From Roseibaca calidilacus (GTDB lineage: Bacteria; Pseudomonadota; Alphaproteobacteria; Rhodobacterales; Rhodobacteraceae), in the NCBI RefSeq assembly GCF_001517585.1, contig NZ_FBYC01000002.1, positions 1-64,000 on the forward strand: a DNA stretch of 64,000 nt, written 5' to 3'. The notes under the pieces were generated by a model. That model did no database searches. It saw nothing but the letters and a program-made list of their open reading frames with translations, and was not told the DNA's origin. The position numbers were made by a program, and so were the translations under genes. Positions 1 to 64,000 of this stretch are shown here, piece by piece. Positions within the stretch are counted from its first letter, which is position 1. Each line of letters begins with the position of its first letter.

Positions 1-642
1 GCAGCCTTTGCCGAGACCACGCCGCGCCCCGGTCCCCATGACAACCGCGTCCGGATCGCCACCTGGACCGAGGGGCAGGTCTACCGCGTCGTCACCACCC
101 TGACCCGGGTGACCACCGTCGAGTTCGGCGAGGGCGAGACGATCCGTTCGATCATCGCGGGCGACACGGTTGGCTTCCAGTTCGACGGCGTGCCAGGCGG
201 GCGTGCCTTCGCAATCAAACCCGCGGCCTCCGGTGTCGCCACCAACATCACCGTCTACACGAACCGCCGCTCTTACTATTTCCACGTGGTCGAGGCGCGC
301 GAGACCCCGCATTACGTCGTGCAGTTCCGCTATCCCGAGAGCCGCGTTCAACCGGCCCGGGCCGTCGCGGCTGATGCGCCGAACGCGAACTATGCCGTCA
401 GCGCCCGGGAGGAGTTCACACCGACCGCCATCTGGGATGATGGCACCTTCACCTACTTCCGCTTCGCGCGGAACGCGCCCGTCCCGGCGATCTTCCGCTA
501 TGCCAATGGCGGCGAGCGGGCGGTGAATAGCACCGCGATCGAGGACGGCGTCATCCGCGTCTCGGGCGTGAACCGGCAATGGGTGCTGCGCCTCGGCGAA
601 GACGAGGTCTGTGTTCAGGATATGGGTGGACCCACATCATGA
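1..642 (+). CDS. virB9: VirB9-like outer-membrane-complex protein of the type IV secretion system (5' end outside window)
   Basis: The reading frame is open from the first base, so the gene starts upstream of the window. The visible 213 residues begin near the mature N-terminus (AETTPRPGPHDNRVRIATW). The N-terminal pattern, with charged HDNRVR, then GQVYRV and TTVEFG, and the C-terminal beta-rich part ending in WVLRLGEDEVCVQDMG are typical of VirB9/TrbG. VirB9 forms the outer-membrane core ring with VirB7 and VirB10. The stop overlaps the virB10 start by four bases (ATGA), so the genes are translationally coupled. Family assignment is firm. The signal peptide cannot be seen. Confidence 0.93.
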   Translation, partial: AAFAETTPRPGPHDNRVRIATWTEGQVYRVVTTLTRVTTVEFGEGETIRSIIAGDTVGFQFDGVPGGRAFAIKPAASGVATNITVYTNRRSYYFHVVEARETPHYVVQFRYPESRVQPARAVAADAPNANYAVSAREEFTPTAIWDDGTFTYFRFARNAPVPAIFRYANGGERAVNSTAIEDGVIRVSGVNRQWVLRLGEDEVCVQDMGGPTS

Positions 643-1961
643 GCCAGGACACCGAAGACCTTGCCGCGCGCCTTGCAGCCCTTGAGGCGACGGGCGACAA
701 GAAGCGGGCGGTCACACGTCCATCTCCGCTAACGGCGGTTCTTGGCGTGGCCGGGATTGTGGCCGTGGGGGGGCTTGCCTGGGCGGCCTTGCAGCCGTCG
801 CCCGAGGCGCCCCTTCCGACCGCAGCTCCCGAAGAATTCCAGACCGCGGGGTCGGGCTTCGGCGACCTCGCACCCATGCCCGTGGTCGAGTCTGCACCGC
901 CGCCGGCCGAGACCGGCCCCTCCGCGTCGGAACTGGCGCTGATGGAAAGCCTCGCGACGCTGCGCGCGGAACTCGAAGACCTGCGCGCGCGGCCCGTCGA
1001 GGCATCTGACAGCGGCGCGGAGCAGGCCATCGCCGATCTCACGGCACAGATCGCGGCACTGCAGACCGCCTCGACCGAGGCGCAGCGCGCGCTTGAGCGG
1101 CAGTTGACCGAACGCGACCGCGAGCTTGACCAGCTGCGCATGGACCTCGAAGTCGCGCGGCTGACGCCCCCTGCACCCACCGACCTCGGTCCGAACGAAG
1201 AGGAGCTGCGGCTTGCCGAACTCGAGCGCCGCCGCATCGCGGAGGCCGAGGCGCGGGCCGAACGCATCGCATCGCCCATGATCGCGTTTTCCGGGATGGG
1301 GGCGGGGAGCGACCGGGAGAACAGCATAGAGGCCGCGCGCCTTAATGAGGACGAAGCCTTCGTCCGCGCAGGCGCACGGCCCGCCCCGGTGACGCGGGCC
1401 GAAGTGATCGTGAACCCCGGCAACAACGTCGTGCAAGGCACGATGATCCAGGCCGTGACCGAGACGGCGCTCGACAGCACGCTGCCCGGCGCGATCCGGG
1501 CCATCGTCTCCGAGGACGTCCATTCCTTCGACGGTACCCGCGTCCTGATCCCGCGCGGTGCACGTCTTGTGGGGCGCTATCGCTCCGATGTGGCGCTCGC
1601 GCAATCCCGGGTCATGGTGGCCTGGGACCGTATCATCCTGCCCGACAACCAGACAGTCGAGATCAGCGCCTTTGGTGGCGACGAGCTCGGCCGCACCGGC
1701 ACAACAGGATTTGTCGATACGCGCTTCGCGCAGCGCTTCGGTTCGGCCGCGCTGATCTCGCTGATCGGGGCGTTGCCCGCGGCGGCCGCCGGACAGATCG
1801 AGGATGAGGCAGCGGCCGACATCGCGAGCGACGTCGGCACGGACCTGCGCGACAGCACCCAGAGCGTCATGCAGGACTATCTGGCGATCCGGCCCGTGAT
1901 CCATGTCGATCAGGGCACGCGGATCACGGTCATGGTCGACCGCGACCTGGAGATCTTCTGA
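639..1961 (+). CDS. virB10: VirB10-like core scaffold protein of the type IV secretion system
   Basis: The 440-residue product has a short cytoplasmic N-terminus, one membrane segment at about residues 28-48 (LTAVLGVAGIVAVGGLAWAAL), a Pro-rich and coiled-coil periplasmic region (about 60-210), and a C-terminal TrbI/VirB10 domain (NNVVQGTMIQAVTETALDS, then RFGSAALISLIGAL). VirB10 spans both membranes and links the ATPases to the outer-membrane pore. I chose the ATG at 639 because it overlaps the virB9 stop. An in-frame upstream start would lie inside virB9. virB11 starts one base after the stop. Confidence 0.95.
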   Translation: MSQDTEDLAARLAALEATGDKKRAVTRPSPLTAVLGVAGIVAVGGLAWAALQPSPEAPLPTAAPEEFQTAGSGFGDLAPMPVVESAPPPAETGPSASELALMESLATLRAELEDLRARPVEASDSGAEQAIADLTAQIAALQTASTEAQRALERQLTERDRELDQLRMDLEVARLTPPAPTDLGPNEEELRLAELERRRIAEAEARAERIASPMIAFSGMGAGSDRENSIEAARLNEDEAFVRAGARPAPVTRAEVIVNPGNNVVQGTMIQAVTETALDSTLPGAIRAIVSEDVHSFDGTRVLIPRGARLVGRYRSDVALAQSRVMVAWDRIILPDNQTVEISAFGGDELGRTGTTGFVDTRFAQRFGSAALISLIGALPAAAAGQIEDEAAADIASDVGTDLRDSTQSVMQDYLAIRPVIHVDQGTRITVMVDRDLEIF

Positions 1962-1962
1962 C

Positions 1963-2997
1963 ATGGCGGCGAGCTATCTCGAAGCCTCACTGGATCGCCT
2001 CGGCGCGCCCGTGCAACGGGACGACACGATCGAGATCTGCATCAACCCCGACGGGCAGGTCTGGGGCGAGTTCCAGGGCGATCATTTCATGCGAGGCCTC
2101 GGCAACCCGCTTACCCAGACTGAGATCAAGGATCTCGGCAACCAGATCGCCTCGGCCGCCTCGACGACGCTCAGCACCAAGAAGCCCATCGTCTCGGTCT
2201 CGATCCTCTATCGGGATCGTCCGATCCGGGCGCAGGTGATCCAGCCTCCCGCCGTTGAAGGCGGGTTTTCCATATCGCTGCGGTTCTTCTCCACCTTGCC
2301 GCTGGAGGCGATCAAGCTCGGGTTTCTTTATGGCAAGGAGCGCAGCCTTGAGGGCCTGCGCTTTGAGCGAAACGCTGCGCTGCGCGATGTCGTGGCCTCC
2401 GGCGACATTGATGCCGCCCTGCGCTTCTGCGTCGAGAACAAGCTCAACATGATCGTCTCGGGTGGTACGTCGACCGGCAAGACCGTCGCGGCGCGCAAGA
2501 TCCTCTCGCTGATCCCGCCCGAAGAGCGGATCATCACCATCGAGGAGGCGGCGGAGCTGCGCCCCGAACAGCCAAACGCCGTAACCCTGATTGCCGACCG
2601 CGACACCGAGGCCCGCAGCGCCAATGTGCTTTTGGCCTCGACCCTGCGCATGCGGCCCGACCGCATCGTACTGGGGGAGGTCCGGGGGCGGGAGGCAATG
2701 ACCTTTCTTGAGGCGATCAACACAGGCCACGGCGGCTCGCTCACCACGCTGCATGCCGAGACCCCACAGCTGGCCGTCCGCCGGCTCGCCATCGCAGCCC
2801 TCAAGACTGACGTACCCATGACCTATGCCGACATGGTCGACTACATTGAAGGCTCCATCGACGTGGTCATCCAGGCCGGTCGCCATGACGGCGCCCGCGG
2901 CATCACCGAGTTCTTCCTGCCGGGGCAGGCAAGACATCCAGACCAGAACACGGGTCCAGCCGGGGGCGCCGAGCGCCCCACGGTCGCGGCCAAATGA
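1963..2997 (+). CDS. virB11: VirB11-family secretion ATPase
   Basis: The 344-residue product is a hexameric traffic ATPase at the inner face of the secretion channel. It shows a Walker A motif (GGTSTGKT), an Asp-box region (ERIITIEEAAEL), a Walker B segment (RPDRIVLGEVRG) and the His box (TTLHAETPQLAVRRL). Length is normal for the family. The ATG at 1963 is one base beyond the virB10 stop. It replaces a longer in-frame start at 1903 that would overlap virB10. The 3' end slightly overlaps the leader of the next gene, so this is one operon. Confidence 0.96.
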   Translation: MAASYLEASLDRLGAPVQRDDTIEICINPDGQVWGEFQGDHFMRGLGNPLTQTEIKDLGNQIASAASTTLSTKKPIVSVSILYRDRPIRAQVIQPPAVEGGFSISLRFFSTLPLEAIKLGFLYGKERSLEGLRFERNAALRDVVASGDIDAALRFCVENKLNMIVSGGTSTGKTVAARKILSLIPPEERIITIEEAAELRPEQPNAVTLIADRDTEARSANVLLASTLRMRPDRIVLGEVRGREAMTFLEAINTGHGGSLTTLHAETPQLAVRRLAIAALKTDVPMTYADMVDYIEGSIDVVIQAGRHDGARGITEFFLPGQARHPDQNTGPAGGAERPTVAAK

Positions 2998-3014
2998 ACC
3001 GAAAGGAAACCCCC

Positions 3015-3434
3015 ATGCGCCAGACCATCCTCGCCGCAGCTGTCACCCTGCTGGCCGCACCACTCGCGGCCCAGACCTCGCCTCAGGTCACGAACGATCT
3101 CACCGTGACCATCACGCCCCAGCAGTACCGGATCTGCAACGACCGGCCCGCTCGCCCGACCTGGATGGACGAGGTCCACCCGCGCGAGGCCTATAAGGCG
3201 CTGACGCTGATGCGGCTTTACGAGCTGCGGTCATGGGAGGCGATCCAGGAAACCGGCGATTGCGGCTGTGATGTGCGCTTCCCGTCATGGGATGCAGCCT
3301 CGGCCGAGTACGAGGAACGGTTCGCGACAAGCACCCAAGCGGAGCACACTCAGGCCCAATTGGCCCTTCGGAACGAGCAGAACCAGATCGCCCGGGACGT
3401 CCAGGATATCTGCGAAACCCAAGGCAACTGGTAA
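3015..3434 (+). CDS. Small exported protein of the virB operon, function unknown
   Basis: The product has 139 residues with a clear Sec signal peptide (MRQTILAAAVTLLAAPLAAQ). The mature part is Cys-containing (YRICND, GDCGCD, DICETQ) and ends in a charged helical region. The start at 3015 follows AAAGGAAA with good spacing. An ATG at 2994 overlapping virB11 would spoil the signal peptide. The stop overlaps the virB6 start. Position between virB11 and virB6 suggests a periplasmic T4SS accessory such as a minor pilus or VirB5/VirB7-like protein, but I see no decisive family motif. Confidence 0.8.
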   Translation: MRQTILAAAVTLLAAPLAAQTSPQVTNDLTVTITPQQYRICNDRPARPTWMDEVHPREAYKALTLMRLYELRSWEAIQETGDCGCDVRFPSWDAASAEYEERFATSTQAEHTQAQLALRNEQNQIARDVQDICETQGNW

Positions 3435-4459
3435 TGAGCATCGTCAGCTGGATGGTTGGAACCGCTGACGGTTTCCTTGCCGATGCCGCCGAGTCCCAGT
3501 TCGGGGCGGTGGCAAGCAATACCGGCACGATCGTCCTGCTGATGGTCACGCTCTCGCTGATCGGCGTCTGCATCAACATGGCCTTCCAGTTCCGCAGCAT
3601 GGATGGGGCCAGCTTCTTCTGGTACCTGATCAAGCTGATGTTGATAGGGCTCTTCGCATTCAACTGGGCCAACTTCAACGCGGTCGCCAATGCCGTGATC
3701 GGCGGGCTCGACCACGTCGCCGGGGCCCTGATCTCCTCGGTTGGCGGCGGCGGGGCAGGGGCCACCTACTTCGCGGGCGAATTCGACCGGCTGATCACCG
3801 AGTTCAGCCAATACCTGAACGCGATAGGCAACAACCTGAACTGGATGACCGGCGCGATCCTCGGCGGGATCGGCCTTGTCATGTTGAGCCTGCTTGGTTT
3901 CATGACCGGCATCGTCCTCATCTTCGCCAAGATGATGCTCACCCTGATGCTCGGCCTTGCGCCGATCATGATCGCGCTGTCGCTCTTCGATGCGACCAAG
4001 GATTTCTTCCACAGATGGGTCTCGACGACGATCAGCTACGCCTTCTACCCCATCGTCATCGCCGCCATGTTCTCGACCGTGGTCGGTATGGCGAATTCGC
4101 TGCTGGCCCAGCTCGGTGACCCGAACTCGGCCACTAACATCGGCTCGCTGGTCCCGTTCTTCGTGATGGTGTTCCTAGCCAAGGGCTTCGTTGCGGCAAC
4201 ACCACTGATTGTGCGGGGGATCTCGGGGAACCTGATGGTGGCTGCGGCACCCGCTGTGGTCGCGGGATCGACCGGGATCATGCGGGGGATATTCAATACC
4301 GACGGCGTCAAGGGCAGGGCGCGGATCGGTGCGCTCACGACAGGTGAAGTGATCGGACGAGGGGCCGTTCAGGCCCCCGCGGCCGTGCGGAGCGCCGCGG
4401 CAACGGCAAGCGCGCAGGTGGTACGGATGGCCGAGAGGGCGAAGCGGCTGGGTCCGTGA
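3434..4459 (+). CDS. virB6: VirB6/TrbL-like polytopic inner-membrane protein of the type IV secretion system
   Basis: The product has 341 residues and at least five hydrophobic segments (for example IVLLMVTLSLIGVCINMAF, LIKLMLIGLFAFNW, GAILGGIGLVMLSLLGFM, LIFAKMMLTLMLGLAPIMIAL). The central pattern FAKMMLTLMLGLAPIMIALSLF is characteristic of VirB6/TrbL. VirB6 takes part in substrate passage through the inner membrane. The start ATG overlaps the preceding stop (TAATG). A longer frame starting at 3287 overlaps the previous gene and was not used. The C-terminus after the last membrane segment is basic and Ala-rich. Confidence 0.9.
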   Translation: MSIVSWMVGTADGFLADAAESQFGAVASNTGTIVLLMVTLSLIGVCINMAFQFRSMDGASFFWYLIKLMLIGLFAFNWANFNAVANAVIGGLDHVAGALISSVGGGGAGATYFAGEFDRLITEFSQYLNAIGNNLNWMTGAILGGIGLVMLSLLGFMTGIVLIFAKMMLTLMLGLAPIMIALSLFDATKDFFHRWVSTTISYAFYPIVIAAMFSTVVGMANSLLAQLGDPNSATNIGSLVPFFVMVFLAKGFVAATPLIVRGISGNLMVAAAPAVVAGSTGIMRGIFNTDGVKGRARIGALTTGEVIGRGAVQAPAAVRSAAATASAQVVRMAERAKRLGP

Positions 4460-4506
4460 CCACGGCGACAATGCTGACGAAATCGAGATGAATTCGGAGG
4501 GAACAC

Positions 4507-5442
4507 ATGACCGATAAGCAGAAGGTCACCATGGCTTCGGTCATACTCAGGCGGTTTGGCTTTACCAACCTCGAAGCAGCCCAGTTCTGGGGGGTGCGCG
4601 AAGAAACGGTGGCCAAGTGGGCAACGGGCGAAACCGATATGCCGACGACCATGCAGCTCACAGCGCTTGAGCAAATCAATGCCTGGCAAAGCTATTGTCG
4701 GCAGATGGCAGGTGTTTATCACGATATCTTCCAGGAAGCGCCTGAAGCATACATCGGCGTTTTGAGCGCGAACGACGCGGCCGCATATGGAGTTCCTGAA
4801 AGTGATGGTTTCATCTCGAACACCATCGCCAGCATCTGCGCATACTTGGGACCGAAGAACCACAGCTTGGTGCTCGTCACGCCAGAAGAGGCGACGCGGG
4901 AGGACACATTAACCCGCATGCGGGAATGTGCTTTTCTTTGGGCAATCAACTTTGTCGATCTATTCGATATGGATACGGGGCTCAGCCTGACAGAGCTGGC
5001 GATGACCGATTTCCTAGTCTCTCGTCTTCGCCGCGATCTCAGCGATCCTGTCGCGGCGATGCTGTCAACAGATGGCACAACGTATGATCGGCGCTGGACC
5101 ATCCACTTCATCAACACCCATGATTTCGTGGCTGATTTCACCAGTGAGGATGACGAGGGCGAGGAGCGCCACGAGTATTTCGAGGTTTCATTCACGCCAC
5201 TCTTGCTGGATTCTCCCTTCGATTTTTACAACGATGATCAAGCAAGGGTGCGCCTTGTTGTGGACAATGGCACGACGATGGATGTGGGCCTTGCCGCCGG
5301 CGATGCTGAAGCTGATTTCGTGGCGATGAACTCAGCAGTTGCAGATATGCTCAATGAAGTATTCGGGACACCCGCGAAGATGAAGGCAGCGTTTGAGAAG
5401 CAACGTGCTGTCGAGAAATCCGAACGCGACATGCTGCACTGA
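4507..5442 (+). CDS. Unrecognised protein with an N-terminal helix-turn-helix-like segment
   Basis: The product has 311 residues and the ATG follows GGAGGGAACAC. Residues about 10-60 (ASVILRRFGFTNLEAAQFWGVREETVAKWATGE) look like a helix-turn-helix of the Cro/transposase-adaptor kind. The remainder is acidic with no membrane segment and no catalytic motif I recognise. It follows the virB genes on the same strand after 47 bases and faces the retron-like operon tail to tail. Lower GC than the virB genes suggests separate acquisition. It could be cargo or a regulator. Confidence 0.7.
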   Translation: MTDKQKVTMASVILRRFGFTNLEAAQFWGVREETVAKWATGETDMPTTMQLTALEQINAWQSYCRQMAGVYHDIFQEAPEAYIGVLSANDAAAYGVPESDGFISNTIASICAYLGPKNHSLVLVTPEEATREDTLTRMRECAFLWAINFVDLFDMDTGLSLTELAMTDFLVSRLRRDLSDPVAAMLSTDGTTYDRRWTIHFINTHDFVADFTSEDDEGEERHEYFEVSFTPLLLDSPFDFYNDDQARVRLVVDNGTTMDVGLAAGDAEADFVAMNSAVADMLNEVFGTPAKMKAAFEKQRAVEKSERDMLH

Positions 5443-5491
5443 CATGCATAATGCATTTTTCACGAATTAGCCGATGGCTGCTAAGTTGGCT

Positions 5492-6400
5492 CTATCGATC
5501 GTAGCACTGAAGGGCGTCCCGCTGCGCTGCGACCATTTCTGCCTTGCTTCTCCATGATGGATCAACTTGGCTGGCTTCAAACAGACGTCCAGTCAGCCGC
5601 CTTGCGATCATCAGCTTCTCGCGACCATTTGGCAGGGCATCAAAGACTGCGAAGTCTTCCGCAATTCCCTTCTGCCGCTTATTTGGAAGCTTCATGCCTT
5701 CTTTGGTGACGGCGACGCCGGTGATGATCCTAGGTTGGCCGGGGCGGAACACCTTGGTCTTGTGACCGTGCAACCTATAGGATGAAAAGATCTTCCTTGC
5801 TGCATACAGAAGGCCCCTGGTCGCACCTATGCCTGTAAATACCACGTCATCCACATAGACGGTCATGACACAGCCCTTGCTTGCCGCCAGCTTAGCCAAG
5901 GCGTCGAACATGTCCTCGTAGGCAAAGTAGGAAAGGATCGGGCTGGAGCTGCTGCCAGTCGGGAGGTGACCATCAACTGTGAGCAACTTGGTCAGAATGC
6001 CTGCTACGTCCCCCGAGCAAAGCATTCGATCCAGGAAAAAGTGGTGGACCGCCTGTGATCGGACGGACGGGTAAAACTTCCGGACATCGATCTTCACACA
6101 GCCCGCATCCACAGAATGCCCGCTTGCGTTGGTGATGTAGGATCTCCCCCTGATTGCAGAATGCAGGTAATCTGGGGTCTCAATTTTGGCCAGAAGCAAG
6201 GCTACGCGCTTGTGTACCTTGTCCAGCTTCGGCTTGGGTTCCTGGATCGGCCGACCAGTTTTCTTGTCGGTCCATCTCTTGTAATTGTCCGTTGCTGCGC
6301 AAAGCTCGTTCAACTCATCGAGCGTTACCCGCAACCGGTCCGCCAGCATTTGGGGACTGGTGGTCTTGTAAAAAATGGACTGGTTGCGGGGGTAGCTCAT
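5492..6400 (-). CDS. Retron-type reverse transcriptase
   Basis: The 302-residue product has the compact length of retron reverse transcriptases. Visible motifs are NASGH at 91-95, matching the retron-specific NAxxH of region X, KIDVRKFYPS at 103-112 (RT motif A), a PTGSSSSP-type motif B at 147-154, the catalytic YVDD at 182-185, and RIITGVAV around 224-231, matching the retron VTG motif of region Y. There is no maturase or HNH domain, which argues against a group II intron. Known retron RTs make msDNA from a cognate ncRNA and guard against phage with an effector. The start overlaps the stop of the XRE gene (ATGA). YVDD is less usual than YADD. Confidence 0.88.
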   Translation of the reverse strand: MSYPRNQSIFYKTTSPQMLADRLRVTLDELNELCAATDNYKRWTDKKTGRPIQEPKPKLDKVHKRVALLLAKIETPDYLHSAIRGRSYITNASGHSVDAGCVKIDVRKFYPSVRSQAVHHFFLDRMLCSGDVAGILTKLLTVDGHLPTGSSSSPILSYFAYEDMFDALAKLAASKGCVMTVYVDDVVFTGIGATRGLLYAARKIFSSYRLHGHKTKVFRPGQPRIITGVAVTKEGMKLPNKRQKGIAEDFAVFDALPNGREKLMIARRLTGRLFEASQVDPSWRSKAEMVAAQRDALQCYDR

Positions 6401-6705
6401 CGCTCAGACCCTCTGTAATCCGAAATTGTAGCCACCCAGTCCAGCATCTTCACTGCTTTGTCGGCGACGAACACCCTTACATTTTCGGCCTTCCCCGCCC
6501 CTTCCACCTTCTCGGCGAACAAAAGCAAGGAGGACATGGGAATGTCGAAGGCGTCGGAATACTTCTGCAGTGTGGCCATTGAGACGTTCTTGTCGCCCTT
6601 CTCGATTTCAGACACGTAGGATTTTGAAAGGCCCAAGCGCTCAGCGGCGTCGACCTGTGACAGGTCATGATAGACCCTCACAAGCCGCAGGGCTTTGTTC
6701 AGCAT
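6397..6705 (-). CDS. XRE/Cro-type helix-turn-helix protein in the retron-like operon
   Basis: The product has 102 residues. Residues 1-60 form an XRE domain (LSQVDAAERLGLSKSYVSEIEKGDKNVSMATLQKYSDAF), followed by a short alpha-helical tail (VFVADKAVKMLDWVATISDY). I placed the start at the ATG preceded by GGAGGGAG with a 3-base spacer, not at the GTG eight codons upstream. The gene lies 24 bases below the 51-aa membrane protein gene and overlaps the RT gene. HTH partners are known in some retron classes. It may autoregulate the operon or act as effector or antitoxin. Confidence 0.85.
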   Translation of the reverse strand: MLNKALRLVRVYHDLSQVDAAERLGLSKSYVSEIEKGDKNVSMATLQKYSDAFDIPMSSLLLFAEKVEGAGKAENVRVFVADKAVKMLDWVATISDYRGSER

Positions 6706-6729
6706 TTTCTCCCTCCAAACAATGAACAC

Positions 6730-6885
6730 CTAGGAGCCGTCGAGGAAAAACCGCGCCAGTTTCACGATGGCTTTAACCATCCAAAACGCGGCCAAGAGTA
6801 TCGACCTGTTCCGAAGAACACGCCGATACCAACGACGGACCCGTTGCCCGGTGTTCAGGGGCTTCTTGGGATCAGTTGTTCCCAT
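6730..6885 (-). CDS. 51-residue single-pass membrane peptide, first gene of the retron-like operon
   Basis: The ATG at 6885 is preceded by a perfect AGGAGG eight bases upstream. The product has a polar, Arg-rich N-terminal half (KKPLNTGQRVRRWYRRVLRNR) and a hydrophobic C-terminal helix (SILLAAFWMVKAIVKLARFFL). A small cationic membrane peptide in a retron operon is a plausible toxic effector that depolarises the membrane, but this is inferred only from composition and position. An in-frame upstream extension lacks a good ribosome binding site. Confidence 0.7.
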   Translation of the reverse strand: MGTTDPKKPLNTGQRVRRWYRRVLRNRSILLAAFWMVKAIVKLARFFLDGS

Positions 6886-7279
6886 TTCAGCATCCTCCTG
6901 GGCATCACCACCGGACCACCCGATGGCTGTGCGCCGACCCCAAGAGGCAAAGTGGGCAAACGGTAACCCCCAGGTATCCCCGTGCCGCAACGTGCGCTGC
7001 GGCCTTAAGTCGGAAGTCGTCGCCGATCGCATCTCTCGCTCGCGATCGCCGCTGCCCCCAAAGTGGGTAGAGACCGAAGCCTCCTCGACTGGCGAACCAG
7101 TCAGCCTGTGGCGCTATCCATCGCCTGAACACTGTAGCCTAGATAGCAGATTCGGTCGCCAATGCAAGAACAAAGTTCGCCTGTAGCGATTTCAGTCCGC
7201 CATCACCATCACCAATCCACCAGATATTGTGTTTTCCTCTGTTTTTGCTGAGGTGCTCCATGAAAGTTCCAAGACCATT
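6886..7279 (-). ncRNA. Candidate retron ncRNA (msr-msd) region; exact ends not resolved
   Basis: This 394-bp non-coding stretch lies between the virD4 stop and the retron-like operon, upstream of it in the minus direction. Read on the minus strand it contains several hairpins: GACTGG-TTCG-CCAGTC (7087-7104 area), CGATCGC with an 11-base loop before GCGATCG (about 7025-7049), and GCCGCA with an 8-base loop before TGCGGC (about 6983-7002). The segment CCCACTTTG occurs twice. Such stacked stems fit an msr-msd RNA. I could not assign the terminal a1/a2 repeats or the branching G. Confidence 0.45.
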
Positions 7280-9262
7280 TCAAGCATGCTCCGCAATGAT
7301 CCCTCGCGTTGTCTGAACTGCCGCTGCCAGTTCGACACTGTCAGACGCCCGAAGACCGAGCCCGGCCAGATCGAAGGAAAGATGATCTGACCTTGCGCTA
7401 CCCGCAGCGGCCCGTGCGGCCCTCCCTCGCGCCCGGCCCGACGGCGCAGGCTTTGAATCGAGTGGCTCTTGCGAGGGAGAGTGAGCCGATTTGGGCAGCG
7501 CAGCTGCCTCAGAGCCCTGCGCCCCAGCAGCAGCCCGCACCTCCCGCAGTTCCTGCTTCAGCTTCTCCACCGTCTCCCGCGTCTCGGTCATCTGCCGATC
7601 GCGCCGCAGGCCGTCTTCATCTGGGTATGGGAAACTCCCCGCCTGACCGGCATGCAGCACCCTGAGCAACGGGTCCTCGAAATACTTGATCCGCCTTGCG
7701 CGGATCGGCATCTGCGCGTCGATGACGAGGATCACCTCGTCGAGGTCCATGCGGCGTGCCTGATCCTCGGTCAGGAGCGGCGTGTCCTCTGTCCGCTCGG
7801 AGACGCTGCGCCCCTCGAAAGGGTTACGCCCGACCGCGCGTGACCGGGTGATCACGCGCTTGGTGGTCTTGCCCACAGCCTGGCTCAGCTCCTCGATGGT
7901 CTTCTGCTCGGACGGGGTGAGGTAGAGCTTCACGCCCGCGCCGCCCTGCAGCGACCGGCGGGTGTTCTCGCCATAGATCTCGTCCAGCGCCGGGATGGTC
8001 TGGGTGACGATGGCGAGGTTGCCGCCAAAGGAGCGCAGCGTCTTGATGCTTTCGGCGACGATCGGCATTTTCCCAAGGCGATCGAACTCGTCGAGCATGA
8101 TCATCACCGGCCAAGGCTCGTCATCGCCCGGCTCCTGCGCCTGCAGCGAGGCGATCAGGTCCGAGAAGAACAGCCGGATCAGCGGGGCGAGGGGGCGGAT
8201 CATCTCGGACTCGACCACGAGATAGATCGCGTGGGGGCGACGCCGGATGTCCCGGAAGGAGAAATCCGAGGTCGCGGTGGCCGCGTCGATCGCACGGTTG
8301 TCCCAGGTGTCGAGACCCGAGGTCATCAAGAGCGACAGGTAGGAGGTCAGGGTGTCATTGTTGGTCGATGCCATGCGCTCGAAGATCAGCTTGGCCGACT
8401 TGTTCTTCACCTCCTGCGCGCGCTTGAGGTATTCCTTCTGCTTGTCGCCGCCCGAAGCGGTGATGCGGTAGATCTCGCCGATGGTCGGCACGCCGCGCTC
8501 GAAGGCCAGAAGGCCGGCCGCCACGAACAGATCGATGCCCCCGGCCAGAAGCCCGCTCAGCTTTTCGTTGTCGGTCTGCAGGAAGAGCTTTGCGGTCAGC
8601 TTCAGCTCCATCTGCTGCCGGTCGGGATTGGTCATGGCCGCGATGCGCGCCAGCGGATTGTAGCGGTGCGTCGGCCGGTCCCAGTCTGTTGGCGCGAACC
8701 GGAACACCTTGTCGCCCATGCTGGCGCGGAAGCGCGAGGTCTCGCGGAAGTTCTCGCCCTTCACGTCGAGCACCACGGCCGAGCCTTTGTAGGTGAGCAG
8801 GTTCGGGATTACGAAACCCACCCCCTTGCCCCGGCCCGTCGGCGCCACGATCAGCGCATGCGGGAAGGTTTTCGACACGAGGAAGGGGCGCTTCGATTTC
8901 GGAGAGCCAAGCTTGCCGAGAAGGAAGCCGCCGCCCGGCTTGGCGAAGAAGCCGTTGCGCTTCATCTCGTTCCGGGTCTGCCAATGGGTCGTGCCGAAGC
9001 GCGTTAGGGCGTCGCCGAGAAGCGTGACGCTCAGCATCAGCGCGGCGATGCCAAAGCCCGCGAGGATCAGGTTCACCCAGAGGAAGTCCCGGGGGGCGCT
9101 TGTTCCAAGGGCGCGATACTCGCGCGCAAGCAGGGTGACGTCGAAGGCGTCCGTCCTAAGCCCGTAGCGGATGGTCAGGTAGCCGGTGGCCACGACATAG
9201 CCGATGGCGAGGCCAACCAGCGTCAGGCTGAGGATCCCGCCCGCGATCTTGCCTTTATCCAT
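7280..9262 (-). CDS. virD4: VirD4/TraG-type coupling protein ATPase
   Basis: The 660-residue product has two N-terminal membrane segments (about 6-30 and 60-84), Walker A APTGRGKG (about 140-147), Walker B MIMLDEFDRLG and the TraG-family QTIPALDEIYG region. It docks the relaxase-DNA complex to the VirB channel. I chose the ATG at 9262, which overlaps the relaxase stop by 8 bases and follows AGGGG, instead of the longer in-frame start at 9337. The C-terminal 100 residues are Ala-, Arg- and Ser-rich and poorly conserved in appearance. Confidence 0.95.
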   Translation of the reverse strand: MDKGKIAGGILSLTLVGLAIGYVVATGYLTIRYGLRTDAFDVTLLAREYRALGTSAPRDFLWVNLILAGFGIAALMLSVTLLGDALTRFGTTHWQTRNEMKRNGFFAKPGGGFLLGKLGSPKSKRPFLVSKTFPHALIVAPTGRGKGVGFVIPNLLTYKGSAVVLDVKGENFRETSRFRASMGDKVFRFAPTDWDRPTHRYNPLARIAAMTNPDRQQMELKLTAKLFLQTDNEKLSGLLAGGIDLFVAAGLLAFERGVPTIGEIYRITASGGDKQKEYLKRAQEVKNKSAKLIFERMASTNNDTLTSYLSLLMTSGLDTWDNRAIDAATATSDFSFRDIRRRPHAIYLVVESEMIRPLAPLIRLFFSDLIASLQAQEPGDDEPWPVMIMLDEFDRLGKMPIVAESIKTLRSFGGNLAIVTQTIPALDEIYGENTRRSLQGGAGVKLYLTPSEQKTIEELSQAVGKTTKRVITRSRAVGRNPFEGRSVSERTEDTPLLTEDQARRMDLDEVILVIDAQMPIRARRIKYFEDPLLRVLHAGQAGSFPYPDEDGLRRDRQMTETRETVEKLKQELREVRAAAGAQGSEAAALPKSAHSPSQEPLDSKPAPSGRARGRAARAAAGSARSDHLSFDLAGLGLRASDSVELAAAVQTTRGIIAEHA

Positions 9263-11606
9263 GGGTGATCCCCTTTTCGCCATGGGCTGCGGCGTGACGC
9301 GCGCGCTGTGCCTCGATCTGTTCCTCAGCCAAGGCATCCAGAACCCGCTCCATGGCCGGGCCGTGGGCAGTCACCTCACTGCTTTCCAGATAGGCCTTCG
9401 CAAGCTCCAGCTGCCGCAGCGGATGTTCGGTGAACTTGTCCAACACATCAGCATGGCCCGCGCGCAGGGCGGTAACCGCATCTGGCGTGAGGTTTCTGTC
9501 GATCTGCTCGATCAGGCGCTGCCCGACTCCTTCGGGGAGAGATGTGCCCTCCTCGGCTTCAGCCCGCCGCAGGAACGTCGCCACGTCTGGGGCGGTCTCG
9601 GCCATGAAGCGCCGCTCGGCATAGTCTTGCCGCGCTTGGTCCTCGATATCGAAGCTACGCTCACTGATATAGGCGCGCGATGCCCCGGCGGCGCGCAGCC
9701 GGTTGATCTCATCCTGCACCGCCGTCCCAAATTCTTCATCGGGCATCTCCGCGCGGTAGCGCGCGAGGGTGCGGTCATCTTCGGTGATCGGACCGAGATG
9801 TTGCGTAGGATCGCGCAGTGCCAGGTCCATGTCGCCCGCGTGGAGCCTGCGATCCTTCTGCTCGACGGCGAACTCCTGCGGCTTGCGGCTGTCGGTGATC
9901 TTGTCCCAAGCCATCGAGGCCAATTCGGCGTGATCGGGCGATCGCTGTGCATAGGCGTTGAAGGCGGCGCGGGCTTCTTCCACTTCGACAGCACCGGCCC
10001 TGCGCACGGAAGGGTCGTCTGAGAACGGGTAGGTGAAATCTGTCCGTCGGAACTGGGCGACCAGCTGCTGGAAGTCCTGCCGCTCGGACGGGGCGAAGGC
10101 GTCCGGTCCCGCGTCGTCGAGATCGCGGCCCAGTGGCGTCAGACGTTCGGCGAGCGAGACCTCGGCATCCTCCGCCTCATCGACATCGTCGACCGCCCGC
10201 AAGATGCGGGCATCGGTCAGTGTATCGCCCAGGCGGACGTGAACGGCTTCCAGCCGGTCCAGCGCTTCCTCGCGATCCTCGCCCTTCTCTAGATCGAGGT
10301 CGCCCGCCGTGGCGATGGCGCGCAGATCCTGCGCCAGCCACTGCCGTTCGAGGGCTGCATTGCCGGCACCCTCGCGCATGCGGGCGGCTACGGCCTCGGG
10401 GTCGATCCCCGTGCCCTGCAGCGCCTGCGTAAGCCGTGCCTTCACATCCCCGTCGTCGAGACGCATCATCTGGTCCTCGCGCATACTCGCCCGCGCGTAG
10501 ACCCCATCGCGGGACGGCGCATCAAGCAGCGCGGCCGAGCGATCTCCCAGCGGATTGAGATGCGCGACCGAGGCCAGGACATCGGTAAGCTTTCGCTCGA
10601 TTTCCGGCCGCTCGGCTGCGGGCGCCCGGTCGATCGCCGCTTCGATCTGACGGATGTTTTGAGAGAACTCGGTGATCAGCGTGTCGAACGCTGTTTCGTC
10701 TTGGGACATGTAGATGGCTCCGTCAGATTGGACCTGACCGCCACTGGCAAGGATGGTGCTGGCCCGCTCGAGGGCCTCGGCCACGTCATCGAAGTTCGAC
10801 CGGGACGCCTCGGCAGCCAGACCCCGATAGGTCAGCGCGTTGCACGCCACCGTCTCCAGGGCGGCGGCCAGGTCGGCCCCGGTGCGCTGACGCTCGACCG
10901 GCGGCCGGCCCTCGTCACGGGCCTTGTAGACCTCATCAATCTCGGCGCGGTAGGTCGTGACCCCCCGGTCAAGACGCCGTGTCGCTTCGAGCCGGATCCC
11001 GTGGACCTGCGCCGCCTCGACCATCGCCACCCGGAAGGCGTCGTAGTTGAAGTGGTGATCCTTCCCGAGAAAGAACATTTCGCCATCCTTGCTGCGGCGG
11101 TTCAGAACGATATGCGCATGTGGATGCGCGCGATCTTGGTGTATTGCAGCAATATAGTCGAATTGCGACCCCTCACCTTGAAAGAACTTCTCGCAGACGG
11201 ATTCCGTAATCGCGCGCACCTCCTCACCGCTGGTGCCAACGGGAAATGCCATCAGCAGATGCGAGGTATGGCCGAGCTTGGGGCTGTGCCGCTCGCCCCA
11301 CTGGTTCTCAAAGCGGCGCACGACCCGGTCGATCTCGGCCTCGGACAGGGTCTTCTTGCCATCATGTGTGCCACGACTGTCGAGGATGTGGCTCGACTTG
11401 GTGGTAAGATACGTCAGCTGGGCCTTGAGCTGCGCGCCGGTGTGGCACCCACCCTTCGAGATCGGCTTGAATATGGCCGGGGAATAGCCACGCGCCGCGC
11501 GCACCATCTGCGCGTTCCTGGCGAGTCCCTGCCAGCTGCCGGAGACCCGGCTCCAGTCGCGATCGAAGAGGGCGGGCCCGACACCGTGGGCAAGGCGCTT
11601 ACCCAC
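9255..11606 (-). CDS. MobP/VirD2-like relaxase
   Basis: The 783-residue product carries the relaxase three-His signature HQDRAHPHAHIVLN at residues 156-169. A candidate nucleophile Tyr lies in AQLTYLTTK (Tyr66). The enzyme nicks oriT and leads the strand through the VirB/VirD4 channel. The C-terminal 500 residues are acidic and helical (repeated EDAEV-type stretches) and may carry the secretion signal. The GTG start at 11606 overlaps the upstream MobC-like gene by 8 bases. VirC-like genes nearby support a VirD2-type relaxosome. Confidence 0.92.
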   Translation of the reverse strand: MGKRLAHGVGPALFDRDWSRVSGSWQGLARNAQMVRAARGYSPAIFKPISKGGCHTGAQLKAQLTYLTTKSSHILDSRGTHDGKKTLSEAEIDRVVRRFENQWGERHSPKLGHTSHLLMAFPVGTSGEEVRAITESVCEKFFQGEGSQFDYIAAIHQDRAHPHAHIVLNRRSKDGEMFFLGKDHHFNYDAFRVAMVEAAQVHGIRLEATRRLDRGVTTYRAEIDEVYKARDEGRPPVERQRTGADLAAALETVACNALTYRGLAAEASRSNFDDVAEALERASTILASGGQVQSDGAIYMSQDETAFDTLITEFSQNIRQIEAAIDRAPAAERPEIERKLTDVLASVAHLNPLGDRSAALLDAPSRDGVYARASMREDQMMRLDDGDVKARLTQALQGTGIDPEAVAARMREGAGNAALERQWLAQDLRAIATAGDLDLEKGEDREEALDRLEAVHVRLGDTLTDARILRAVDDVDEAEDAEVSLAERLTPLGRDLDDAGPDAFAPSERQDFQQLVAQFRRTDFTYPFSDDPSVRRAGAVEVEEARAAFNAYAQRSPDHAELASMAWDKITDSRKPQEFAVEQKDRRLHAGDMDLALRDPTQHLGPITEDDRTLARYRAEMPDEEFGTAVQDEINRLRAAGASRAYISERSFDIEDQARQDYAERRFMAETAPDVATFLRRAEAEEGTSLPEGVGQRLIEQIDRNLTPDAVTALRAGHADVLDKFTEHPLRQLELAKAYLESSEVTAHGPAMERVLDALAEEQIEAQRARHAAAHGEKGITHG

Positions 11607-12213
11607 GCTTTAGCCGATCCGGGACGAGCGGGGCCCATGCCTTTGTGACCTTGAGCGCCAGATCGGCACGACGCTTCAAGAGAAGCGCCTGCAAGCGATC
11701 AGTCAGATCGAGGATCAGCCCTGCGAATTCGCGAATATGCCCGTGGCTTTCCGCAGTGTAGGACAAAGGCTGGCCCTTTAGCCTGGCTTCGTTCAGCCGC
11801 CGTGCCACCTGATTGATGTTGTTGCCGATACGGCTGATGTCGGCCGCCCGAGCAGAAAGGGCCTCAGTCAACGCGTGATCGGGTTCCAGGATTTCATCAG
11901 CAGCCAACACCAAATGGCGCAAGGCATCTGTGCGACTGGTGATGCCATGACGGGCAAGTGCGGCATCAAACGCGGCCAACTCACGTCGGCTGACCCGCAG
12001 ACCAATGACGATCGGCCGGCTGCCATTCGCGTTTTGTCGGTCCAGAGCGTGGTTCACGGCATTGTAGATCGTCTTCAGGCTGACCCCATACCGCTGGGCC
12101 AGATCAGCAGCGACGACGCCCTGCGCACGCTCTTTGGCGATGCTCAGACGGTCTGTTTCGGTCAGTCTTCGGCCGCGTGACATTTTGAAGTTAACGTTCC
12201 TATTTCTTGCCAC
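11599..12213 (-). CDS. MobC-like relaxosome accessory protein
   Basis: The product has up to 204 residues. An N-terminal helix-turn-helix (LTETDRLSIAKERAQGVVAADLAQRYGVSLKTIYNAV) precedes a MobC-like region with RISRRELAAFD-type and RIGNNINQVARRLN motifs. MobC proteins bind oriT and help the relaxase melt the nick region. The start is uncertain: the GTG at 12213 has a weak ribosome site, and the ATG at 12183 gives 194 residues. The gene is first in the mob operon, directly beside the inverted repeats and heptad array. Confidence 0.8.
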   Translation of the reverse strand: MARNRNVNFKMSRGRRLTETDRLSIAKERAQGVVAADLAQRYGVSLKTIYNAVNHALDRQNANGSRPIVIGLRVSRRELAAFDAALARHGITSRTDALRHLVLAADEILEPDHALTEALSARAADISRIGNNINQVARRLNEARLKGQPLSYTAESHGHIREFAGLILDLTDRLQALLLKRRADLALKVTKAWAPLVPDRLKRG

Positions 12214-12217
12214 CTTC

Positions 12218-12270
12218 GTACAAGCCGGCCTTCTCCCAGCACAAGCGGAGAAGGCATTAAGGGCTTGTAC
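12218..12270. repeat. Nested inverted repeat upstream of the mob operon (candidate oriT element)
   Basis: Outer arms GTACAAGC (12218-12225) and GCTTGTAC (12263-12270) are perfect complements. Inner arms GCCTTCTC (12228-12235) and GAGAAGGC (12248-12255) are also perfect. CAAGC recurs inside the loop. The repeat sits just upstream of the MobC-like start, where relaxase and MobC sites are usually found. It could instead be an operator or an attenuator for the mob operon. Confidence 0.55.
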
Positions 12271-12280
12271 TCAATGTAGA

Positions 12281-12303
12281 AAATCGGCCCCTGGGGCCGA
12301 TTT
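12281..12303. repeat. Perfect 11-bp inverted repeat with one-base centre (operator or oriT site)
   Basis: AAATCGGCCCC and GGGGCCGATTT flank a single T. It has no following U-tract, so a protein site is more likely than a terminator. It separates the nested repeat at 12218-12270 from the heptad array that starts at 12306. Confidence 0.6.
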
Positions 12304-12305
12304 GA

Positions 12306-12678
12306 CGTCCTTTGTCAAATGCAGCGCGCAACGCGCTCAATGTAACGCGTTCCGCGTTCCCTGCACCGTGCATCACGTCTTATGCACGGTGTCGTTTGCG
12401 CTCTGCAGCGCGTCTTCGGGCAAGTGGTGCCGTGTCGATTGCAACACGCATCGCGTCTCGCGCTTCATGCACGGCGTCGCGTGCACCCCGCGTCGCGTTC
12501 CGCGCTTTACGTCTTTTGGAGATTGCCGAATGCAGCAAGTCTTCTGGCAAAAGCATCGCGCAACCTGGATCGCGGCGTCTGTCCCCTGCGCCCCGCTGTC
12601 TGGTCGCTGCAAAACGCGTAACGGCGAATGCATCCTGCCCACCGCATCATGCATCCCGCCTTCCGCTTGACGCCGATG
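12306..12678. repeat. Array of 53 seven-base units (heptads), consensus YGBNNCN
   Basis: Reading the plus strand in steps of seven from 12306, the second base is G in all 53 units. The first is T or C in 50 of 53, the third is never A, and the sixth is C in about half. The G positions run 12307, 12314 and so on to 12426, then after one inserted base 12434, 12441 and so on to 12672. Because 21 bases make three heptads, the array also reads as 21-base repeats and leaves long artefact reading frames open. It lies between the mob operon and virC1. Ribbon-helix-helix proteins such as omega of pSM19035 bind heptad arrays, and VirC2 of Agrobacterium is a ribbon-helix-helix protein that binds the overdrive enhancer. 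Binding by the VirC2-like product is inferred. Confidence 0.85.
12632..12638 (+). other. Possible nic-like site at the virC1-proximal end of the heptad array
   Basis: ATCCTG followed by C matches the core ATCCTG|Y shared by RP4 nic and T-DNA borders, with cleavage after the G at 12637. It is the only such match I noticed in the mob-virC interval. A six-base match is weak, no adjoining inverted repeat is evident, and it lies inside two heptad units, so it may be chance. Confidence 0.25.
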
Positions 12679-12700
12679 CACCAAGAGGTTAGCAACATTA

Positions 12701-12728
12701 TTACATCTTTGTAGCGTTTCACTATTTT
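12701..12728 (+). promoter_or_regulatory. Candidate virC promoter
   Basis: TTACAT (12701-12706), a 16-base spacer and TATTTT (12723-12728) lie in the short AT-rich stretch between the end of the heptad array and the virC1 start. The array therefore abuts the promoter, so a protein bound to the array could also control virC expression. Confidence 0.35.
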
Positions 12729-12745
12729 TGCAAAAGGTCTGCGCC

Positions 12746-13465
12746 ATGCCTAACGACAATCTCGTGGTCATCGCCGCGATGGCCCGGAAAGGGGGGAGTG
12801 GTAAAACCACGCTCTCGCGCGCCCTGATCAGCGCTGCCGTGGCTGCCGGGCGACGGGTTCTGCTGATCGACACTGATAGCACCGGAGTGCTTGGCGCCTG
12901 GCACGAACGAGCTGAAGCGGCGGGTCTCGGGTCGCCTCTGCTGCGGTCAATCTCGGTCGAGAGTGTAGGGGCCGTCGATCGCAAAATCGAGCAGGTCTAT
13001 GATGCGGACTCGGCGGATTTCGTCTTCATCGACACGGCAGGCGTCGGCGCGGAATGGTCGGACGGGATCGCCGTTCTCGCCGATCACATCGTGACACCGG
13101 TCATGCTCTCTACCTCGGATCTCGATGTCGGCGCGCAGACGGCCGACTGGTTCGAAAGGTTGCGCGCGCGCGTCGATGACCCGGCGAGCTTGCCGCGCCA
13201 CCATGTCGTTCTAAACATGGTTGACCCGAAAGCCACGCGCGCGGATGCCGGCTTGATCGAAGTGGCGATCGCCCGGTTTCCGGTGATCGAGACGGTGATG
13301 ATGCGCCGCAACGTCTACAAGGAGATGGACGAGAAAGGCCTACTCCATGCCATCGCGCTGCAAAAGCAGGCCGACCCAAACCCACTCATGCGCCCGCATG
13401 TCCGTCATGTCGTCGCGGCCCTTGAGGAGGCCACCGACATCCTCAACAACATCCTGGCCGCGTGA
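12746..13465 (+). CDS. virC1: VirC1-like ParA-family ATPase
   Basis: The 239-residue product has the deviant Walker A KGGSGKT at residues 15-21 and a ParA/MinD fold pattern (VLLIDTDS, FIDTAGVG). Its C-terminus (MDEKGLLHAIALQ, DPNPLMRPHVRHVVAALEEATDILNNIL) resembles Agrobacterium VirC1. VirC1 assembles relaxosomes at the cell pole and raises transfer copy number. The ATG at 12746 follows AAAAGG. A TTG at 12728 is possible but less likely. The next gene is VirC2-like, which supports VirC1 over a second plasmid partition ParA. Confidence 0.85.
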   Translation: MPNDNLVVIAAMARKGGSGKTTLSRALISAAVAAGRRVLLIDTDSTGVLGAWHERAEAAGLGSPLLRSISVESVGAVDRKIEQVYDADSADFVFIDTAGVGAEWSDGIAVLADHIVTPVMLSTSDLDVGAQTADWFERLRARVDDPASLPRHHVVLNMVDPKATRADAGLIEVAIARFPVIETVMMRRNVYKEMDEKGLLHAIALQKQADPNPLMRPHVRHVVAALEEATDILNNILAA

Positions 13466-13475
13466 GGGCAGGGCG

Positions 13476-14132
13476 TTGAGAAAGAAGATTCCAACCATCA
13501 CCCGGCCCGACCCAGCCTATGCCGCGTCCCTTCGGCCGGAGGGGGAGAAAGACCCGGGAAGGGAAGAGGGGGACCGGGAAGAGACCGTCCTGATGCCGAT
13601 GAGCATGACGGCAGACGTGGCGGATGAAGATCAAGCGCCGGCGCCAAGCAGGCCTTCCGTGCCTTCGCCGCAAGCAAGCCCGGAGACAGCGGCCGAGATC
13701 ATAACAGCGCCCACGGCGTCGCAGCCTAGGGTCCGACGCATTCCGGCCACCCGCAAGATCGATATCCGGGTGAACGCGCTGGAACGGCAGGAAGAAGCCC
13801 TCATCGACTGCGGCGTCGACCCCGCTCATGTCATCCGGGCAGCTCTGCGCCGTGCCGTGAAGACCTGGCAGCTCGGGCCAGAGTTCGTCCCACCTTCCGA
13901 AGAGCAGAGAACGCGGATCACCGAATGGCGCGCGCGGACATCTCTGGCCGTCGATGCCAATGCGCTGACTTCCATCCTGCACGCCCATGACCCCCTCGAT
14001 GTGCTCAGCAAGTGGGCCTTGATCCGCGGCCAGATCGAACCGCGTGTCTGGGCGGAGATCGACATTCTCCTGGATGAGATTGCCGTTCGCGCCGCAGCGC
14101 AGAATAGAGAAAATGATACGTCAACAACCTGA
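13476..14132 (+). CDS. virC2: VirC2-like DNA-binding protein
   Basis: The 218-residue product has a disordered Pro/Glu-rich N-terminal third, then a domain (ATRKIDIRVNALERQEEALIDCGVDPAHVIRAALRRAVKTW) consistent with the ribbon-helix-helix part of VirC2, and a C-terminal DPL-containing helical region (HAHDPLDVLSKWALIRGQIEPRVWAEI) that aligns by eye with the VirC2 end. VirC2 binds the overdrive enhancer and cooperates with VirC1. The likely TTG start at 13476 follows GAGGGCAGGG, 10 bases after virC1. Identity is by pattern and position, so moderate. Confidence 0.7.
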   Translation: MRKKIPTITRPDPAYAASLRPEGEKDPGREEGDREETVLMPMSMTADVADEDQAPAPSRPSVPSPQASPETAAEIITAPTASQPRVRRIPATRKIDIRVNALERQEEALIDCGVDPAHVIRAALRRAVKTWQLGPEFVPPSEEQRTRITEWRARTSLAVDANALTSILHAHDPLDVLSKWALIRGQIEPRVWAEIDILLDEIAVRAAAQNRENDTSTT

Positions 14133-14283
14133 CTATAAAGACAACTTGTCCTTTTGTCGGTGGGTTTTTGCCGAAGCTACCGCCCACACCTTGCAGTTGC
14201 AGAAACCTGTCGTTAACACCGCCGACAAGAAATTTTTGACCTCCCTTTAACCAGTTATGAGGTCCAGATAGCAGGAGCGCGTC

Positions 14284-14454
14284 ATGACCCCAAAACCCCG
14301 CCTCACCGGCGAACCGATCATGCGTATCCTCTGCAAGAAGACCGACAATCTGGTGGGTTTCCTCTACCAATGGAACAATGGCGATCTGCAGCCCGCGTGG
14401 CTGGACGATGCTTTGGCCGACGTCCGCTACGAACCAATAAGCGACGCCGCCTGA
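14284..14454 (+). CDS. Small acidic 56-residue protein, unknown function
   Basis: The ATG follows AGGAG with good spacing. The product (MTPKPRLTGEP, then LCKKTDNLVGFLYQWNNGD, ending DVRYEPISDAA) has no membrane segment and no known motif, but it has a coding-like composition and a clean stop. It lies 151 bases after virC2 and 148 bases before fic, on the same strand. It could be a plasmid backbone protein or a partner of fic. Confidence 0.65.
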   Translation: MTPKPRLTGEPIMRILCKKTDNLVGFLYQWNNGDLQPAWLDDALADVRYEPISDAA

Positions 14455-14575
14455 CCTCTGTCCAATCGGATACAGTACGGCTGATCCGGGCCGTTACATG
14501 GAGATGTGTCCAACCTTTGGACTCGTTGGTGGTGCATAGAACCCACTTCCATAAATCATCTATTTGCTACACAGT

Positions 14576-14602
14576 GAGTTATAGAAAGGGATTCTATAGC
14601 TC
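14576..14602 (+). promoter_or_regulatory. Imperfect inverted repeat covering the fic ribosome binding site
   Basis: GAGTTATAGAA (14576-14586) and TTCTATAGCTC (14592-14602) are complementary at 10 of 11 positions, with the purine-rich AGGGA in the loop and the fic ATG directly after. It could be an operator or an RNA hairpin that hides the ribosome binding site. Confidence 0.5.
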
Positions 14603-15745
14603 ATGCGCTGGAACTGGACACAACCCGACTGGCCGAACTTCCGCTATGACCGCGCTGCGATCGAGCCACTCGAACGGCGCTTTCTGCTGTCCTCAGGCGA
14701 AATCCTTGGTGCGGTCCGCCATGTGACGGGCGAGGAGCGCGACCGGCTGCGCATCGAGCTTCTGAGTGAGGAGGCGATGCGGACGAGTGCTATCGAGGGC
14801 GAGGTTCTGGACCGGTCGAGTGTCCAGTCCTCGTTGCGGCGGCAGTTCGGACTGACCACGGAGGGCGTACCCTCCAGGCCCCGCGAGCAGGGCATCGCCG
14901 AAATGATGGTCGATGTCTATTCGAACCACGCGGCCCCTCTGACACACGACACGCTCTCTCACTGGCACGGTATGCTCCTGTCCCATGACCGCGGCCTCGA
15001 GACGATCGGTGCATACCGTCGGCATGACGACGCCATGCAGATCGTCTCCGGCCGCATTGACCGACCGACGGTGCATTTCGAAGCGCCGCCATCGGCGCAA
15101 GTCCAAGGTGAAATGGACGTCTTCGTCGACTGGTTCAACCGCACGGCGCCAGAGGGATCCACGCCATTGCCCGCGCTAACGCGTGCGGCACTTGGGCATC
15201 TGTGGTTCGAAAGCGTCCATCCATTCGAGGACGGCAATGGCCGCTTGGGCCGCGCTCTGGCTGAAAAGTCCCTTGCGCAGAATATCGGCCAGCCGAGCCT
15301 GATCGCACTGGCCTATACGATCGAACGCGACCGCAAGGGGTACTACGACCAGCTCGAAGCCCACCAGAAGACGCTGGATGTGACCGCGTGGCTTTTGTGG
15401 TTTGGCAAGACGGTATTGAACGCGCAGCAGGTCACACTTGCGCGGGTTGCCTTCTTCATCGCCAAGGCGAAGTTCTACGACCAGTTCCGCGATCGGCTGA
15501 ACGACCGGCAGGCCAAGGTGATCGAGCGCATGTTCCGAGAGGGGCCCGAGGGATTCAAGGGCGGGCTCAGCGCCGAGAATTACATCGCCATCACCGGCAC
15601 ATCGCGCGCGACCACGACCCGGGATCTTCAGGACCTGGTCGAGATGGGCGCGCTGAACCGGACCGGGGAGCGGCGGCATACGCGGTATTGGCTGATGTTC
15701 GAATCCGAACGAAACAAACCCAGTGATCAGCCGCCCGTAAAATAG
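14603..15745 (+). CDS. Fic-domain AMP-transferase with N-terminal inhibitory motif
   Basis: The 380-residue product carries the full Fic signature HPFEDGNGRLGR at 206-217 (catalytic His206) and the inhibitory helix motif TSAIEG at 61-66, which makes it a class II Fic protein regulated in cis. Fic enzymes usually transfer AMP from ATP to target Ser, Thr or Tyr. The C-terminus (GLSAENYIAITGTSRATTTRDLQDLVEMGAL) is a winged helix. It converges on brxA with 24 bases between stops. Targets cannot be inferred. Confidence 0.92.
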   Translation: MRWNWTQPDWPNFRYDRAAIEPLERRFLLSSGEILGAVRHVTGEERDRLRIELLSEEAMRTSAIEGEVLDRSSVQSSLRRQFGLTTEGVPSRPREQGIAEMMVDVYSNHAAPLTHDTLSHWHGMLLSHDRGLETIGAYRRHDDAMQIVSGRIDRPTVHFEAPPSAQVQGEMDVFVDWFNRTAPEGSTPLPALTRAALGHLWFESVHPFEDGNGRLGRALAEKSLAQNIGQPSLIALAYTIERDRKGYYDQLEAHQKTLDVTAWLLWFGKTVLNAQQVTLARVAFFIAKAKFYDQFRDRLNDRQAKVIERMFREGPEGFKGGLSAENYIAITGTSRATTTRDLQDLVEMGALNRTGERRHTRYWLMFESERNKPSDQPPVK

Positions 15746-15769
15746 ATCTGCATGCCAAGAGCCAGCAGA

Positions 15770-16498
15770 TCACGCTCCCAAGCGATCCTTCAGACCGACG
15801 ATGCGGGTTCCTGCACTGTCTGCTCTCACTTCCAGAACATCAGACGACGAAAGCAAATAGCCAAGATTGTCACCAAGCGAGAACGGGAACATCGTCGGCT
15901 GACCTGCAAGTCCATCAAGACCCAAAGGGCGTCCAACATGCATAAGCAGTGCCGCGGAAAGCCACTGCACCGTCTCCGGGCTTTGGACCGCCATCGAGGG
16001 CTTCCGCGTCAGCGTTTTGCCATTCTCACTTTTGCTAAGCACGGACCAGTCGACCTGCGACTGTAGGACCATGTTGGTCATGCGGCGAGTGCCTTCTCGC
16101 TCGCCGTATATCTCCGCCATCCGCCTGTGTACTTCAGCAGTGGTGCAATCGCCTTGAATGGCCGTCAGTCGACCGACGATTTCGGCAACCTTTGCAAAGA
16201 AGGGATACACTGCGATGGCCATCCCCCAGGTCAGCACTTCGACTTGTGCATTCGAAACCTTGGCAAAGATGTCGACCCCTCTATCCGCCAAACCGACGAC
16301 CTCCTCGCGCGGTTCAAGCCAGAGACGGTTCAGGACAGTCCGTGTCTTCTTCTTCGCTTCTGGCCCAGCATGAGCTTCCGTGAGGATCTGATCGAGCTCG
16401 CCAATGTCCGCAGCACCCGACCGTACCCGCAAAGCGGCCGCGGCCCAATCAAGGCGGATGAAACGATCAAAGCCGATCTGGGGCGCTTTAGGTTGCAT
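15770..16498 (-). CDS. brxA: BrxA-like protein, last gene of the type 3 BREX operon
   Basis: The 242-residue product is mostly helical (RFIRLDWAAAALRVRSGAADIGELDQILTEAHAG, then NMVLQSQVDWSVLSK) in the manner of BrxA (DUF1819) proteins, which are small DNA-binding BREX components. It overlaps the pglZ 3' end by 11 bases, and its ribosome site AAGAAGAGA lies inside pglZ. Type 3 BREX ends in pglZ-brxA, which supports the name. By sequence alone the call is moderate. Confidence 0.75.
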   Translation of the reverse strand: MQPKAPQIGFDRFIRLDWAAAALRVRSGAADIGELDQILTEAHAGPEAKKKTRTVLNRLWLEPREEVVGLADRGVDIFAKVSNAQVEVLTWGMAIAVYPFFAKVAEIVGRLTAIQGDCTTAEVHRRMAEIYGEREGTRRMTNMVLQSQVDWSVLSKSENGKTLTRKPSMAVQSPETVQWLSAALLMHVGRPLGLDGLAGQPTMFPFSLGDNLGYLLSSSDVLEVRADSAGTRIVGLKDRLGA

Positions 16499-18491
16499 TC
16501 TCTTCTTTCTTCATTCGGATCTTTACGAATGGGACAATCAGCTCTTCTACAGACATCCCACCGTGAGCGACAATTTGATGGCCTGCGGGGACAAAAGCAC
16601 CCCGTCCTTCCGCATACAGCGGCAAGAAATCTGATGGCAGTCCTGTTTTTCCGAACTGGAAGGCGTCAATTTCCGGCGGAACAGATGAAGCAAGATCCTC
16701 GCTGCGATAAGCCCGAACTCGCTCACCCTTCAATTCGGATACAACGCCTTGACTGAGCCGCCCAATACCTTCCGCATCAACGTTGCCGTGGTCTGCTGTC
16801 AGGTAAATATGGTACCCATGCTGGCTAAGCATGGTGAATAGTTTTTCAATGAAGCCAGTTTCGCACCAATCGCGAATTTGTCCAGCGATCCCACGTTTAC
16901 CCAGCATTGCGCCATGCACGATTTCATCGATCATGTCGACAACGATGCCAGCCACTTTTGTCGTAGGCCTTGACAGAGTTTCCTCTAATGCCGCCAGTTG
17001 TTCGGATCGTTTAAGCCCTTTTTGATAGGTGACTTCGGGCTTCCTCAGTCCATTCTCTTGCCAAAACTTAGACCAGAGTGATGGTTCTTGCGCTGTCGTG
17101 CCCATCGAACTCTGGAATTCGCGAGGCTTTAGACCAGAAAAAAGCGCTTGGCGAGAGATGGAAGTCAGTGTCGGCAGCCACGCGAAACACGCACCTTCAT
17201 CTACAGAAAATTCAGAAACTCTCGCAGACAGATCCTCACGGATTTGGACCCACTGATCCAGTGCCAAGCCATCAAACACTACGAGAGCAATTCGATCTTC
17301 ACCAGAGCTACGGCGCATAGCTAAATATCTTGGCACATGGTGCACCATCACAGGCGCTTTCGCGACGGGCAATGAAGGCAAGTCTGTGAAGTGCCGAAAC
17401 ACCCACTCCTTTAGCCGCGCATCGGCGTTCAGTTGCAACGTCCGAACCTGCTCCTGTAGGCCAGCAGCATCTGCGGCTTTGAGTTCATTGAAGCGATATA
17501 TAAGTTCCGCCAGGCGACGGGCCGCTTCCACCCAGTCGCGATAAGGCGCATCGATCAATGGCATGTCGGCTGCGATCCTAGTCGCACCTTCTGACACCAG
17601 TCGGGAAAGTGCCTGCGGATCGTCGATCAATCCTACCCGTATCCAATCCGGTAAGTCTGCAGGTCGTACATGTACAGCTATGGGCTGAAGGACGCCCTCC
17701 AGAAACATCGTGTCAATAATGACGCGCACATCAGGATGATCGAATGGCACAATAAGCGCGTTATTTTCGTCTGCCGTCCAGTCTCCGTCCCTGCCGTAGG
17801 TCTCAACACCATACCGGACAACGAAGCGAGACCACGCATCTTGTAATGCCCGAACCATAAATGCCTTGGATGTCAGCAGTTCTGCGATTGGCAATGTTCC
17901 AAGGGAGGATTCTCTCAGGACCGCCGCAACGTGCTTTGCGAGATGTTCCGGGAGCCCGGTTCCGCGATAGTGAAGACGCAAAACTTCCCGCCAGAAATCT
18001 TCTGGCCTGCTTAGCAAATAGGGGCTGAGCCTAAAGATATGCGTCAGTATAAAATCCTTGGTTGCCCCTTCTCCAAGGGGTTGTGTCGTATGCTTCTGAT
18101 ATGATTGGAAAAGCGCTTCATGATGTTCAGCTTCAATCCTATGGACGACGCCGTAGTTCAGCTTGGGAAATAGATCAGCCAAACCCAGACTGACTTGGCG
18201 CGCCGATCTGATGTAGTCCCACGGGAGTGAATTGAGATCCGTCCCCCTTAGCTGCAAGACAAGCGCCTTGGCAGAACCATCTTCACCAGCATCCCATGCC
18301 GCACGGAAACGCTCTTCGTAATCGGCTCTGAACGATACTGAATCTTCGAAGGGGAGAACCTCAAATCCACGTTCACGAAGACCATGCAGAACTCGCTCTT
18401 CCAAGAGAAGGCCATCCGGATCCAAAGCGATCCAGAAACGGGAAAGATCCGCAGTGAATTCTCGTAGGATGCGGTCGGCCCACTCACTCAT
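16488..18491 (-). CDS. pglZ: PglZ, alkaline-phosphatase-fold BREX protein
   Basis: The 667-residue product has the PglZ domain in the C-terminal half: LVVFDGLALDQW (metal-binding Asp), YLTADHGNVDAEG and VAHGGMSVEELIVPFV. The N-terminal half is helical and acidic. PglZ is the marker gene of BREX and Pgl systems and is required for phage exclusion. The start overlaps the brxHII stop by four bases. The gene is full length. Confidence 0.95.
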   Translation of the reverse strand: MSEWADRILREFTADLSRFWIALDPDGLLLEERVLHGLRERGFEVLPFEDSVSFRADYEERFRAAWDAGEDGSAKALVLQLRGTDLNSLPWDYIRSARQVSLGLADLFPKLNYGVVHRIEAEHHEALFQSYQKHTTQPLGEGATKDFILTHIFRLSPYLLSRPEDFWREVLRLHYRGTGLPEHLAKHVAAVLRESSLGTLPIAELLTSKAFMVRALQDAWSRFVVRYGVETYGRDGDWTADENNALIVPFDHPDVRVIIDTMFLEGVLQPIAVHVRPADLPDWIRVGLIDDPQALSRLVSEGATRIAADMPLIDAPYRDWVEAARRLAELIYRFNELKAADAAGLQEQVRTLQLNADARLKEWVFRHFTDLPSLPVAKAPVMVHHVPRYLAMRRSSGEDRIALVVFDGLALDQWVQIREDLSARVSEFSVDEGACFAWLPTLTSISRQALFSGLKPREFQSSMGTTAQEPSLWSKFWQENGLRKPEVTYQKGLKRSEQLAALEETLSRPTTKVAGIVVDMIDEIVHGAMLGKRGIAGQIRDWCETGFIEKLFTMLSQHGYHIYLTADHGNVDAEGIGRLSQGVVSELKGERVRAYRSEDLASSVPPEIDAFQFGKTGLPSDFLPLYAEGRGAFVPAGHQIVAHGGMSVEELIVPFVKIRMKKEENAT

Positions 18492-21301
18492 TTTCCATCA
18501 TCCAGCGGTTCGCCAATACGCAGAACGAGAAGTGCATTAAGATCTGGGGAATAGGATGCTGCCGCACCTAATTTCGCCATTCGTGCAGCATGCTCGTTCT
18601 GGAGGCGTTTTCTACGAAAATCTCGAACCGTTTGAAGGCCGACCCTCCCAATCGCCTGGTGGCGAGCCTCGAAGGCGTACAGCGCCCGTGCACGCTCCTC
18701 GTCAATCCGCGTCATGTGCTCTGTGACCAGATCAGAAAACATCCGCTCGCCTTGAGAAACCGCAGCAGTTTTTGAACGGTCGAACAAGTCATCTGGGTCT
18801 TGTGAAGTATGGGGTTCGAACTGCTCGACCTGTTCAGTCAAGAGGACATCCCAAATACGCTTTGCCGTAGGTTGGAAGGCGCGCCCCTCATCATTGACGA
18901 ATACCGACAAGAAGCGACGGCGGCTGAAATCATCAGCCGCAAGGCTGATTTCCCAAAGTGACCAAACGCCTTTTACACTATCAGGTAGTCCGGTTATGCG
19001 GACGGCAGGGACCGGTTGGCCGGAAACGCATCTTGGTAGGTCGGAAATCAGGGCCTGTGCCCGAGGATCTTCAAGCGTGACCCATTCTACATCAGGTCGG
19101 GCACCGGCCGTTCGCGCATCGAAGCAAACCGCGGGTGACTCGCTGCCATCAGCCCATCGTATCCGCCACGTGTCGCCATCTCGCGCAGCTTCTCCTCCAC
19201 GCGCTGGCAGTCCGGTCGTAATTGCACGCTCCAGCCAAAACTGCGCCGGGTGATCCCGCCACTTTCGCGCGCCATCAGCATCCAGATCATGTCCATCTGA
19301 TAGAAGATCGCTGCTCTTTCGACTGTCGACCAGCGTGGATCGAAGCTGGGCCAGAACCGCATCGCATTCCGTTTCGATCGACGCGGGGTCTTGAAGTCCC
19401 TGAACGAACAACTCGTCGAACAAAGGTTCTGCTTCTACCGAATCCATCACATCAGCAACTTTATCGACGCCGAATTCTTCCGCGATCACTGCGAGCTTTG
19501 TTTCGAGTACCTCTCGGACACGATGCTCGACGGTGTCTTCGAGCACAAAATTGATTGCCCGCACAATATGGGGCTGCCCAATGCGATCCACTCGACCAAT
19601 CCGCTGCTCAACACGCATAGGATTCCACGGCATATCGAAGTTGACGATGATGTGGCAAAATTGAAGGTTAAGGCCCTCGCCGCCGGCATCCGTCGAGACT
19701 AAAATACGCACATCACTGGAAAAAGCTCGCTGAGCGCGGCCTCGCGCTTCGAGATCCATACTCCCGTTAAGCGTAGCAACCGAGAAGCCCCTGCTCTCAA
19801 GAAAATCCGCGAGCATAGCTTGCGTTGGAACAAACTCGGTGAACACCAGAACCTTCAGCTCTGGATCGTTTTCTTCTTGTTGAATCTTGTAGATCTGCTC
19901 CAGGAGCGCCTCGGCCTTGGCGTCAGTCCCTTGTGCCTCAGTTTCGCGCGCAAGAAAGAGAAGCGCTTCGACATCTTTTCGTTCATCGCCCAGGGCTTCA
20001 AATGCCACGGCAACGTCGATCTGGTCATCACCCGTCAGCTCATGCCAGTCTCCAACACCTTCCGTAGAAAAAAGCTGCAACTGACGATGATCGTCATCCA
20101 GAGCAAGAAGCCGCTTTTCCAAAGTCGCTCGAATAGCCGCAGTGCTGGATGTCACCAACCGCTGCATCAGGATCATTAAGAAACCGATGTGGCGTTGCTT
20201 GGATGCCATGGCCTGATTGTAGCCGTGGCGAACATATTCAGTGACTGCTTCGTACAAGCCCTGCTGCGCGCTGTGGCGATCCAGCCAGGCGACCGCTTGT
20301 GTACGTGTCACGCGCGGCTTGAACAACGGTTTACCTTCGGCATCAATTGCCAATCGTTTTTCGGTCCTGACGACAAAAGGACGGACACGATCACTGGATA
20401 TGCTGTTTTCATTCGGAAATGCGTCACGATCGAGCAGCTGCATCAGCCGGTGAAACTGGTCCGTTTTTCCTTGATGTGGCGTTGCGGATAGAAGCAACAG
20501 GTATGGGGCAGCTTCCGCAAGCGCTGCGCCGAGCTTGTACCGAGCGACTTGATCAGTGCTGCCGCCCATACGGTGAGCCTCGTCAATGATGACGAGATCC
20601 CAGGATGCGGAGACCAAATCTTCAAAACGTTCACGGTTATAGGTGCTGAGTTGCTCTGCACTCCAGCCGCGCCGACCTTCGAGCGGCTTTACAGAATCCA
20701 GCGAACAGATCGCCTGGTCGTGCAGCCGCCAGAGGTTCTCCTCGTCATCGCGAAACTGCCGGTATGCAGAAAGCTCTGACGGCTCGATGAACTGAAAGTT
20801 CTCGCCAAAATGCAGGCGCATCTCTGCCTGCCATTGCCGCACGAGACCTTTGGGCGCGACGACAAGGATCCGCTTGGCCATGCCCCGCAGCTTGAGCTCG
20901 CGCAGGATCAGCCCAGCTTCGATGGTCTTGCCGAGCCCCACCTCATCCGCAAGCAGATAGCGAATTCGATCCCGGCTCATGGCGCGGTTCAAGGCGTAGA
21001 GCTGGTGCGGCAGGGGAACGACGCTCGACTGGATCGGCGCCAGAAGAAGGTTGTCTTCGAGGGCATCCAGAAGCTTTGCCGCAGCGGCGGTATGCAAGAT
21101 CTGATCGACTGATGGTCGGACGGCTTCGAGCGGCCCTAGGTCGCGCGACCTGGCGCGGACGACGGCATCCTTGCCCGGCAGCCAAACCCGGTATGAGGTC
21201 GCGCCCCACATTTCCTCTCGGTCCACAACACGGCAGGGTGCGGCATGTCGTTCATGCCAGCACCACGTGCCAATGCCATAGTCTTGGGCGGCATGCGTCA
21301 C
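18488..21301 (-). CDS. brxHII: BrxHII-type SNF2-family helicase
   Basis: The 937-residue product is an SF2 ATPase: Walker A ADEVGLGKTIEAG at 118-130, DEAH box IIDEAHRMGG, motif III LLSATPHQGK, and helicase C-terminal motifs VSTDAGGEGLNLQ and RIGRVDRIGQ. The C-terminal 350 residues are helical and specific to the family. In type 3 BREX the helicase sits between pglXI and pglZ, as here. Both ends overlap neighbours by four bases, so translation is coupled. Confidence 0.92.
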   Translation of the reverse strand: MTHAAQDYGIGTWCWHERHAAPCRVVDREEMWGATSYRVWLPGKDAVVRARSRDLGPLEAVRPSVDQILHTAAAAKLLDALEDNLLLAPIQSSVVPLPHQLYALNRAMSRDRIRYLLADEVGLGKTIEAGLILRELKLRGMAKRILVVAPKGLVRQWQAEMRLHFGENFQFIEPSELSAYRQFRDDEENLWRLHDQAICSLDSVKPLEGRRGWSAEQLSTYNRERFEDLVSASWDLVIIDEAHRMGGSTDQVARYKLGAALAEAAPYLLLLSATPHQGKTDQFHRLMQLLDRDAFPNENSISSDRVRPFVVRTEKRLAIDAEGKPLFKPRVTRTQAVAWLDRHSAQQGLYEAVTEYVRHGYNQAMASKQRHIGFLMILMQRLVTSSTAAIRATLEKRLLALDDDHRQLQLFSTEGVGDWHELTGDDQIDVAVAFEALGDERKDVEALLFLARETEAQGTDAKAEALLEQIYKIQQEENDPELKVLVFTEFVPTQAMLADFLESRGFSVATLNGSMDLEARGRAQRAFSSDVRILVSTDAGGEGLNLQFCHIIVNFDMPWNPMRVEQRIGRVDRIGQPHIVRAINFVLEDTVEHRVREVLETKLAVIAEEFGVDKVADVMDSVEAEPLFDELFVQGLQDPASIETECDAVLAQLRSTLVDSRKSSDLLSDGHDLDADGARKWRDHPAQFWLERAITTGLPARGGEAARDGDTWRIRWADGSESPAVCFDARTAGARPDVEWVTLEDPRAQALISDLPRCVSGQPVPAVRITGLPDSVKGVWSLWEISLAADDFSRRRFLSVFVNDEGRAFQPTAKRIWDVLLTEQVEQFEPHTSQDPDDLFDRSKTAAVSQGERMFSDLVTEHMTRIDEERARALYAFEARHQAIGRVGLQTVRDFRRKRLQNEHAARMAKLGAAASYSPDLNALLVLRIGEPLDDGK

Positions 21302-24063
21302 GCATCAGCCTCCGTGCGGGTCAGCGCCTGGTCGTACCAGAGCAAGAGCTTTTCATCCTCTTGCAGCGTCTCGTCAGGCAGCTTTTCGGCGATACCGATG
21401 ATCGTCTTGTAGTCCTTGGTTGCCCAGGCGGTCCTGAAACCGGCGCGCAGCACCTCGAGACGAGACTCCTTCAGCTGGCGCTTGGTCGCGGTTTTGTACG
21501 CCTCGAACTCTTTCAGCAGCGAGCGTTCGCGCTTCTGCTCGAGATCCTTCGCCTTGTTCGGGTCAGGCACGAACCAGCGATCCTTCGCCTTTGCCTTCAG
21601 GCGCGGGTCTTCCTTTTCCAGTCCACGAAGATCCTTGAAATTGGTCGACAGATAGCTGTGGATCTGGCTCGGCACGTCGCCGGACCCATCGAAGCGCAGG
21701 AAGTTTTCATCCAGCAGAGCCGCAAGCTCGGGCCTTTCTTCATGCTTTTTCCAACCGGCTCCGACCTGGGTCGTAAAGTCCGGATGCACTTCTTGATAGG
21801 TGGAGGGACGTTTACGCAGGAAATCCGTCAGCCAGTCGATGGCCGAGCGTTCATCAGAGACAAAAAGCTCCATCTGCGGTGCTTGGGCGGCTTGGGCGCG
21901 TTTCCGGTCATACTCAGCGACCTGTTCGGAAAGGAAAACCATCCCATCACGTTCTGGAAAGCGGTTCCGCAAGCCATCAAGGAACTCTTCTGTAGAGAGC
22001 GGCACCGGGAAATCATGGCGGACAAACCATGCAACCATACGGTCATAAATCCGTCGAGGATCCCGCTCAACCACAAATTCCAACACCCCGTTTTTCGACT
22101 TCGAGATAGAGAGTTGACGCAAATGTGTCTGTACAAAGTCCCATGCAGAATCTGGCGCTGCGCCCCGTTCTGCCAAACGCTGCTCAAGCCCACCGTTGGG
22201 TTTGTAGGCGGAGATCACCAGATCTTGTTTGACGGCCGTCGTCGAGGTGACCTGACGATAGCTGCCTTGGAGCTTGTCCAAAGCGGTTACCTCGGCCACG
22301 ACGAAACCCGCTTGTTGAAGTGCAACTTGGATCGCATTCCAGACAGACGCCTTGCTGTTCGAGAAAACCACTGTCATCCAACGACCTGGCTTCAGAACAC
22401 GGTAATATTCCGCAAAGCAACGCTGCATGAGGTGCTGGTATTCTGGAAGCGCTTTGCCTTTAAAGTTGTCCATTATCGCTTCTGGCTTGGCATCAGTCGT
22501 TACGCCGTGCCAAGATTCAACCAAAAAGTTGAGATCTGCGTAAAAGATGTTCGCTCCAAAAGGCGGATCAGTGAATACGTAGTCGATGCTGTTATCGCCA
22601 AGAGGCATACTTGCTGCCGTTCCCGTTGAAATGGCCGCAGCTTTCCCGCCAGTTCGATATCCCCGAAATGCTTTCTCAAGTCGGTCAAGTTTGCCGGTCA
22701 GGTTGTACCAAGGGCTGCACTCGGAGTGTTGGGACGCCACATAGTAGACGCCATTAAGGGCACGGTTTACCTGAGAGAAGTGAGTCGGGCTGTAGCGGTT
22801 CAGGACAGAAAAGCCCCAGATGGACTGCTCAACCATGAAAAGGAGAATGTCTCGTGTTCGGTTGTCGGTGCAGCTTTGCGCTTTTTGCCAAAGCAGCCCC
22901 ATTGCTTGGGCAGCCCGTGGCAAAAAGAAGTGATGGACATTCGAGAATCCCTTTGGGGCTATTCGTGAACCGTGATACATTTGTTCAATTGGAAATCGAA
23001 CAGTAGGCATTTCCGGCGGCAACGGAAGGTTCTCGATTTTAGCGAGAGTTTCGAGGTCCCCTTGGTCCAGTTTCTTTTGATATTTCTTCTTTCCAACCGA
23101 ATACGCGATAAATGACGGTTTGAACTTAACTTTTTGCCAAGGTGTATTTGTTGCTGGGTCGATGCGTGTTTCCATAACCCGCTCAAGCTTGTCCTTGTTG
23201 AGAGCCGCACCACAATGAGGACAGGGAAAGGAGTCGCGCGTTCTGTTGTCGTCATCTAGGGCTTCATCGATAAAATTGACCTCTCCCGCACATTCCGGAC
23301 AGGTGAAGATTTCGCTCCAAACGGTAAACTCGATCCTGCCCTTTGTTTTTCCGTCTGAATGGAGCGTCTCATACATCCAACCAATGTCACGCTCGACATC
23401 GCGAAGTAGTTGCTTTCCTTCCTTGGCGAAGGCGTCAACATCGAATGGCAAGTTATAGTTGGCACCGATGAACGTCGCAGCGGGTGACAGATCATTCAGC
23501 ACTGCACGTCGCGCACCCCATTTCGGTGCGGGCGTTCCAGCCTTCTTCCACTCCATCTCCAGTTTGTGGCGATAGGCAGAAGGCGCGGTTCCGCACCACT
23601 GTGCAGCAACGCCAGTCATGCCTGACCCCGCAAAACCATCTAGAACGATGTCGCCCGGTTCGGTAAAATGCAGAATAGACGGAACGATAGCAAGGTGGGG
23701 CACTTTCGTATGGTAGCCATGGGCCTTGTAGATCGCATCGGTTTTTCCCACGGAAACGTCGATTGCCATCGGTTCACGGGCGTATTCAAAGGCGGGATCA
23801 TACTGCTTGCCGTAGTGCTCGACAAAATCGGCCAGCCAAGGATTTGGACATGCCGTGTAATAGGGTGGATCTGACATAGCGAGGATCGCGTCATCGGTTC
23901 CCTTCGGAAATCCCTCCTGAGCGCGGAATGCGGGATCTTGGAGCTTTTCCGCGAGCAGCTTCTGAAAATGCTCTCGCCGCGCATCGTCACTTGGAAAGGT
24001 CATGCCAAGGCACTCGACCGGTCCGCCGCTCTTGCCACCATCCATCTTCATCTGCTCTGTCAT
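21298..24063 (-). CDS. pglXI: PglXI-type DNA methyltransferase of type 3 BREX
   Basis: The 921-residue product shows an N-terminal SDPPYYTA motif (DPPY, catalytic, at 65-68), an AdoMet-binding LDGFAGSGMTG motif and a second TDPPFGANIFYAD motif. A four-Cys zinc ribbon (CPEC...CPHC) lies in between. This layout fits the DUF1156-like PglXI methylases that mark host DNA in type 3 BREX. The start has only a weak ribosome site, and Met5 or Met7 are alternatives. It lies 35 bases after brxC. Confidence 0.88.
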   Translation of the reverse strand: MTEQMKMDGGKSGGPVECLGMTFPSDDARREHFQKLLAEKLQDPAFRAQEGFPKGTDDAILAMSDPPYYTACPNPWLADFVEHYGKQYDPAFEYAREPMAIDVSVGKTDAIYKAHGYHTKVPHLAIVPSILHFTEPGDIVLDGFAGSGMTGVAAQWCGTAPSAYRHKLEMEWKKAGTPAPKWGARRAVLNDLSPAATFIGANYNLPFDVDAFAKEGKQLLRDVERDIGWMYETLHSDGKTKGRIEFTVWSEIFTCPECAGEVNFIDEALDDDNRTRDSFPCPHCGAALNKDKLERVMETRIDPATNTPWQKVKFKPSFIAYSVGKKKYQKKLDQGDLETLAKIENLPLPPEMPTVRFPIEQMYHGSRIAPKGFSNVHHFFLPRAAQAMGLLWQKAQSCTDNRTRDILLFMVEQSIWGFSVLNRYSPTHFSQVNRALNGVYYVASQHSECSPWYNLTGKLDRLEKAFRGYRTGGKAAAISTGTAASMPLGDNSIDYVFTDPPFGANIFYADLNFLVESWHGVTTDAKPEAIMDNFKGKALPEYQHLMQRCFAEYYRVLKPGRWMTVVFSNSKASVWNAIQVALQQAGFVVAEVTALDKLQGSYRQVTSTTAVKQDLVISAYKPNGGLEQRLAERGAAPDSAWDFVQTHLRQLSISKSKNGVLEFVVERDPRRIYDRMVAWFVRHDFPVPLSTEEFLDGLRNRFPERDGMVFLSEQVAEYDRKRAQAAQAPQMELFVSDERSAIDWLTDFLRKRPSTYQEVHPDFTTQVGAGWKKHEERPELAALLDENFLRFDGSGDVPSQIHSYLSTNFKDLRGLEKEDPRLKAKAKDRWFVPDPNKAKDLEQKRERSLLKEFEAYKTATKRQLKESRLEVLRAGFRTAWATKDYKTIIGIAEKLPDETLQEDEKLLLWYDQALTRTEADA

Positions 24064-24098
24064 GTGTTTGTCTCAGTTCAAAATGGGTTGGCGGTTGA

Positions 24099-27000
24099 TC
24101 ATTCGACCACAAAGCGCAGCTTTGTGGTGTCTTTGCCCTTGCAGCGGTCGGTCAGGAACGCCTCGAACCGCTTGCGCAGATCCTCGGGCGTCGCAGGCGA
24201 GCCGCCCTGGAGCAGGGCCTGGCGGATATCGCCGCCAGAGACGACCACCTTGTCGAGCCCCGACAGGGCCTCTTGCACCGCGTTGATGAACTCGGGCGTT
24301 ACAGGATCGGGCAGCGACTTGGTATCGACAAAGCCGGTGACGATCTTGCGGGACCCTTCCTTCAGCAGCTCAAAGTTCGACTGGATGATCGGATCCTCGA
24401 GGTTGTCGAGAAGCGTTTGCACCCAACCGTCCAGCAGCTGATCGAGTTCGTCATCCAGCTGCTTGAGCACATTGGCCGCGGGCAGCATGTCACCTTGTTC
24501 ATTCGCCGGGCGAAAATTGCAGTGCGGGCAAACCGGGCTGGCCGCCAGTTCAGAGTCGATCAACGAGGCGCAGCTTTTCAGCTTGTCGAGCTTTTCTTCG
24601 AACGTGGTGAGCTGGCTTGTCGGCATCAGCGAGATATTCGCCAATGCCCGCATGGCAACGAGGCGGGAATCCTTACGCAGCGAGGTCTTCGTCTTGTCCT
24701 CGGACACCCCGAGACGCGCCTTGCTGTGCAGGCTGACGTAGGCCGTCACGTAGTCCTTTTTAAGCTTGCTAAGGGTCTGCCGGTGGTCTGAGCCATTCTG
24801 ACTGGTTCGGCTCGTGGACAGGGCCTCAAGGACCTGTTTGCGCGTATCCTGGGCCTGCTTCACCCATGCATGGTCGGACGGCAGCACCATCTCGGCTTGG
24901 CCAAGATAGCTTGCGGTGTTCCCAAGTTCGCCAATCAGGCCGTTGAGCCCCTCGACGGAGTTCAGAATCTCGAGGTTCTTCGTCTGGGCTGCGATGTCAG
25001 CAGACCCAATGCGTAGGTTCTTGAGCTTTCCGACAGTGTTGTAGGGCGATAGGCTTTCCGAGAATGCCTTGAGCTCATCGAGCTTTGATCGCCAATCGCG
25101 GATCTCTTCGTCACGTAGCAGCGGCTGACCCCAGAAGCTCAGCCGGTTCGCCATGTCGGTGGAGGCGGCAAGCACCCGTTTCGTGAGCTTACTGACCTCC
25201 TCCTGAAGCGCCTTGACCGGCTCGTCCGAGCCTTGGGTGGCCTGCTGCGCAAGCCCTGGTGGCAGTTCCAGCATCTCAAACAGGGACCGCAACACAGCGA
25301 CGTTGATTTCCTTCGGGGCTTCAACGTGTTTGAACTGTTTCAGCTCCTCAAGCGGACGATCAGCAAGCAAACTGATCTTGCCTGAATCGATCTTGTCGCC
25401 GGCAATCGCCAAGACGATATCACCCGAATAGACCAGAGATCCAAGCACAGCGACCAACAGGTCGGTTTCGAGCCGGTATTTATCAGGGCTGAAATACTCG
25501 TCCTCCATATTGCCAACCAGCAACTCGCTGCGGTTGAGCACCTGTCCGTGTCCCTTGGCCTTTAGTCGGGCTAGAACTTCTTGTGCATACCGCGATTGGA
25601 CAGGATCAATACGATCCCCGTCCAGCATTTCGAGGCCATCGAGAACGATCACAGCATCCTTTGTGCGGTTGCTACCGCTCAGGGCACGAAGAGCGTTTCC
25701 GATCAGTTGCTTTCTGTTGGATCCCGTGACTAGCGCAGAGAACGTTGGGTACTCCGGAGAAACATCAGAAAAACGGCTGCTCAACGCGATCCCTGCGATT
25801 ACGTTGACAACATCGCGGAAGTTGATGCGCTCATCAGGCCCCAAGCGAGCTTTGTCCCGAAGGGAAATGCCCTTGGTCCAGTCTCGCAGTGTTTTGGATT
25901 TCCCCTGAAACGTGACCTCGAAAGCCTCAAGCTGTTTATCCTGCAACCACTTGCCCATCTCGCGCAGCGTGTCCCGAACGCGGTCAAGGTAGACCCCCTT
26001 CGCACCACCACTTGCGGTCGACGCAAGCTCCTGCGCCGCCGCGTAGAAGCCGAGCAATCGCTTGATCGTGTCATCCGGCGCCTTCAGGCGAAAGAACACC
26101 TCATCAGCCTTCTGTTCGTCGCGAAAACGCGGTGGATCAAATGGTTGAATGAAATATAGATAGAAGTCCCTTTCCGGCTGCGCAGTGGGTCTGTCGTTAG
26201 GAGCACCAAAGAACAGATAGCCGATCCGTTCAACGCGGCGTTCCTGCCACTCAATCTGATATTGCCAAATCTGATGTCCCGTCACGTAGCTGGATTCGTC
26301 CGTGCGCTCCATGAGTTGGCGAATGGCCCCATAGTAGGCTCGATCGAGAGCATCCTCGGACAATGCTTCTGCGCGCTTCTCGATTTGGGCGTCGTAGTCC
26401 ACGTCCTTCTTCAGATCGAGATAATATTGCTCCGTGTCCGGTGCCTTCGATATGAACTGACCATTTACGGTTTTTAGAGTTTCTCGCAGCGTAGTTTGCA
26501 CCGCTGTCAGCAGATCATCAGATGGATCCCCACCCATATCTTCAATGCCAGGCTGGAAAAGACACAGCGTATCGCGCAGTTCCTCGGCCGTTGGACCAAC
26601 TGGCACATAGATATCACCGCCAGTAGTCAATCGATGGACGGAAAGACCATCAATAATGCGTAAAGCCATTGGCTTATAGGCTGGGCGACTGAAAGCCTTG
26701 GAAACGCGTTCTGACAGTACTTCGGATACTTTAAGCACCGGCCCGATGTTTGGATCAGAGCGAAGAACGGAATTCGTTGCGACCGTCTCCCAGAACTTGT
26801 CAAAACCTATAAGTCCAGGACGGTCCGAGGGAACTTCATCTTTCAGGATTGCCTGGATCTGATCGCGCAACGTGACCAACGCACCCCGCTTTTCTGTAAA
26901 GACCAACCGTTCGAACGTCCCGATGTAATCCGGGTGCACAGGGAACAATCGCACATATTCGTCCATGCGCTCGTTCATTGATCCATAGAATTTAGAAAAC

Positions 27001-27824
27001 GGTCCAAGATAGGCGCGAATCTTGTCCTGCTGATCTGCAGACTTTTTCAAAAGCCGCTCGGCGACAACAAAGCTTACATCTTGGCGGGCCAACAGAACCT
27101 GCGTGAACCGGTCTTTCACGCGACGCAGGCTGTCTGCCACATGCTGGAAGCGACTGCTGTCAAAAATTGCCTCTTGAACACCCGCCACAAAGCGGAACCG
27201 AAGGTGCTTGGTCACCTCACCGATCTCTCTCAGGAACGAAAGATCCAGAACCAAATCGTGGTCTTTGCGCGATCGCAGGTATTCAAGAAATTCATCCACG
27301 ACCAAAAGCACACCTTGGTCGGGGTGAACCTCCGCGAATGCCGACATCATCTCTTCAAACGCGGCTTTGTTGTTGATGACTTTGTCAGCCGGCGGGAAAG
27401 AGTATGCCACGCCCTGGTTTTCAAGGAAAACCTCAAGCTGTTGCGTTATGATGTCCCGCAGGGACATTTGACTGGAAATCTCGATCCGATGCACCTTGAA
27501 ACGGCCGGCGATCGCCTTGGCAGCTTCCGCGACTTGCGGATGTTGGATCATTGGCACATACGAGGCATCTTCGGCGACGAGTGACAGCACGGACATCAAA
27601 TGGGACTTACCAGTCCCGTAGTTGCCAACCACAAGTACTCCCTTGTGATCAACGGCCTCGTCAAACGAGATTTGAGGTATCATGAGCTTTGAAATCCGGT
27701 CGGCCATGTCATCGGAGATGACATAAGTCGATACCAGCTTTCTGGCTTCATCAGGACGATTAGCGTCTAGCAGCTGAATAACTGACTCAATGGGTTCAAA
27801 TTGGATGAGATCGCCGTAACGCAT
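24099..27824 (-). CDS. brxC: BrxC/PglY-type AAA ATPase of BREX
   Basis: The 1241-residue product has Walker A GNYGTGKS at 67-74 and a Walker B-like LLVVDEFLEYL, followed by a very long helical body and a C-terminal zinc-ribbon-like CPHCNF region. BrxC/PglY is a core BREX ATPase of about 1200 residues. I moved the start from 27905 to 27824, where AAAGGAAG precedes the ATG and the product begins MRYGDLIQF. It starts 10 bases after brxF. Confidence 0.93.
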   Translation of the reverse strand: MRYGDLIQFEPIESVIQLLDANRPDEARKLVSTYVISDDMADRISKLMIPQISFDEAVDHKGVLVVGNYGTGKSHLMSVLSLVAEDASYVPMIQHPQVAEAAKAIAGRFKVHRIEISSQMSLRDIITQQLEVFLENQGVAYSFPPADKVINNKAAFEEMMSAFAEVHPDQGVLLVVDEFLEYLRSRKDHDLVLDLSFLREIGEVTKHLRFRFVAGVQEAIFDSSRFQHVADSLRRVKDRFTQVLLARQDVSFVVAERLLKKSADQQDKIRAYLGPFSKFYGSMNERMDEYVRLFPVHPDYIGTFERLVFTEKRGALVTLRDQIQAILKDEVPSDRPGLIGFDKFWETVATNSVLRSDPNIGPVLKVSEVLSERVSKAFSRPAYKPMALRIIDGLSVHRLTTGGDIYVPVGPTAEELRDTLCLFQPGIEDMGGDPSDDLLTAVQTTLRETLKTVNGQFISKAPDTEQYYLDLKKDVDYDAQIEKRAEALSEDALDRAYYGAIRQLMERTDESSYVTGHQIWQYQIEWQERRVERIGYLFFGAPNDRPTAQPERDFYLYFIQPFDPPRFRDEQKADEVFFRLKAPDDTIKRLLGFYAAAQELASTASGGAKGVYLDRVRDTLREMGKWLQDKQLEAFEVTFQGKSKTLRDWTKGISLRDKARLGPDERINFRDVVNVIAGIALSSRFSDVSPEYPTFSALVTGSNRKQLIGNALRALSGSNRTKDAVIVLDGLEMLDGDRIDPVQSRYAQEVLARLKAKGHGQVLNRSELLVGNMEDEYFSPDKYRLETDLLVAVLGSLVYSGDIVLAIAGDKIDSGKISLLADRPLEELKQFKHVEAPKEINVAVLRSLFEMLELPPGLAQQATQGSDEPVKALQEEVSKLTKRVLAASTDMANRLSFWGQPLLRDEEIRDWRSKLDELKAFSESLSPYNTVGKLKNLRIGSADIAAQTKNLEILNSVEGLNGLIGELGNTASYLGQAEMVLPSDHAWVKQAQDTRKQVLEALSTSRTSQNGSDHRQTLSKLKKDYVTAYVSLHSKARLGVSEDKTKTSLRKDSRLVAMRALANISLMPTSQLTTFEEKLDKLKSCASLIDSELAASPVCPHCNFRPANEQGDMLPAANVLKQLDDELDQLLDGWVQTLLDNLEDPIIQSNFELLKEGSRKIVTGFVDTKSLPDPVTPEFINAVQEALSGLDKVVVSGGDIRQALLQGGSPATPEDLRKRFEAFLTDRCKGKDTTKLRFVVE

Positions 27825-27834
27825 TGTCTTCCTT

Positions 27835-28293
27835 TCAATTAACTCTGAACGGGACCAAGCCATCACAGCCGTAGTCTTGATGTTCTGGGTGTCCTGTCGT
27901 CGCATAGGACAATCTGTTTTCCGCTAAAGAGCCGGGCCAAGCAGCTATGACGCGTCGCGCCTGAGCGTGCCGCCTAAGCAAATCAAGTGGGCTAAGCCGC
28001 AAGCTCTTGTCAAATAGCAGCTCGAGGTTGTCCAAGAGCAGGAGGCCGTTGGACGTGAAATCATCGGCCAATTCCTTCAACAGATCGGCTGCCTGCAGAT
28101 GTCTTCTCGGACCCGGAATGGTGAGCAGCTCACGGCTCAGTAAAGCACCAACGTTGAGGATTTGAAGCTGCCTGCGTCTGGCCAGCTGAGCGAGTAAATC
28201 GCTCTTTCCAGAGTTTGGCGGGCCAATCAGTAACAGCAGCTTGCTGTTGACCACGGCAAGATCCTCAACAAAGCGATCAAGTGATTGGATCAT
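27835..28293 (-). CDS. brxF: BrxF small ATPase, marker of type 3 BREX
   Basis: The 152-residue product has Walker A GPPNSGKS at 24-31 and a Walker B-like LLLLDNLELLF. BrxF is a short ATPase found as first gene of type 3 BREX. The ATG overlaps the stop of the WYL regulator by four bases, so the regulator is in the same transcript. Confidence 0.87.
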   Translation of the reverse strand: MIQSLDRFVEDLAVVNSKLLLLIGPPNSGKSDLLAQLARRRQLQILNVGALLSRELLTIPGPRRHLQAADLLKELADDFTSNGLLLLDNLELLFDKSLRLSPLDLLRRHAQARRVIAAWPGSLAENRLSYATTGHPEHQDYGCDGLVPFRVN

Positions 28294-29186
28294 GCGCCCA
28301 TACCTCCAACCGCTGACCCAGATGCACTTGGGAAAGAAAGCCCAAACTCAGAAGAGTTCAGCAGGACGATCTGCTGATCTTGCGGTCGGCGCGCTGCTGG
28401 ATCTGTATCAAGCCCTAGCCGTCTCAAAGCATAATAGAGTAGCGCTCGTCGGACCTTAATCTTCGCCTTGCCGCCTCGCATACCGTAGTCAAGGGAGATC
28501 ACCTTGGCCTGCGTTTCCGAGAGCGCCGGGTGTGGACCGACTTCTAATACGACTTCAGCATTCCAATCACTGTCATCGTCTGGTGACACAAGGCTCTCTC
28601 GCGACTCACGTATTTCAATAATTCGCGAAAGCAGAAAATCTTTGAAGCATTCGCCAATCTGGCAATATGCCCGTGTGTGCCAGCGAAACCCGTCAAACGC
28701 GATCGCATGTGGAGCAATCCAGCGCCAGCGCGCCTCTGGATTGGAAAGTGACTGATACTTGACCTCGATTGCCTCCGCACTTCGAATTGCGCCTATGACG
28801 AAACGGAGTGTCACAGGATCGACCCCGCGCACGGGTGTCGGGGAAGCCGCGTAGGCCGGTAGATCGGCAATCCACGAATCCTCTCGGTCGAGGATGCCAT
28901 CGGCAACTGATCTCAACTGAGCCAAATAGCGGCTCGCGTCCGGTTCAAGGAACTGGGGGGTGAACCCAGGACCACGGACATAGGTTCGAGCGCTCTTGTC
29001 ATAGACCATATTGTCCGGTGCAAAGCCGATATAGCGGTTCAGATCCATGGAAGCCTGGTTCACGGATACCCCGAACTGAGCCATCAGATCGCTGCGGTTA
29101 ACATGCCCGTCCCAGAACAGGCGGAACTCTATGAACTCGAGACGTTGCTCAACTCCCCAGCGTAAATCCGACTTGTCGTTGGACAC
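28290..29186 (-). CDS. brxR: WYL-domain transcriptional regulator of the BREX operon (BrxR-like)
   Basis: The 298-residue product has an N-terminal winged helix (LEFIEFRLFWDGHVNRSDLMAQFGVSVNQASMDLNRYI) and a WYL domain (AIEVKYQSLSNPEARWRWIAPHAIAFDGFRWHTRAYC), then a C-terminal WCX-like region. BrxR/CapW proteins repress defence operons and respond to a ligand. I chose the GTG at 29186 because GGGGAGGAA precedes it. The TTG at 29234 adds 16 residues but has no such site. The 175-bp upstream gap must hold the BREX promoter. A CATTGCAATG palindrome at about 29299-29308 is a possible operator. Confidence 0.85.
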   Translation of the reverse strand: MSNDKSDLRWGVEQRLEFIEFRLFWDGHVNRSDLMAQFGVSVNQASMDLNRYIGFAPDNMVYDKSARTYVRGPGFTPQFLEPDASRYLAQLRSVADGILDREDSWIADLPAYAASPTPVRGVDPVTLRFVIGAIRSAEAIEVKYQSLSNPEARWRWIAPHAIAFDGFRWHTRAYCQIGECFKDFLLSRIIEIRESRESLVSPDDDSDWNAEVVLEVGPHPALSETQAKVISLDYGMRGGKAKIKVRRALLYYALRRLGLDTDPAARRPQDQQIVLLNSSEFGLSFPSASGSAVGGMGA

Positions 29187-29360
29187 GACTTCCTCCCCAA
29201 GACCACTGAACGCATTGAAACTATGCGCACCCAATTACTGGGCTTGCGGTGACCGTAGAGACTAGATCGCAGTTTTTCAACGTAAATCACGCAGAACCAT
29301 TGCAATGACAGGCACTTTGAATCGATGCCGATGCCGGGTGTTTTGTCCGGATGACGTAGA

Positions 29361-29621
29361 TCAGCCGACGTAGCCCCGCCGCTTCTTCGCCGCGGCAAGC
29401 TTCATCAGCGCGGTGACGGCGCGCCCTTCATCCGGATGCTGCTCGATCATCATCTGCCCGCGCGCGCCGATGCGGCCCCATTCACGTACGAGGCTCGCCC
29501 CGCCGAAGAGATCGGGCTGAATGCTCAGCCGGTAGAAGCGACGCATGTTGCGCGCCGGATCGATCCGGCGCATCTGCACGTCGGTCGGGAAGACATCGAG
29601 CTGGATCGGGCTGTGGTACAT
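29361..29621 (-). CDS. Small WGR-domain protein
   Basis: The 86-residue product is essentially one WGR domain (RNMRRFYRLSIQPDLFGGASLVREWGRIGARGQMMIEQH, then AVTALMKLAAAKKRRGY). WGR domains bind nucleic acid ends. Free-standing WGR proteins are common on alphaproteobacterial plasmids. No clear ribosome site was seen before the ATG. The gene lies between the BREX promoter region and the DUF2493 gene on the same strand. Confidence 0.85.
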   Translation of the reverse strand: MYHSPIQLDVFPTDVQMRRIDPARNMRRFYRLSIQPDLFGGASLVREWGRIGARGQMMIEQHPDEGRAVTALMKLAAAKKRRGYVG

Positions 29622-29654
29622 GTAGTGATCGACTGAGGTTTTCTACACAATATC

Positions 29655-29678
29655 AGGTGGAAGTGTGCGCTTCCACCT
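29655..29678. repeat. Perfect 9-bp hairpin between the DUF2493 and WGR genes
   Basis: AGGTGGAAG and CTTCCACCT flank a six-base loop. A second hairpin (TTTCCCC, GCGA loop, GGGGAAA) follows at about 29680-29698. Together with the terminator at 29697-29719 they close the DUF2493 transcript. Confidence 0.55.
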
Positions 29679-29696
29679 CGATTTCCCCGCGAGGGG

Positions 29697-29719
29697 AAAA
29701 AGGGGGCTCACGCCCCCTT
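29697..29719 (-). terminator. Intrinsic terminator whose loop contains the DUF2493 stop codon
   Basis: On the minus strand the stem GGGGGC...GCCCCC encloses GTGA, which includes the TGA stop of the DUF2493 gene, and is followed by five T. Stem and U-tract are ideal for Rho-independent termination. Confidence 0.8.
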
Positions 29720-30640
29720 CTCGAACTTCATGACCGGGATGCCGAGCTTCTTGGCCTTGTCGGCGAGGTTCTCCTGGATGCCGGTGCCCGGGAAGACGAG
29801 GACGCCCACGGGCAGCACCTCCAGCATCGCGTCGTTGCGCTTGAAGGGCGCGGCCTTGGCGTGCTTGCTCCAGTCGGGCTTGAAGGCCACCTGCGTCACG
29901 CCGCGGGCCTCGGCCCATTTGGCGGCGATGAGTTCTGCGCCCTTCGGGCTTCCCCCATGCAGAAGGACCATGTCGGGATACTTGGTCCGGACCTGATCGA
30001 GCTTGCCCCAGATCAGGCGATGATCGTTGAAGTCGGTTCCACCGGTGAGGGCAACCTTGGGGCCTGCGGGGAGCATCACCTCGGTTTCCGCGCGGCGCTT
30101 GGCGGCCAGGAAGTCGCGGCTGTCAATGAGCGCCGCGGTCATGTGCTGGAGGTTCACCATCGAGCCGGTGCGGGGGCGCCAGGTCGATCCCGTGTGATGG
30201 ACAAACTCGGTGGCGGCGTGATCGCGCATCATGTCCATGCAGTTGCGCCGTTCGATCAGCGTCAGGCCTTCGGCCGTCAGGCGCTCGAGTTCGGTGGATT
30301 TCACCTCGGAGCCGTCCTGCTCGCGCTGGAGGCGGCGCTGCGCCTGCTCGTTCTCGTCAAGCGACCGCTCGATCCGGGCCGTGGCGCGGTGGAAGAGGTT
30401 GACCTGGCCCCAGAGCACCTCTTCGAGGTCGGGTTCCATGCGGGTGTCTTCCAGGGTCGCAACCAGGGCATCGAAGATGTCGGCGACGGCGACCGCTAGG
30501 CGCTGCCCATCGGGCATCGGACGCGGATCGGGCTCGTCAAAGGGACGGTAGCCATAGAGCTGCAGCTCGTCGAGCGCATGGGCGGTCTGGGATGCGGTGT
30601 GGGCGGGTTCATACGCGTCGTCGTGGGTGTGGATCGTCAT
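29708..30640 (-). CDS. DUF2493-domain protein (SLOG-like, nucleotide-binding fold)
   Basis: The 310-residue product has a C-terminal DUF2493 domain (KVALTGGTDFNDHRLIWGKLDQV, VLLHGGSPKGAELIAAKWAEARG, VLVFPGTGIQENLADKAKKLGIPV), a Rossmann-like SLOG relative. The N-terminal part is helical. The start at 30640 follows GGAGGCAAG. A longer frame from 30694 lacks this. It is common on Rhodobacterales and Rhizobiales plasmids with unknown role. A type 2 leader precedes it and a strong terminator follows. Confidence 0.85.
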   Translation of the reverse strand: MTIHTHDDAYEPAHTASQTAHALDELQLYGYRPFDEPDPRPMPDGQRLAVAVADIFDALVATLEDTRMEPDLEEVLWGQVNLFHRATARIERSLDENEQAQRRLQREQDGSEVKSTELERLTAEGLTLIERRNCMDMMRDHAATEFVHHTGSTWRPRTGSMVNLQHMTAALIDSRDFLAAKRRAETEVMLPAGPKVALTGGTDFNDHRLIWGKLDQVRTKYPDMVLLHGGSPKGAELIAAKWAEARGVTQVAFKPDWSKHAKAAPFKRNDAMLEVLPVGVLVFPGTGIQENLADKAKKLGIPVMKFEKGA

Positions 30641-30700
30641 CGGTTCTTGCCTCCGGGCCTGTCTCGTCCGCGCGACAACCCGCGCGGCCTTCATGGGCAG
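30641..30700 (-). promoter_or_regulatory. Structured leader type 2 (copy 1) before the DUF2493 gene
   Basis: On the minus strand TTGTCGCGCGGACG is followed by AGACAGG, giving a short TTGTC/GACAG stem close to the ribosome site, plus a CCGCGCG/CGCGCGG stem. The same pattern occurs before ssb and before the gene at 53085-53249. This copy is the least complete. Confidence 0.4.
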
Positions 30701-30762
30701 CTCTGAGCCGTCATGGCGGACGCCCCTTCACCCCCTCTTCGGGGCCGAAACGCAGTGGAGGA

Positions 30763-30841
30763 GGGCGGCAGACAGGCTATTTGTTTCGCGATGCAAAGCG
30801 GGGGCTCGTCCCCCGCGGCGGAAATAGCCTGCCTGCCGCCC
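30763..30841. repeat. 79-bp compound hairpin in the 368-bp gap 30641-31008
   Basis: Outer arms at 30763-30782 and 30822-30841 are complementary at 19 of 20 positions. An inner perfect 7-bp stem GCGGGGG/CCCCCGC lies at 30798-30816. Apart from this and the leader next to the DUF2493 gene I see no gene in 30641-31008. Long antisense frames here have shadow-like composition. It may be a structured RNA end, a terminator pair or a small mobile palindrome. Confidence 0.6.
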
Positions 30842-31008
30842 TTGAGGGGGCGGACCCTTTGACGGCAGCACGCCCATCTCTTGAAGGCCGTGAGGGTGTC
30901 GGGTGGATGAGATTTACCCGGGAAGAGGCAGAGGTGATGATCCCTAGCCGCGACAGGACTGCAGGGACCCTGCCCCGCACTCCCGAACCGCCCCTTGCGC
31001 GATGCAGC

Positions 31009-32040
31009 TCAGCCGAACAGGCGCTGCCGATCCTCGGGCCCGATCTGAATGGCCAGATGCTCGTGCAGCGCGTCCGCGCCGTGCGCCCGGAGATCATCGT
31101 TGAAATCCCCGAGACGCGGCTCCAACACCCGAACGGCAATTCCGACCTCGGTTGCTCTGGCGCTCAACCTCTCTGCCGCGCGTTGCCCGGCCGGATCGCG
31201 GTCTATGGCGATGTAAAGGCGCTGCAGCCCCTCCGGCAGCAGGACCGCCCCGAGGTGACCCGACGAGAGAGCCGCCCAGACGGGAAGGCCGGAGGCCGCC
31301 TCGGACAGGGACAGCATGGTCTCGATGCCTTCGCCGACCACGAGGATGTCGTCATGCGGGGTCAACCTGACAGCATTGCCAAGGAGGTGACCCATGGCAC
31401 GCCGCTGCGTCTCGACATCCGCTTTCCCCTGACCGTCAAGAGCCAGCCAGGTGCGATGCACACCCTGCAAAGCCCCTGCCCCATCGGTGACCGCGGCGAT
31501 CAACGCCGGTCTGGGGATGCTCCGGGTCTGGCCCTCATCTCGATGCCAGCACTTCGGGTGGAAGCGCAGCGCGCTCATCGTGCCGCCTTGGGTGATGCCT
31601 CGGGAGCGGAGGTAGGTGTCGGCAAGCGTGCCTGCGACCGGCACCGAGGCTGCAAACAATCGCGCCGCCGCCGCTGGCGTGCCACCGGGGGCTTTGGCCT
31701 TCTTCGGCACTGGCGTATTCGGGAGGACCGGCTGGGGACGGCCAAGATGCGCCCGGGCCTCGGCCAAGAGATCGGGAAAGCGCGAGATCCCGGTTCGCTC
31801 GCGGATGATGTCGAGAAGATCACCATGCAGTCCCACCGCCGCATCCTGCCACTTTCCGCGCGCGCCCGGTCCTGATGTGGGTCCGGTCAGCCGCACGAAG
31901 AGCGAGCGGCCGGGGTTGTTCTGCAGATCGCCCACGATCCAGTAGGACCCTTCCCGCCGTCCGGCGGGAAGGTAGGCGCGACACACGCTCTCTGCGTTCT
32001 CCGCCAGAGCGCGGATCACATCTTCAGTCTCGGAATACAT
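31009..32040 (-). CDS. Toprim-domain protein, plasmid primase-like
   Basis: The 343-residue product has an N-terminal zinc-binding-like part without clear Cys pairs (CRAYLPAGRREGSYWIVGDLQ), a middle DUF7146-like region and a C-terminal Toprim domain (ILVVGEGIETMLSL, RLYIAIDRDPAGQRAAERL). Such proteins resemble the toprim half of conjugative primases. The ATG is three bases after the stop of the large helicase gene, so the two are co-translated. Confidence 0.82.
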   Translation of the reverse strand: MYSETEDVIRALAENAESVCRAYLPAGRREGSYWIVGDLQNNPGRSLFVRLTGPTSGPGARGKWQDAAVGLHGDLLDIIRERTGISRFPDLLAEARAHLGRPQPVLPNTPVPKKAKAPGGTPAAAARLFAASVPVAGTLADTYLRSRGITQGGTMSALRFHPKCWHRDEGQTRSIPRPALIAAVTDGAGALQGVHRTWLALDGQGKADVETQRRAMGHLLGNAVRLTPHDDILVVGEGIETMLSLSEAASGLPVWAALSSGHLGAVLLPEGLQRLYIAIDRDPAGQRAAERLSARATEVGIAVRVLEPRLGDFNDDLRAHGADALHEHLAIQIGPEDRQRLFG

Positions 32041-32043
32041 GGC

Positions 32044-35000
32044 TCAGCACCCTCCACGCGCATGTAGTCCTGTCACGGGACAACGTGCAAGCAGACGATC
32101 AAGCACTGCGATGCCGCTGGAGTCTGCTGGGCAGAAGAGCCGCAGCTTCCAGGCGATGATCTCCGAGAAGAACCCATCTGCCTTCAGCCGGTCCTTGGCG
32201 GCACCCAAAAAGCCCGACAGCTCGATCCGGTTGACGCCCATGACGCGCGAGCGGTGCAACTCCATCCCTTCGGTCAAACGCACCACGGTCTTGCCCTCCA
32301 GAACGAGGGCATGGACCTGTGCGGCTGTCAGTTTCGGCGCATCATCCGCCAGCGTGGTCGCGACCCAAGACGGCGAGACGCGGCGACCGATGATGCGCTG
32401 GCCATCGTCGGTTTGCAGTCGGTAGACGCGGGTCTCATCCTGCGGCAGTTGCTTCCAGATCGGCAGCAAGAGCCCCGCCACGATATGCAGCGTGGTTTCC
32501 GAGAACTCCGGCACCTCGGCCAGTTCCGCGGACCACGCGGCGGTAAAGTCCGCGCGATCTGCCTTGAGCCAATGTGTGTCTTCCATGATCTTCATAGGCA
32601 CGGTGCTGGCGTCAGTCGGGCGGATCAGCCGCAGGCGGGGTTCGATGGTGCCGTCGTCCAGCATTAGGCTGGTGGCGGGCACCTGCACGGCGGCCCGACC
32701 CGATCGGCTGTTGACGAGAAGGCGAGCCTTGGGATCGTCGAGCCAGTCGAGCGCATCCGCGAGCGAGGTCGGCGTGTTGCGGCGCTTTTCCGCGATGGTC
32801 AGAAGCTGGGTTTCCGCGCCGGAGCCGGGATGGGTGTAGATCACCCGCGCATCCGTGACGCGAAAGCTTTCGGCGCGCAGCGTCTCGAGCCCGAGGTCGT
32901 AGACCCCGGCGGCGATGGCCCCCTCGATCCGTTGATCGAGAAGTTCTTCAAAGGCAGCGAACAGCACGGCCTGCATGTCGATCGTCAGCGCGAGCAGGCG
33001 ATTGAGGAAGGTCGTGATCGGCGGCAAGTCGTCTTTCAGACCGTTGTCATCGGTCAGGCTGAGACCGGTAGCGTCCTCGAAGGCCCCGAGCGAACAGCCC
33101 GCCACATCGCCGCGATAGATACGGCGGTAGAGTTGGCGGAGCGCGTCGCGCGCGTAAGGGCTCTCGAGATTGTCCTCGGGCCGGAACAGCCCCTGCCCGC
33201 CGGTCTGGCGCTGGCCGCGCGTGATCGCCCCCAGCGTGTCGAGGCGGCGCGCGATGGTGGAGAGGAACCGCTTCTCTGCCTTCACATCGGTGGCGACAGG
33301 ACGGAACAGCGGCGGCTGCGCCTGATTGGTGCGGTTGGTCCGGCCGAGGCCCTGGATGGCTGCATCGGCCTTCCAACCGGGCTCAAGGAGGTAGTGGACC
33401 CGCAGACGCTGGTTCTTGGCCCCAAGATCGGCGTGGTAGCTGCGCCCTGTGCCGCCCGCGTCGGAAAAGATCAGGATGCGCTTCTGGTCGTCCATGAAGG
33501 CTGCGGTTTCCGCGAGGTTTGCCGATCCGGCCCGGCTTTCGACGACGAGCCGTGCCGAGTGACCCTCCCCCTTCCTCACGATGCGGCGCGAGCGGCCCGT
33601 GACCTCGGCCACGAGATCGGTACCGAACCGCTGGACGATCTGGTCGAGCGCCCCCGGCACGGGCGGTAGTGATGCCAGCTTCTCGATCAGCGTATCCCGC
33701 CTGCGAACCGCCTCGCGGCATTCGACGGGCTGGCCATCGCGGACGACCGGTCGGGAAGACAGATTGCCCTCGCTGTCGGTGAAGGGCTCGTAGAGCTGCA
33801 CCGGGAAGGAATGGGCAAGGTAGTCGAGGACATATTCCCGCGGTGTGATGTCGACGCGGATGTCGTTCCACTCCTCCGTCGGGATCTCTGACAGGCGGCG
33901 TTCCATCAGCGCCTCTCCCGTCGAGACGATCTGGATCACCGCTGCATGGCCTGCTGCCAGATCGGCGTCGATAGCGGCGATCAGGGTGGGGGTTTTCATG
34001 GAGGTCAGCAGATGGCCGAAGAAGCGCTGCTTGGCGGACTCGAAGGCCGAGCGCGCGGCGGACTTGGCCTGCCGGTTCAGCGTGCCGGCATCCCCCGTGA
34101 TGTTGGCGGCCTCCATCGCAGCGGCAAGGTTATTGTGGATGATGGCGAAGGCCCCGGCATATGCATCATAGATCCCGCGCTGCTCCGGCGTCAGCGCATG
34201 TTCCAGCATCTCGTATTCGACGCCGTCATAGGATAGCGAGCGCGCCGTGTAGAGGCCAAGCGACCGCAGATCGCGGGCCAGGACCTCCATCGCGGCAACG
34301 CCGCCAGCTTCGATAGCTTGCACAAATTCCGCCCGCGTCGAAAACGGAAAGTCCTCGCCACCCCAGAGCCCGAGGCGCTGCGCATAGGCGAGGTTGTGCA
34401 CCGAAGTCGCGCCGGTGGCGGAGACGTAGACCACGCGGGCATTGGGGAGCTTGTGCTGCAGACGCAGGCCCGCCCTGCCCTGCTGCGAGGCCGTGACATC
34501 GCCGCGCTCGCCCTTTGATCCGGCGGCGTTGGCCATGGCATGGCTTTCGTCAAACAAGATCACCCCGTCGAAATCAGCCCCGAGCCAGTCGACGATCTGG
34601 TCGACGCGGGACTTTTTTGCGCCCCGCTCCTCGGATCTCAGCGTGGCATAGGTGGTGAACAGAATGCCTTTGGTCAGCGGAATGTCCTTGCCTTGGGCAA
34701 AGCGCGCCAGCGGCGTGACGAGCAGCCGCTCTTGCCCCAAGGCAGACCAGTCGCGCTGCGCATCTTCCAGCAGCTTGTCGCTTTTGGAAATCCAGAGTGC
34801 CTTGCGCCGTCCCTGCGCCCAGTTGTCGAGCAGAATACCGGCGGATTGGCGGCCCTTGCCAGCCCCGGTGCCATCGCCCAGGAAGAAGCCACGGCGGAAA
34901 CGGACGGCGTCAGCGGCATCGTCGGGCGCAGCCGAGACCATGTCGCCGGTTTCATCGACAGTCCAAGACCCCGCGAGATACGCGCCATGTGCTTCGCCCG

Positions 35001-36423
35001 CATAGATCACCGTTTCAAGCTGCGCGTCAGAGAGCAGGCCACAGCACTTGACGGCAGCGGGCAGCTTGGGGCGGTAGCTGGGTTTCGGAGGCGTGACAGA
35101 TGCCATGGCCGCCGACTGCACCAGCTTCGTCGGGTGCGGTGCCGCGCCGGGAATGTCGATGGCCTGCAGCCGGAAGGTCTCGTAGATCGCGTCAGATAGG
35201 CGCGCGGTATTGGCATCCTCGGTCGCATCGCGCTGCGTATAGGCCAGATCTTCAGCCTCGATTCGTGCACTGGACTGCTGGGGCTGGGCCGCAGGGGTCG
35301 CGCGCGATGTGCTGATGGCCGTGCGCGTGGCGCGGGCAGGATTTTCCGAGAAGGAGGAGGTGGTGCGATTTGCTGCCGCTATGTCAGGGTCCAGCGCGAG
35401 GCGTGGGGGGACACTGGCTGAAATCTGTGAAAGCAAAACGGAGACATCGGGCGATATCGGGCGCGCCAGATCGGCGGTGATGCCACCCGCCTCACCGCCC
35501 CGGCATTTGTCGAAGACCGAGAGGCGGGTTTCAAAGCTGGTGCCGTGCTTGGCGAAGGCGGCACCGGACACCGCACCCGTAAAGACCAGATGCGCGGATT
35601 CGGTCAGGCGGGTGAAGGGCTCGGCCCAGGCCAGGGCATCGGGCGCAAAGCCCGCACCAGTGATGGCGACCAGCCGTCCGCCGGGGGCCAGGCGCGCGAG
35701 CGCCGAGCGCAGATGCCGGGCTGTCGCCTCGGTGGTGCGGGCGTCGACATTGGCCACCGCCGAGAATGGCGGGTTCATCAGGATGACGCTCGGGCGCAGC
35801 CCCGCGTCGAGATGATCGTCGATCTGGGCGGCGTCGAAGGTGGTGACCGGACGGCCCGGGAACAGGCGACGCAGAAGATCGGCGCGGGTTTCGGCCAGCT
35901 CGTTCAGCGCGAGGCTGCCGCCCGCGATCTCGGCGAGGATCGCCAGAAGCCCGGTCCCGGCCGAGGGCTCCAGCACAAGATCGCGCGCGGTGATCTGTGC
36001 TGCAGCCAGTGCCGCCAGCCCCATGGGCAGCGGTGTCGAGAATTGCTGGAACCGCTCCATCTCTTCAGACCGCCGCGTATGGGTCGGCAAAAGGCCGGAC
36101 ACCTTGGCAAGAATCGGCAGCAGAGCCGCGGGCGAGCCCGCCCGGGCCAGGAGCGCACGGCCGAACTTCCGCAGGAACAAGACCAGCGCTGCCTCGCCCG
36201 CTTCATAGGCCAGCTTCCAGTCCCAGGCGCCGGTCGCGTCAGAGCCGCCAAAGACGCGCTCCATCTCAACGCGCAGGCGCAGCGCATCGATCTGGAAACC
36301 CTGCGCCAGATCGGGCTGCAGCGCTTCGGCCACGCTCAAGATCGCAGCGGCCGTATCGAGGGACGGGATGGGGGCAACAGGCGCAAGCGCGCGCTCGGTC
36401 GCAAAATGGGCGAGATGGGTCAT
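32044..36423 (-). CDS. Strawberry-notch-like helicase fused to a DNA methyltransferase domain
   Basis: The 1459-residue product begins with a class I methyltransferase (LEPSAGTGLLAIL, then LMNPPFSAVANVD). It continues with an SF2-type ATPase (FFLGDGTGAGKGRQ, GVILFDESHAMANA, VYVSATGATSV) and ends with a strawberry-notch-type C domain (FSDAGGTGRSYHADL, IQGLGRTNRTNQ). Large proteins of this design are carried by many alphaproteobacterial plasmids. Roles in anti-restriction or DNA modification are suspected but unproven. GGAG precedes the ATG, and a type 1 structured leader precedes that. Confidence 0.88.
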   Translation of the reverse strand: MTHLAHFATERALAPVAPIPSLDTAAAILSVAEALQPDLAQGFQIDALRLRVEMERVFGGSDATGAWDWKLAYEAGEAALVLFLRKFGRALLARAGSPAALLPILAKVSGLLPTHTRRSEEMERFQQFSTPLPMGLAALAAAQITARDLVLEPSAGTGLLAILAEIAGGSLALNELAETRADLLRRLFPGRPVTTFDAAQIDDHLDAGLRPSVILMNPPFSAVANVDARTTEATARHLRSALARLAPGGRLVAITGAGFAPDALAWAEPFTRLTESAHLVFTGAVSGAAFAKHGTSFETRLSVFDKCRGGEAGGITADLARPISPDVSVLLSQISASVPPRLALDPDIAAANRTTSSFSENPARATRTAISTSRATPAAQPQQSSARIEAEDLAYTQRDATEDANTARLSDAIYETFRLQAIDIPGAAPHPTKLVQSAAMASVTPPKPSYRPKLPAAVKCCGLLSDAQLETVIYAGEAHGAYLAGSWTVDETGDMVSAAPDDAADAVRFRRGFFLGDGTGAGKGRQSAGILLDNWAQGRRKALWISKSDKLLEDAQRDWSALGQERLLVTPLARFAQGKDIPLTKGILFTTYATLRSEERGAKKSRVDQIVDWLGADFDGVILFDESHAMANAAGSKGERGDVTASQQGRAGLRLQHKLPNARVVYVSATGATSVHNLAYAQRLGLWGGEDFPFSTRAEFVQAIEAGGVAAMEVLARDLRSLGLYTARSLSYDGVEYEMLEHALTPEQRGIYDAYAGAFAIIHNNLAAAMEAANITGDAGTLNRQAKSAARSAFESAKQRFFGHLLTSMKTPTLIAAIDADLAAGHAAVIQIVSTGEALMERRLSEIPTEEWNDIRVDITPREYVLDYLAHSFPVQLYEPFTDSEGNLSSRPVVRDGQPVECREAVRRRDTLIEKLASLPPVPGALDQIVQRFGTDLVAEVTGRSRRIVRKGEGHSARLVVESRAGSANLAETAAFMDDQKRILIFSDAGGTGRSYHADLGAKNQRLRVHYLLEPGWKADAAIQGLGRTNRTNQAQPPLFRPVATDVKAEKRFLSTIARRLDTLGAITRGQRQTGGQGLFRPEDNLESPYARDALRQLYRRIYRGDVAGCSLGAFEDATGLSLTDDNGLKDDLPPITTFLNRLLALTIDMQAVLFAAFEELLDQRIEGAIAAGVYDLGLETLRAESFRVTDARVIYTHPGSGAETQLLTIAEKRRNTPTSLADALDWLDDPKARLLVNSRSGRAAVQVPATSLMLDDGTIEPRLRLIRPTDASTVPMKIMEDTHWLKADRADFTAAWSAELAEVPEFSETTLHIVAGLLLPIWKQLPQDETRVYRLQTDDGQRIIGRRVSPSWVATTLADDAPKLTAAQVHALVLEGKTVVRLTEGMELHRSRVMGVNRIELSGFLGAAKDRLKADGFFSEIIAWKLRLFCPADSSGIAVLDRLLARCPVTGLHARGGC

Positions 36424-36518
36424 CGGGAAACTCCGGAATGAGGAACAGGATCAGGCCCGGACACCCTCTTTCGGGCACCCTCAGGCCTGACCTTCCCCGG
36501 CCATCCTCTTCCTCTCAA
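36424..36518 (-). promoter_or_regulatory. Structured leader type 1 (copy C) before the methyltransferase-helicase gene
   Basis: On the minus strand it begins GAGAGGAAGAGGATGGCCGG and contains a long stem GGTCAGGCC/GGCCTGATC around an inner CCCG/CGGG hairpin, then GGAG and the ATG. The 5' block is shared with copies A, B, D and E. Inner loops differ. Confidence 0.55.
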
Positions 36519-36599
36519 ACCCCATGATTTCCGCAGGTGGCTTGCTTTTGTTCCTATTATGTTCTATTTTACGAGCTACGCTAAGAAGGGAGATCCCCG

Positions 36600-36893
36600 A
36601 TGGAAAGCACCACTTACGCCCTGCCCGCGACGCCCAAGCAGATCGCCTACGCCCGCGCGCTGGCCCTGCGCAACCAGACGCTTTTGCCGTGGGAGGTTCA
36701 GCAAGATCGGCGCTCCTTGAGCGTCTGGATCGACGCGCAGGCCAAGCTGAAGCCGGGCACGCAGGACAGCCGCCCGACATCAAAGCAGGTCGCCTTCGCC
36801 GAGCGTCTCGCCCGGATCAAACGCCGCGCCGTGCCGGATGAGTGTTTCCAAGACAAGGGGCTGATGTCGAAGTGGATCGACGGGAACAAGTGA
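36600..36893 (+). CDS. 97-residue protein with two tandem copies of a short helical domain
   Basis: AAGGGAGA precedes the ATG. Residues about 10-47 (TPKQIAYARALALRNQTLLPWEVQQDRRSLSVWID) and 60-95 (TSKQVAFAERLARIKRRAVPDECFQDKGLMSKWID) are repeats of one motif: (P/S)KQ.(A)(Y/F)A..LA, then LS.WID. The function is unknown. It is the only plus-strand gene between fic and the H-NS-like gene and diverges from the large helicase gene. Confidence 0.8.
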   Translation: MESTTYALPATPKQIAYARALALRNQTLLPWEVQQDRRSLSVWIDAQAKLKPGTQDSRPTSKQVAFAERLARIKRRAVPDECFQDKGLMSKWIDGNK

Positions 36894-37007
36894 GAGTGAT
36901 CAGCTGAAAGTCAGTGAAGGGCGCGAAGCCTTGCTCGTGGAAGCTTTGGCGTAAAAACCGACTTGTGCGCTGAGCTTTAGAAACAGCGAGTATTCAATGG
37001 GAACAGC

Positions 37008-38087
37008 TTAGGGCTCCGACAGTGTCACGTTCGAAAGCAGATACTCCTCAAGTCGTTCGACCACTCTCAGGCAATAATCTGCAAACCGCTTCACATCCTC
37101 ACCAATCAGCGTGACGGTCTCACCAGGTTCGTGATCTTCTGAGAAGCTCGCATAGTGTTCGTCTGCCACGCCGAGATTGTGGCCGAGAACGTGGCGCTTT
37201 TGAATGTTCAGACGCAGATTTTCGATTTCGAGATCGTTCAGGCCATCAAATGGGTCGATCCCAATCTTGGCAAACACACTCCTACCACGGTCAACATTCT
37301 GGAAAGCATTGCCGATCGCTTTTTTGCCGATGAGTTTTTCGACCATCTCGGGCAGATGCGTGCGAACCAAGTACGCATGAACCGTCTTCAGCGTCGCTTC
37401 AAAGGCGGTCAGAACATCTTCATGCGCGTTCCCCATGACGCGATAGGCAATCTCGCTTCTACCCTGTTCATCGAGGTCATCTGCCAGAGCAATCTGCTCC
37501 CCAACAATCTCAACCTCGCGACGAAAATGCATCGCTACGTTCGGTGCTCCGCAATCGGGACAGAACAAGGCGAGTGCGTAGACCCCGTAGGATCGACCGC
37601 ATACTCCGCAATCTAGGCTGCGCAGCAAATCCTCTCGTATCGCAAGCGGTTCAACACGCCGCCGCGGCTTGTGCTCCATCTTCATGGAGATGAGGCCACC
37701 TTTTCCAAACTTGCGGTTGAAATCCTTGGCATATTCACCGAGCCAATCGCTCACATCATTTTCGACCAACCAGACCGCGTGCTTTTTCACCGCCGCAATA
37801 TCATCAGCGTGTGTGAATTCCTCATCATCAGCCATATGGCCGGAATACGGACAGACCGTTTGCCCCGGCCCCGGCTCGCGACGCATGCGAGACCTGTTAA
37901 CATCTGAGATCGTACGCTCTTCTGGTGCCTCACCCACTAGGAAGAGACGCGGGGCAGCATCCTCCTTTGGGGAATAATGATACACCTTGCCCGAAGGACT
38001 CGTTGGCCTGGGCAGCGAAAGTTCCATTCGATCCTGCGTTCCGCCCGTCCGATACTTTTCAAGATTGCGAAGCCTCAAGTCCTTCAT
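37008..38087 (-). CDS. Unrecognised 359-residue protein with a zinc ribbon
   Basis: A CGVC...CPDC zinc ribbon lies near residues 158-180, and there is an N-terminal ERTISDVNRSRMRREPGPGQTVCPYSGHMADDEEFTH stretch with possible metal ligands. The C-terminal half is helical and acidic. Base composition is lower in GC than the flanking backbone genes, suggesting cargo. The operon partner may be the 70-residue gene that begins upstream at 38312. I assign no function. Confidence 0.7.
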   Translation of the reverse strand: MKDLRLRNLEKYRTGGTQDRMELSLPRPTSPSGKVYHYSPKEDAAPRLFLVGEAPEERTISDVNRSRMRREPGPGQTVCPYSGHMADDEEFTHADDIAAVKKHAVWLVENDVSDWLGEYAKDFNRKFGKGGLISMKMEHKPRRRVEPLAIREDLLRSLDCGVCGRSYGVYALALFCPDCGAPNVAMHFRREVEIVGEQIALADDLDEQGRSEIAYRVMGNAHEDVLTAFEATLKTVHAYLVRTHLPEMVEKLIGKKAIGNAFQNVDRGRSVFAKIGIDPFDGLNDLEIENLRLNIQKRHVLGHNLGVADEHYASFSEDHEPGETVTLIGEDVKRFADYCLRVVERLEEYLLSNVTLSEP

Positions 38088-38099
38088 GTCCTGCCTCCA

Positions 38100-38312
38100 T
38101 CAATCTTCTTTCACGGTCGTGCGAGGGTTACGCTTTGCAAACCCCTCAGTCACGAAACGTCCGGTTTTGGCGCTGCGCGCCGACCCGGTCGCGCCGCCGC
38201 CTGTCTTTTCATAGACCGTCGTGTTGGGGCTGCGCTTTCCGTGCGCCGTGGTGACGTAGCGACCTGTGATTGCGCTGCGGTAATGCCCGTTGCCGCCTGA
38301 TTTCTTTGCCAT
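38100..38312 (-). CDS. 70-residue basic protein with two copies of an ARS-x-TGRF/YVT motif
   Basis: The product reads HYRSAITGRYVTTAHGKRSPNTTV and then SARSAKTGRFVTEGFAKRNPRTTV, two copies of one 24-residue motif. The ATG at 38312 follows GGAGGCCGAGGGC. The frame extends upstream to 38498, but only the last 70 residues look coding. This repeat occurs in small proteins of many proteobacterial mobile elements and is uncharacterised. Confidence 0.75.
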   Translation of the reverse strand: MAKKSGGNGHYRSAITGRYVTTAHGKRSPNTTVYEKTGGGATGSARSAKTGRFVTEGFAKRNPRTTVKED

Positions 38313-38454
38313 GCCCTCGGCCTCCATATCGTGTGCCAGAATCGATAACTGACCCAACATATACCATAGACGCCGCTCGGAACAAAGGTGGAACGAACCT
38401 CTCACTGCCCGAGAAGCTTTTCGCATAAAACCCGTTCCCATCGGAAAGGCTCCC

Positions 38455-39474
38455 TCAAGTTTTGAAAGCGGCATTCGCCCTGAGCGCGATCTCAGCACAG
38501 CGGTCCATCAAAACATCGAAGGGCTCTGGTGACGTGGCGAAGAGACCATCTTCGACCATCCGGCGGTAATCATCTGCGAGAACAATCAATGCCTCACCGC
38601 TTGGGACCAGTTGCAGATGTCCGGCTGTTGCTGCGCTGTAGTTAACTTTTGCGCCATCGGCGGTCTTTTCAGAGAAAAACATCGTCTTATGGCGAGCCAC
38701 GGCATCCGCGAGCGCCCGATCTTCAGTGGCGGCAGTGGCAATGCCCGCCTCATCTAGCCTAGCAAGGTCGTGCCAGTGCCGCGAGAAGCGATCGCCGCGC
38801 AAACGTTTCTGCAAGCAGAAGACGTGGATAGCCGTCGCCTTCTCCCAGAACGTTCGCTCGGCATGCATCACGCGGGGACGAGCAACCGGAAACTCCACGC
38901 TTTCGATCACCGACGCGGCATCGCAAACAATGTCGCGCGCTGATGCCGGCTCTCCGGTAGAACGCGCGCCGAATTCCAGCATTACGCTCGGAGAAACGTA
39001 TCCAGTGCCTTGGGCGAGGTGCGGGTAGTCGATGAACAGCTTGTCGCCGTCAATCCGAAGGCCGGCATCGATCCCTTCCCGATCAATTGCCTGCTGCAGG
39101 ATCGGCTGGATGGTCCCGGCCACCCATTCAGGCAAAGCCTGTCGGACGCGCTTCGACCAGCGCCGCTCTTCGCTGGATGTGGCGGGCATGGCATCTTCAC
39201 GGCCCTCGAGCAAATCAGGGATCAGCGCCCGGATATCGAATGTCAGATCCACATCCTCGGAAAACCGGTCAATGACCTGGTAGGCCTTCGACAGAGAGGT
39301 GCCACCCTTGAAGACGAGGTTTGTGCCGACGGGCGATCCAAACAATTGCTGGATCGCCCAGACCACCCAGACGTCCTTTTCGAGGAGGTGGGCTGGCCGG
39401 CCAAGCCGATCGGCTGCGACGCCAAGTGCATCCAGTCGGTCTTTGGCAGTGAGGCGCAGGAATGCCTCAGCCAT
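38455..39474 (-). CDS. abiEii: AbiEii-type nucleotidyltransferase toxin
   Basis: The 339-residue product has the nucleotidyltransferase motif FKGGTSLSKAY (GGTSLSKAY at 57-65) and the Asp pair DRFSEDVDL at 69-77, with later FWEKATAIHVF typical of AbiEii/DUF1814. AbiEii proteins transfer nucleotides to tRNA or other targets and are toxins of type IV systems that abort phage infection. The start overlaps the antitoxin stop by eight bases. Confidence 0.93.
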   Translation of the reverse strand: MAEAFLRLTAKDRLDALGVAADRLGRPAHLLEKDVWVVWAIQQLFGSPVGTNLVFKGGTSLSKAYQVIDRFSEDVDLTFDIRALIPDLLEGREDAMPATSSEERRWSKRVRQALPEWVAGTIQPILQQAIDREGIDAGLRIDGDKLFIDYPHLAQGTGYVSPSVMLEFGARSTGEPASARDIVCDAASVIESVEFPVARPRVMHAERTFWEKATAIHVFCLQKRLRGDRFSRHWHDLARLDEAGIATAATEDRALADAVARHKTMFFSEKTADGAKVNYSAATAGHLQLVPSGEALIVLADDYRRMVEDGLFATSPEPFDVLMDRCAEIALRANAAFKT

Positions 39475-40060
39475 GGACCATCCTTCCGATCAATCGTGCC
39501 AGCCAAGTCGGGAACTGCGGCGCGGCGGACACGAGTTCGGTCTTTGCCGTCTCCGTGAGCTTGGATCGCAGGATTTGCAGGGCCTTGGGAGCCTCATCCG
39601 GCCCGAGCCATGCCAGCGCACGGACGGCCTGGCCCGAGGTCTTGCTCCCAAGGGCCAACTGCCAGCGCGGCGCATGACGCAGTTCGACTGCCTGCCGGCC
39701 AAGGTTCAGCACACGGCTTCGTCCCGAGGTGAGGTAAACCGACTTGACCGGCACCTGCGTGGTCAGGCCCAAAGCGTTTGCCGCGGCAGCACCGCTCGGC
39801 ACGATCGTCTCGCCCCGCTGCACAGCGAGCGCTTCAATCGCCTGTTCAGCGGACGGACTGCGCGGACCAAAGCGTGTCTGGACGGGGCGCATGTAGATGC
39901 CGCGGCCAGCGCGGATCAATTCGCCGCGCGCGGCCAGACGCGACAGCGTTTGATCGACCGCCGCGCGCGAGCCGAGGTGCAGCAGGCCCTTCGCTGCCAA
40001 GGGCACCCCCTCGGGCAACGTCGTCGCGACATTCATTATGCTCTCGGCCATGCGCTCCAT
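39467..40060 (-). CDS. abiEi: AbiEi-type antitoxin
   Basis: The 197-residue product has an N-terminal winged helix (GLLHLGSRAAVDQTLSRLAARGELIRAGRGIYMRP) and a C-terminal antitoxin domain of the AbiEi/DUF6088 type. AbiEi proteins repress their own promoter. I chose the ATG at 40060, preceded by AAAGGAG. The in-frame start at 40087 would lie in the operator palindrome. It is transcribed ahead of abiEii. Confidence 0.88.
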   Translation of the reverse strand: MERMAESIMNVATTLPEGVPLAAKGLLHLGSRAAVDQTLSRLAARGELIRAGRGIYMRPVQTRFGPRSPSAEQAIEALAVQRGETIVPSGAAAANALGLTTQVPVKSVYLTSGRSRVLNLGRQAVELRHAPRWQLALGSKTSGQAVRALAWLGPDEAPKALQILRSKLTETAKTELVSAAPQFPTWLARLIGRMVHG

Positions 40061-40071
40061 GATCGCTCCTT

Positions 40072-40099
40072 TGTCAGAAATATACACAGATTTCTGACA
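40072..40099 (-). promoter_or_regulatory. Operator-like palindrome of the abiE operon
   Basis: TGTCAGAAAT and ATTTCTGACA form perfect 10-bp arms around an eight-base AT-rich spacer, 11 bases upstream of the abiEi ATG. AbiEi antitoxins bind inverted repeats in their promoters, so this is the expected autoregulatory site. Confidence 0.75.
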
Positions 40100-40117
40100 G
40101 TTTTCAACCGTGCCGTC

Positions 40118-40762
40118 TCACCCGAAGCGGCGCCCCCCTTCGGTGAAGGTGTACTCGTTGACGATGATCCCCTCCTCTATGGCCTCGTCCGAGGTCAGGT
40201 GGCCGTATTCAGCCTGAAGCTGGCGGTAGAGCCAGCGGGCCAGATCACGCAGCGCCTCGGTCACGATCTCCTCGGCGTCTTCGGTCGGCGGCTGCCAGGT
40301 CGGGCTGTCCCGCGTGACGTCCACGGACATGGTGTATTCGTGGTAGTAGCGGCCCCGATGGCTGACCTCGGCAGCAAGCTTGTAGAAGTTGCGCCGCTGG
40401 ATGGCCTGCAAGCGGTCGGCAATGCCATGCAGCGTCGCGTCGGTCGGGGCGTAGTCCCGGATGCGTGCAGCGACGCCCTTCGCGTGACCAAAGTACCCTT
40501 CGAACGACGCTCCGTCGCCCTGGCTCCAGAATCCTGAAAACCAGATGCAGGGTTTGGCCCGCGTCCCGCCGCCCATCAGCCGCACAGGCGTGGTTTTGAG
40601 CCGGACGCCGAGAATATCGCAGATGCGCTCGAAATCCTCGTAGACCGCGTCCCACCAGTCGTCGTGGGGCCCAAGCTCGCGATACCAGCTGCGCGCCCTC
40701 TCCTTGGCCGCCTCCGAGAGTTCGGGAAACTGGTAGACTGTTGTGCAGATGACCTCAGGCAT
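40118..40762 (-). CDS. Conserved plasmid protein of unknown function (214 residues)
   Basis: The N-terminus TTVYQFPELSEAAKERARSWYRE resembles a family found widely on phages and plasmids (start motif YxxxELSxxAKExAxxWY). The rest is aromatic-rich (FSGFWSQGDGASFEGYF) and acidic. The start overlaps the next gene upstream by 8 bases, so it belongs to the operon running from 42329 or 41174 downward. No enzymatic motif was seen. Confidence 0.75.
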   Translation of the reverse strand: MPEVICTTVYQFPELSEAAKERARSWYRELGPHDDWWDAVYEDFERICDILGVRLKTTPVRLMGGGTRAKPCIWFSGFWSQGDGASFEGYFGHAKGVAARIRDYAPTDATLHGIADRLQAIQRRNFYKLAAEVSHRGRYYHEYTMSVDVTRDSPTWQPPTEDAEEIVTEALRDLARWLYRQLQAEYGHLTSDEAIEEGIIVNEYTFTEGGRRFG

Positions 40763-41174
40763 CGACGTCCTCCCCGTTCAGCGCGGCGGCCAGCCATTCA
40801 TGCGTGCTGGTCCAGCCGATGGATTTGCGGGCACCGAGATCGATGATATGCGCGCCGCCGCCGAAGGCGTCGAGGCGAGGCCGGGAACAGGTCAGCGCGT
40901 ACTGGAACCCCCAGAGACCTGTGAGGTCGAGGTCTTCCGCAAGGCGCAGCACGAAGTGGATGACCGCCTCGACATCGCCGTGCTCGTCGTCATGGATCCA
41001 GAGGGTGCTGCCCTCGGGCGCGTCCTGGCGCTCAAGAGTGAAGCCCGAGACCTCCGGGTCATCGGCGTCCTGATCCGCGGCGCGCAAGCCCTGGAACAGG
41101 GCAAGGGCCCGGGCGGCTTTTTCGGGGCTGCCGACGTCGATCAGGCATGAGAAATGGGTGAAGTAATCCGCCAT
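40755..41174 (-). CDS. Conserved plasmid protein of unknown function (139 residues)
   Basis: The ATG at 41174 follows a strong CAGGAGG. The product (MADYFTHFSCLIDVGSPEKAARALALF, then STLWIHDDEHGDVEAVIHFVLRLAEDLDLTG) is acidic and soluble, with an alternating alpha-beta look. It overlaps the next gene by 8 bases. Similar short proteins accompany DUF932, WGR and ssb genes on related plasmids. Confidence 0.78.
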   Translation of the reverse strand: MADYFTHFSCLIDVGSPEKAARALALFQGLRAADQDADDPEVSGFTLERQDAPEGSTLWIHDDEHGDVEAVIHFVLRLAEDLDLTGLWGFQYALTCSRPRLDAFGGGAHIIDLGARKSIGWTSTHEWLAAALNGEDVDA

Positions 41175-41250
41175 GGGGACCTCCTGAGATTGAGAAACCC
41201 GGGCCTTGGGGCCGGGCACTGGATTGAGATGAAGGGTTGGTTGGAAGCGA

Positions 41251-41448
41251 TCAGCCGGTCGGATTGTCGCCCGATGCCTGCCGCGCGGCATGCGCGCAGA
41301 GCATCTGCCGGTAGAAGCGCTTGCGCGCCGTCCGGAAGCTGCGCACCGCGCGCGTGTCGGGGTGCAGCGCCCGGACCGCCGCGCGCAGAACTGTCTGGGG
41401 CGATGCCGTCGGCGACAGACCGAGGCGCTGATAGGCTGGATCGGTCAT
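41251..41448 (-). CDS. 65-residue J-domain-like protein
   Basis: The product begins MTDPAYQRLGLSPTASPQTVLRAAVRALHPDTRA. It matches the first helices and HPD tripeptide of a DnaJ J-domain, then a basic helix. J-domains stimulate Hsp70 ATPase. The ATG is one base after the preceding stop. It may be a host-chaperone-recruiting plasmid factor, but it is shorter than a full J-domain (about 70 residues). Confidence 0.6.
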   Translation of the reverse strand: MTDPAYQRLGLSPTASPQTVLRAAVRALHPDTRAVRSFRTARKRFYRQMLCAHAARQASGDNPTG

Positions 41449-41449
41449 G

Positions 41450-41827
41450 TCAGCTCACCTCGACCACGGGCGAGGCGAGATGCGGATCGACCAGCGCCTC
41501 GATCCGCTCGGACCGGCCCATCCAGGGTTCGGGCCGGATGGCCTTCACCCAGTCGGCGAAGCTCGGGATGCAGCCGAGGTCTTCCTTCACGTGCTGTTCG
41601 CCGACCCAGCGGGTCGGGATGATGCGCCCGGTCGAGAGCGTGAGGGTCTGGCCGAAGATCGTCTCGGCCATGAAGATGCCCTCGGCATGATGACGGAGCG
41701 CCCGGTGCCGAAAATCGACGGTGATCTCCTTCCTCTGGTCGAACCAGGCATGCACCGCGATGAAATCATCGACCATGCCGCCCCATTTCTTCACTGAGGA
41801 CAGGGCGTGGTGGTAGGGATGTGCCAT
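41450..41827 (-). CDS. Conserved plasmid protein of unknown function (125 residues)
   Basis: The product (MAHPYHHALSSVKKWGGMVDDFIAVHAWFDQRKEITVDFRHRALRHHAEGIF) has a pattern seen in small proteins of alphaproteobacterial plasmids. His- and Trp-rich residues suggest a compact fold, but no catalytic motif is evident. It lies 10 bases after the next upstream gene in one operon. Confidence 0.78.
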   Translation of the reverse strand: MAHPYHHALSSVKKWGGMVDDFIAVHAWFDQRKEITVDFRHRALRHHAEGIFMAETIFGQTLTLSTGRIIPTRWVGEQHVKEDLGCIPSFADWVKAIRPEPWMGRSERIEALVDPHLASPVVEVS

Positions 41828-41837
41828 CGTCGCCCCC

Positions 41838-42329
41838 TCAGAAATCGTGCGTGTAGAGTTCGGACGAGGTGAAGCGCTCGTTGAACTCGAGATGGATGCA
41901 GCGGGCCGCGGCGTCGAAGCAGAACTCACCCCAGGCGCCATCGTTGTTCTCCCAGCCGCCATGGGTGTCGGAGAGGAAATCGTAGGCCAGCTGCTCGACG
42001 ACATCTTCCAGCGAGAGCTGCCGCATCTCCACCTCGGGGTCGTCCCAGGTGAGCGCGGCATAGGGGATTTCGGTCGCGGGAAAATCGACAGCCGTCTCAC
42101 CCGCCCAGGCGCCGATGCTTTCGATCTGGCCGCTGTCACCGGCACCGTCGAAGGTCACGGTGACATGGGTGATTCCGGCGGCCATAAGGCCGTCGAACAG
42201 GCGGTCTTTGTTGCCGGGGCGCAAGGCGAGGGTCCGGGCCTCGCGTTCGGCATGCGCGGCAAGGATCGCCCCGAAATCGACGGTGGAAGGCCGCAGCGGG
42301 GCGGCCAGAGTGGGTTCAGTCTGGGTCAT
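41838..42329 (-). CDS. DUF6878-like plasmid protein (163 residues)
   Basis: The product has a helical N-terminus (ILAAHAEREARTLALRPGNKDRLFDGLMAAGITHVTVTFDGAGDSGQIESI) and a conserved end (WENNDGAWGEFCFDAAARCIHLEFNERF) typical of a plasmid family that I would place near DUF6878. The ATG at 42329 is preceded by GGAGATATCC. The ATG at 42341 lies in that ribosome site. First gene of the operon that runs down to 40118 or 41251. Confidence 0.78.
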   Translation of the reverse strand: MTQTEPTLAAPLRPSTVDFGAILAAHAEREARTLALRPGNKDRLFDGLMAAGITHVTVTFDGAGDSGQIESIGAWAGETAVDFPATEIPYAALTWDDPEVEMRQLSLEDVVEQLAYDFLSDTHGGWENNDGAWGEFCFDAAARCIHLEFNERFTSSELYTHDF

Positions 42330-42429
42330 GGATATCTCCATTCGGTGAGGACAGGTCAGACCCCCGGGTGGCGCACTCCTCTGCGCCCCGAAGGCTCAAA
42401 CCCTTCCCAGCCATCCTCTGTCTCTCGGG
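42330..42429 (-). promoter_or_regulatory. Structured leader type 1 (copy D)
   Basis: On the minus strand it starts GAGAGACAGAGGATGGCTGG, contains a GGCGCA/TGCGCC hairpin inside a CCCGGGG-type stem, and ends in GGAGATATCC before the ATG. The 5' block matches copy C best. Confidence 0.55.
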
Positions 42430-42431
42430 CG

Positions 42432-42950
42432 TCACGCCGCGATCTGCAGCGCCCGGGCGGCAAAGCCGCGCCAGAGCGGATCGACAAGGCGGGCATCCAG
42501 CAGATCGGCACGGTGACGCAGCCGCTGCGCCAGTTCAGGCTCGTGCCAATCAGTGGCGCGGCCAGCCTGGGCGCGAAGTTGAACGGCCTCGGTCACGACG
42601 GCCCGCGCCTCAAGAGCATTGGCGACAGGGTGGCACCAAGCCACTGCGCCATGACTGGCAGCCCCGGCAAGAACCAGTCGCTGGTCGCAATCAAGGATCG
42701 CCAGAAGCTGCGGCGCTGCATCGAGGCCGTTATCCTTTGCATGCTCAAAGGCCCCCTGCATGGCGTCGGCCAGCGTCGCAAAACGCTCAACAACCACGGG
42801 GGCAGCGGTGCCCGACATCAGGGCTGCCGGCGTCCGGTGCATCCGCGTCAGCGCGAAAGGCAGGCTGGGATCAGAAGCGACAGTTGCGCCATTTGGAACG
42901 GGCCCCATCGGGCGCGAGTTCGGCTGGATAGGCAGGGGAAGCTCAAACAT
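42432..42950 (-). CDS. Conserved plasmid protein of unknown function (172 residues)
   Basis: The ATG at 42950 is preceded by GGAGATATTTCC at the end of a type 1 leader. A longer frame from 43055 would run through that leader. The product is helical (FATLADAMQGAFEHAKDNGLDAAPQLLAILDCDQRLVLAGAASHGAVAWCHPVANALEARAVVTEAVQLRA), with no recognised motif. Confidence 0.72.
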   Translation of the reverse strand: MFELPLPIQPNSRPMGPVPNGATVASDPSLPFALTRMHRTPAALMSGTAAPVVVERFATLADAMQGAFEHAKDNGLDAAPQLLAILDCDQRLVLAGAASHGAVAWCHPVANALEARAVVTEAVQLRAQAGRATDWHEPELAQRLRHRADLLDARLVDPLWRGFAARALQIAA

Positions 42951-43027
42951 GGAAATATCTCCGACGGCGCGGGAAGCCGCTCTCCCCGCCTCATCCGTCA
43001 AAGACCAAACCGCCGCCCTCTTCCTCG
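42951..43027 (-). promoter_or_regulatory. Structured leader type 1 (copy E)
   Basis: On the minus strand GGAAGAGGGCGGCGGTTTGG is followed by a GACGG/CCGTC outer stem around a GGGGAGAGCGGCTTCCC hairpin, then GGAGATA. It is very close to copies A and B in order and spacing. Confidence 0.6.
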
Positions 43028-43059
43028 AAGGGGCGACGGTGATGGATCTAGCCACAGCG

Positions 43060-43393
43060 TCAGAGTTTGCCGAGACCCCGCAGGCTCAGCTCCGTCCCGG
43101 CGCCGACGATGATGTGGTCATGCAGCGTCAGGCCGAGAAACTTGCAGCCCTTCTGGATCTCCTTGGTCATGCTCAGATCGGCCTCGGACGGCGTGGGATC
43201 GCCCGACGGGTGGTTGTGGATCAGGATCAGGGCGCTGGCGTTCAGCATCAGCGCCCGCTTGATCACCTCGCTCGGATAGACCGGCACATGATCGACCGTG
43301 CCGGTCGACAAAAGCTCATCGGCGATGATGCGGTTCTTGCGGTCGAGATAGAGGACATGGAATCGCTCGATGGGACCTCGGACGGTCAGAGCG
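43060..43393 (-). pseudogene. radC: 3' part of a radC-like JAB-domain gene, cut by a RIT element
   Basis: Reading from the element junction downward gives [34 protein letters not shown], then the JAMM motif [14 protein letters not shown] and the end LRGLGKL. This is the C-terminal JAB domain of RadC-family proteins (COG2003). The missing start is at 46761-46871 on the other side of the inserted element. The metal-binding residues are intact, but no start is provided at this side except internal codons. Confidence 0.85.
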
Positions 43394-43501
43394 TTATGCC
43401 GAAGTCTGCATAACGCTTTTTATGCCGAGGCCGAGATTATGCCGATGTTGGTTTCTAGATCGTTGTTTCTGGCGGAGATCGCTGGGAAGGGGTTGGCATA
43501 A

Positions 43502-44491
43502 TCAGAGAGCCTCGAGGAAGGCGAGGAGATTGTCAGTTGGCCGGAAGCGGCCGGGCTTCATGGTGATCGGGGCTGTCCTTTCGAGGGCTCTTTCCTTGAT
43601 CTGCAGATCCGCGTGCAGGTAGATCTGGGTCGTTTCGATCTGTTCGTGGCCGAGCCAGAGTGCGATCACCGAGGTGTCGATCCCGGCGCGCAAGAGGCGC
43701 ATGGCGGCAGAATGGCGCAGCACATGCATGGAGACGCGCTTCTTTGCCATTGTTGGACATTTGCTCTGCGTTTCCGCAACGTATTTGGCCAGCCTGCGCT
43801 CAAGCGCATCGCGGCTGAGGGCGCGTCCGGTCTGTGTCGGGAACAGCGGGTCCCCAGGCTGTCCCGCCCGCTCGGCAAGCCAAGCCCTTAAGATCCCGAT
43901 GGTGCCGGATGTGAGCGGCGTGATGCGCTGCTTTCGCCCTTTGCCGGTGCAACTGACATGCGCACCTGCTCCGAGTTGGACATCGGCACGGGTCAGCCCG
44001 ATCAGCTCAGACGCCCGCAGTCCTGTCTGGGCTGCGAGACTAAACAGCGCCGTGTCGCGCCGCCCGGTCCAAGTCGCCCGATCCGGAGCGGCCAGCAGTG
44101 CATCGATCTCGGCCTCGGCTAACCAGGTCACCAGCCGTCGCTCAAAGCGCTTCGGCGGTATTGCGAGAACGCGTTCGATGGTGGCGGCATGTTCGGGATG
44201 GCGCAGGGCTGCATAGCGGAACAGGGAGCGGATCGCGGCCAGCCGGGCGTTGCGGGTGCGCACGCCATTCTGTCGTCCGTGCTCTAGATGGTCCAGGAAA
44301 GCACCGATAAGCGGCGCATCGAGGTCGTCAATGTCGAGTCTGACCGGTGACTTGCCTTGTCGATCCGCAGCAAAGACCAGAAGCAACCGCAGGGTGTCAC
44401 GATAGGCTTGAATCGTGTTGGCACTGGCCTGACGCTGGCGGACGAGGCGGTCAGTGAAGAACGCCTGCAGGGTCGTTGCGAGCTCAGTCAT
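43502..44491 (-). CDS. Tyrosine recombinase, third gene of the RIT element
   Basis: The 329-residue product has a SAM-like N-terminal core-binding domain and the catalytic set: Arg in TGLRASELIGL, HVLRHSAAMRLL, WLGHEQIETTQIYLHAD with the Tyr. It overlaps the second recombinase by four bases. RIT elements encode three different tyrosine recombinases, always in fixed order. Confidence 0.92.
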   Translation of the reverse strand: MTELATTLQAFFTDRLVRQRQASANTIQAYRDTLRLLLVFAADRQGKSPVRLDIDDLDAPLIGAFLDHLEHGRQNGVRTRNARLAAIRSLFRYAALRHPEHAATIERVLAIPPKRFERRLVTWLAEAEIDALLAAPDRATWTGRRDTALFSLAAQTGLRASELIGLTRADVQLGAGAHVSCTGKGRKQRITPLTSGTIGILRAWLAERAGQPGDPLFPTQTGRALSRDALERRLAKYVAETQSKCPTMAKKRVSMHVLRHSAAMRLLRAGIDTSVIALWLGHEQIETTQIYLHADLQIKERALERTAPITMKPGRFRPTDNLLAFLEAL

Positions 44492-45408
44492 GCTTCACCT
44501 GTAAGGTGACGCTCAAGCCTATCGCCGGCCAAGCCCAGCAACTCTGGTGCTGCCGACAAGTACCAGTACGTGTGCTTGGGGTCGGCATGACCAAGGTAGG
44601 TGGCCAGAGTGGCCAAGCGGGAGCCGGGTGCACCCGTTCGATATCCGTCGGCGATGGTGCTGACGGCGAAGCTGTGCCGTAGATCGTGAATCCGGGGTCG
44701 GCAGGTCGGCGAACGCGGAACGATGCCGCAATAATGCAGCAGCTTCTGGAAAGTAGGCTGCACGATGTTGTAGCGCAGCCGCTTTCCAGTTGCACTGATC
44801 AAGAGAACCGGCGCGCTGGAAGGACGCGGACGATCGGATCGAAGAAGGTAGTTCTGCAAGACAGCGACTGTCGTCGGATGCAGGGGCAATGCCCGTGCCT
44901 TGTCAAACTTTCCCTTTCGGATCGTCACTATGCCGTCGCCGATATTGAGGTCGTCACTATCGAGGCCGATCGCCTCGCCAATCCGCATGCCGGTCACCGC
45001 CAGCAGGCCGATCAGCACCCGGTAGGTGGCCTGTACGTGTGATCCGGGCAAGATTTCCGTGGCGCGCATCAAGTCGGCCACCTCCTGTGGGGTGAAGAGG
45101 TAGGGCGTTGTGCGCCGTCTTCGTGCTGGAATGAGATCGTCTGGCGGCACTTCGCTGACCCCGTCGAGCGTATGCAGGTGCCGGGCGAAGATACGCACGT
45201 CAGCCAGTCGCCTATTGGTCCAAACAGGATCTGCGCCTGAAGGAAGCGTTGCCCAGGCGAGCGCTGTCACGGTCCGAACATGGGTCTCGCCACGTTCCTC
45301 TGCGAACGCAACAAACTGGCGAAGACGTCGCTCGACCTGATCCATTTTGTAGCCCAAGGCACGCCGCATCGTCAGATAATCGGCAAGGGCACTTCGGAGG
45401 TGGCTCAT
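44488..45408 (-). CDS. Tyrosine recombinase, second gene of the RIT element
   Basis: The 306-residue product shows TGMRIGEAIGL, IHDLRHSFAV and YLGHADPKHTYWYLSA (catalytic Arg, His-x-x-Arg and Tyr). I chose the ATG at 45408, which overlaps the stop of the first recombinase, over the in-frame start at 45426. Same operon as its two neighbours. Confidence 0.92.
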   Translation of the reverse strand: MSHLRSALADYLTMRRALGYKMDQVERRLRQFVAFAEERGETHVRTVTALAWATLPSGADPVWTNRRLADVRIFARHLHTLDGVSEVPPDDLIPARRRRTTPYLFTPQEVADLMRATEILPGSHVQATYRVLIGLLAVTGMRIGEAIGLDSDDLNIGDGIVTIRKGKFDKARALPLHPTTVAVLQNYLLRSDRPRPSSAPVLLISATGKRLRYNIVQPTFQKLLHYCGIVPRSPTCRPRIHDLRHSFAVSTIADGYRTGAPGSRLATLATYLGHADPKHTYWYLSAAPELLGLAGDRLERHLTGEA

Positions 45409-46616
45409 TGCGCGTCCTCCGGCCAAGAACGCGCGATCAGGCGCAGATTGGTGCGGTCGACCTTGGCGTAGATCGCGGTAGTTTGGGCTCGGCGGTGACG
45501 CAAAAGCTGTCCGATCTCAGACAAAGAGGCGCCGGCGCGCAATAGCTCTGTCGCTGCAGTGTGGCGAAGCAGGTGCGCATGAACGCGCCCAAGGCCAGCA
45601 CGCTGGGCGGTTTCCGCCACGATGGTGCTGACCCGGCTCGGGCTGAGTGCGCGATGAGGTGCGATATGCCGGACGAAGACCATACGACCCTCAGCCTTCG
45701 TGGGTCGTGCGTGGCGCAGGTATTGGGCAACGGACTGACCGACATCTGCCGGAAGGGGTAGCCGCTCATGACGGTTCCCCTTGCCATGTACGCAGACCGT
45801 GCCAGCGCGCCAGTCGATATCATCAAGCCCAAGCTTGGCGACCTCGCTGCGCCGCAGGCCTAATCGAACAAGCAGGGTTAAAATCGCCAAGTCGCGCACG
45901 CCGTCGGTCGAGCTGATGTCGCAGGCAGCGAGAAGCCGTCGTACCTGATCGCGTTCGAGTCCCTTCGGCAGTCCTGCAAGTCGGCGGTGTAAGACTGAAG
46001 GTACAGCCGGGGCCAGCGGGCGCTCCGTGACGCCGTCGAGGTGTAGGAACCTGAGGAAAGACCGCAGCGCCGTGAGGGTCAGCTTCGCCACGCCTGTGTT
46101 CCGCGAAGGGCACCAAGCCACCACGAAGGATGTGACATCGGCGGAGGTCAGGCTCGCAAGATTGAGACCGCTATCTTGAATACGCGCGTCAAGGAATGGC
46201 CGCAGACAATCGACATAACGATCCACTGTCGTCCCACTAAGACCACGCTCTGATCTCAGGAATCGCCGGTACTGGTCCAAGATTGGACCAGCGGGGCCGA
46301 GTTCCTTGAGTGCTTCGGGGTTGGGCACCAAGCCCAGCCCGCGCAAATGGTGGAGAATGTGACCCAGTGCCTTGGGCGTCTTTAGCTTGCGCACCCCTGC
46401 GGCGCGACGATCGCCCATGAACCGATTAACCTGAACCTCCGATAAATTGCTCAGCTCCATCTGCTGGCCCGCTAGCCAAGAGAGCAAATCATTCAACAGC
46501 CTGCGCTGCTTCCAGATCGTGTCAGCGGCGTAGCCTAGCTTATGCAAATTCTCCTCGAGGCCCACGGAAAGGGCCGTGACAGGGTTCTTGACCCGTTTCT
46601 TCTTGAGTTTGTTCAT
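45405..46616 (-). CDS. Tyrosine recombinase, first gene of the RIT element
   Basis: The 403-residue product has an extended N-terminal domain and a catalytic domain with RLGLRRSEVAKL, VHAHLLRHTAATELL and LLRHRRAQTTAIYAKVD (Tyr). AGGAG precedes the ATG. Its length and leading position fit the first member of a RIT trio. The promoter must lie in the about 140 bases up to the right end. Confidence 0.92.
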   Translation of the reverse strand: MNKLKKKRVKNPVTALSVGLEENLHKLGYAADTIWKQRRLLNDLLSWLAGQQMELSNLSEVQVNRFMGDRRAAGVRKLKTPKALGHILHHLRGLGLVPNPEALKELGPAGPILDQYRRFLRSERGLSGTTVDRYVDCLRPFLDARIQDSGLNLASLTSADVTSFVVAWCPSRNTGVAKLTLTALRSFLRFLHLDGVTERPLAPAVPSVLHRRLAGLPKGLERDQVRRLLAACDISSTDGVRDLAILTLLVRLGLRRSEVAKLGLDDIDWRAGTVCVHGKGNRHERLPLPADVGQSVAQYLRHARPTKAEGRMVFVRHIAPHRALSPSRVSTIVAETAQRAGLGRVHAHLLRHTAATELLRAGASLSEIGQLLRHRRAQTTAIYAKVDRTNLRLIARSWPEDAQ

Positions 46617-46760
46617 CGTGAGGTCTCCTCGTTTCGATGCGAAAAAGGAGACGATACCAAGCTTCAGGCCCGAGGATTATGCCAACAGGAATGATGTCGA
46701 TTGCTTCTTATTCAGATGCTTACACGGCTATGTCGGCATAATCCTAGCATCGGCATAAAA

Positions 46761-46871
46761 AGCGCAATAGTCCATCAGCGCTTGCCAGCTCCCGATCACC
46801 GGGTTCTGGCTGAGGTAACGGCCGAGGATATCGCGGGCCTCGAGAATGACGGTTTCTTCTTGGGGGGTCAT
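46761..46871 (-). pseudogene. radC: 5' part of the radC-like gene, separated by the RIT element
   Basis: From the ATG at 46871 the frame reads MTPQEETVILEARDILGRYL, then QNPVIGSWQALMDYCA, and runs into the element end. This is the N-terminus of short RadC-like plasmid proteins. The rest lies at 43060-43393. Confidence 0.82.
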
Positions 46872-46943
46872 GGGCGTCTCGCTGAAATGCGCACACCGAA
46901 GCCCCCTGCCCTTTCGGGGCAAAGCCAGCGGCGTGCATGTTGA

Positions 46944-46985
46944 GAAAAAGGCTACAGCGACCGCCCCGGTGTCGGGCGATCGCTG
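46944..46985 (-). terminator. Intrinsic terminator after the DUF932 gene
   Basis: On the minus strand CAGCGATCGCCC pairs with GGGCGGTCGCTG (12 bp with one G-U) around a short loop, followed by TAGCC and five T. It lies just after the DUF932 stop and before the radC-like start. Confidence 0.75.
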
Positions 46986-46998
46986 CGTGGGGGCTCTG

Positions 46999-48198
46999 TC
47001 AGCCGACCCGGTCGAGGAGCTTCTTCGCGCGCCCTTCCATTTCGAGGCGCGCATCCTGCTGGGTCTTGTCGCGCGCAAGCCGCGTGATGCCCTGCACGAA
47101 GTCGAAGATACTCTCGGGCGGGCGGCCCTCTTCCATCAGCACCTTCTCGATGATCTTGCCGGACTCCGCCTTCGAGAAGCCCCGCTTGCGCAGGAAATCC
47201 GCGCGATCCTCATCGCTGCGCGCCACGATCTGCTGCCGCGCGGCCTTGATGCCGTTCACGAAGCCCTGCGGCGAGGAATTGGCGAAGCGCGTCAGCGCCG
47301 GGGCCGCCTCATGGGCAAAGCGGGAGGCGGCGTATTTCGAATGCCGGATGCGGATCTCCTGAAAATCCTCGACCCCCCACAGATTCCTGTTTTGACACAC
47401 CGCCCGCAGGTAGAAGCTCGCCATGCCGAGGGTTTTTGCGCCCACCTCCGAATTCCAGCAGTAGAAGCCCCGGAAGTAGAGATCGGGGGAGCCGTCCGGC
47501 AGCTTGCCCGCCTCGATCGGGTTGCGATCATCGACCAGGAACAGGAAGACGTCGCGGTCCGAGGCATAGAGCGTGGTCGTGTCGCGGCTGATCTCGACAT
47601 CGGGGTTGTAGACCCCGGTCGACCAGTCCAGCACGCCCGGCACCTTCCAGCGCGTGTCACCGGTGCCATTGCCCGCGATGCGCTGCACCGCCTCGACCAG
47701 CTCGTGGTCATGGATGCGGCCATAATCGGGGCCGGTCACGGCGCGCAACTCCGTGCGGCCATCTTCGGTCTCAAAGGTCTTGACCTGCTCAGCGCGGTGG
47801 TTGGTCAGGCCATATTGCAGGTTGATCCCCGCCAGCGGCGCGGGCAACTGCCGCAGATAGGAGGCCGGCGCGCCGACAATGCTGGCAAGCTGGCCGAACG
47901 CCCAATGCGTCGGCGCGACAGGCGCCTCGGCTTTCGGCAGCATCAGGTGCAACCGCTCGGGGTTGTCGCGCGCGGCCTCGACCTGGATATCCGCCGTCTG
48001 CACCACACGGCTGCGGCTGCGCTCCGACCGGCCTTTCACATTGGCCCAGAGATCATCGAGCGACAGATACCGCTCGTCATCCGGCCGGTTGAACCACTCG
48101 GACGACACCCGCCCGTTCCGTTCACCCCGGCTCACATCCACTTTCCAGCCACCAGCCCGCGCCGGCTGTACCGGATCCAGAACTTCTACAACGCCCAT
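46999..48198 (-). CDS. DUF932-family plasmid protein
   Basis: The 399-residue product has the DUF932 landmarks: LPAPLAGINLQYGL, RAVTGPDYGRIHDHELVEAV, LYASDRDVFLFLVDDRNPIE, RGFYCWNSEVGAKTLGMASFYLRAVCQNRNLWG. DUF932 proteins are common on plasmids and phages with unknown role. A type 1 leader with GGGAGATAGCCG precedes the ATG, and an intrinsic terminator follows. Confidence 0.88.
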   Translation of the reverse strand: MGVVEVLDPVQPARAGGWKVDVSRGERNGRVSSEWFNRPDDERYLSLDDLWANVKGRSERSRSRVVQTADIQVEAARDNPERLHLMLPKAEAPVAPTHWAFGQLASIVGAPASYLRQLPAPLAGINLQYGLTNHRAEQVKTFETEDGRTELRAVTGPDYGRIHDHELVEAVQRIAGNGTGDTRWKVPGVLDWSTGVYNPDVEISRDTTTLYASDRDVFLFLVDDRNPIEAGKLPDGSPDLYFRGFYCWNSEVGAKTLGMASFYLRAVCQNRNLWGVEDFQEIRIRHSKYAASRFAHEAAPALTRFANSSPQGFVNGIKAARQQIVARSDEDRADFLRKRGFSKAESGKIIEKVLMEEGRPPESIFDFVQGITRLARDKTQQDARLEMEGRAKKLLDRVG

Positions 48199-48283
48199 CG
48201 GCTATCTCCCGTGACAGGCGCCGGGAGCCACTCTCCCAGCCTTCAACCCGTCACCGGGAAACCGGCACTCCTCTTACTCTCGA
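48199..48283 (-). promoter_or_regulatory. Structured leader type 1 (copy A) before the DUF932 gene
   Basis: Minus strand: GAGAGTAAGAGGAGTGCCGG, then outer stem GTGACGGG/CCTGTCAC around a GGGAG-AGTGG-CTCCC hairpin, then GGGAGATA before the start. Closest to copy B (56394-56480) and copy E. Confidence 0.65.
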
Positions 48284-48332
48284 AAGATTCTTAGAAGGCA
48301 GAAATGCGGGCAATCGTAGTTTCGGGCAATCA

Positions 48333-49544
48333 TCAACCGTCGTCGTCTTTTCTGGAAACCCGCCCAAGCCTTGAGAGCATACGTGCCCACTCACCTACAT
48401 CGGTGGAGAGCTGAGCTTCGGGTTCGGAACGTAGCTTGCTAATTTTATTGGCTGATTGCGAAACCGAATTGCCAGACAGGGTTCCTGATGAACGTGGGCG
48501 CTTCTTGGCGCGTGCATGTGGTTGCGGCTTCCGAGCCTTTTGAGGTTTGCTACCTGAGGTTCGTTTCTTTTGCCTAACTGGTTTCACTTGGGAGACGCCA
48601 GATAACGCAATCAGAAAAAAAGCAAGGCGAGGAGTCCAATGCGAACCATCAGCAGTCACACGGCCTGTTTCATTCAAATAGTGGGAAACAAGTTTGGGCC
48701 CCACTATCCCCTTTTTGGCGAAATCTTCGAGGACAGAACGCAATGTTCCTGACATGTTGGCAGTTCGGCCGCTTCCTAACCCAAAGTGCCTCCTCTCGGA
48801 TGGCATAAGTTCTGAAACCTCATTGGGAATAACACTTGGGTCAAGATCCTTCTCCAGCGCCTCGAAGTCCATTATCCGGTCACCGTTGGTAACCTCGATG
48901 TCTTCAAGTGACAATGGATGCAGAAAAGAGAACGCCTCTCCACGGCGACTGACGAGGTCGCCTTCAGATAGAAGCGGCTGATCACAGTAAATGAAGAAAC
49001 GATGTTTCTGATGATTTTCACTTGAAAGGTCTTCAACCTGAACTTCCATCAGGAAGTCTGCAAAATGGACTTCAACTACCACTGCAAGCTTCCACGATTT
49101 TTTTCTGGCTTGCCGACCTACAGGTAGTATTCTCTGGTCGATTTTTTGCTCGGCACCAAGAATTTCTTTGATTTCAGCAACTGGTCGGCTGGAGGGGCGA
49201 GCACGCACAGAGCCAGAGGCGGGGCGCCCGTTGTCGGTGCAAGGGTGCTTCGCCCAGGGTTTTCCAAGTTCATCAAAGAAGACGCGGCTACCGTGTTCAT
49301 TGGAATAAAAATAGACGGGCTGACCGCAGACGGGGCAGGATGCATTGGGATTGACGAAGCAGCGAGAGTAGCTTGTTGCACCGTAGCCTTTCAGCGTCTG
49401 CGTCGCATGGCGCTTTTCATACTCGGAGTAGATCGGCCGAAGTGTCTTTATTTCGGGCGCGACGGAGGCACCTCCACCGTTTCGGTTACCGCCGCCAACG
49501 CACCACCCACATGTGCACCAAGGGTAATGATTGTGTCCGGTCAA
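48333..49544 (-). CDS. Zinc-ribbon plasmid protein of unknown function (403 residues)
   Basis: The N-terminus MTGHNHYPWCTCGWCVGG has three Cys, followed by CPVCGQPVYFYSNEHGSRVFFDELGKPWAKHPC, a metal-binding module conserved in a family of uncharacterised plasmid and phage proteins. The C-terminal third is basic and low-complexity (KKRTSGSKPQKARKPQPHARAKKR), suggesting nucleic acid binding. The start is a TTG with no clear ribosome site. A stop lies upstream in frame. GC content is lower than its neighbours. Confidence 0.75.
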   Translation of the reverse strand: MTGHNHYPWCTCGWCVGGGNRNGGGASVAPEIKTLRPIYSEYEKRHATQTLKGYGATSYSRCFVNPNASCPVCGQPVYFYSNEHGSRVFFDELGKPWAKHPCTDNGRPASGSVRARPSSRPVAEIKEILGAEQKIDQRILPVGRQARKKSWKLAVVVEVHFADFLMEVQVEDLSSENHQKHRFFIYCDQPLLSEGDLVSRRGEAFSFLHPLSLEDIEVTNGDRIMDFEALEKDLDPSVIPNEVSELMPSERRHFGLGSGRTANMSGTLRSVLEDFAKKGIVGPKLVSHYLNETGRVTADGSHWTPRLAFFLIALSGVSQVKPVRQKKRTSGSKPQKARKPQPHARAKKRPRSSGTLSGNSVSQSANKISKLRSEPEAQLSTDVGEWARMLSRLGRVSRKDDDG

Positions 49545-49649
49545 TTTGGCACCAAAATTCCAATACTAGTTGCAGAAATTTGCATCATTAATGCTCATTT
49601 CGGAAGTCCCCTTCCCCAGTTTCTATCAGCCTCGAAACACGTATCGAGG

Positions 49650-49696
49650 CTTCGCAGCCTTCCACCAAGCATAATGCTTGGTGGAAGGCTGCGAAG
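49650..49696. repeat. Perfect 23-bp palindrome with one-base centre
   Basis: The arms at 49650-49672 and 49674-49696 are exact complements. Directly before it, GCCTCGA and TCGAGGC form a second hairpin (about 49629-49650). The gap 49545-49820 holds no gene that I can support. There is no U-tract, so a terminator is less likely than a small palindromic repeat element, a protein site or an RNA hairpin at the ssb 3' end. Confidence 0.7.
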
Positions 49697-49820
49697 CGAA
49701 CGAATGCGCGTGCAACGTGGATCCGTCCCGGCGAGGGCACTTTGTGCTCTAAGCCGCCTCGCTGCAATCCCGCGAACCCGGCAGGTTGCCCCACCGGGCC
49801 CGAGGGGGAGACCCCGTTCC

Positions 49821-50225
49821 TCAGAACGGGATCTCGTCGTCGCGGTCGACCAGCTCGGGGTTTTCGTTCTCAGCCGACTTCGGGCGGCTCAGGAAGTCGA
49901 CCTTCTCGGCGATGATCTCGCAGCCGTAGCGGTCGTTGCCCATGCTGTCGATCCACTTGCTGTAGTGGATGCGGCCATGGACGAGGACCTTCATGCCCTT
50001 TTCGCAGTGCTCGGCGACCGTCTTGCCGAGACCGTTGAAGCAGGTGATGCGGTGCCATTCCGTGTCCATGATCCGGTAGCCGTTCTCGTCGCGCAGGACG
50101 CGACCCTCCGAGAGGCGGGGGCGTGAGGTGGCAAGGCTGAAGTTGGTGATGTTGGTGCCGCCCTGGGTGGTGCGGGTTTCGGGTTTTTGACCGATGTTGC
50201 CGGCGAGGATGACGATGTTTTGCAT
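49821..50225 (-). CDS. ssb: Single-stranded DNA-binding protein
   Basis: The 134-residue product has an OB fold start (MQNIVILAGNIGQKPETR), a WHRITCFNGLGKTVAEHCEKGMKVLVHGRIHYSKW core and the acidic tip DDEIPF that recruits partner proteins. Plasmid SSBs protect the incoming single strand during conjugation. The ATG at 50225 follows CAGGAGC. A type 2 leader precedes it. Confidence 0.95.
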   Translation of the reverse strand: MQNIVILAGNIGQKPETRTTQGGTNITNFSLATSRPRLSEGRVLRDENGYRIMDTEWHRITCFNGLGKTVAEHCEKGMKVLVHGRIHYSKWIDSMGNDRYGCEIIAEKVDFLSRPKSAENENPELVDRDDEIPF

Positions 50226-50290
50226 GATTAGCTCCTGTGTTTCCTGTCTTCGGGACCGTCCCTTCGACAAGACCCGGAAAAAGCCCGTCG
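50226..50290 (-). promoter_or_regulatory. Structured leader type 2 (copy 2) before ssb
   Basis: Minus strand: GGGTCTTGTCG, a GGGAC/GTCCC hairpin, then AAGACAGGA, giving a TCTTGTC/GACAGGA outer stem just upstream of the ribosome site. In the rest of the 427-bp gap to the H-NS-like start at 50653 I see no gene. Confidence 0.5.
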
Positions 50291-50652
50291 GGTGATGCGT
50301 GCACGGTGGACAGCATGGACACCGGAAACCCCCAAAGGACCGGGGTGGAGCGGGCAGGACGCCATAGGCGGCCAACACGGCCCGGGCTGACGCGGGGTTG
50401 CGCGCAGGAGACCGAACGGGATTAGGGGATTGTCAGTCGAAGGGATGGCCCAGAAGTCAGAGAGGCGCGGGGAGCCCATGCCAGACCCTGTCATCCTGCC
50501 AATCGGGACCCCCTGAACCCAAGCCCAGCACTCCACTGGCGGCACCGAATATAGTTCAACCAACCCTCGTCACATGCCCCTGCCTACGGGAGTTGCGAGC
50601 CAATGCCCCGGCGGGCTATCGATACCGGAACATTCAGGACACGAGGCATAGC

Positions 50653-50973
50653 ATGGCTGATTACGATCTCGAGGCGTTGTCGCTTCCCGAGCTGAAGAAA
50701 ATGCAGAAGGACATCGCCAAGGCGATCTCCACCTTTGAGGCTCGACAGAAGGCGGAAGCCCGCACCAAGGTCGAAGCTGTGGCCAGAGAAATGGGCTACT
50801 CTCTGGCCGAACTTGTCGGCACTGAGATGAAAACCACGCGGGTGCCTGGAGCGGCGAAGTACCGGCACCCTGAGAACCCGGCGCTCACTTGGTCCGGTCG
50901 AGGGCGCAAACCGCAGTGGTTCGTGGAGGCGTTAGACGCGGGCAACACAGCGAGTGACCTAGCCATAAGTTGA
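50653..50973 (+). CDS. H-NS-family nucleoid protein
   Basis: The 106-residue product has the N-terminal coiled coil (DLEALSLPELKKMQKDIAKAISTFEARQKAEARTKVEAVAREMG) and the C-terminal DNA-binding motif (YRHPENPALTWSGRGRKPQWF). Plasmid H-NS proteins silence horizontally acquired genes and reduce the fitness cost of the plasmid. The ATG at 50653 gives the normal family length. It has its own promoter region and is monocistronic. Confidence 0.92.
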   Translation: MADYDLEALSLPELKKMQKDIAKAISTFEARQKAEARTKVEAVAREMGYSLAELVGTEMKTTRVPGAAKYRHPENPALTWSGRGRKPQWFVEALDAGNTASDLAIS

Positions 50974-51105
50974 GGGTGTGGGCGACGCGATCAACCCTGA
51001 ACCGCCTTTCTATACAGCATCGGGAAATGACAGGGCTGGACAGAGCGGACAATTAACTGCCGAATCGGGTGATCGTCACACTTTCATGGATCCGGCTTTG
51101 CAGTG

Positions 51106-52176
51106 CTACTTCACCACTCGCAGCGCCGGTTTGTGCGGCTCATTAACGGCCCGTTGATCTGGCGATAGTCGGAAAATAAGGGCCTCGATTTCCCCCAAAG
51201 GAATCCCAAGGTCTTTGGCGATGTCGTCCTTAGTCATGCCCTTTGACCAAAGAGCGGCCAAGACCTTTGCGAGCACGGTCGAAACCTCACGCTCGATTCC
51301 GTCTGGCTCGCCGCTTCGATAGCCTCGCTTCCCAAGCTCGATCAGCAAAGAACGGTAGTTCCATTCGCTGATATAGCCCAGAGAATTGAGGCGGTATGCC
51401 AAGGCCATGGCCGATACCTTCCAACGCTTCTTGGCCGAAATGATCTGCCCAACTGTGAAAAGGTGCGCATAGTCCATCATGTCGTTTTCGGGCATGAGGA
51501 ATGCCGATGCAAATCTGTCGGCCTGCGTCTCTGCCTCTTTGTCGGCTTTCGACCCTGCGTGGTGATGCAAGACAAGGTGTCCAAGCTCATGTGCCGTATC
51601 AAAGATGGACCGTTCCGCCGTCTTCTCTTGGTTCAAGAAAACATAGGGATGTTCCCCGCGCCAAAACGAGAAAGCGTCAACATGCTTGGTCGCTTCCGAC
51701 AGGGAAAGGACGCGAATACCCTTTGACTCGATCAGCTTGAGAACGTTTCCTATAGGCCTGTCGCCTATGCCCCAATGCTGGCGCAGAAGGCGGGCGGCGA
51801 CATGCGGGCGGCTGCGCTCTTTGCTCAGGTCGATAAGGTCGGCTGCGGGCAGGTTGAAGCGGGAGTCGATCCACTCGTAAAGCTCGATTCCCAACGATCC
51901 CGCTGCTTCTGCAGCTCGGCGCTCTTTGGCCTTCATACGCGACAGACTGCGGAAGCTAACGGCGTCGGTATCAATACGCTCTGGCGCTTCCCGGTAAAAG
52001 AAATCAATTGGATAGGAAAGCGCGAACGCGAGGCGCTTCGCTGTCGCTTCATCGGGCGGATGCCCGTTTTCATACTTTGAGAGAGTGACCGCAGACACGC
52101 CTACGCGCTCTGCGAGTCCCTTCGCTGTCAGCATCCGCCGTTCGCGGGCTGTTTTGAGACGATCTGCGTTGAACAT
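51106..52176 (-). CDS. XRE regulator fused to an ImmA/IrrE metallopeptidase domain
   Basis: The 356-residue product has an N-terminal XRE domain (LKTARERRMLTAKGLAERVGVSAVTLSKYENG) and a zinc peptidase domain with HELGHLVLHH and the downstream E in EAETQADRFASAFLMP. Such proteins cleave or relieve a partner repressor, or act as antitoxins to a neighbouring gene. The start overlaps the stop of the preceding gene (TAATG), so the two form a pair. Confidence 0.9.
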   Translation of the reverse strand: MFNADRLKTARERRMLTAKGLAERVGVSAVTLSKYENGHPPDEATAKRLAFALSYPIDFFYREAPERIDTDAVSFRSLSRMKAKERRAAEAAGSLGIELYEWIDSRFNLPAADLIDLSKERSRPHVAARLLRQHWGIGDRPIGNVLKLIESKGIRVLSLSEATKHVDAFSFWRGEHPYVFLNQEKTAERSIFDTAHELGHLVLHHHAGSKADKEAETQADRFASAFLMPENDMMDYAHLFTVGQIISAKKRWKVSAMALAYRLNSLGYISEWNYRSLLIELGKRGYRSGEPDGIEREVSTVLAKVLAALWSKGMTKDDIAKDLGIPLGEIEALIFRLSPDQRAVNEPHKPALRVVK

Positions 52177-52799
52177 TAGTGTTTGAAGGAAACGGTGATG
52201 TCGAAGTCTTCAATGGGGCCGGTATCGGTTTGCGGGTCTGCCTCCCAGTCGCTGTCAGGCGAATAGATGTATATCCGTTCCATCCAGTGAACAAACTTAC
52301 CCTTTTCGATCACGGGACAAGACAGTTCCACACTGCCATCAAGGCCAACCATGACATAGTAGGTACGGATACCGTCCTTCAATACGGCGGTGAGGGGGCC
52401 GGGTTTCATACCTGCGTTGACGAACAAATCGGGTCCAGAAAGGCTTTCCGCGCCGCTACCCTTTTCGGAGCGTGGCAGGGGCGGCATATTGACACAGCAT
52501 TTATCAACGTTCTGGAAGCCAATGCGGACAGTGCGATCACGTTTTACAACCGCTTCAATGCCGCAAGTTCTGTCCGGCACGTAGTCAGGACCGACAAGCT
52601 GCTGGCGGAGTTCGCCAACGCCGTGAATGTAAGACAACATTCCAGCCGCGTTGAGCGGCATGGAGGGGCTGGCGTCGTCCGCATAGGCGCGGGCGGTTTG
52701 TCCGATAGCCATGATCTGCTGGCGAGTGACGCCAAAGTCCTCAAGGCGGGTTTCAACGTCCACCAGCGTGGAGACTATCACGGTGTTGAATGACGGCAA
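52176..52799 (-). CDS. Unrecognised partner of the XRE-ImmA gene (207 residues)
   Basis: The product has no membrane segment or catalytic motif that I recognise (VETRLEDFGVTRQQIMAIGQTARAYADD, C-terminal VELSCPVIEKGKFVHWMERIYIYSPD). It is first in a two-gene operon behind an operator-like palindrome, an arrangement typical of toxin-antitoxin pairs. It may be a toxin or a protected sensor. This is inferred only from position. Confidence 0.65.
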   Translation of the reverse strand: MPSFNTVIVSTLVDVETRLEDFGVTRQQIMAIGQTARAYADDASPSMPLNAAGMLSYIHGVGELRQQLVGPDYVPDRTCGIEAVVKRDRTVRIGFQNVDKCCVNMPPLPRSEKGSGAESLSGPDLFVNAGMKPGPLTAVLKDGIRTYYVMVGLDGSVELSCPVIEKGKFVHWMERIYIYSPDSDWEADPQTDTGPIEDFDITVSFKH

Positions 52800-52808
52800 T
52801 GCTCAGCC

Positions 52809-52852
52809 CCTTTAAGATTTTCTACATCATACGATGTTGTGTTTCTTAAAGG
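52809..52852 (-). promoter_or_regulatory. Operator-like palindrome upstream of the 207-aa/XRE-ImmA operon
   Basis: CCTTTAAGA (52809-52817) and TCTTAAAGG (52844-52852) are perfect 9-bp arms. Inside lies a smaller ACATC/GATGT repeat. The distance to the ATG at 52799 is 9 bases. The gap 52800-53084 holds nothing else I can support. Confidence 0.6.
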
Positions 52853-53084
52853 CAAGTGAAATTTTCCCGATGCTTCGATGGTTGCAATGTCAGCCCGCTG
52901 CTTTGCGCTGCCATTCGTGCGCTTCGCGGTGAAGGTCGGCTCCCAGCGGCCTGTGCGCACCACGATCTGCGCCAGGGTGGCACACCGGCGTTCTTCAGAT
53001 CGGCATCGCCGATCACTTGGTCGCCGATAGGCCCGGAGGCGCACCTGCGCCGTGCCCGGGCCCTCGGGAAGTGAGGCCAAAGCC

Positions 53085-53249
53085 TCACCCGAAGGGATCG
53101 TACTCCGAGACGATCACGACCTCGTCCCCGTCGATTTCATCGGCGGGGACGGCGCCGAAGGTTCCATCCCCTGCCTGGAAGACGACGATCGAGACCATGA
53201 GCGTGGCGGCGAGGGAGGCGGCGAAGGCGTGTGCATCTTTGCGGGACAT
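53085..53249 (-). CDS. 54-residue membrane or exported peptide
   Basis: The ATG at 53249 follows GGAGCCAAACAG. The product has a hydrophobic segment (AFAASLAATLMVSIVVFQAG) after a charged MSRKDAH start and an acidic tail (VPADEIDGDEVVIVSEYDPFG). It could be a membrane-anchored peptide or a secreted one. A type 2 leader precedes it. Confidence 0.65.
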   Translation of the reverse strand: MSRKDAHAFAASLAATLMVSIVVFQAGDGTFGAVPADEIDGDEVVIVSEYDPFG

Positions 53250-53320
53250 CTGTTTGGCTCCTGTCTTGGAGGCGGGGGACCATCCCCCGCGCGACAGGAC
53301 CCCGCAGGCCCGAATACTGG
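53250..53320 (-). promoter_or_regulatory. Structured leader type 2 (copy 3)
   Basis: Minus strand: GGGGTCCTGTCG, a perfect CGGGGGA/TCCCCCG hairpin, then AAGACAGGA, with an exact CCTGTC/GACAGG outer stem. This is the most complete copy of the type. In the rest of the gap to 53635 I see only a GC-rich hairpin near 53606-53630 after the next gene. Confidence 0.55.
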
Positions 53321-53635
53321 CTGACATCACCGGGTGCGTTCGGACTTGCTCCGAATCCGCCCGGCGGCACGGGCTTGCCCGTAGTCCGACCCCTCGTGGG
53401 TTGATCTCGAAGACGGGATTCGGGGCAAGGAAGGGAATGGCGAGCGGGGGATAGTGCCCTGACGACTGGAGCCGGTTGTCCCGCTGATGCTTTTGCCTCC
53501 AACCTCCCGGCCTAGATCTTGGTTGAAGACGTCCTTCCTTGGGGATGGCTCCTTTGGCGCCCCGCGACATCGCGAGACAAGGTTGTGATGGATGAGAGGC
53601 CCGCGCTTGGGCGGGCCCCTCGGTTTCAGTTGGGC

Positions 53636-54109
53636 TCAGGCGGCCAGGTCCGCGCCCCCTGCCCTTTCGCCATCTTCATCGGCGACGATTTCAAGTCGCG
53701 CATTGCGGTATCCTTCCTTGGCGATCCAAAGCTCGGCCGCAGTCATGGATTCCGCCAGATGCAGCAGCTCCGTGTTGCCGCCGAAGTCGAGAAGCACGCG
53801 CACCTGCCCGGGCTTCGGGTCCTCGGCCACCTCGAAGACGAGGGCGCTGTCAACAGAATGGCTGCGCATGATGGTCACGAGGATCACCCCGTCCGAGGAG
53901 AAGTTGCCCTCATGCAGCGTGAACGACGCGGGAGCCGTCCATGTCGGATAGGGCCGAGGTGGTTCCTTTTTAACAAGGCGGCCGACGCCGTTAGAGCGCT
54001 CCCAGGCTGCGAGCTTCTTGGTGAAGCGTGCCGGTGGCTTGGGGCTGCCGTCGGTGTAGCGAATGAGCGCCCCGAGGGGGGCTGTGTCGATGATGGTTGT
54101 TGCAGACAT
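53636..54109 (-). CDS. Conserved plasmid protein of unknown function (157 residues)
   Basis: GAGGA precedes the ATG. The product has MSATTIIDTAPLGALIRYTDGSPKPPARFTKKLAAWERSNGVGRLV at the N-terminus and an alpha-beta C-terminus (VRVLLDFGGNTELLHLAESMTAAELWIAKEGYRNARLEIV). I recognise it only as a type seen on related plasmids. It follows the large ParB-like gene in the same direction after 100 bases. Confidence 0.72.
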   Translation of the reverse strand: MSATTIIDTAPLGALIRYTDGSPKPPARFTKKLAAWERSNGVGRLVKKEPPRPYPTWTAPASFTLHEGNFSSDGVILVTIMRSHSVDSALVFEVAEDPKPGQVRVLLDFGGNTELLHLAESMTAAELWIAKEGYRNARLEIVADEDGERAGGADLAA

Positions 54110-54209
54110 GATTCCTCATTCCGAATGCGAGTAATCGCACTCATCTTATTGATATTGTTATGTTATAGGGTGATTTGGGGCGGAATGCCCGCCCCCCTGC
54201 TGGAACACG

Positions 54210-56393
54210 TTATTCCGCGGCCAGCATCGACGCGCCTTCAGCAGGCAGGTCATCCGTCAGGAATGCAGGAAGGTCAGCCTCACTGACGCTGTCGGCCACT
54301 TCGGCATCGACATCCGCCCCCTGCCCTTCGGCATGGCCCTCACCGTCCAGCGCCACGAGATCGTTCCGGCGCAGGACCTCGGGCAACCAGCCGCTGCCCT
54401 TCAGCAAGCGCTCGGCCTCACTGGCCATCTCGCCTTTCTTCAGGTGATCGAGGAGTTGGGCAGTCCCCTCCCCTTTCGCCTCGCGCACGGCCTCGAGGAT
54501 GCGGGCCTTGGGCACGCGGTTGAGATAGGTGTCCACCGTCGGCTCCCATCCCGCCTCCACCATATCGAGACCTGTCGCGCGCGCCACGAGATCGGCATGC
54601 GCCATACGACGGGTCAGTCCGCCTGCGGAGATGCCTGCCCCGTATGGGTTCACCTTCTCATGCAGAGCATTGACGCCGAAGCTGAGGCAATGCGCCAGCA
54701 AGGCCAGCCGACTGCCCTGGTCGAGAACCGTCAGATAGTCCCAGAGTGCTGCATCATCGCCAAGCGGCAGATTGGCTTCCCATTCCGCGTGACGCTCGTC
54801 GACCAGCTTTGCCACCACGCTGTCCTTCAGATCGGGCGCCTGCGCCGACATATAGACCTGACGCACGGATGCCTCGAGACAGCTTCCCGAAGCAGAGGAG
54901 GTGCGGAAGGTGTCCGTCACCAGCTTCAGCAGCAGCAGCGTCAGCGCGACATCCGGCGAGCGCCCGATCGCTTCACGCAGCGCCAGCGTCCGGTGGGCCG
55001 TCAACTCCATGACCAACCGCTCGGGCAGTGGCTTCAATGCCCCGTCGTCCTCATCCTCCGGCAAGTCTGCTCCGATCAGCTGGCCACCCGACGTGATGAC
55101 GGTTCCGCCATGAACGGCACTGCCATGGCCATCGGTGAGATCACGATCAGCCCCCTGCCCCGCCAGCGCAGGATCAGCACCATCCTGGACCGCGGTCTCG
55201 TCAACGGGCTCATCCTGTGGACGCACATAGCCGCGATAGACTGCCAGAGCGCCGTAGCGGTCGAGCGTGACGAACGCCCCTGCCCGCCCGATCTCCTCCG
55301 CGTCGAAGATCAACGGCCGGGTCTCGATCTTTTCCATCTCCGTTTCCAACACGCCAAGCCGCGCGTCGATCTCTTCAGGGATATCATCCTGACCTGCGTA
55401 TTCTTCTTCCAGCGCCCGGTACTCGGCGAGAAGCTTGGCATGGGCCGCGCCTTCGTCATCCGTCATCGGTGCCGGATCGCCGGACAGGGACCGCAGGCCG
55501 TGGCTGTAGCCGTAGGGCAGGTCGAGTGCGACCTCGATCCACTTCCAGCCCTCAACTGCAACCGTCTCTGCCTCGGCCTGGAGTTTTTCCGTCACCAGCC
55601 GATCAAGCAGGGCAGGGTCTTCGAGCCAACCTCCATCATCGCCTTGGAACAGGTCATGCAGCATCGTGCCGCCCGCCGCTTCATAGGCATCAACACCCAC
55701 AAAGACCGCGCGTCGGTCAGACGCCCGGACCGAGGTCTCGGTCAGCATGCGCCGGATTTGGAATGGCTCCTTGTTCCAGGATGAATGGATCACATCCCAG
55801 ACCTGAACCTGACGCGCGTGATCGGGGTTCACGGTGAAGGCCATAAGCTGCTCCAGCGTCATGCCATCCTCGGCGTAGATCTCAAGCAGGGTAGGGGCGA
55901 CGGAAGCGAGTTTCAGGCGCTGCTTCACGATCTGCGGCGTCACGAAGAAGGCGGCGGCAATCTCTGCATCGCTCTGACCCTTGTCCCGCAGCGCCACAAA
56001 CGCGCGGAACTGATCGAGCGGGTGCAGGGCGACGCGCTGCATGTTTTCTGCAAGGGAATCGTCTTCGGCCAGGATGTCGGACGCAGCATCGCGCACGATG
56101 CAAGGAACGGGCGTGGTCTTCGCCAAACGCTTCTGCTTCACCAGCAGGGACAATGCTTGGAACCGGCGGCCACCGGCCGGGATCTCGAACTTGCCGGTCT
56201 CGGTCCCATCATCGTCCAATACGGGCCGCACGCTCAGGCTCTGTAAGAGGCCGCGGCGAGCGATGTCTTCGGCCAGTTCCTCGACGGACACGCCAGCCTT
56301 GATGCGCCGCACGTTGGACTGGCTCAGCACCAGCTTGTCAAAAGGGATATCCCGCGACGGGGACAGGGTGACTTTCTGGACAGCTTTGGTCAT
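54210..56393 (-). CDS. Large ParB/Spo0J-domain plasmid protein (727 residues)
   Basis: Residues about 10-190 carry a ParB-like nuclease/N-terminal domain (IPFDKLVLSQSNVRRIKAGVSVEELAEDIARRGLLQSLSVRPV, IPAGGRRFQALSLL, DDSLAENMQRVALHPLDQFRAF) and a KorB/ParB helix-turn-helix (QSDAEIAAAFFVTPQIVKQRLKLASVAP). The long C-terminus is acidic and family-specific. Such ParB-like giants are widespread on alphaproteobacterial plasmids besides the true RepB. The ATG at 56393 follows GGAGAAGATCTG. Their job is unknown. Confidence 0.85.
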   Translation of the reverse strand: MTKAVQKVTLSPSRDIPFDKLVLSQSNVRRIKAGVSVEELAEDIARRGLLQSLSVRPVLDDDGTETGKFEIPAGGRRFQALSLLVKQKRLAKTTPVPCIVRDAASDILAEDDSLAENMQRVALHPLDQFRAFVALRDKGQSDAEIAAAFFVTPQIVKQRLKLASVAPTLLEIYAEDGMTLEQLMAFTVNPDHARQVQVWDVIHSSWNKEPFQIRRMLTETSVRASDRRAVFVGVDAYEAAGGTMLHDLFQGDDGGWLEDPALLDRLVTEKLQAEAETVAVEGWKWIEVALDLPYGYSHGLRSLSGDPAPMTDDEGAAHAKLLAEYRALEEEYAGQDDIPEEIDARLGVLETEMEKIETRPLIFDAEEIGRAGAFVTLDRYGALAVYRGYVRPQDEPVDETAVQDGADPALAGQGADRDLTDGHGSAVHGGTVITSGGQLIGADLPEDEDDGALKPLPERLVMELTAHRTLALREAIGRSPDVALTLLLLKLVTDTFRTSSASGSCLEASVRQVYMSAQAPDLKDSVVAKLVDERHAEWEANLPLGDDAALWDYLTVLDQGSRLALLAHCLSFGVNALHEKVNPYGAGISAGGLTRRMAHADLVARATGLDMVEAGWEPTVDTYLNRVPKARILEAVREAKGEGTAQLLDHLKKGEMASEAERLLKGSGWLPEVLRRNDLVALDGEGHAEGQGADVDAEVADSVSEADLPAFLTDDLPAEGASMLAAE

Positions 56394-56480
56394 CAGATCT
56401 TCTCCACGACGGGCGCCGGAAGCCACTCTCCCGATCTCACTTCCCGTCACCCTCAAACCAACACTCCTTTCCCTCTCGCG
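56394..56480 (-). promoter_or_regulatory. Structured leader type 1 (copy B) before the ParB-like gene
   Basis: Minus strand: GAGAGGGAAAGGAGTGTTGG, outer stem GACGGG/CCCGTC around a CGGGAG-AGTGG-CTTCCGG hairpin, then GGAGAAG before the start. It shares GGGAGAGTGGCT and CGGCGCC with copy A at the same spacing. Confidence 0.65.
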
Positions 56481-56484
56481 GTTG

Positions 56485-56504
56485 TTCTTGACCGCGGTCA
56501 AGAA
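56485..56504. promoter_or_regulatory. parS-like palindrome 1
   Basis: TTCTTGACCGCGGTCAAGAA is a perfect 20-bp palindrome, just after the repC stop. Its 16-bp core CTTGACCGCGGTCAAG recurs twice near the repB 3' end. RepB proteins bind such centromere palindromes. Confidence 0.8.
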
Positions 56505-56506
56505 GT

Positions 56507-57640
56507 TCATGTGGGAGCAAGTTGTGTGCGTAGGATCCTTTCGAAATAGGCGTCAGGGTGTTTGATCGTGTCTGCTCTTGCTATCAGGTAGTCGAAGACG
56601 AGAAGCAGTTTTCCCGCGCCAGCTTTCTGGATGCCATGCCGCAGTTCGTCTTGGCTTATTCTAAGCAATCGACCGAGGTCGTATAGAATGCGGGTGAGAG
56701 CTTCTCCTGTACGCGGCGGTTCTGGGAAAAATCCTGCAACATGGGTGAAATCTTCCCATGCCATGCGTGCTGGGTCTCGGTTCATCGTCGGTTTGGTTTT
56801 TTCGGTTTGTTCACCGCGATTGGCCGTAGAAGGAGCAATCTTTTTAATATCTTTTTTTATAGACTCTATGTGCCGGACATTTTGTCCGTTTGTGGCGGGC
56901 AGATCGTTGGATTCTGGTGCATAAGGTCGGTGTTCGATGGCTTGTAAATTATCTTCGGAACCAGCTTTTGCTGCGGCATGGTGTTCACCGTAGCTTGCGT
57001 CGGTATCGGCTCCGAGGGCTCTAAGTTCCGAGATAACGCTCAGGACTGCATCAACGGTTAATGTTGCTCGACGCAGGATATTTCTGATCGTGTTGAGGGT
57101 AGAGAGCTTTGCTTCATCGAAGCGTGTTTGTTGGAGTAGCGAAGCTCGTAGGGCCAACGCCTCAGCCTTCAGTGAGCGCAAGCGCTCGTGTTCTTCGGTG
57201 AGTTGCAAGGCTTGCGTCGCGAGCGAGCCGTACCTCTGGATCAAGGGCTTCAGGTCGATGCCGAAGGCATCTCTGATAACGCCTCCATACCGCAGCGGAA
57301 AGCGTTTGCCATTTGCTGAGTTCTTGCGTTCGATCAGTTCAGCAGCTGAGAGGCGTCCCAGGCTGCGTCGAAGTGTTCTCTCATCGAGTCCATTTGCGCG
57401 CTCTGACAGAGAAGCGTTCGACGGGAACACGACAGTGAGCGTAAGTCGCTGGCTGTCCTGAATCTCACGTTCTTTTCGGGGTAGGAAGCTAATGAGCGCG
57501 GTCAGAACGGCGAGGTCATTGGTTGTGAGACCGAGCTCCTTCCTCAGTACGCGAACCGGGCCCAGAAGCTCGTAGGGGTTAGGGCAGGGCAGAGATATCC
57601 GTTCCGCCAGGGCGGTCGTTGTTTCAGTTGCATGTCTCAT
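56507..57640 (-). CDS. repC: RepC replication initiator
   Basis: The 377-residue product has the RepC N-terminal winged-helix region (VRVLRKELGLTTNDLAVLTALISFLPRKE, then VFPSNASLSERANGLDERTLRRSLGRLSAAELIERKNSANGKRFPLR) and a C-terminal domain ending in KLLLVFDYLIARADTIKHPDAYFERIL. RepC binds the origin, which in this family lies within repC. The start at 57640 (MRHATETTT) is the first after the ctRNA region and lacks a strong ribosome site, as expected for ctRNA control. Confidence 0.93.
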   Translation of the reverse strand: MRHATETTTALAERISLPCPNPYELLGPVRVLRKELGLTTNDLAVLTALISFLPRKEREIQDSQRLTLTVVFPSNASLSERANGLDERTLRRSLGRLSAAELIERKNSANGKRFPLRYGGVIRDAFGIDLKPLIQRYGSLATQALQLTEEHERLRSLKAEALALRASLLQQTRFDEAKLSTLNTIRNILRRATLTVDAVLSVISELRALGADTDASYGEHHAAAKAGSEDNLQAIEHRPYAPESNDLPATNGQNVRHIESIKKDIKKIAPSTANRGEQTEKTKPTMNRDPARMAWEDFTHVAGFFPEPPRTGEALTRILYDLGRLLRISQDELRHGIQKAGAGKLLLVFDYLIARADTIKHPDAYFERILRTQLAPT

Positions 57641-57683
57641 GGTGTTTCGGAAGAAAAAGCTTCCCCGTTCACCGCGAGCGGTG

Positions 57684-57712
57684 TTGAAATCGATTCGTTT
57701 TGGGGGTATCAA
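57684..57712 (+). promoter_or_regulatory. Promoter of the repABC counter-transcribed RNA
   Basis: TTGAAA (57684-57689), 17-base spacer, TATCAA (57707-57712) on the strand opposite to repB-repC, in the intergenic region. The start would lie near 57719. Confidence 0.65.
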
Positions 57713-57718
57713 TCAGGT

Positions 57719-57775
57719 GTCGAGACTGATTGAGGCCCTTCGGAAGCATCGCTTTCGGGGGGTCTTTCTTTTTCT
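57719..57775 (+). ncRNA. Counter-transcribed RNA between repB and repC
   Basis: About 57 nt, the usual size for repABC ctRNAs. A terminator hairpin (CCTTCGGAAGC paired with GCTTTCGGGGG, 57737-57761) followed by a T-rich tract closes it. In the sense leader, CAATCAG/CTGATTG forms a stem in the same place. ctRNAs of repABC plasmids reduce repC expression and set copy number and incompatibility. Confidence 0.7.
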
Positions 57776-57814
57776 AGCCGGTCCTCCTTTCGTTCTCTGC
57801 TCGTTTCTGTTGAT

Positions 57815-57834
57815 GTCTTGACCGCGGTCAAGAC
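57815..57834. promoter_or_regulatory. parS-like palindrome 2 (repB-repC intergenic)
   Basis: GTCTTGACCGCGGTCAAGAC, perfect 20-bp palindrome with the same core as the other two sites, 10 bases after the repB stop. Confidence 0.8.
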
Positions 57835-57843
57835 ACGGGGTCG

Positions 57844-58767
57844 TCACTCTGGCCTGTCTTGACCGCGGTCAAGAAGCTCTGTGACCAGCTTCCGGACTGC
57901 CTCCTCAACACGAGGGACAAGATCCGCGTCCACATCGATGGTGATGCGGTTGCCTTTTCGGCCGATCTTCACGCGCTCACTGGGACGTGTCTTCTGCGTC
58001 GACGATTTGGTCGCTGTCAGCAAGGTAACCGCCGCTTCGAGACGGTCGGGGCCCGGTACGTTGCGAGGGATTTCGCCGGCAACTTCTCGGGCTCTCGCGA
58101 CGTCTTTCTCGCACAGCCTGAAAAGCTTTTCCCAAACCCGTCGACCAACGCCGTGTGCAGGTCCGATAGCCTGGATTAGTTCCATCGGGATGCCTGTAGC
58201 GATACGGTTCATCCGCGAGACGAGCGATTCATCGATCTGAAGTGCCCGATACGCGATCGTTTGAGCGTTCTTGCGCGTTTCGTCGGTTTTCCCAAGTTCT
58301 CGAATGATCCCGGCGACAAACAGAGCCCTTTCGATGAACGATGGATCTTGGCGCGCATTATTCTCTACGCCTTGGGCAATGAGAGCTTCCTCGTCGGTCA
58401 TCTCCATGACCGTAGCGCGCACTTTTTGACCAAGTTGGCGACAAGCGAGAAGCCGACGGCGTCCATAGACGATCTCAAGCGCACCGTCCTCGGTTCGGCG
58501 AACCAGCACTGGAACCTTTTGACCGTGCTCGCGGATCGACGAGACAAGCTCATCCAGGCCATCGCTTGGATCGATGCGGTCCATGACCGCGGACATCCGT
58601 ATGGCGGTCGGGTCGATCAGCCGCGTGGCGTGTTTATCCTCTTCGAGCACGGATGCTTGTGCGCGAGCTACAGTCGGGCTCGTTCGCTTCACATCCAGAT
58701 CGTCGTCCGAAGGCGGCGTTTTGCCCATCGCGTTCTTGAGTGAGTCCCCGAAGACCTTACGCGCCAT
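57844..58767 (-). CDS. repB: RepB centromere-binding partition protein
   Basis: The 307-residue product has the ParB core: IDPSDGLDELVSSIREHGQKVPVLVRR, IVYGRRRLLACRQLG, LIAQGVENNARQDPSFIERALFVAGI, then a helix-turn-helix (QTIAYRALQIDESLVSRMNRIATGIP). It pairs with RepA and binds parS. The ATG overlaps the repA 3' end by 11 bases. The last codons contain parS-like palindrome 3. Confidence 0.95.
   Translation of the reverse strand: MARKVFGDSLKNAMGKTPPSDDDLDVKRTSPTVARAQASVLEEDKHATRLIDPTAIRMSAVMDRIDPSDGLDELVSSIREHGQKVPVLVRRTEDGALEIVYGRRRLLACRQLGQKVRATVMEMTDEEALIAQGVENNARQDPSFIERALFVAGIIRELGKTDETRKNAQTIAYRALQIDESLVSRMNRIATGIPMELIQAIGPAHGVGRRVWEKLFRLCEKDVARAREVAGEIPRNVPGPDRLEAAVTLLTATKSSTQKTRPSERVKIGRKGNRITIDVDADLVPRVEEAVRKLVTELLDRGQDRPE
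57858..57873. promoter_or_regulatory. parS-like palindrome 3, inside the repB 3' end
   Basis: CTTGACCGCGGTCAAG lies within the last codons of repB (encoding LLDRGQ). It is spaced 43 bases from palindrome 2, centre to centre close to four helical turns. Confidence 0.75.
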
Positions 58768-59968
58768 GGATACGCCCCCATGCTTTCAGGATTTCGCGTT
58801 CGACTTCGTCGGTCACGCGCGAGACGGACTCGATCGCGCGCTCGTAAGTTCTGCGGTTCACGTCGCGAGGTTCGACCTCGAAGATGCTCTGCTGGGTGTT
58901 CGCAGCATCACCCACGGCTGTTGATTTCAGGAACTCGGCAGACAGCACGGCATCCCCGAGGACTGTCCGAAGCAGAGACGAAATCTGCACCTGCGGACCA
59001 TCCGTATTTTCGTAGCGTGTGATCAGAACTCGCACGAAGTTCAGTCCATGTTCCGGGGCGTGTGCCTCTACGACGCCCATCAGGTTGCTCGCCATGCCCA
59101 GAAAGCTCGCCAGCGACATGACATCGAGCATCGACGCGTTGAGCGGGATCAGGACCCCGGTCGATGCAAAGAGGGCAGAGATCACAGAGAAGTTCAGCTG
59201 CGGTGGGGTGTCAAATATCACCACATCATATCGGTTGAGGACGGGCTCAAGCGCTTCCCGGATGCGGCTATGGAACGTGGTGGCGCCGTGTCTGAAGCTC
59301 AAGGCGACCTCGAACTCGTACTCCATGATGTCCATGGATGCCGGGATCAGATCCACGGTCGGGAAGTTCGTTTTGCGAATGATCTCTGCTGCGGGCAATG
59401 GATCGTCGGATCGGATAAGATCGTATGAAGTTGGCATATCCGGATCAAGCTCGGGAGTTACCCCGAACAGGTTCGTCAGACTTGCCTGGCTGTCGAGGTC
59501 GATCAGCAAGACCCGGTAGCCGCGGAGACCCAGTAGTTGTCCTACATGGGCAACAGATGACGTCTTTGCCGAACCACCTTTCAGGTTGAAAATCGTCAAG
59601 ACCTGACAAGCCTCTCCCGGTCTTCTGTGCGGGTGTTCTTCTGGCTTGATCCTTCCAGTCTCGAGAAGTACGCGTTGTGCCTCGACCATCTCGTCTGCAG
59701 AGAAGCTACGGCGGTTGCCGCCCTCCAGAACACCTTCGGGGAAGCCTTCGAGGTTTGACACATGATGGCGGAAGGTATTCTGATTAATGCGAAGAAGTTC
59801 AGCCGCTTCCCGCATGGCGAAGCGGCGGAGACCCTTCTGAGCGTCCGGTGGGAAGGTTTCCTGCGCATGTTCACGCAACCGACTACCAAGCCGCTTGGAC
59901 ATGACTTCAAATCTCTGGGAGGCCCGTATCCCGTTCATCACTGCCCTCAAGTCTTTATTGTTTTGCAA
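58757..59968 (-). CDS. repA: RepA ParA-type partition ATPase
   Basis: The 403-residue product has an N-terminal helix-turn-helix (FAMREAAELLRINQNTFRHHVSNLEGFPEG) and a ParA domain with KGGSAKT at 130-136, VLLIDLDSQASLTNLFG and VVIFDTPPQLNF. RepA drives plasmid segregation with RepB and represses the repABC promoter. First gene of the cassette. The promoter lies in the 59969-60195 gap, where I see no gene. Confidence 0.96.
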   Translation of the reverse strand: MQNNKDLRAVMNGIRASQRFEVMSKRLGSRLREHAQETFPPDAQKGLRRFAMREAAELLRINQNTFRHHVSNLEGFPEGVLEGGNRRSFSADEMVEAQRVLLETGRIKPEEHPHRRPGEACQVLTIFNLKGGSAKTSSVAHVGQLLGLRGYRVLLIDLDSQASLTNLFGVTPELDPDMPTSYDLIRSDDPLPAAEIIRKTNFPTVDLIPASMDIMEYEFEVALSFRHGATTFHSRIREALEPVLNRYDVVIFDTPPQLNFSVISALFASTGVLIPLNASMLDVMSLASFLGMASNLMGVVEAHAPEHGLNFVRVLITRYENTDGPQVQISSLLRTVLGDAVLSAEFLKSTAVGDAANTQQSIFEVEPRDVNRRTYERAIESVSRVTDEVEREILKAWGRIHGA

Positions 59969-60195
59969 AGCTTAACAGATATTGTGGATAAATCCAGACC
60001 AAACCGTTGAGCGGCCTGGGGGCGTTGAAGGCACCCATTTCTGTCGACGGTAAACTGTTAAAAATCAGCGTCTTGGGCGACTGCGCTCTCACTCTACTTC
60101 AACACCTCGTTGCCAGCTGCGAAGTGACCACAAGATGTATTGTGAGTGCGTACAGAAATCAGTCGGCAGAATCGGATGGACGATTCTCCGGGATC

Positions 60196-61083
60196 TCAGT
60201 CGAGCAACCCCAGCCTCTCGGCCCGCTCCAGCAGCATCTTCACCGACGAAGGCTGCCAGCTTGTCCGCCCGCGCGGCGTGCGTTCGCGCATCGCCTGCAG
60301 CCGGGTGCAGATCGCCTGAAGCGTGATGCCGGGGTCCGCGCCCTTGATTCCGGCGACAATGGCGGGCAGACGGTCGTCGGTTTCGCGGCGCCCGGCGCGG
60401 GCCAGCACCTCGGCCGGCAGGAAGCCGTCGCGGACATATGCCTTCACAGCGCGCAAGAGACGGCTTTGGGTCCAGCGACGCGCCTCGGGCAAGGGGCCGT
60501 TGATGATGCGCACTACGTCTTCCCAGGCCAAGTCGGGTCGCAACCGGCGCACATGGGGTACCCAATCTTGTGCCGTCTCGTTCAGACGCTCCATGTAGCC
60601 GTCTTGTCGCGCCAGCCGCACCTTGCGCAGCGCTGCCGGATCCCGCGCGCGTAGGCCAGGGTTTCCGCCGACCCGCCCCTTTGTTCGCGCGCTGGCAAGC
60701 CCAGCCTTGGTCCGTTCACGGATCAAGGCGCGCTCGAACTCGGCTGCTGCACCCAGAACCTGCAGGGTGAACTTGCCCTGCGGGGATCCGGTGTCGATCG
60801 GGTCCTGAATCGACCGGAAGAAGGCACCCTTGGCCTCGAGCCGCTCGATCACCTCCAAGAGATGCGACAGGGATCGCGCGAGGCGGTCAATCCGGACCAC
60901 CACCAGCGTATCGCCCTTGCCGATCCGTTCCAGCACCCGCGCCAGCACAGGCCGCGCACGATCACCGCCAGAAGCCTGTTCCTCATGGATTTCGACACAG
61001 CCCGCTGATTTCAGGGCGTGCGACTGGGGCAGGGGGGTCTGATCCTCGGTCGATACGCGCGCATAGCCGATCAGGGGCATCAA
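60196..61083 (-). CDS. Serine recombinase of the resolvase/invertase family
   Basis: The 295-residue product starts MMPLIGYARVSTEDQ (catalytic Ser), with RIDRLARSLSHLLEVIERL and EFERALIRERTKAGLASARTKGR, the resolvase catalytic domain and E-helix. The C-terminal 150 residues go beyond a simple resolvase helix-turn-helix and include DIVRIINGPLPEARRWTQSRLLRAVKAYV-like helices. It may resolve plasmid multimers. It is transcribed toward repA. Confidence 0.9.
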   Translation of the reverse strand: MMPLIGYARVSTEDQTPLPQSHALKSAGCVEIHEEQASGGDRARPVLARVLERIGKGDTLVVVRIDRLARSLSHLLEVIERLEAKGAFFRSIQDPIDTGSPQGKFTLQVLGAAAEFERALIRERTKAGLASARTKGRVGGNPGLRARDPAALRKVRLARQDGYMERLNETAQDWVPHVRRLRPDLAWEDVVRIINGPLPEARRWTQSRLLRAVKAYVRDGFLPAEVLARAGRRETDDRLPAIVAGIKGADPGITLQAICTRLQAMRERTPRGRTSWQPSSVKMLLERAERLGLLD

Positions 61084-61213
61084 AACAGGCCGTTTGCAGT
61101 TTCATATACTACTAATAAACGACCGTTTGAAAACGGATGCAAGGGCTCTCTCTGTGCCCCTGCTCAACGGAAAGCCCTTGGTTTCCATAGGCTGAGCGCG
61201 ATCAGAGAGCCCT
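61084..61213. repeat. Candidate res-like region upstream of the serine recombinase
   Basis: CCGTTTG occurs twice (about 61090 and 61122), the second within CCGTTT-GA-AAACGG. Further on, AGGGCTCTCT (61142-61151) and AGAGAGCCCT (61204-61213) are perfect 10-bp arms 52 bases apart. Resolvases act on such sites next to their own gene. I could not define three subsites. Confidence 0.4.
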
Positions 61214-61306
61214 CGCCGACCATCGCCCGCGCGTGCTATATAAGGAGCGTGAACGCACTCCGACAAAACCCTTGGGTAAAGTGCTTAATTCTAGTATTTT
61301 GCACAT

Positions 61307-62374
61307 ATGAAGCCTCAAACGACTGTCTTCCATGATGAATCTTATGCTCTCTTCCTCGACGCTGAGGAGGTGGAACAGTCGTCCGAGGACGATCTCTGGT
61401 TCCTGCCCGGTCCCATGGAAGAGGAGCTGGATTATTTGCCTCCCGGACCACGGGCCGAACCGTGTCAAGCCGTTGTCCTCGAGGATTGGCGGAAAGCAGA
61501 AGCCTGCCATGCCGCGCGTCTTGCTCGTGTGGCCGGTCGCGTCGGTGCGCTGGACGACCGGCTGAAGCGGGGCCTAGAAGGATGGCGGCACAGGCTTGCC
61601 CTGTTCGAGGCTGCCGACCTCAGCTGGTTCGCGGGTGACCGCATCGGCCCAGATCGGCTGGCGCTCTGGATCTCCATGCGACTGTGTGGGGTACAGAACG
61701 ACACTGCCGCGCTCGCGCGTGTCGGTTGGGCGGTGCGGCGGCTATCCGGTGGACCAGGACCGGAGGTGGACCTTTCGGCCTTCCTTGACCGCCGCGACCC
61801 CGAGAACCTCGCCGATGAGGCCGAACCGTTTGCGGATCGCGCCGGCGGTTGGCTGGACCTGACGGCGCAAGCCTCCGAGTTGCACCCGATCAGCCGTGCT
61901 TGCATGGGCTTTCACCTCTGGAGCCTCGCGGGACTCGGGCAGCAAGGCGATCGAATGGAGGCGGCCGTCACAGCTGCGCGGATCGCGACCAGTGAGGGTA
62001 AGGGAGCAGTCTTTGCACCTCTAGCCATGGGCGGGGCAGGGGGGCTGCGCGCCGGTGGTCCACCCGCTGAACGTCTAGCCCGCTGGCTTGACGGAATGGA
62101 GACGGCGTGTCTGACCGCGATGCGGCACCTCGACGATATTGAAGCGTGGTCAGTGCGGGCGGAAGCCGAGATGACCTCACTTTCGGGAAAGACTCCTCGC
62201 GCCTTGCGCGCCGTGTTGACCGAATGGCCCCTTGTATCCGCCCCGATGGCCGAAGCTCTGACCGGTGCCAGCCGCGCCGCCGTCCAGCGTAACCTTGCCT
62301 GGATGGAGGAAAAGGGTCTGGTCCGCGAGATGACCGGGCAGGGAAGGTATCGGATGTGGCGTGCGGCGAACTGA
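61307..62374 (+). CDS. Unrecognised protein with a C-terminal winged helix (355 residues)
   Basis: The N-terminus is acidic (FLDAEEVEQSSEDDLWFLPGPMEEELDYL), the middle is helical (LFEAADLSWFAGDRIGPDRLALWISMRLCGVQNDTAALARVGWAVRRLSGG), and the C-terminus (PLVSAPMAEALTGASRAAVQRNLAWMEEKGLVREMTGQGRYRMWRA) is a winged helix. It resembles plasmid proteins of the RHE_PE00001/DUF1612 type in design, but I cannot confirm that. It is divergent from the recombinase. Confidence 0.7.
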   Translation: MKPQTTVFHDESYALFLDAEEVEQSSEDDLWFLPGPMEEELDYLPPGPRAEPCQAVVLEDWRKAEACHAARLARVAGRVGALDDRLKRGLEGWRHRLALFEAADLSWFAGDRIGPDRLALWISMRLCGVQNDTAALARVGWAVRRLSGGPGPEVDLSAFLDRRDPENLADEAEPFADRAGGWLDLTAQASELHPISRACMGFHLWSLAGLGQQGDRMEAAVTAARIATSEGKGAVFAPLAMGGAGGLRAGGPPAERLARWLDGMETACLTAMRHLDDIEAWSVRAEAEMTSLSGKTPRALRAVLTEWPLVSAPMAEALTGASRAAVQRNLAWMEEKGLVREMTGQGRYRMWRAAN

Positions 62375-62445
62375 AGACCGCAGCGAAACTCCCGGTGGTT
62401 TAAGAGTAAGATCGCAGTGGTGAGATGGCGCCGATGTCGAGGGTT

Positions 62446-62931
62446 TCACCTGCGGCGGTGAGACTCCGTCGCAATGGCAAAGGTAACGCCTGAACGTTTC
62501 CACACAAAGTGCTCCTTTGCATAGGCGAGCGCACTTGGAGCCACTACGATACTGAGATAGCTTAGTTTTTCAAAATTTTCTATCGCGTTTTGGAACGTCT
62601 CGAGATCAGAATCGGCAAAGGAGTCGCCTAGAACGAAGATAGTAATCCGCTCCACATTACTCAGCATAAACAGACCGGATGATGTTTCGAGATGGTCGGA
62701 TTCAATCACGGCCTCACGTACTTTACTCGTCCATGGCAGTCCATCTAGGTCTTCCACGGCAAGCCATGGTCGTGCCTTTTTCGGCCCTTTGCGGGGTCCA
62801 GGTGCAACAGTAATGGTGACTTCCGATTCTGAAAGCCATTCTTCCAGAAGCCCTTGCGGGCGGCCTTGCAACGTGATTGCCGAAACGCATTCTTTGAAGA
62901 TCTCTGGGTCATCATGGTCACGGTATTTCAT
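62446..62931 (-). CDS. Unrecognised 161-residue protein coupled to a helicase gene
   Basis: The product (YRDHDDPEIFKECVSAITLQGRPQGLLEEWLSESEVTITV, then LSNVERITIFVLGDSFADSDLETFQNAIENFEKLSYLSIVVAPSALAYAKEHF) has an alpha-beta pattern. Its start overlaps the helicase stop by 14 bases. Together they may be the end of a defence operon that continues outside the window. Confidence 0.65.
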   Translation of the reverse strand: MKYRDHDDPEIFKECVSAITLQGRPQGLLEEWLSESEVTITVAPGPRKGPKKARPWLAVEDLDGLPWTSKVREAVIESDHLETSSGLFMLSNVERITIFVLGDSFADSDLETFQNAIENFEKLSYLSIVVAPSALAYAKEHFVWKRSGVTFAIATESHRRR

Positions 62932-64000
62932 GCTGTTCGTCTCCTTGCAGTTTGTCGCAATCGCTATCGGGTGCGTAGGTGAAATTTCCTGGTGCCAAGC
63001 GGATCATGAGCGACTGTATTTTTTGGGACGCGGCTGTTTCGAGTATCGCAAGCAAGTCGGACTGTCGCGGCTGCCCGAAGGCAAGTCGATAGAGTGCCGT
63101 GGTCTTTATCAACCAAGGTGTAAGTCTCGCCTCGCGGGAAAAAGGAGGCAAAGGCAGAATAGACTCGATGAGGGCAGGGGCGTCGAGGTTGCCAGTATAC
63201 AGCCAGTGCGGGCACATCCCCAGACGTGACATGCCTAGGTCTTCGACCTCTTCTTCTGCGGCGGCGAGCATCGCCGACCAGGCAGGGCCATCGGTTTCGC
63301 GGGCGGCTGCAACCTGGCAGGTTGCAATGTTGCGGCGAACCGCGTGATTGAGATACCGCTGAACCCGGCCCTCGCGTTGCTCCAGGTCTGTCGGGCTTCC
63401 AGGCAGGTTCCAGTGCCAGATTCGGTGGCAGTAGTGATGGAAGTCCAGACCTTCTTGCCCAACGGATGTTGATGCGAGAACGAAGGGGCGGAAGGGCGAG
63501 TTGAACGCTTCGCGAAGGGTGTCCAGGCGTGTCTGGCCGCCCTCGCCGTCTTTCGCAGCGTTTGCAGCAAAGCGGGCCGCAATGTGCGAAGGCATGTTGA
63601 AGCTTTTGCCGGTGAACGGATTGCGCGCAGTAATCTGGGCAGTTCGCAGGCCGACCGCGTCTCTCACCCGCCGGGCCAGCCCCTCGTATGGCGGTTTTCC
63701 GGGAATGGTTTCGGGGGTCAGTTTCCCTCCAGTGAGCTGGAACAAATACTCATCGAGCACCGCCTGAAGATCATGTTCAGCGCAATAGTCGATGACCTTT
63801 GACCAAGCCCCTTCCTCCCCGCCAGAAAGTAGCAAAGGTCGGACTTCCCGGTGGTTAAACATTGTCAGGAAGCCAAGCGCGACACTGGAAGCGGTCGATG
63901 CCAGATCTGCCGACGGCTCTTTTGAATAACGGCGTAGTGATCTGAGCAGACAAACGGCCGGAGACCCAAGCGCCACACGCGCGAGAAACGTTACCGCCGC
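62918..64000 (-). CDS. C-terminal part of an SF2 helicase (5' end outside window)
   Basis: The frame is open to the window edge. The visible 360 residues include the helicase C-terminal motifs FVLASTSVGQEGLDFHHYCHRIWHWNLPGSPTDLEQREGRVQRY. The form EGLDFH...HWNLP...DLEQREGR is typical of large helicases in phage-defence loci. Family beyond SF2 cannot be given without the N-terminus. Confidence 0.82.
   Translation of the reverse strand, partial: AAVTFLARVALGSPAVCLLRSLRRYSKEPSADLASTASSVALGFLTMFNHREVRPLLLSGGEEGAWSKVIDYCAEHDLQAVLDEYLFQLTGGKLTPETIPGKPPYEGLARRVRDAVGLRTAQITARNPFTGKSFNMPSHIAARFAANAAKDGEGGQTRLDTLREAFNSPFRPFVLASTSVGQEGLDFHHYCHRIWHWNLPGSPTDLEQREGRVQRYLNHAVRRNIATCQVAAARETDGPAWSAMLAAAEEEVEDLGMSRLGMCPHWLYTGNLDAPALIESILPLPPFSREARLTPWLIKTTALYRLAFGQPRQSDLLAILETAASQKIQSLMIRLAPGNFTYAPDSDCDKLQGDEQHEIP

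Follow-up and report, generated by a model that had tools for sequence, protein, structure and literature searches.

A parS made of 7-bp repeats and bound by a ribbon-helix-helix (RHH) ParB is established for plasmid pSM19035, in which 7–10 WATCACW heptads occur at six sites, and RHH ParB proteins are described as autoregulating from parS (PMC9499535). In conjugation and T-DNA transfer, VirC1 of the Ti plasmid stimulates T-strand formation at overdrive (PMC4285021), the repeats of R388 stb enter the recipient first, with both stability and transfer affected (PMC3098194), and the partition proteins ParB and ParR of NAH7 stimulate conjugation (PMC12421886). The RepC_soli plasmids of Rhodobacterales form a class without repAB (PMC4148982).

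Here we analyse a stretch of 64,000 nucleotides (the whole of which is called the window) with a degenerate heptad array located between the divergent mobC–relaxase–coupling protein genes (7280–12183, minus strand) and a ParA-like gene with its partner (12746–14132, plus strand). The features of the locus are:

7280–9337, minus strand: VirD4-like coupling protein (best NCBIfam match VirD4, below cut-off)
9255–11606, minus strand: VirD2-like relaxase (Pfam Relaxase; best NCBIfam match VirD2, below cut-off)
11599–12183, minus strand: MobC-family relaxosome protein, VirD1-like, with the ATG at 12183 taken as its start
12201–12212, plus strand: nic-like site TATTTCTTG/CCA, with the putative cut between 12209 and 12210
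12218–12270, no strand: nested inverted repeat found by eye, arms 12218–12226/12262–12270 and 12228–12236/12247–12255
12303–12674, plus strand: degenerate heptad array of 53 units in two phases (12303–12428 and 12430–12674), core [C/T]G[not A]
12667–12671, plus strand: −35-like box TTGAC of virC1, located in the final heptads of the array
12746–13465, plus strand: VirC1-like/ParA-family ATPase, 239 amino acids
13476–14132, plus strand: VirC2-like protein, 218 amino acids with TTG as the assumed start; an N-terminal basic motif and a disordered linker precede a tandem-RHH-like part
56507–59968, minus strand: repABC replication/partition operon on the same contig (RepA above the NCBIfam cut-off, RepB and RepC just below)

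Like the delta/omega system of pSM19035, this locus combines a ParA-type ATPase, a putative RHH(-like) DNA-binding protein and contiguous 7-bp repeats that overlap a promoter, the overlap in the window being judged by the TTGAC box only. Unlike in pSM19035, the units are very degenerate and number 22–60 across the loci fitted with period 7, they form a single long array by oriT, and the partner is tandem-RHH-like; the omega consensus WATCACW is absent from the window array, whose core is YG[not A]. With Agrobacterium VirC1–VirC2 and overdrive the locus shares a VirC1-family ATPase, a VirC2-like partner, VirD2- and VirD4-like neighbours and a cis DNA element close to the nick, but here the array precedes virC1 and occupies the leading side of the predicted nic, has a period of 7 over 370 bp, and comes with a partner that has no Pfam VirC2 match. 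In one other locus, L123, the downstream protein does match Pfam VirC2, and a period-8 array occupies the same place. As in R388 stb, tandem repeats by oriT accompany a ParA-like gene (StbB there), the leading-side position resting here on the predicted nic; however, the R388 stbDRs comprise 9-bp repeats spaced by 2, in two sets of five, StbA is homologous to TraK and StbB is described as dispensable for stability (PMC3098194). NAH7 differs in using ParB as an activator and a KorA-like ParR on oriT, and no heptad array is mentioned in the accessible part of that paper (PMC12421886). Each part on its own has a known counterpart (omega heptads, VirC/overdrive, R388 stb), whereas we found neither the combination nor the degeneracy in the open literature; in open-access PMC papers, mostly judged by title and abstract, we recognised no description of heptad arrays upstream of virC1.

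The first-pass annotation of this DNA had reported a G at every seventh base for 18 units and, after one extra base, for 35 more, and this proved accurate: units 0–17 (12303–12428) all have G at one heptad position, which serves as the anchor, and units 18–52 (12430–12674) are likewise anchored after the extra base. The longest run of G at 7-bp spacing is 37, starts at 12420 and contains those 35 (it begins two Gs earlier than the units of the second phase, by chance), compared with at most 13 (mean 5.4, any base counted) in 5,000 mononucleotide shuffles of 12280–12700 and a same-base run of at most 11 in the remainder of the window. Counting unit by unit also confirmed that C or T precedes the heptad G in 50 of 53 units (the exceptions are units 16, 33 and 35) and that A never directly follows it. 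The lag-7 autocorrelation that had been proposed as a check gave a clear excess at multiples of 7, with identities of 0.43, 0.42, 0.46, 0.38, 0.41 and 0.41 at lags 7, 14, 21, 28, 35 and 42, against 0.17–0.30 at all other lags up to 44. A cyclic-HMM fit of the window locus returned 53 units with one slip, from −441 to −71 relative to the virC1 start, and across the 97,917-base contig a sliding period-7 score exceeds 0.09 at the array only. The units share little beyond the invariant G over a length of about 370 bp. Long ORFs run across the array in several frames; coding sequence was considered and rejected, the ORF at 12134–12667 having no Pfam match, and is also disfavoured by the lack of excess at lags 3, 6 and 15. 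Of 87 loci, 59 have a TTGAC sequence at most 130 bp before virC1.

Elsewhere in the window, a reverse transcriptase gene (5492–6729, minus strand; Pfam RVT_1, 2.3e-7), preceded by a gene for an HTH_3 regulator, is possibly a retron-like or other RT system. By eye, positions 14603–29234 hold a Fic-like gene followed by genes for a PglZ-like protein, a helicase and a DNA methyltransferase and by large minus-strand ORFs, which looks like a defence island.

Loci for comparison came from a search of the VirC1-like protein against 194 genomes of relatives (set 1) and from a scan in which nine aligned homologues were run against named bacterial genomes (set 2). In set 2, the best 80 of 376 candidates were kept and split by similarity into 69 closer loci (L034–L102) and 11 distant ParA/MinD loci (L103–L113). 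The sets overlap: L010 and L075 appear to come from one contig. The 69 closer loci are presumably from Rhodobacterales, judging by genus, except L036, a MAG labelled Rhodospirillaceae. Periodicity of 7 bp upstream of virC1 homologues in relatives, whose absence the first-pass annotation had named as a refutation, was found: among the best 80 of 376, the period-7 score upstream of the gene is at least 0.13 in 63 of the 69 closer loci, and at most 0.07, with no array, in all 11 distant ones. Set 1 comprised 18 places at E 7e-40 or better, 14 of which were examined (L001, L002, L005–L016; L085 looks like a fifteenth); L012 had only 100 bp upstream, and of the 13 loci with enough upstream DNA, 11 have a period-7 array and the other two a period of 4. 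No array was present upstream in 18 weaker ParA loci (L003, L017–L033). The HMM picked period 7 in 72 of 82 loci, with positive gain in 71; these 72 have 22–60 units, with at most three phase slips in 68, and consecutive in-phase units reach 53 in L005 and 57 in L006 and L007. Outside the HMM fit, L069 and L070 have array-like lag scores, that of L069 above its resamples. Among the exceptions to the array rule, L037, a MAG contig with mob fragments, has no array. L071 has a negative HMM gain, yet its period-7 signal is 0.170, compared with at most 0.070 in 200 resamples.

Other periods occur at the same position. GT-rich arrays of period 4, with 33–35 units, replace the heptads upstream of virC1 in L013, L014 and L085, and period-13 arrays are found in L101, L102 (core CATGACG) and, more weakly, L097, the period-13 score of L100 (0.075) being within resamples. 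In the five VirC1-family loci from the class search other than the window, period 7 was found in none; L123 has period 8, L127 period 11 and L128 period 9, and nothing clear was seen upstream in L124 and L126. The window genome itself holds a second virC1-like gene (L002, 41% identical), part of a second virC1–virC2–mobC module with its own array and a different core, AGC (L002 2306–2540, G000:C3); two modules with different specificities may share one genome.

The pattern of conservation indicates what the array keeps. Pairwise comparison of 15 close relatives gives 99.2% identity at the heptad G and 67–77% at the other six positions; fourfold-degenerate virC1 sites, taken from 13 of these loci without L066 and L094, are 68% identical. 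The array keeps its G and its phase while most other positions drift almost freely, although the C or T before the G and the exclusion of A after it are also kept in relatives. In other lineages the 7-bp phase is kept with other cores (AGC, ACA, CGGA, AT). Gap lengths from pairwise alignment (166 of 589 multiples of 7) were set aside as uninformative, because a low gap-extension cost opens spurious gaps in repeats, and phase runs and HMM slips were used in their place; in cluster c2, all 17 gaps were of 42 bp, probably one event separating L067 from the rest. In L060–L062 similarity rises at every third heptad, a spacing of 21 bp or two helical turns (z 3.2–5.1), and the same three-heptad modulation has z from −1.3 to 2.8 in the window's cluster, calculated with the window array itself excluded, which is a hint only.

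That a ParA-like VirC1 is encoded beside the array, as had been claimed, is borne out by a Pfam VirC1 (PF07015) score of 77 bits against a cut-off of 24, with scores short of the cut-offs for the NCBIfam VirC1 equivalog (77.6 against 313 bits) and ParA_partition (84.6 against 180 bits). Residues K15, G16, G17, G19 and K20 of its deviant Walker A motif are invariant in nine aligned homologues. The claim of a VirC2-like RHH neighbour held in part: the modelled protein is mostly disordered to about residue 80 and then folds as beta-alpha-alpha twice (residues ~90–216, pLDDT mostly >90 over 90–216), as in tandem RHH proteins, but it has no Pfam VirC2 (PF07181) match. Its R2 is nearly invariant. 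Fold matches of the model to RHH proteins are weak; in one structural comparison the VirC2 structure 2rh3 came first, with a weak match that unrelated folds equalled. An hhalign comparison with the VirC2 of L123 gave E 0.0028, but a probability of 11% over 36 columns, and nothing meaningful was found when the VirC2-like profile was compared with PDB sequences.

Comparisons among loci suggest which of the neighbouring proteins the array follows. For example, L002 and L013 have MobC proteins that are 93% identical and the same nic-like core, whereas VirC1 is 47% and VirC2 26% identical and the periods are 7 and 4. Conversely, L013 and L085, with MobC only 59% identical, VirC1 96% and VirC2 76%, both have period 4, and L001 and L005 (MobC 46%, VirC1 94%, VirC2 72%) have very similar array profiles. 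In partial Mantel tests on 25 period-7 loci, a set that includes L069, L118 and L130 with poorly resolved HMM profiles, the array correlates with VirC1 given MobC (r 0.38, p 0.001) and with VirC2 given MobC (r 0.24, p 0.001), and no correlation was found with MobC given VirC1 or VirC2. Array type thus follows VirC1/VirC2, not MobC; since VirC1 and VirC2 distances correlate at 0.93, co-variation does not separate the two as specificity determinants. The other periods (4, 13, 22, 8) suggest that array geometry was re-set together with the protein pair.

The pattern TATTT[CT][CT]TGC[CT]A matches only once in the window with both strands scanned (12201–12212), and the strand and cut of this nic-like site we take, by analogy, to be those of the VirD2/IncP-type nic. 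A looser pattern, C[C/T]TGC[C/T]A, occurs close to the mobC start in 77 of 80 loci, 74 of which read ATTTC[C/T]TGC[C/T]A; the site reads ATATCCTGCCA in L123 and L131, and L121 has only a chance-like loose match that falls short of the full motif. The nested inverted repeat sits between the nic-like site and the array, its outer arms being conserved in a five-locus alignment, and an alternative upstream GTG start of mobC at 12213 would overlap the nic-like site. MobC itself reaches only 17.9 bits with NCBIfam VirD1 and 20.5 bits for a NikA-like signal (cut-off 27), and a MobC-like gene is called upstream, past the array, in 77 of 87 loci; for the relaxase, a relative (NZ_CP085160) is typed MOBP in PLSDB. 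The array is 3' of the predicted nic-like site and so in the predicted leading region; if this site is nic and the usual strand is transferred, the array and virC1–virC2 would enter the recipient first, as with R388 stb (PMC3098194). Overdrive, by contrast, flanks the border nick on its other side. The equivalence with overdrive that had been proposed for the array is therefore not supported by its position relative to the predicted nic, and the label appears to be only half right.

As the window plasmid has its own repABC, the module here more likely serves transfer or positioning. We also examined seven RepC-only plasmids, complete or near-complete (L118–L122, L130, and L131 with L132), of which L120 and L122 are near-duplicates, L122 being without its last 1,098 bases and L130 without its last 2,883. 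RepC-only is defined here by incomplete PLSDB gene tables together with a DNA scan for K[GS]GxGK[ST]; RepA and RepB were sought by tblastn in L118 and L119 only, and RepB matched a ParB-domain protein of L119 (E 9e-4). Six of the seven are small records from the VirC1 list, and NZ_CP010649 was chosen from the RepC list for its lack of a listed VirC1 and turned out to carry a diverged VirC1 and a period-22 array. A repeat array lies upstream of VirC1 in all seven, six with period 7 and one with period 22 (L131, by eye 7+15), and in each, one ParA-type Walker A motif was found, which belongs to VirC1. Since no other was found (7/7), the sequences make a partition role of the module likely in RepC-only plasmids. 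The 15 plasmids whose RepC is closest to that of L119 (at least 41%) are all in the VirC1 hit list, many of them near-duplicates; L119, L120 and L122 among them were examined individually, as were two of the other 45 listed. The module is present on the RepC-only plasmids that we examined, and the accessible part of the paper describing the class proposes no substitute partition system (PMC4148982).

ParB-domain proteins were observed on six of the seven RepC-only plasmids, with no second ParA found:

L119, 38085–39929: ParB-domain protein
L120, 576–1220: ParB-domain protein, annotated shorter
L121, 22668–24518: ParB-domain protein
L122, 37953–39779: ParB-domain protein
L130, 43467–45320: ParB-domain protein
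L131, 31533–33419: ParB-domain protein

In the complete plasmid L121, no relaxase, mobC or coupling protein was detected (best E 0.095), nor a nic motif, while some T4SS genes, the array, VirC1 and the VirC2-like gene are retained. Similarly, no mob genes were found in the 4 kb upstream in L071, and no nic motif, yet it has its period-7 signal. These two loci argue that, like a partition system, the module can persist in the absence of transfer; of the dual transfer enhancer and centromere suggested in the first-pass annotation, transfer enhancement is thus not the sole likely role. L121 also has a second short heptad array far from virC1 (25680–25763, 12 [C/T]G units in register), which could be another parS-like site.

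We consider it probable that the locus is a ParABS-like module at oriT, in which VirC1 is the ParA, the VirC2-like protein is the RHH ParB and the array is parS. The VirC2-like protein would bind cooperatively along the 53 heptads, with an RHH unit on each 7 bp that reads little beyond the pyrimidine–G step there, and would form a long protein–DNA spiral beside nic. Its N-terminal tail might engage and stimulate the VirC1 ATPase, which would tie the plasmid to the nucleoid or pole and so place it ready for relaxosome/T4SS docking, and in plasmids without repAB the same positioning would probably also serve segregation. Binding over the virC1 −35 box would autoregulate the operon. From the earlier proposal of a filament-loading array for the VirC2-like protein with an overdrive role, the link to the VirC2-like protein is in keeping with the co-variation of array type with VirC1/VirC2, while the overdrive role is not supported in the form proposed.

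Several other explanations can be set against this one. The array might be purely a transfer enhancer, on which VirC2 and VirC1 assist relaxosome assembly or T4SS docking only, as at overdrive; the MobC-like gene past the array in 77 of 87 loci, the nic-like site beside it, the VirD4/VirD2-like neighbours, the window plasmid's own repABC and the action of Ti VirC1 on T-strand formation at overdrive (PMC4285021) would all fit. However, this is unlikely given that L121 and L071 keep arrays without detectable mob genes, that VirC1 provides the only ParA-type Walker motif in the seven RepC-only plasmids examined, and that the array is on the leading side of the predicted nic, unlike overdrive. It is improbable that the array is an operator only, that is, an oversized autoregulatory site for virC1–virC2 transcription, since 370 bp of phase-locked units far exceeds the needs of an operator and 22–60 units are found in the 72 loci fitted with period 7, even though the TTGAC box falls in the last heptads in the window and RHH ParBs autoregulate from parS (PMC9499535).

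Binding of the array by the MobC/VirD1-like relaxosome protein, as a NikA-type RHH protein, in place of VirC2 might be expected from the divergent mobC gene at the other end of the array and the sub-threshold NikA-like signal, but array type differs where MobC is 93% identical and is constant where it is 46–59% identical, the partial correlation with MobC is absent, and L121 and L071 have arrays without detectable mobC, which makes this reading very improbable. Finally, a functionless heptanucleotide repeat generated by slippage, or an artefact, is hardly credible: L119 does have stretches of near-identical units, and unit similarity is very low, but the G alone resists substitution while the rest drifts, the array is at the same place in many lineages, and its runs are long, with few phase slips in nearly all fitted loci.

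Beyond the ParABS-like module at this locus, we tentatively suggest that such arrays might be a widespread, unnoticed class of oriT-linked centromeres, with about one base specified per heptad and read by phase. Tandem-RHH VirC2-like proteins would form filaments on them and VirC1 would move them, and they would serve relaxosome positioning and be the missing partition site in RepC_soli plasmids; period and core (7, 4, 13, 22, 8) may have been re-set repeatedly along with VirC1/VirC2, without a necessary change of nic-like site or MobC type. The VirC1/VirC2 pair would thereby gain a candidate DNA target outside Ti plasmids, and an explanation that can be tested would be available for the inheritance of RepC_soli plasmids in the absence of repAB. 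As most of the information is in the spacing, the array is of a protein-binding kind probably missed by similarity and consensus searches, and it would couple partition and conjugation in one cis element on many plasmids of a large bacterial order.
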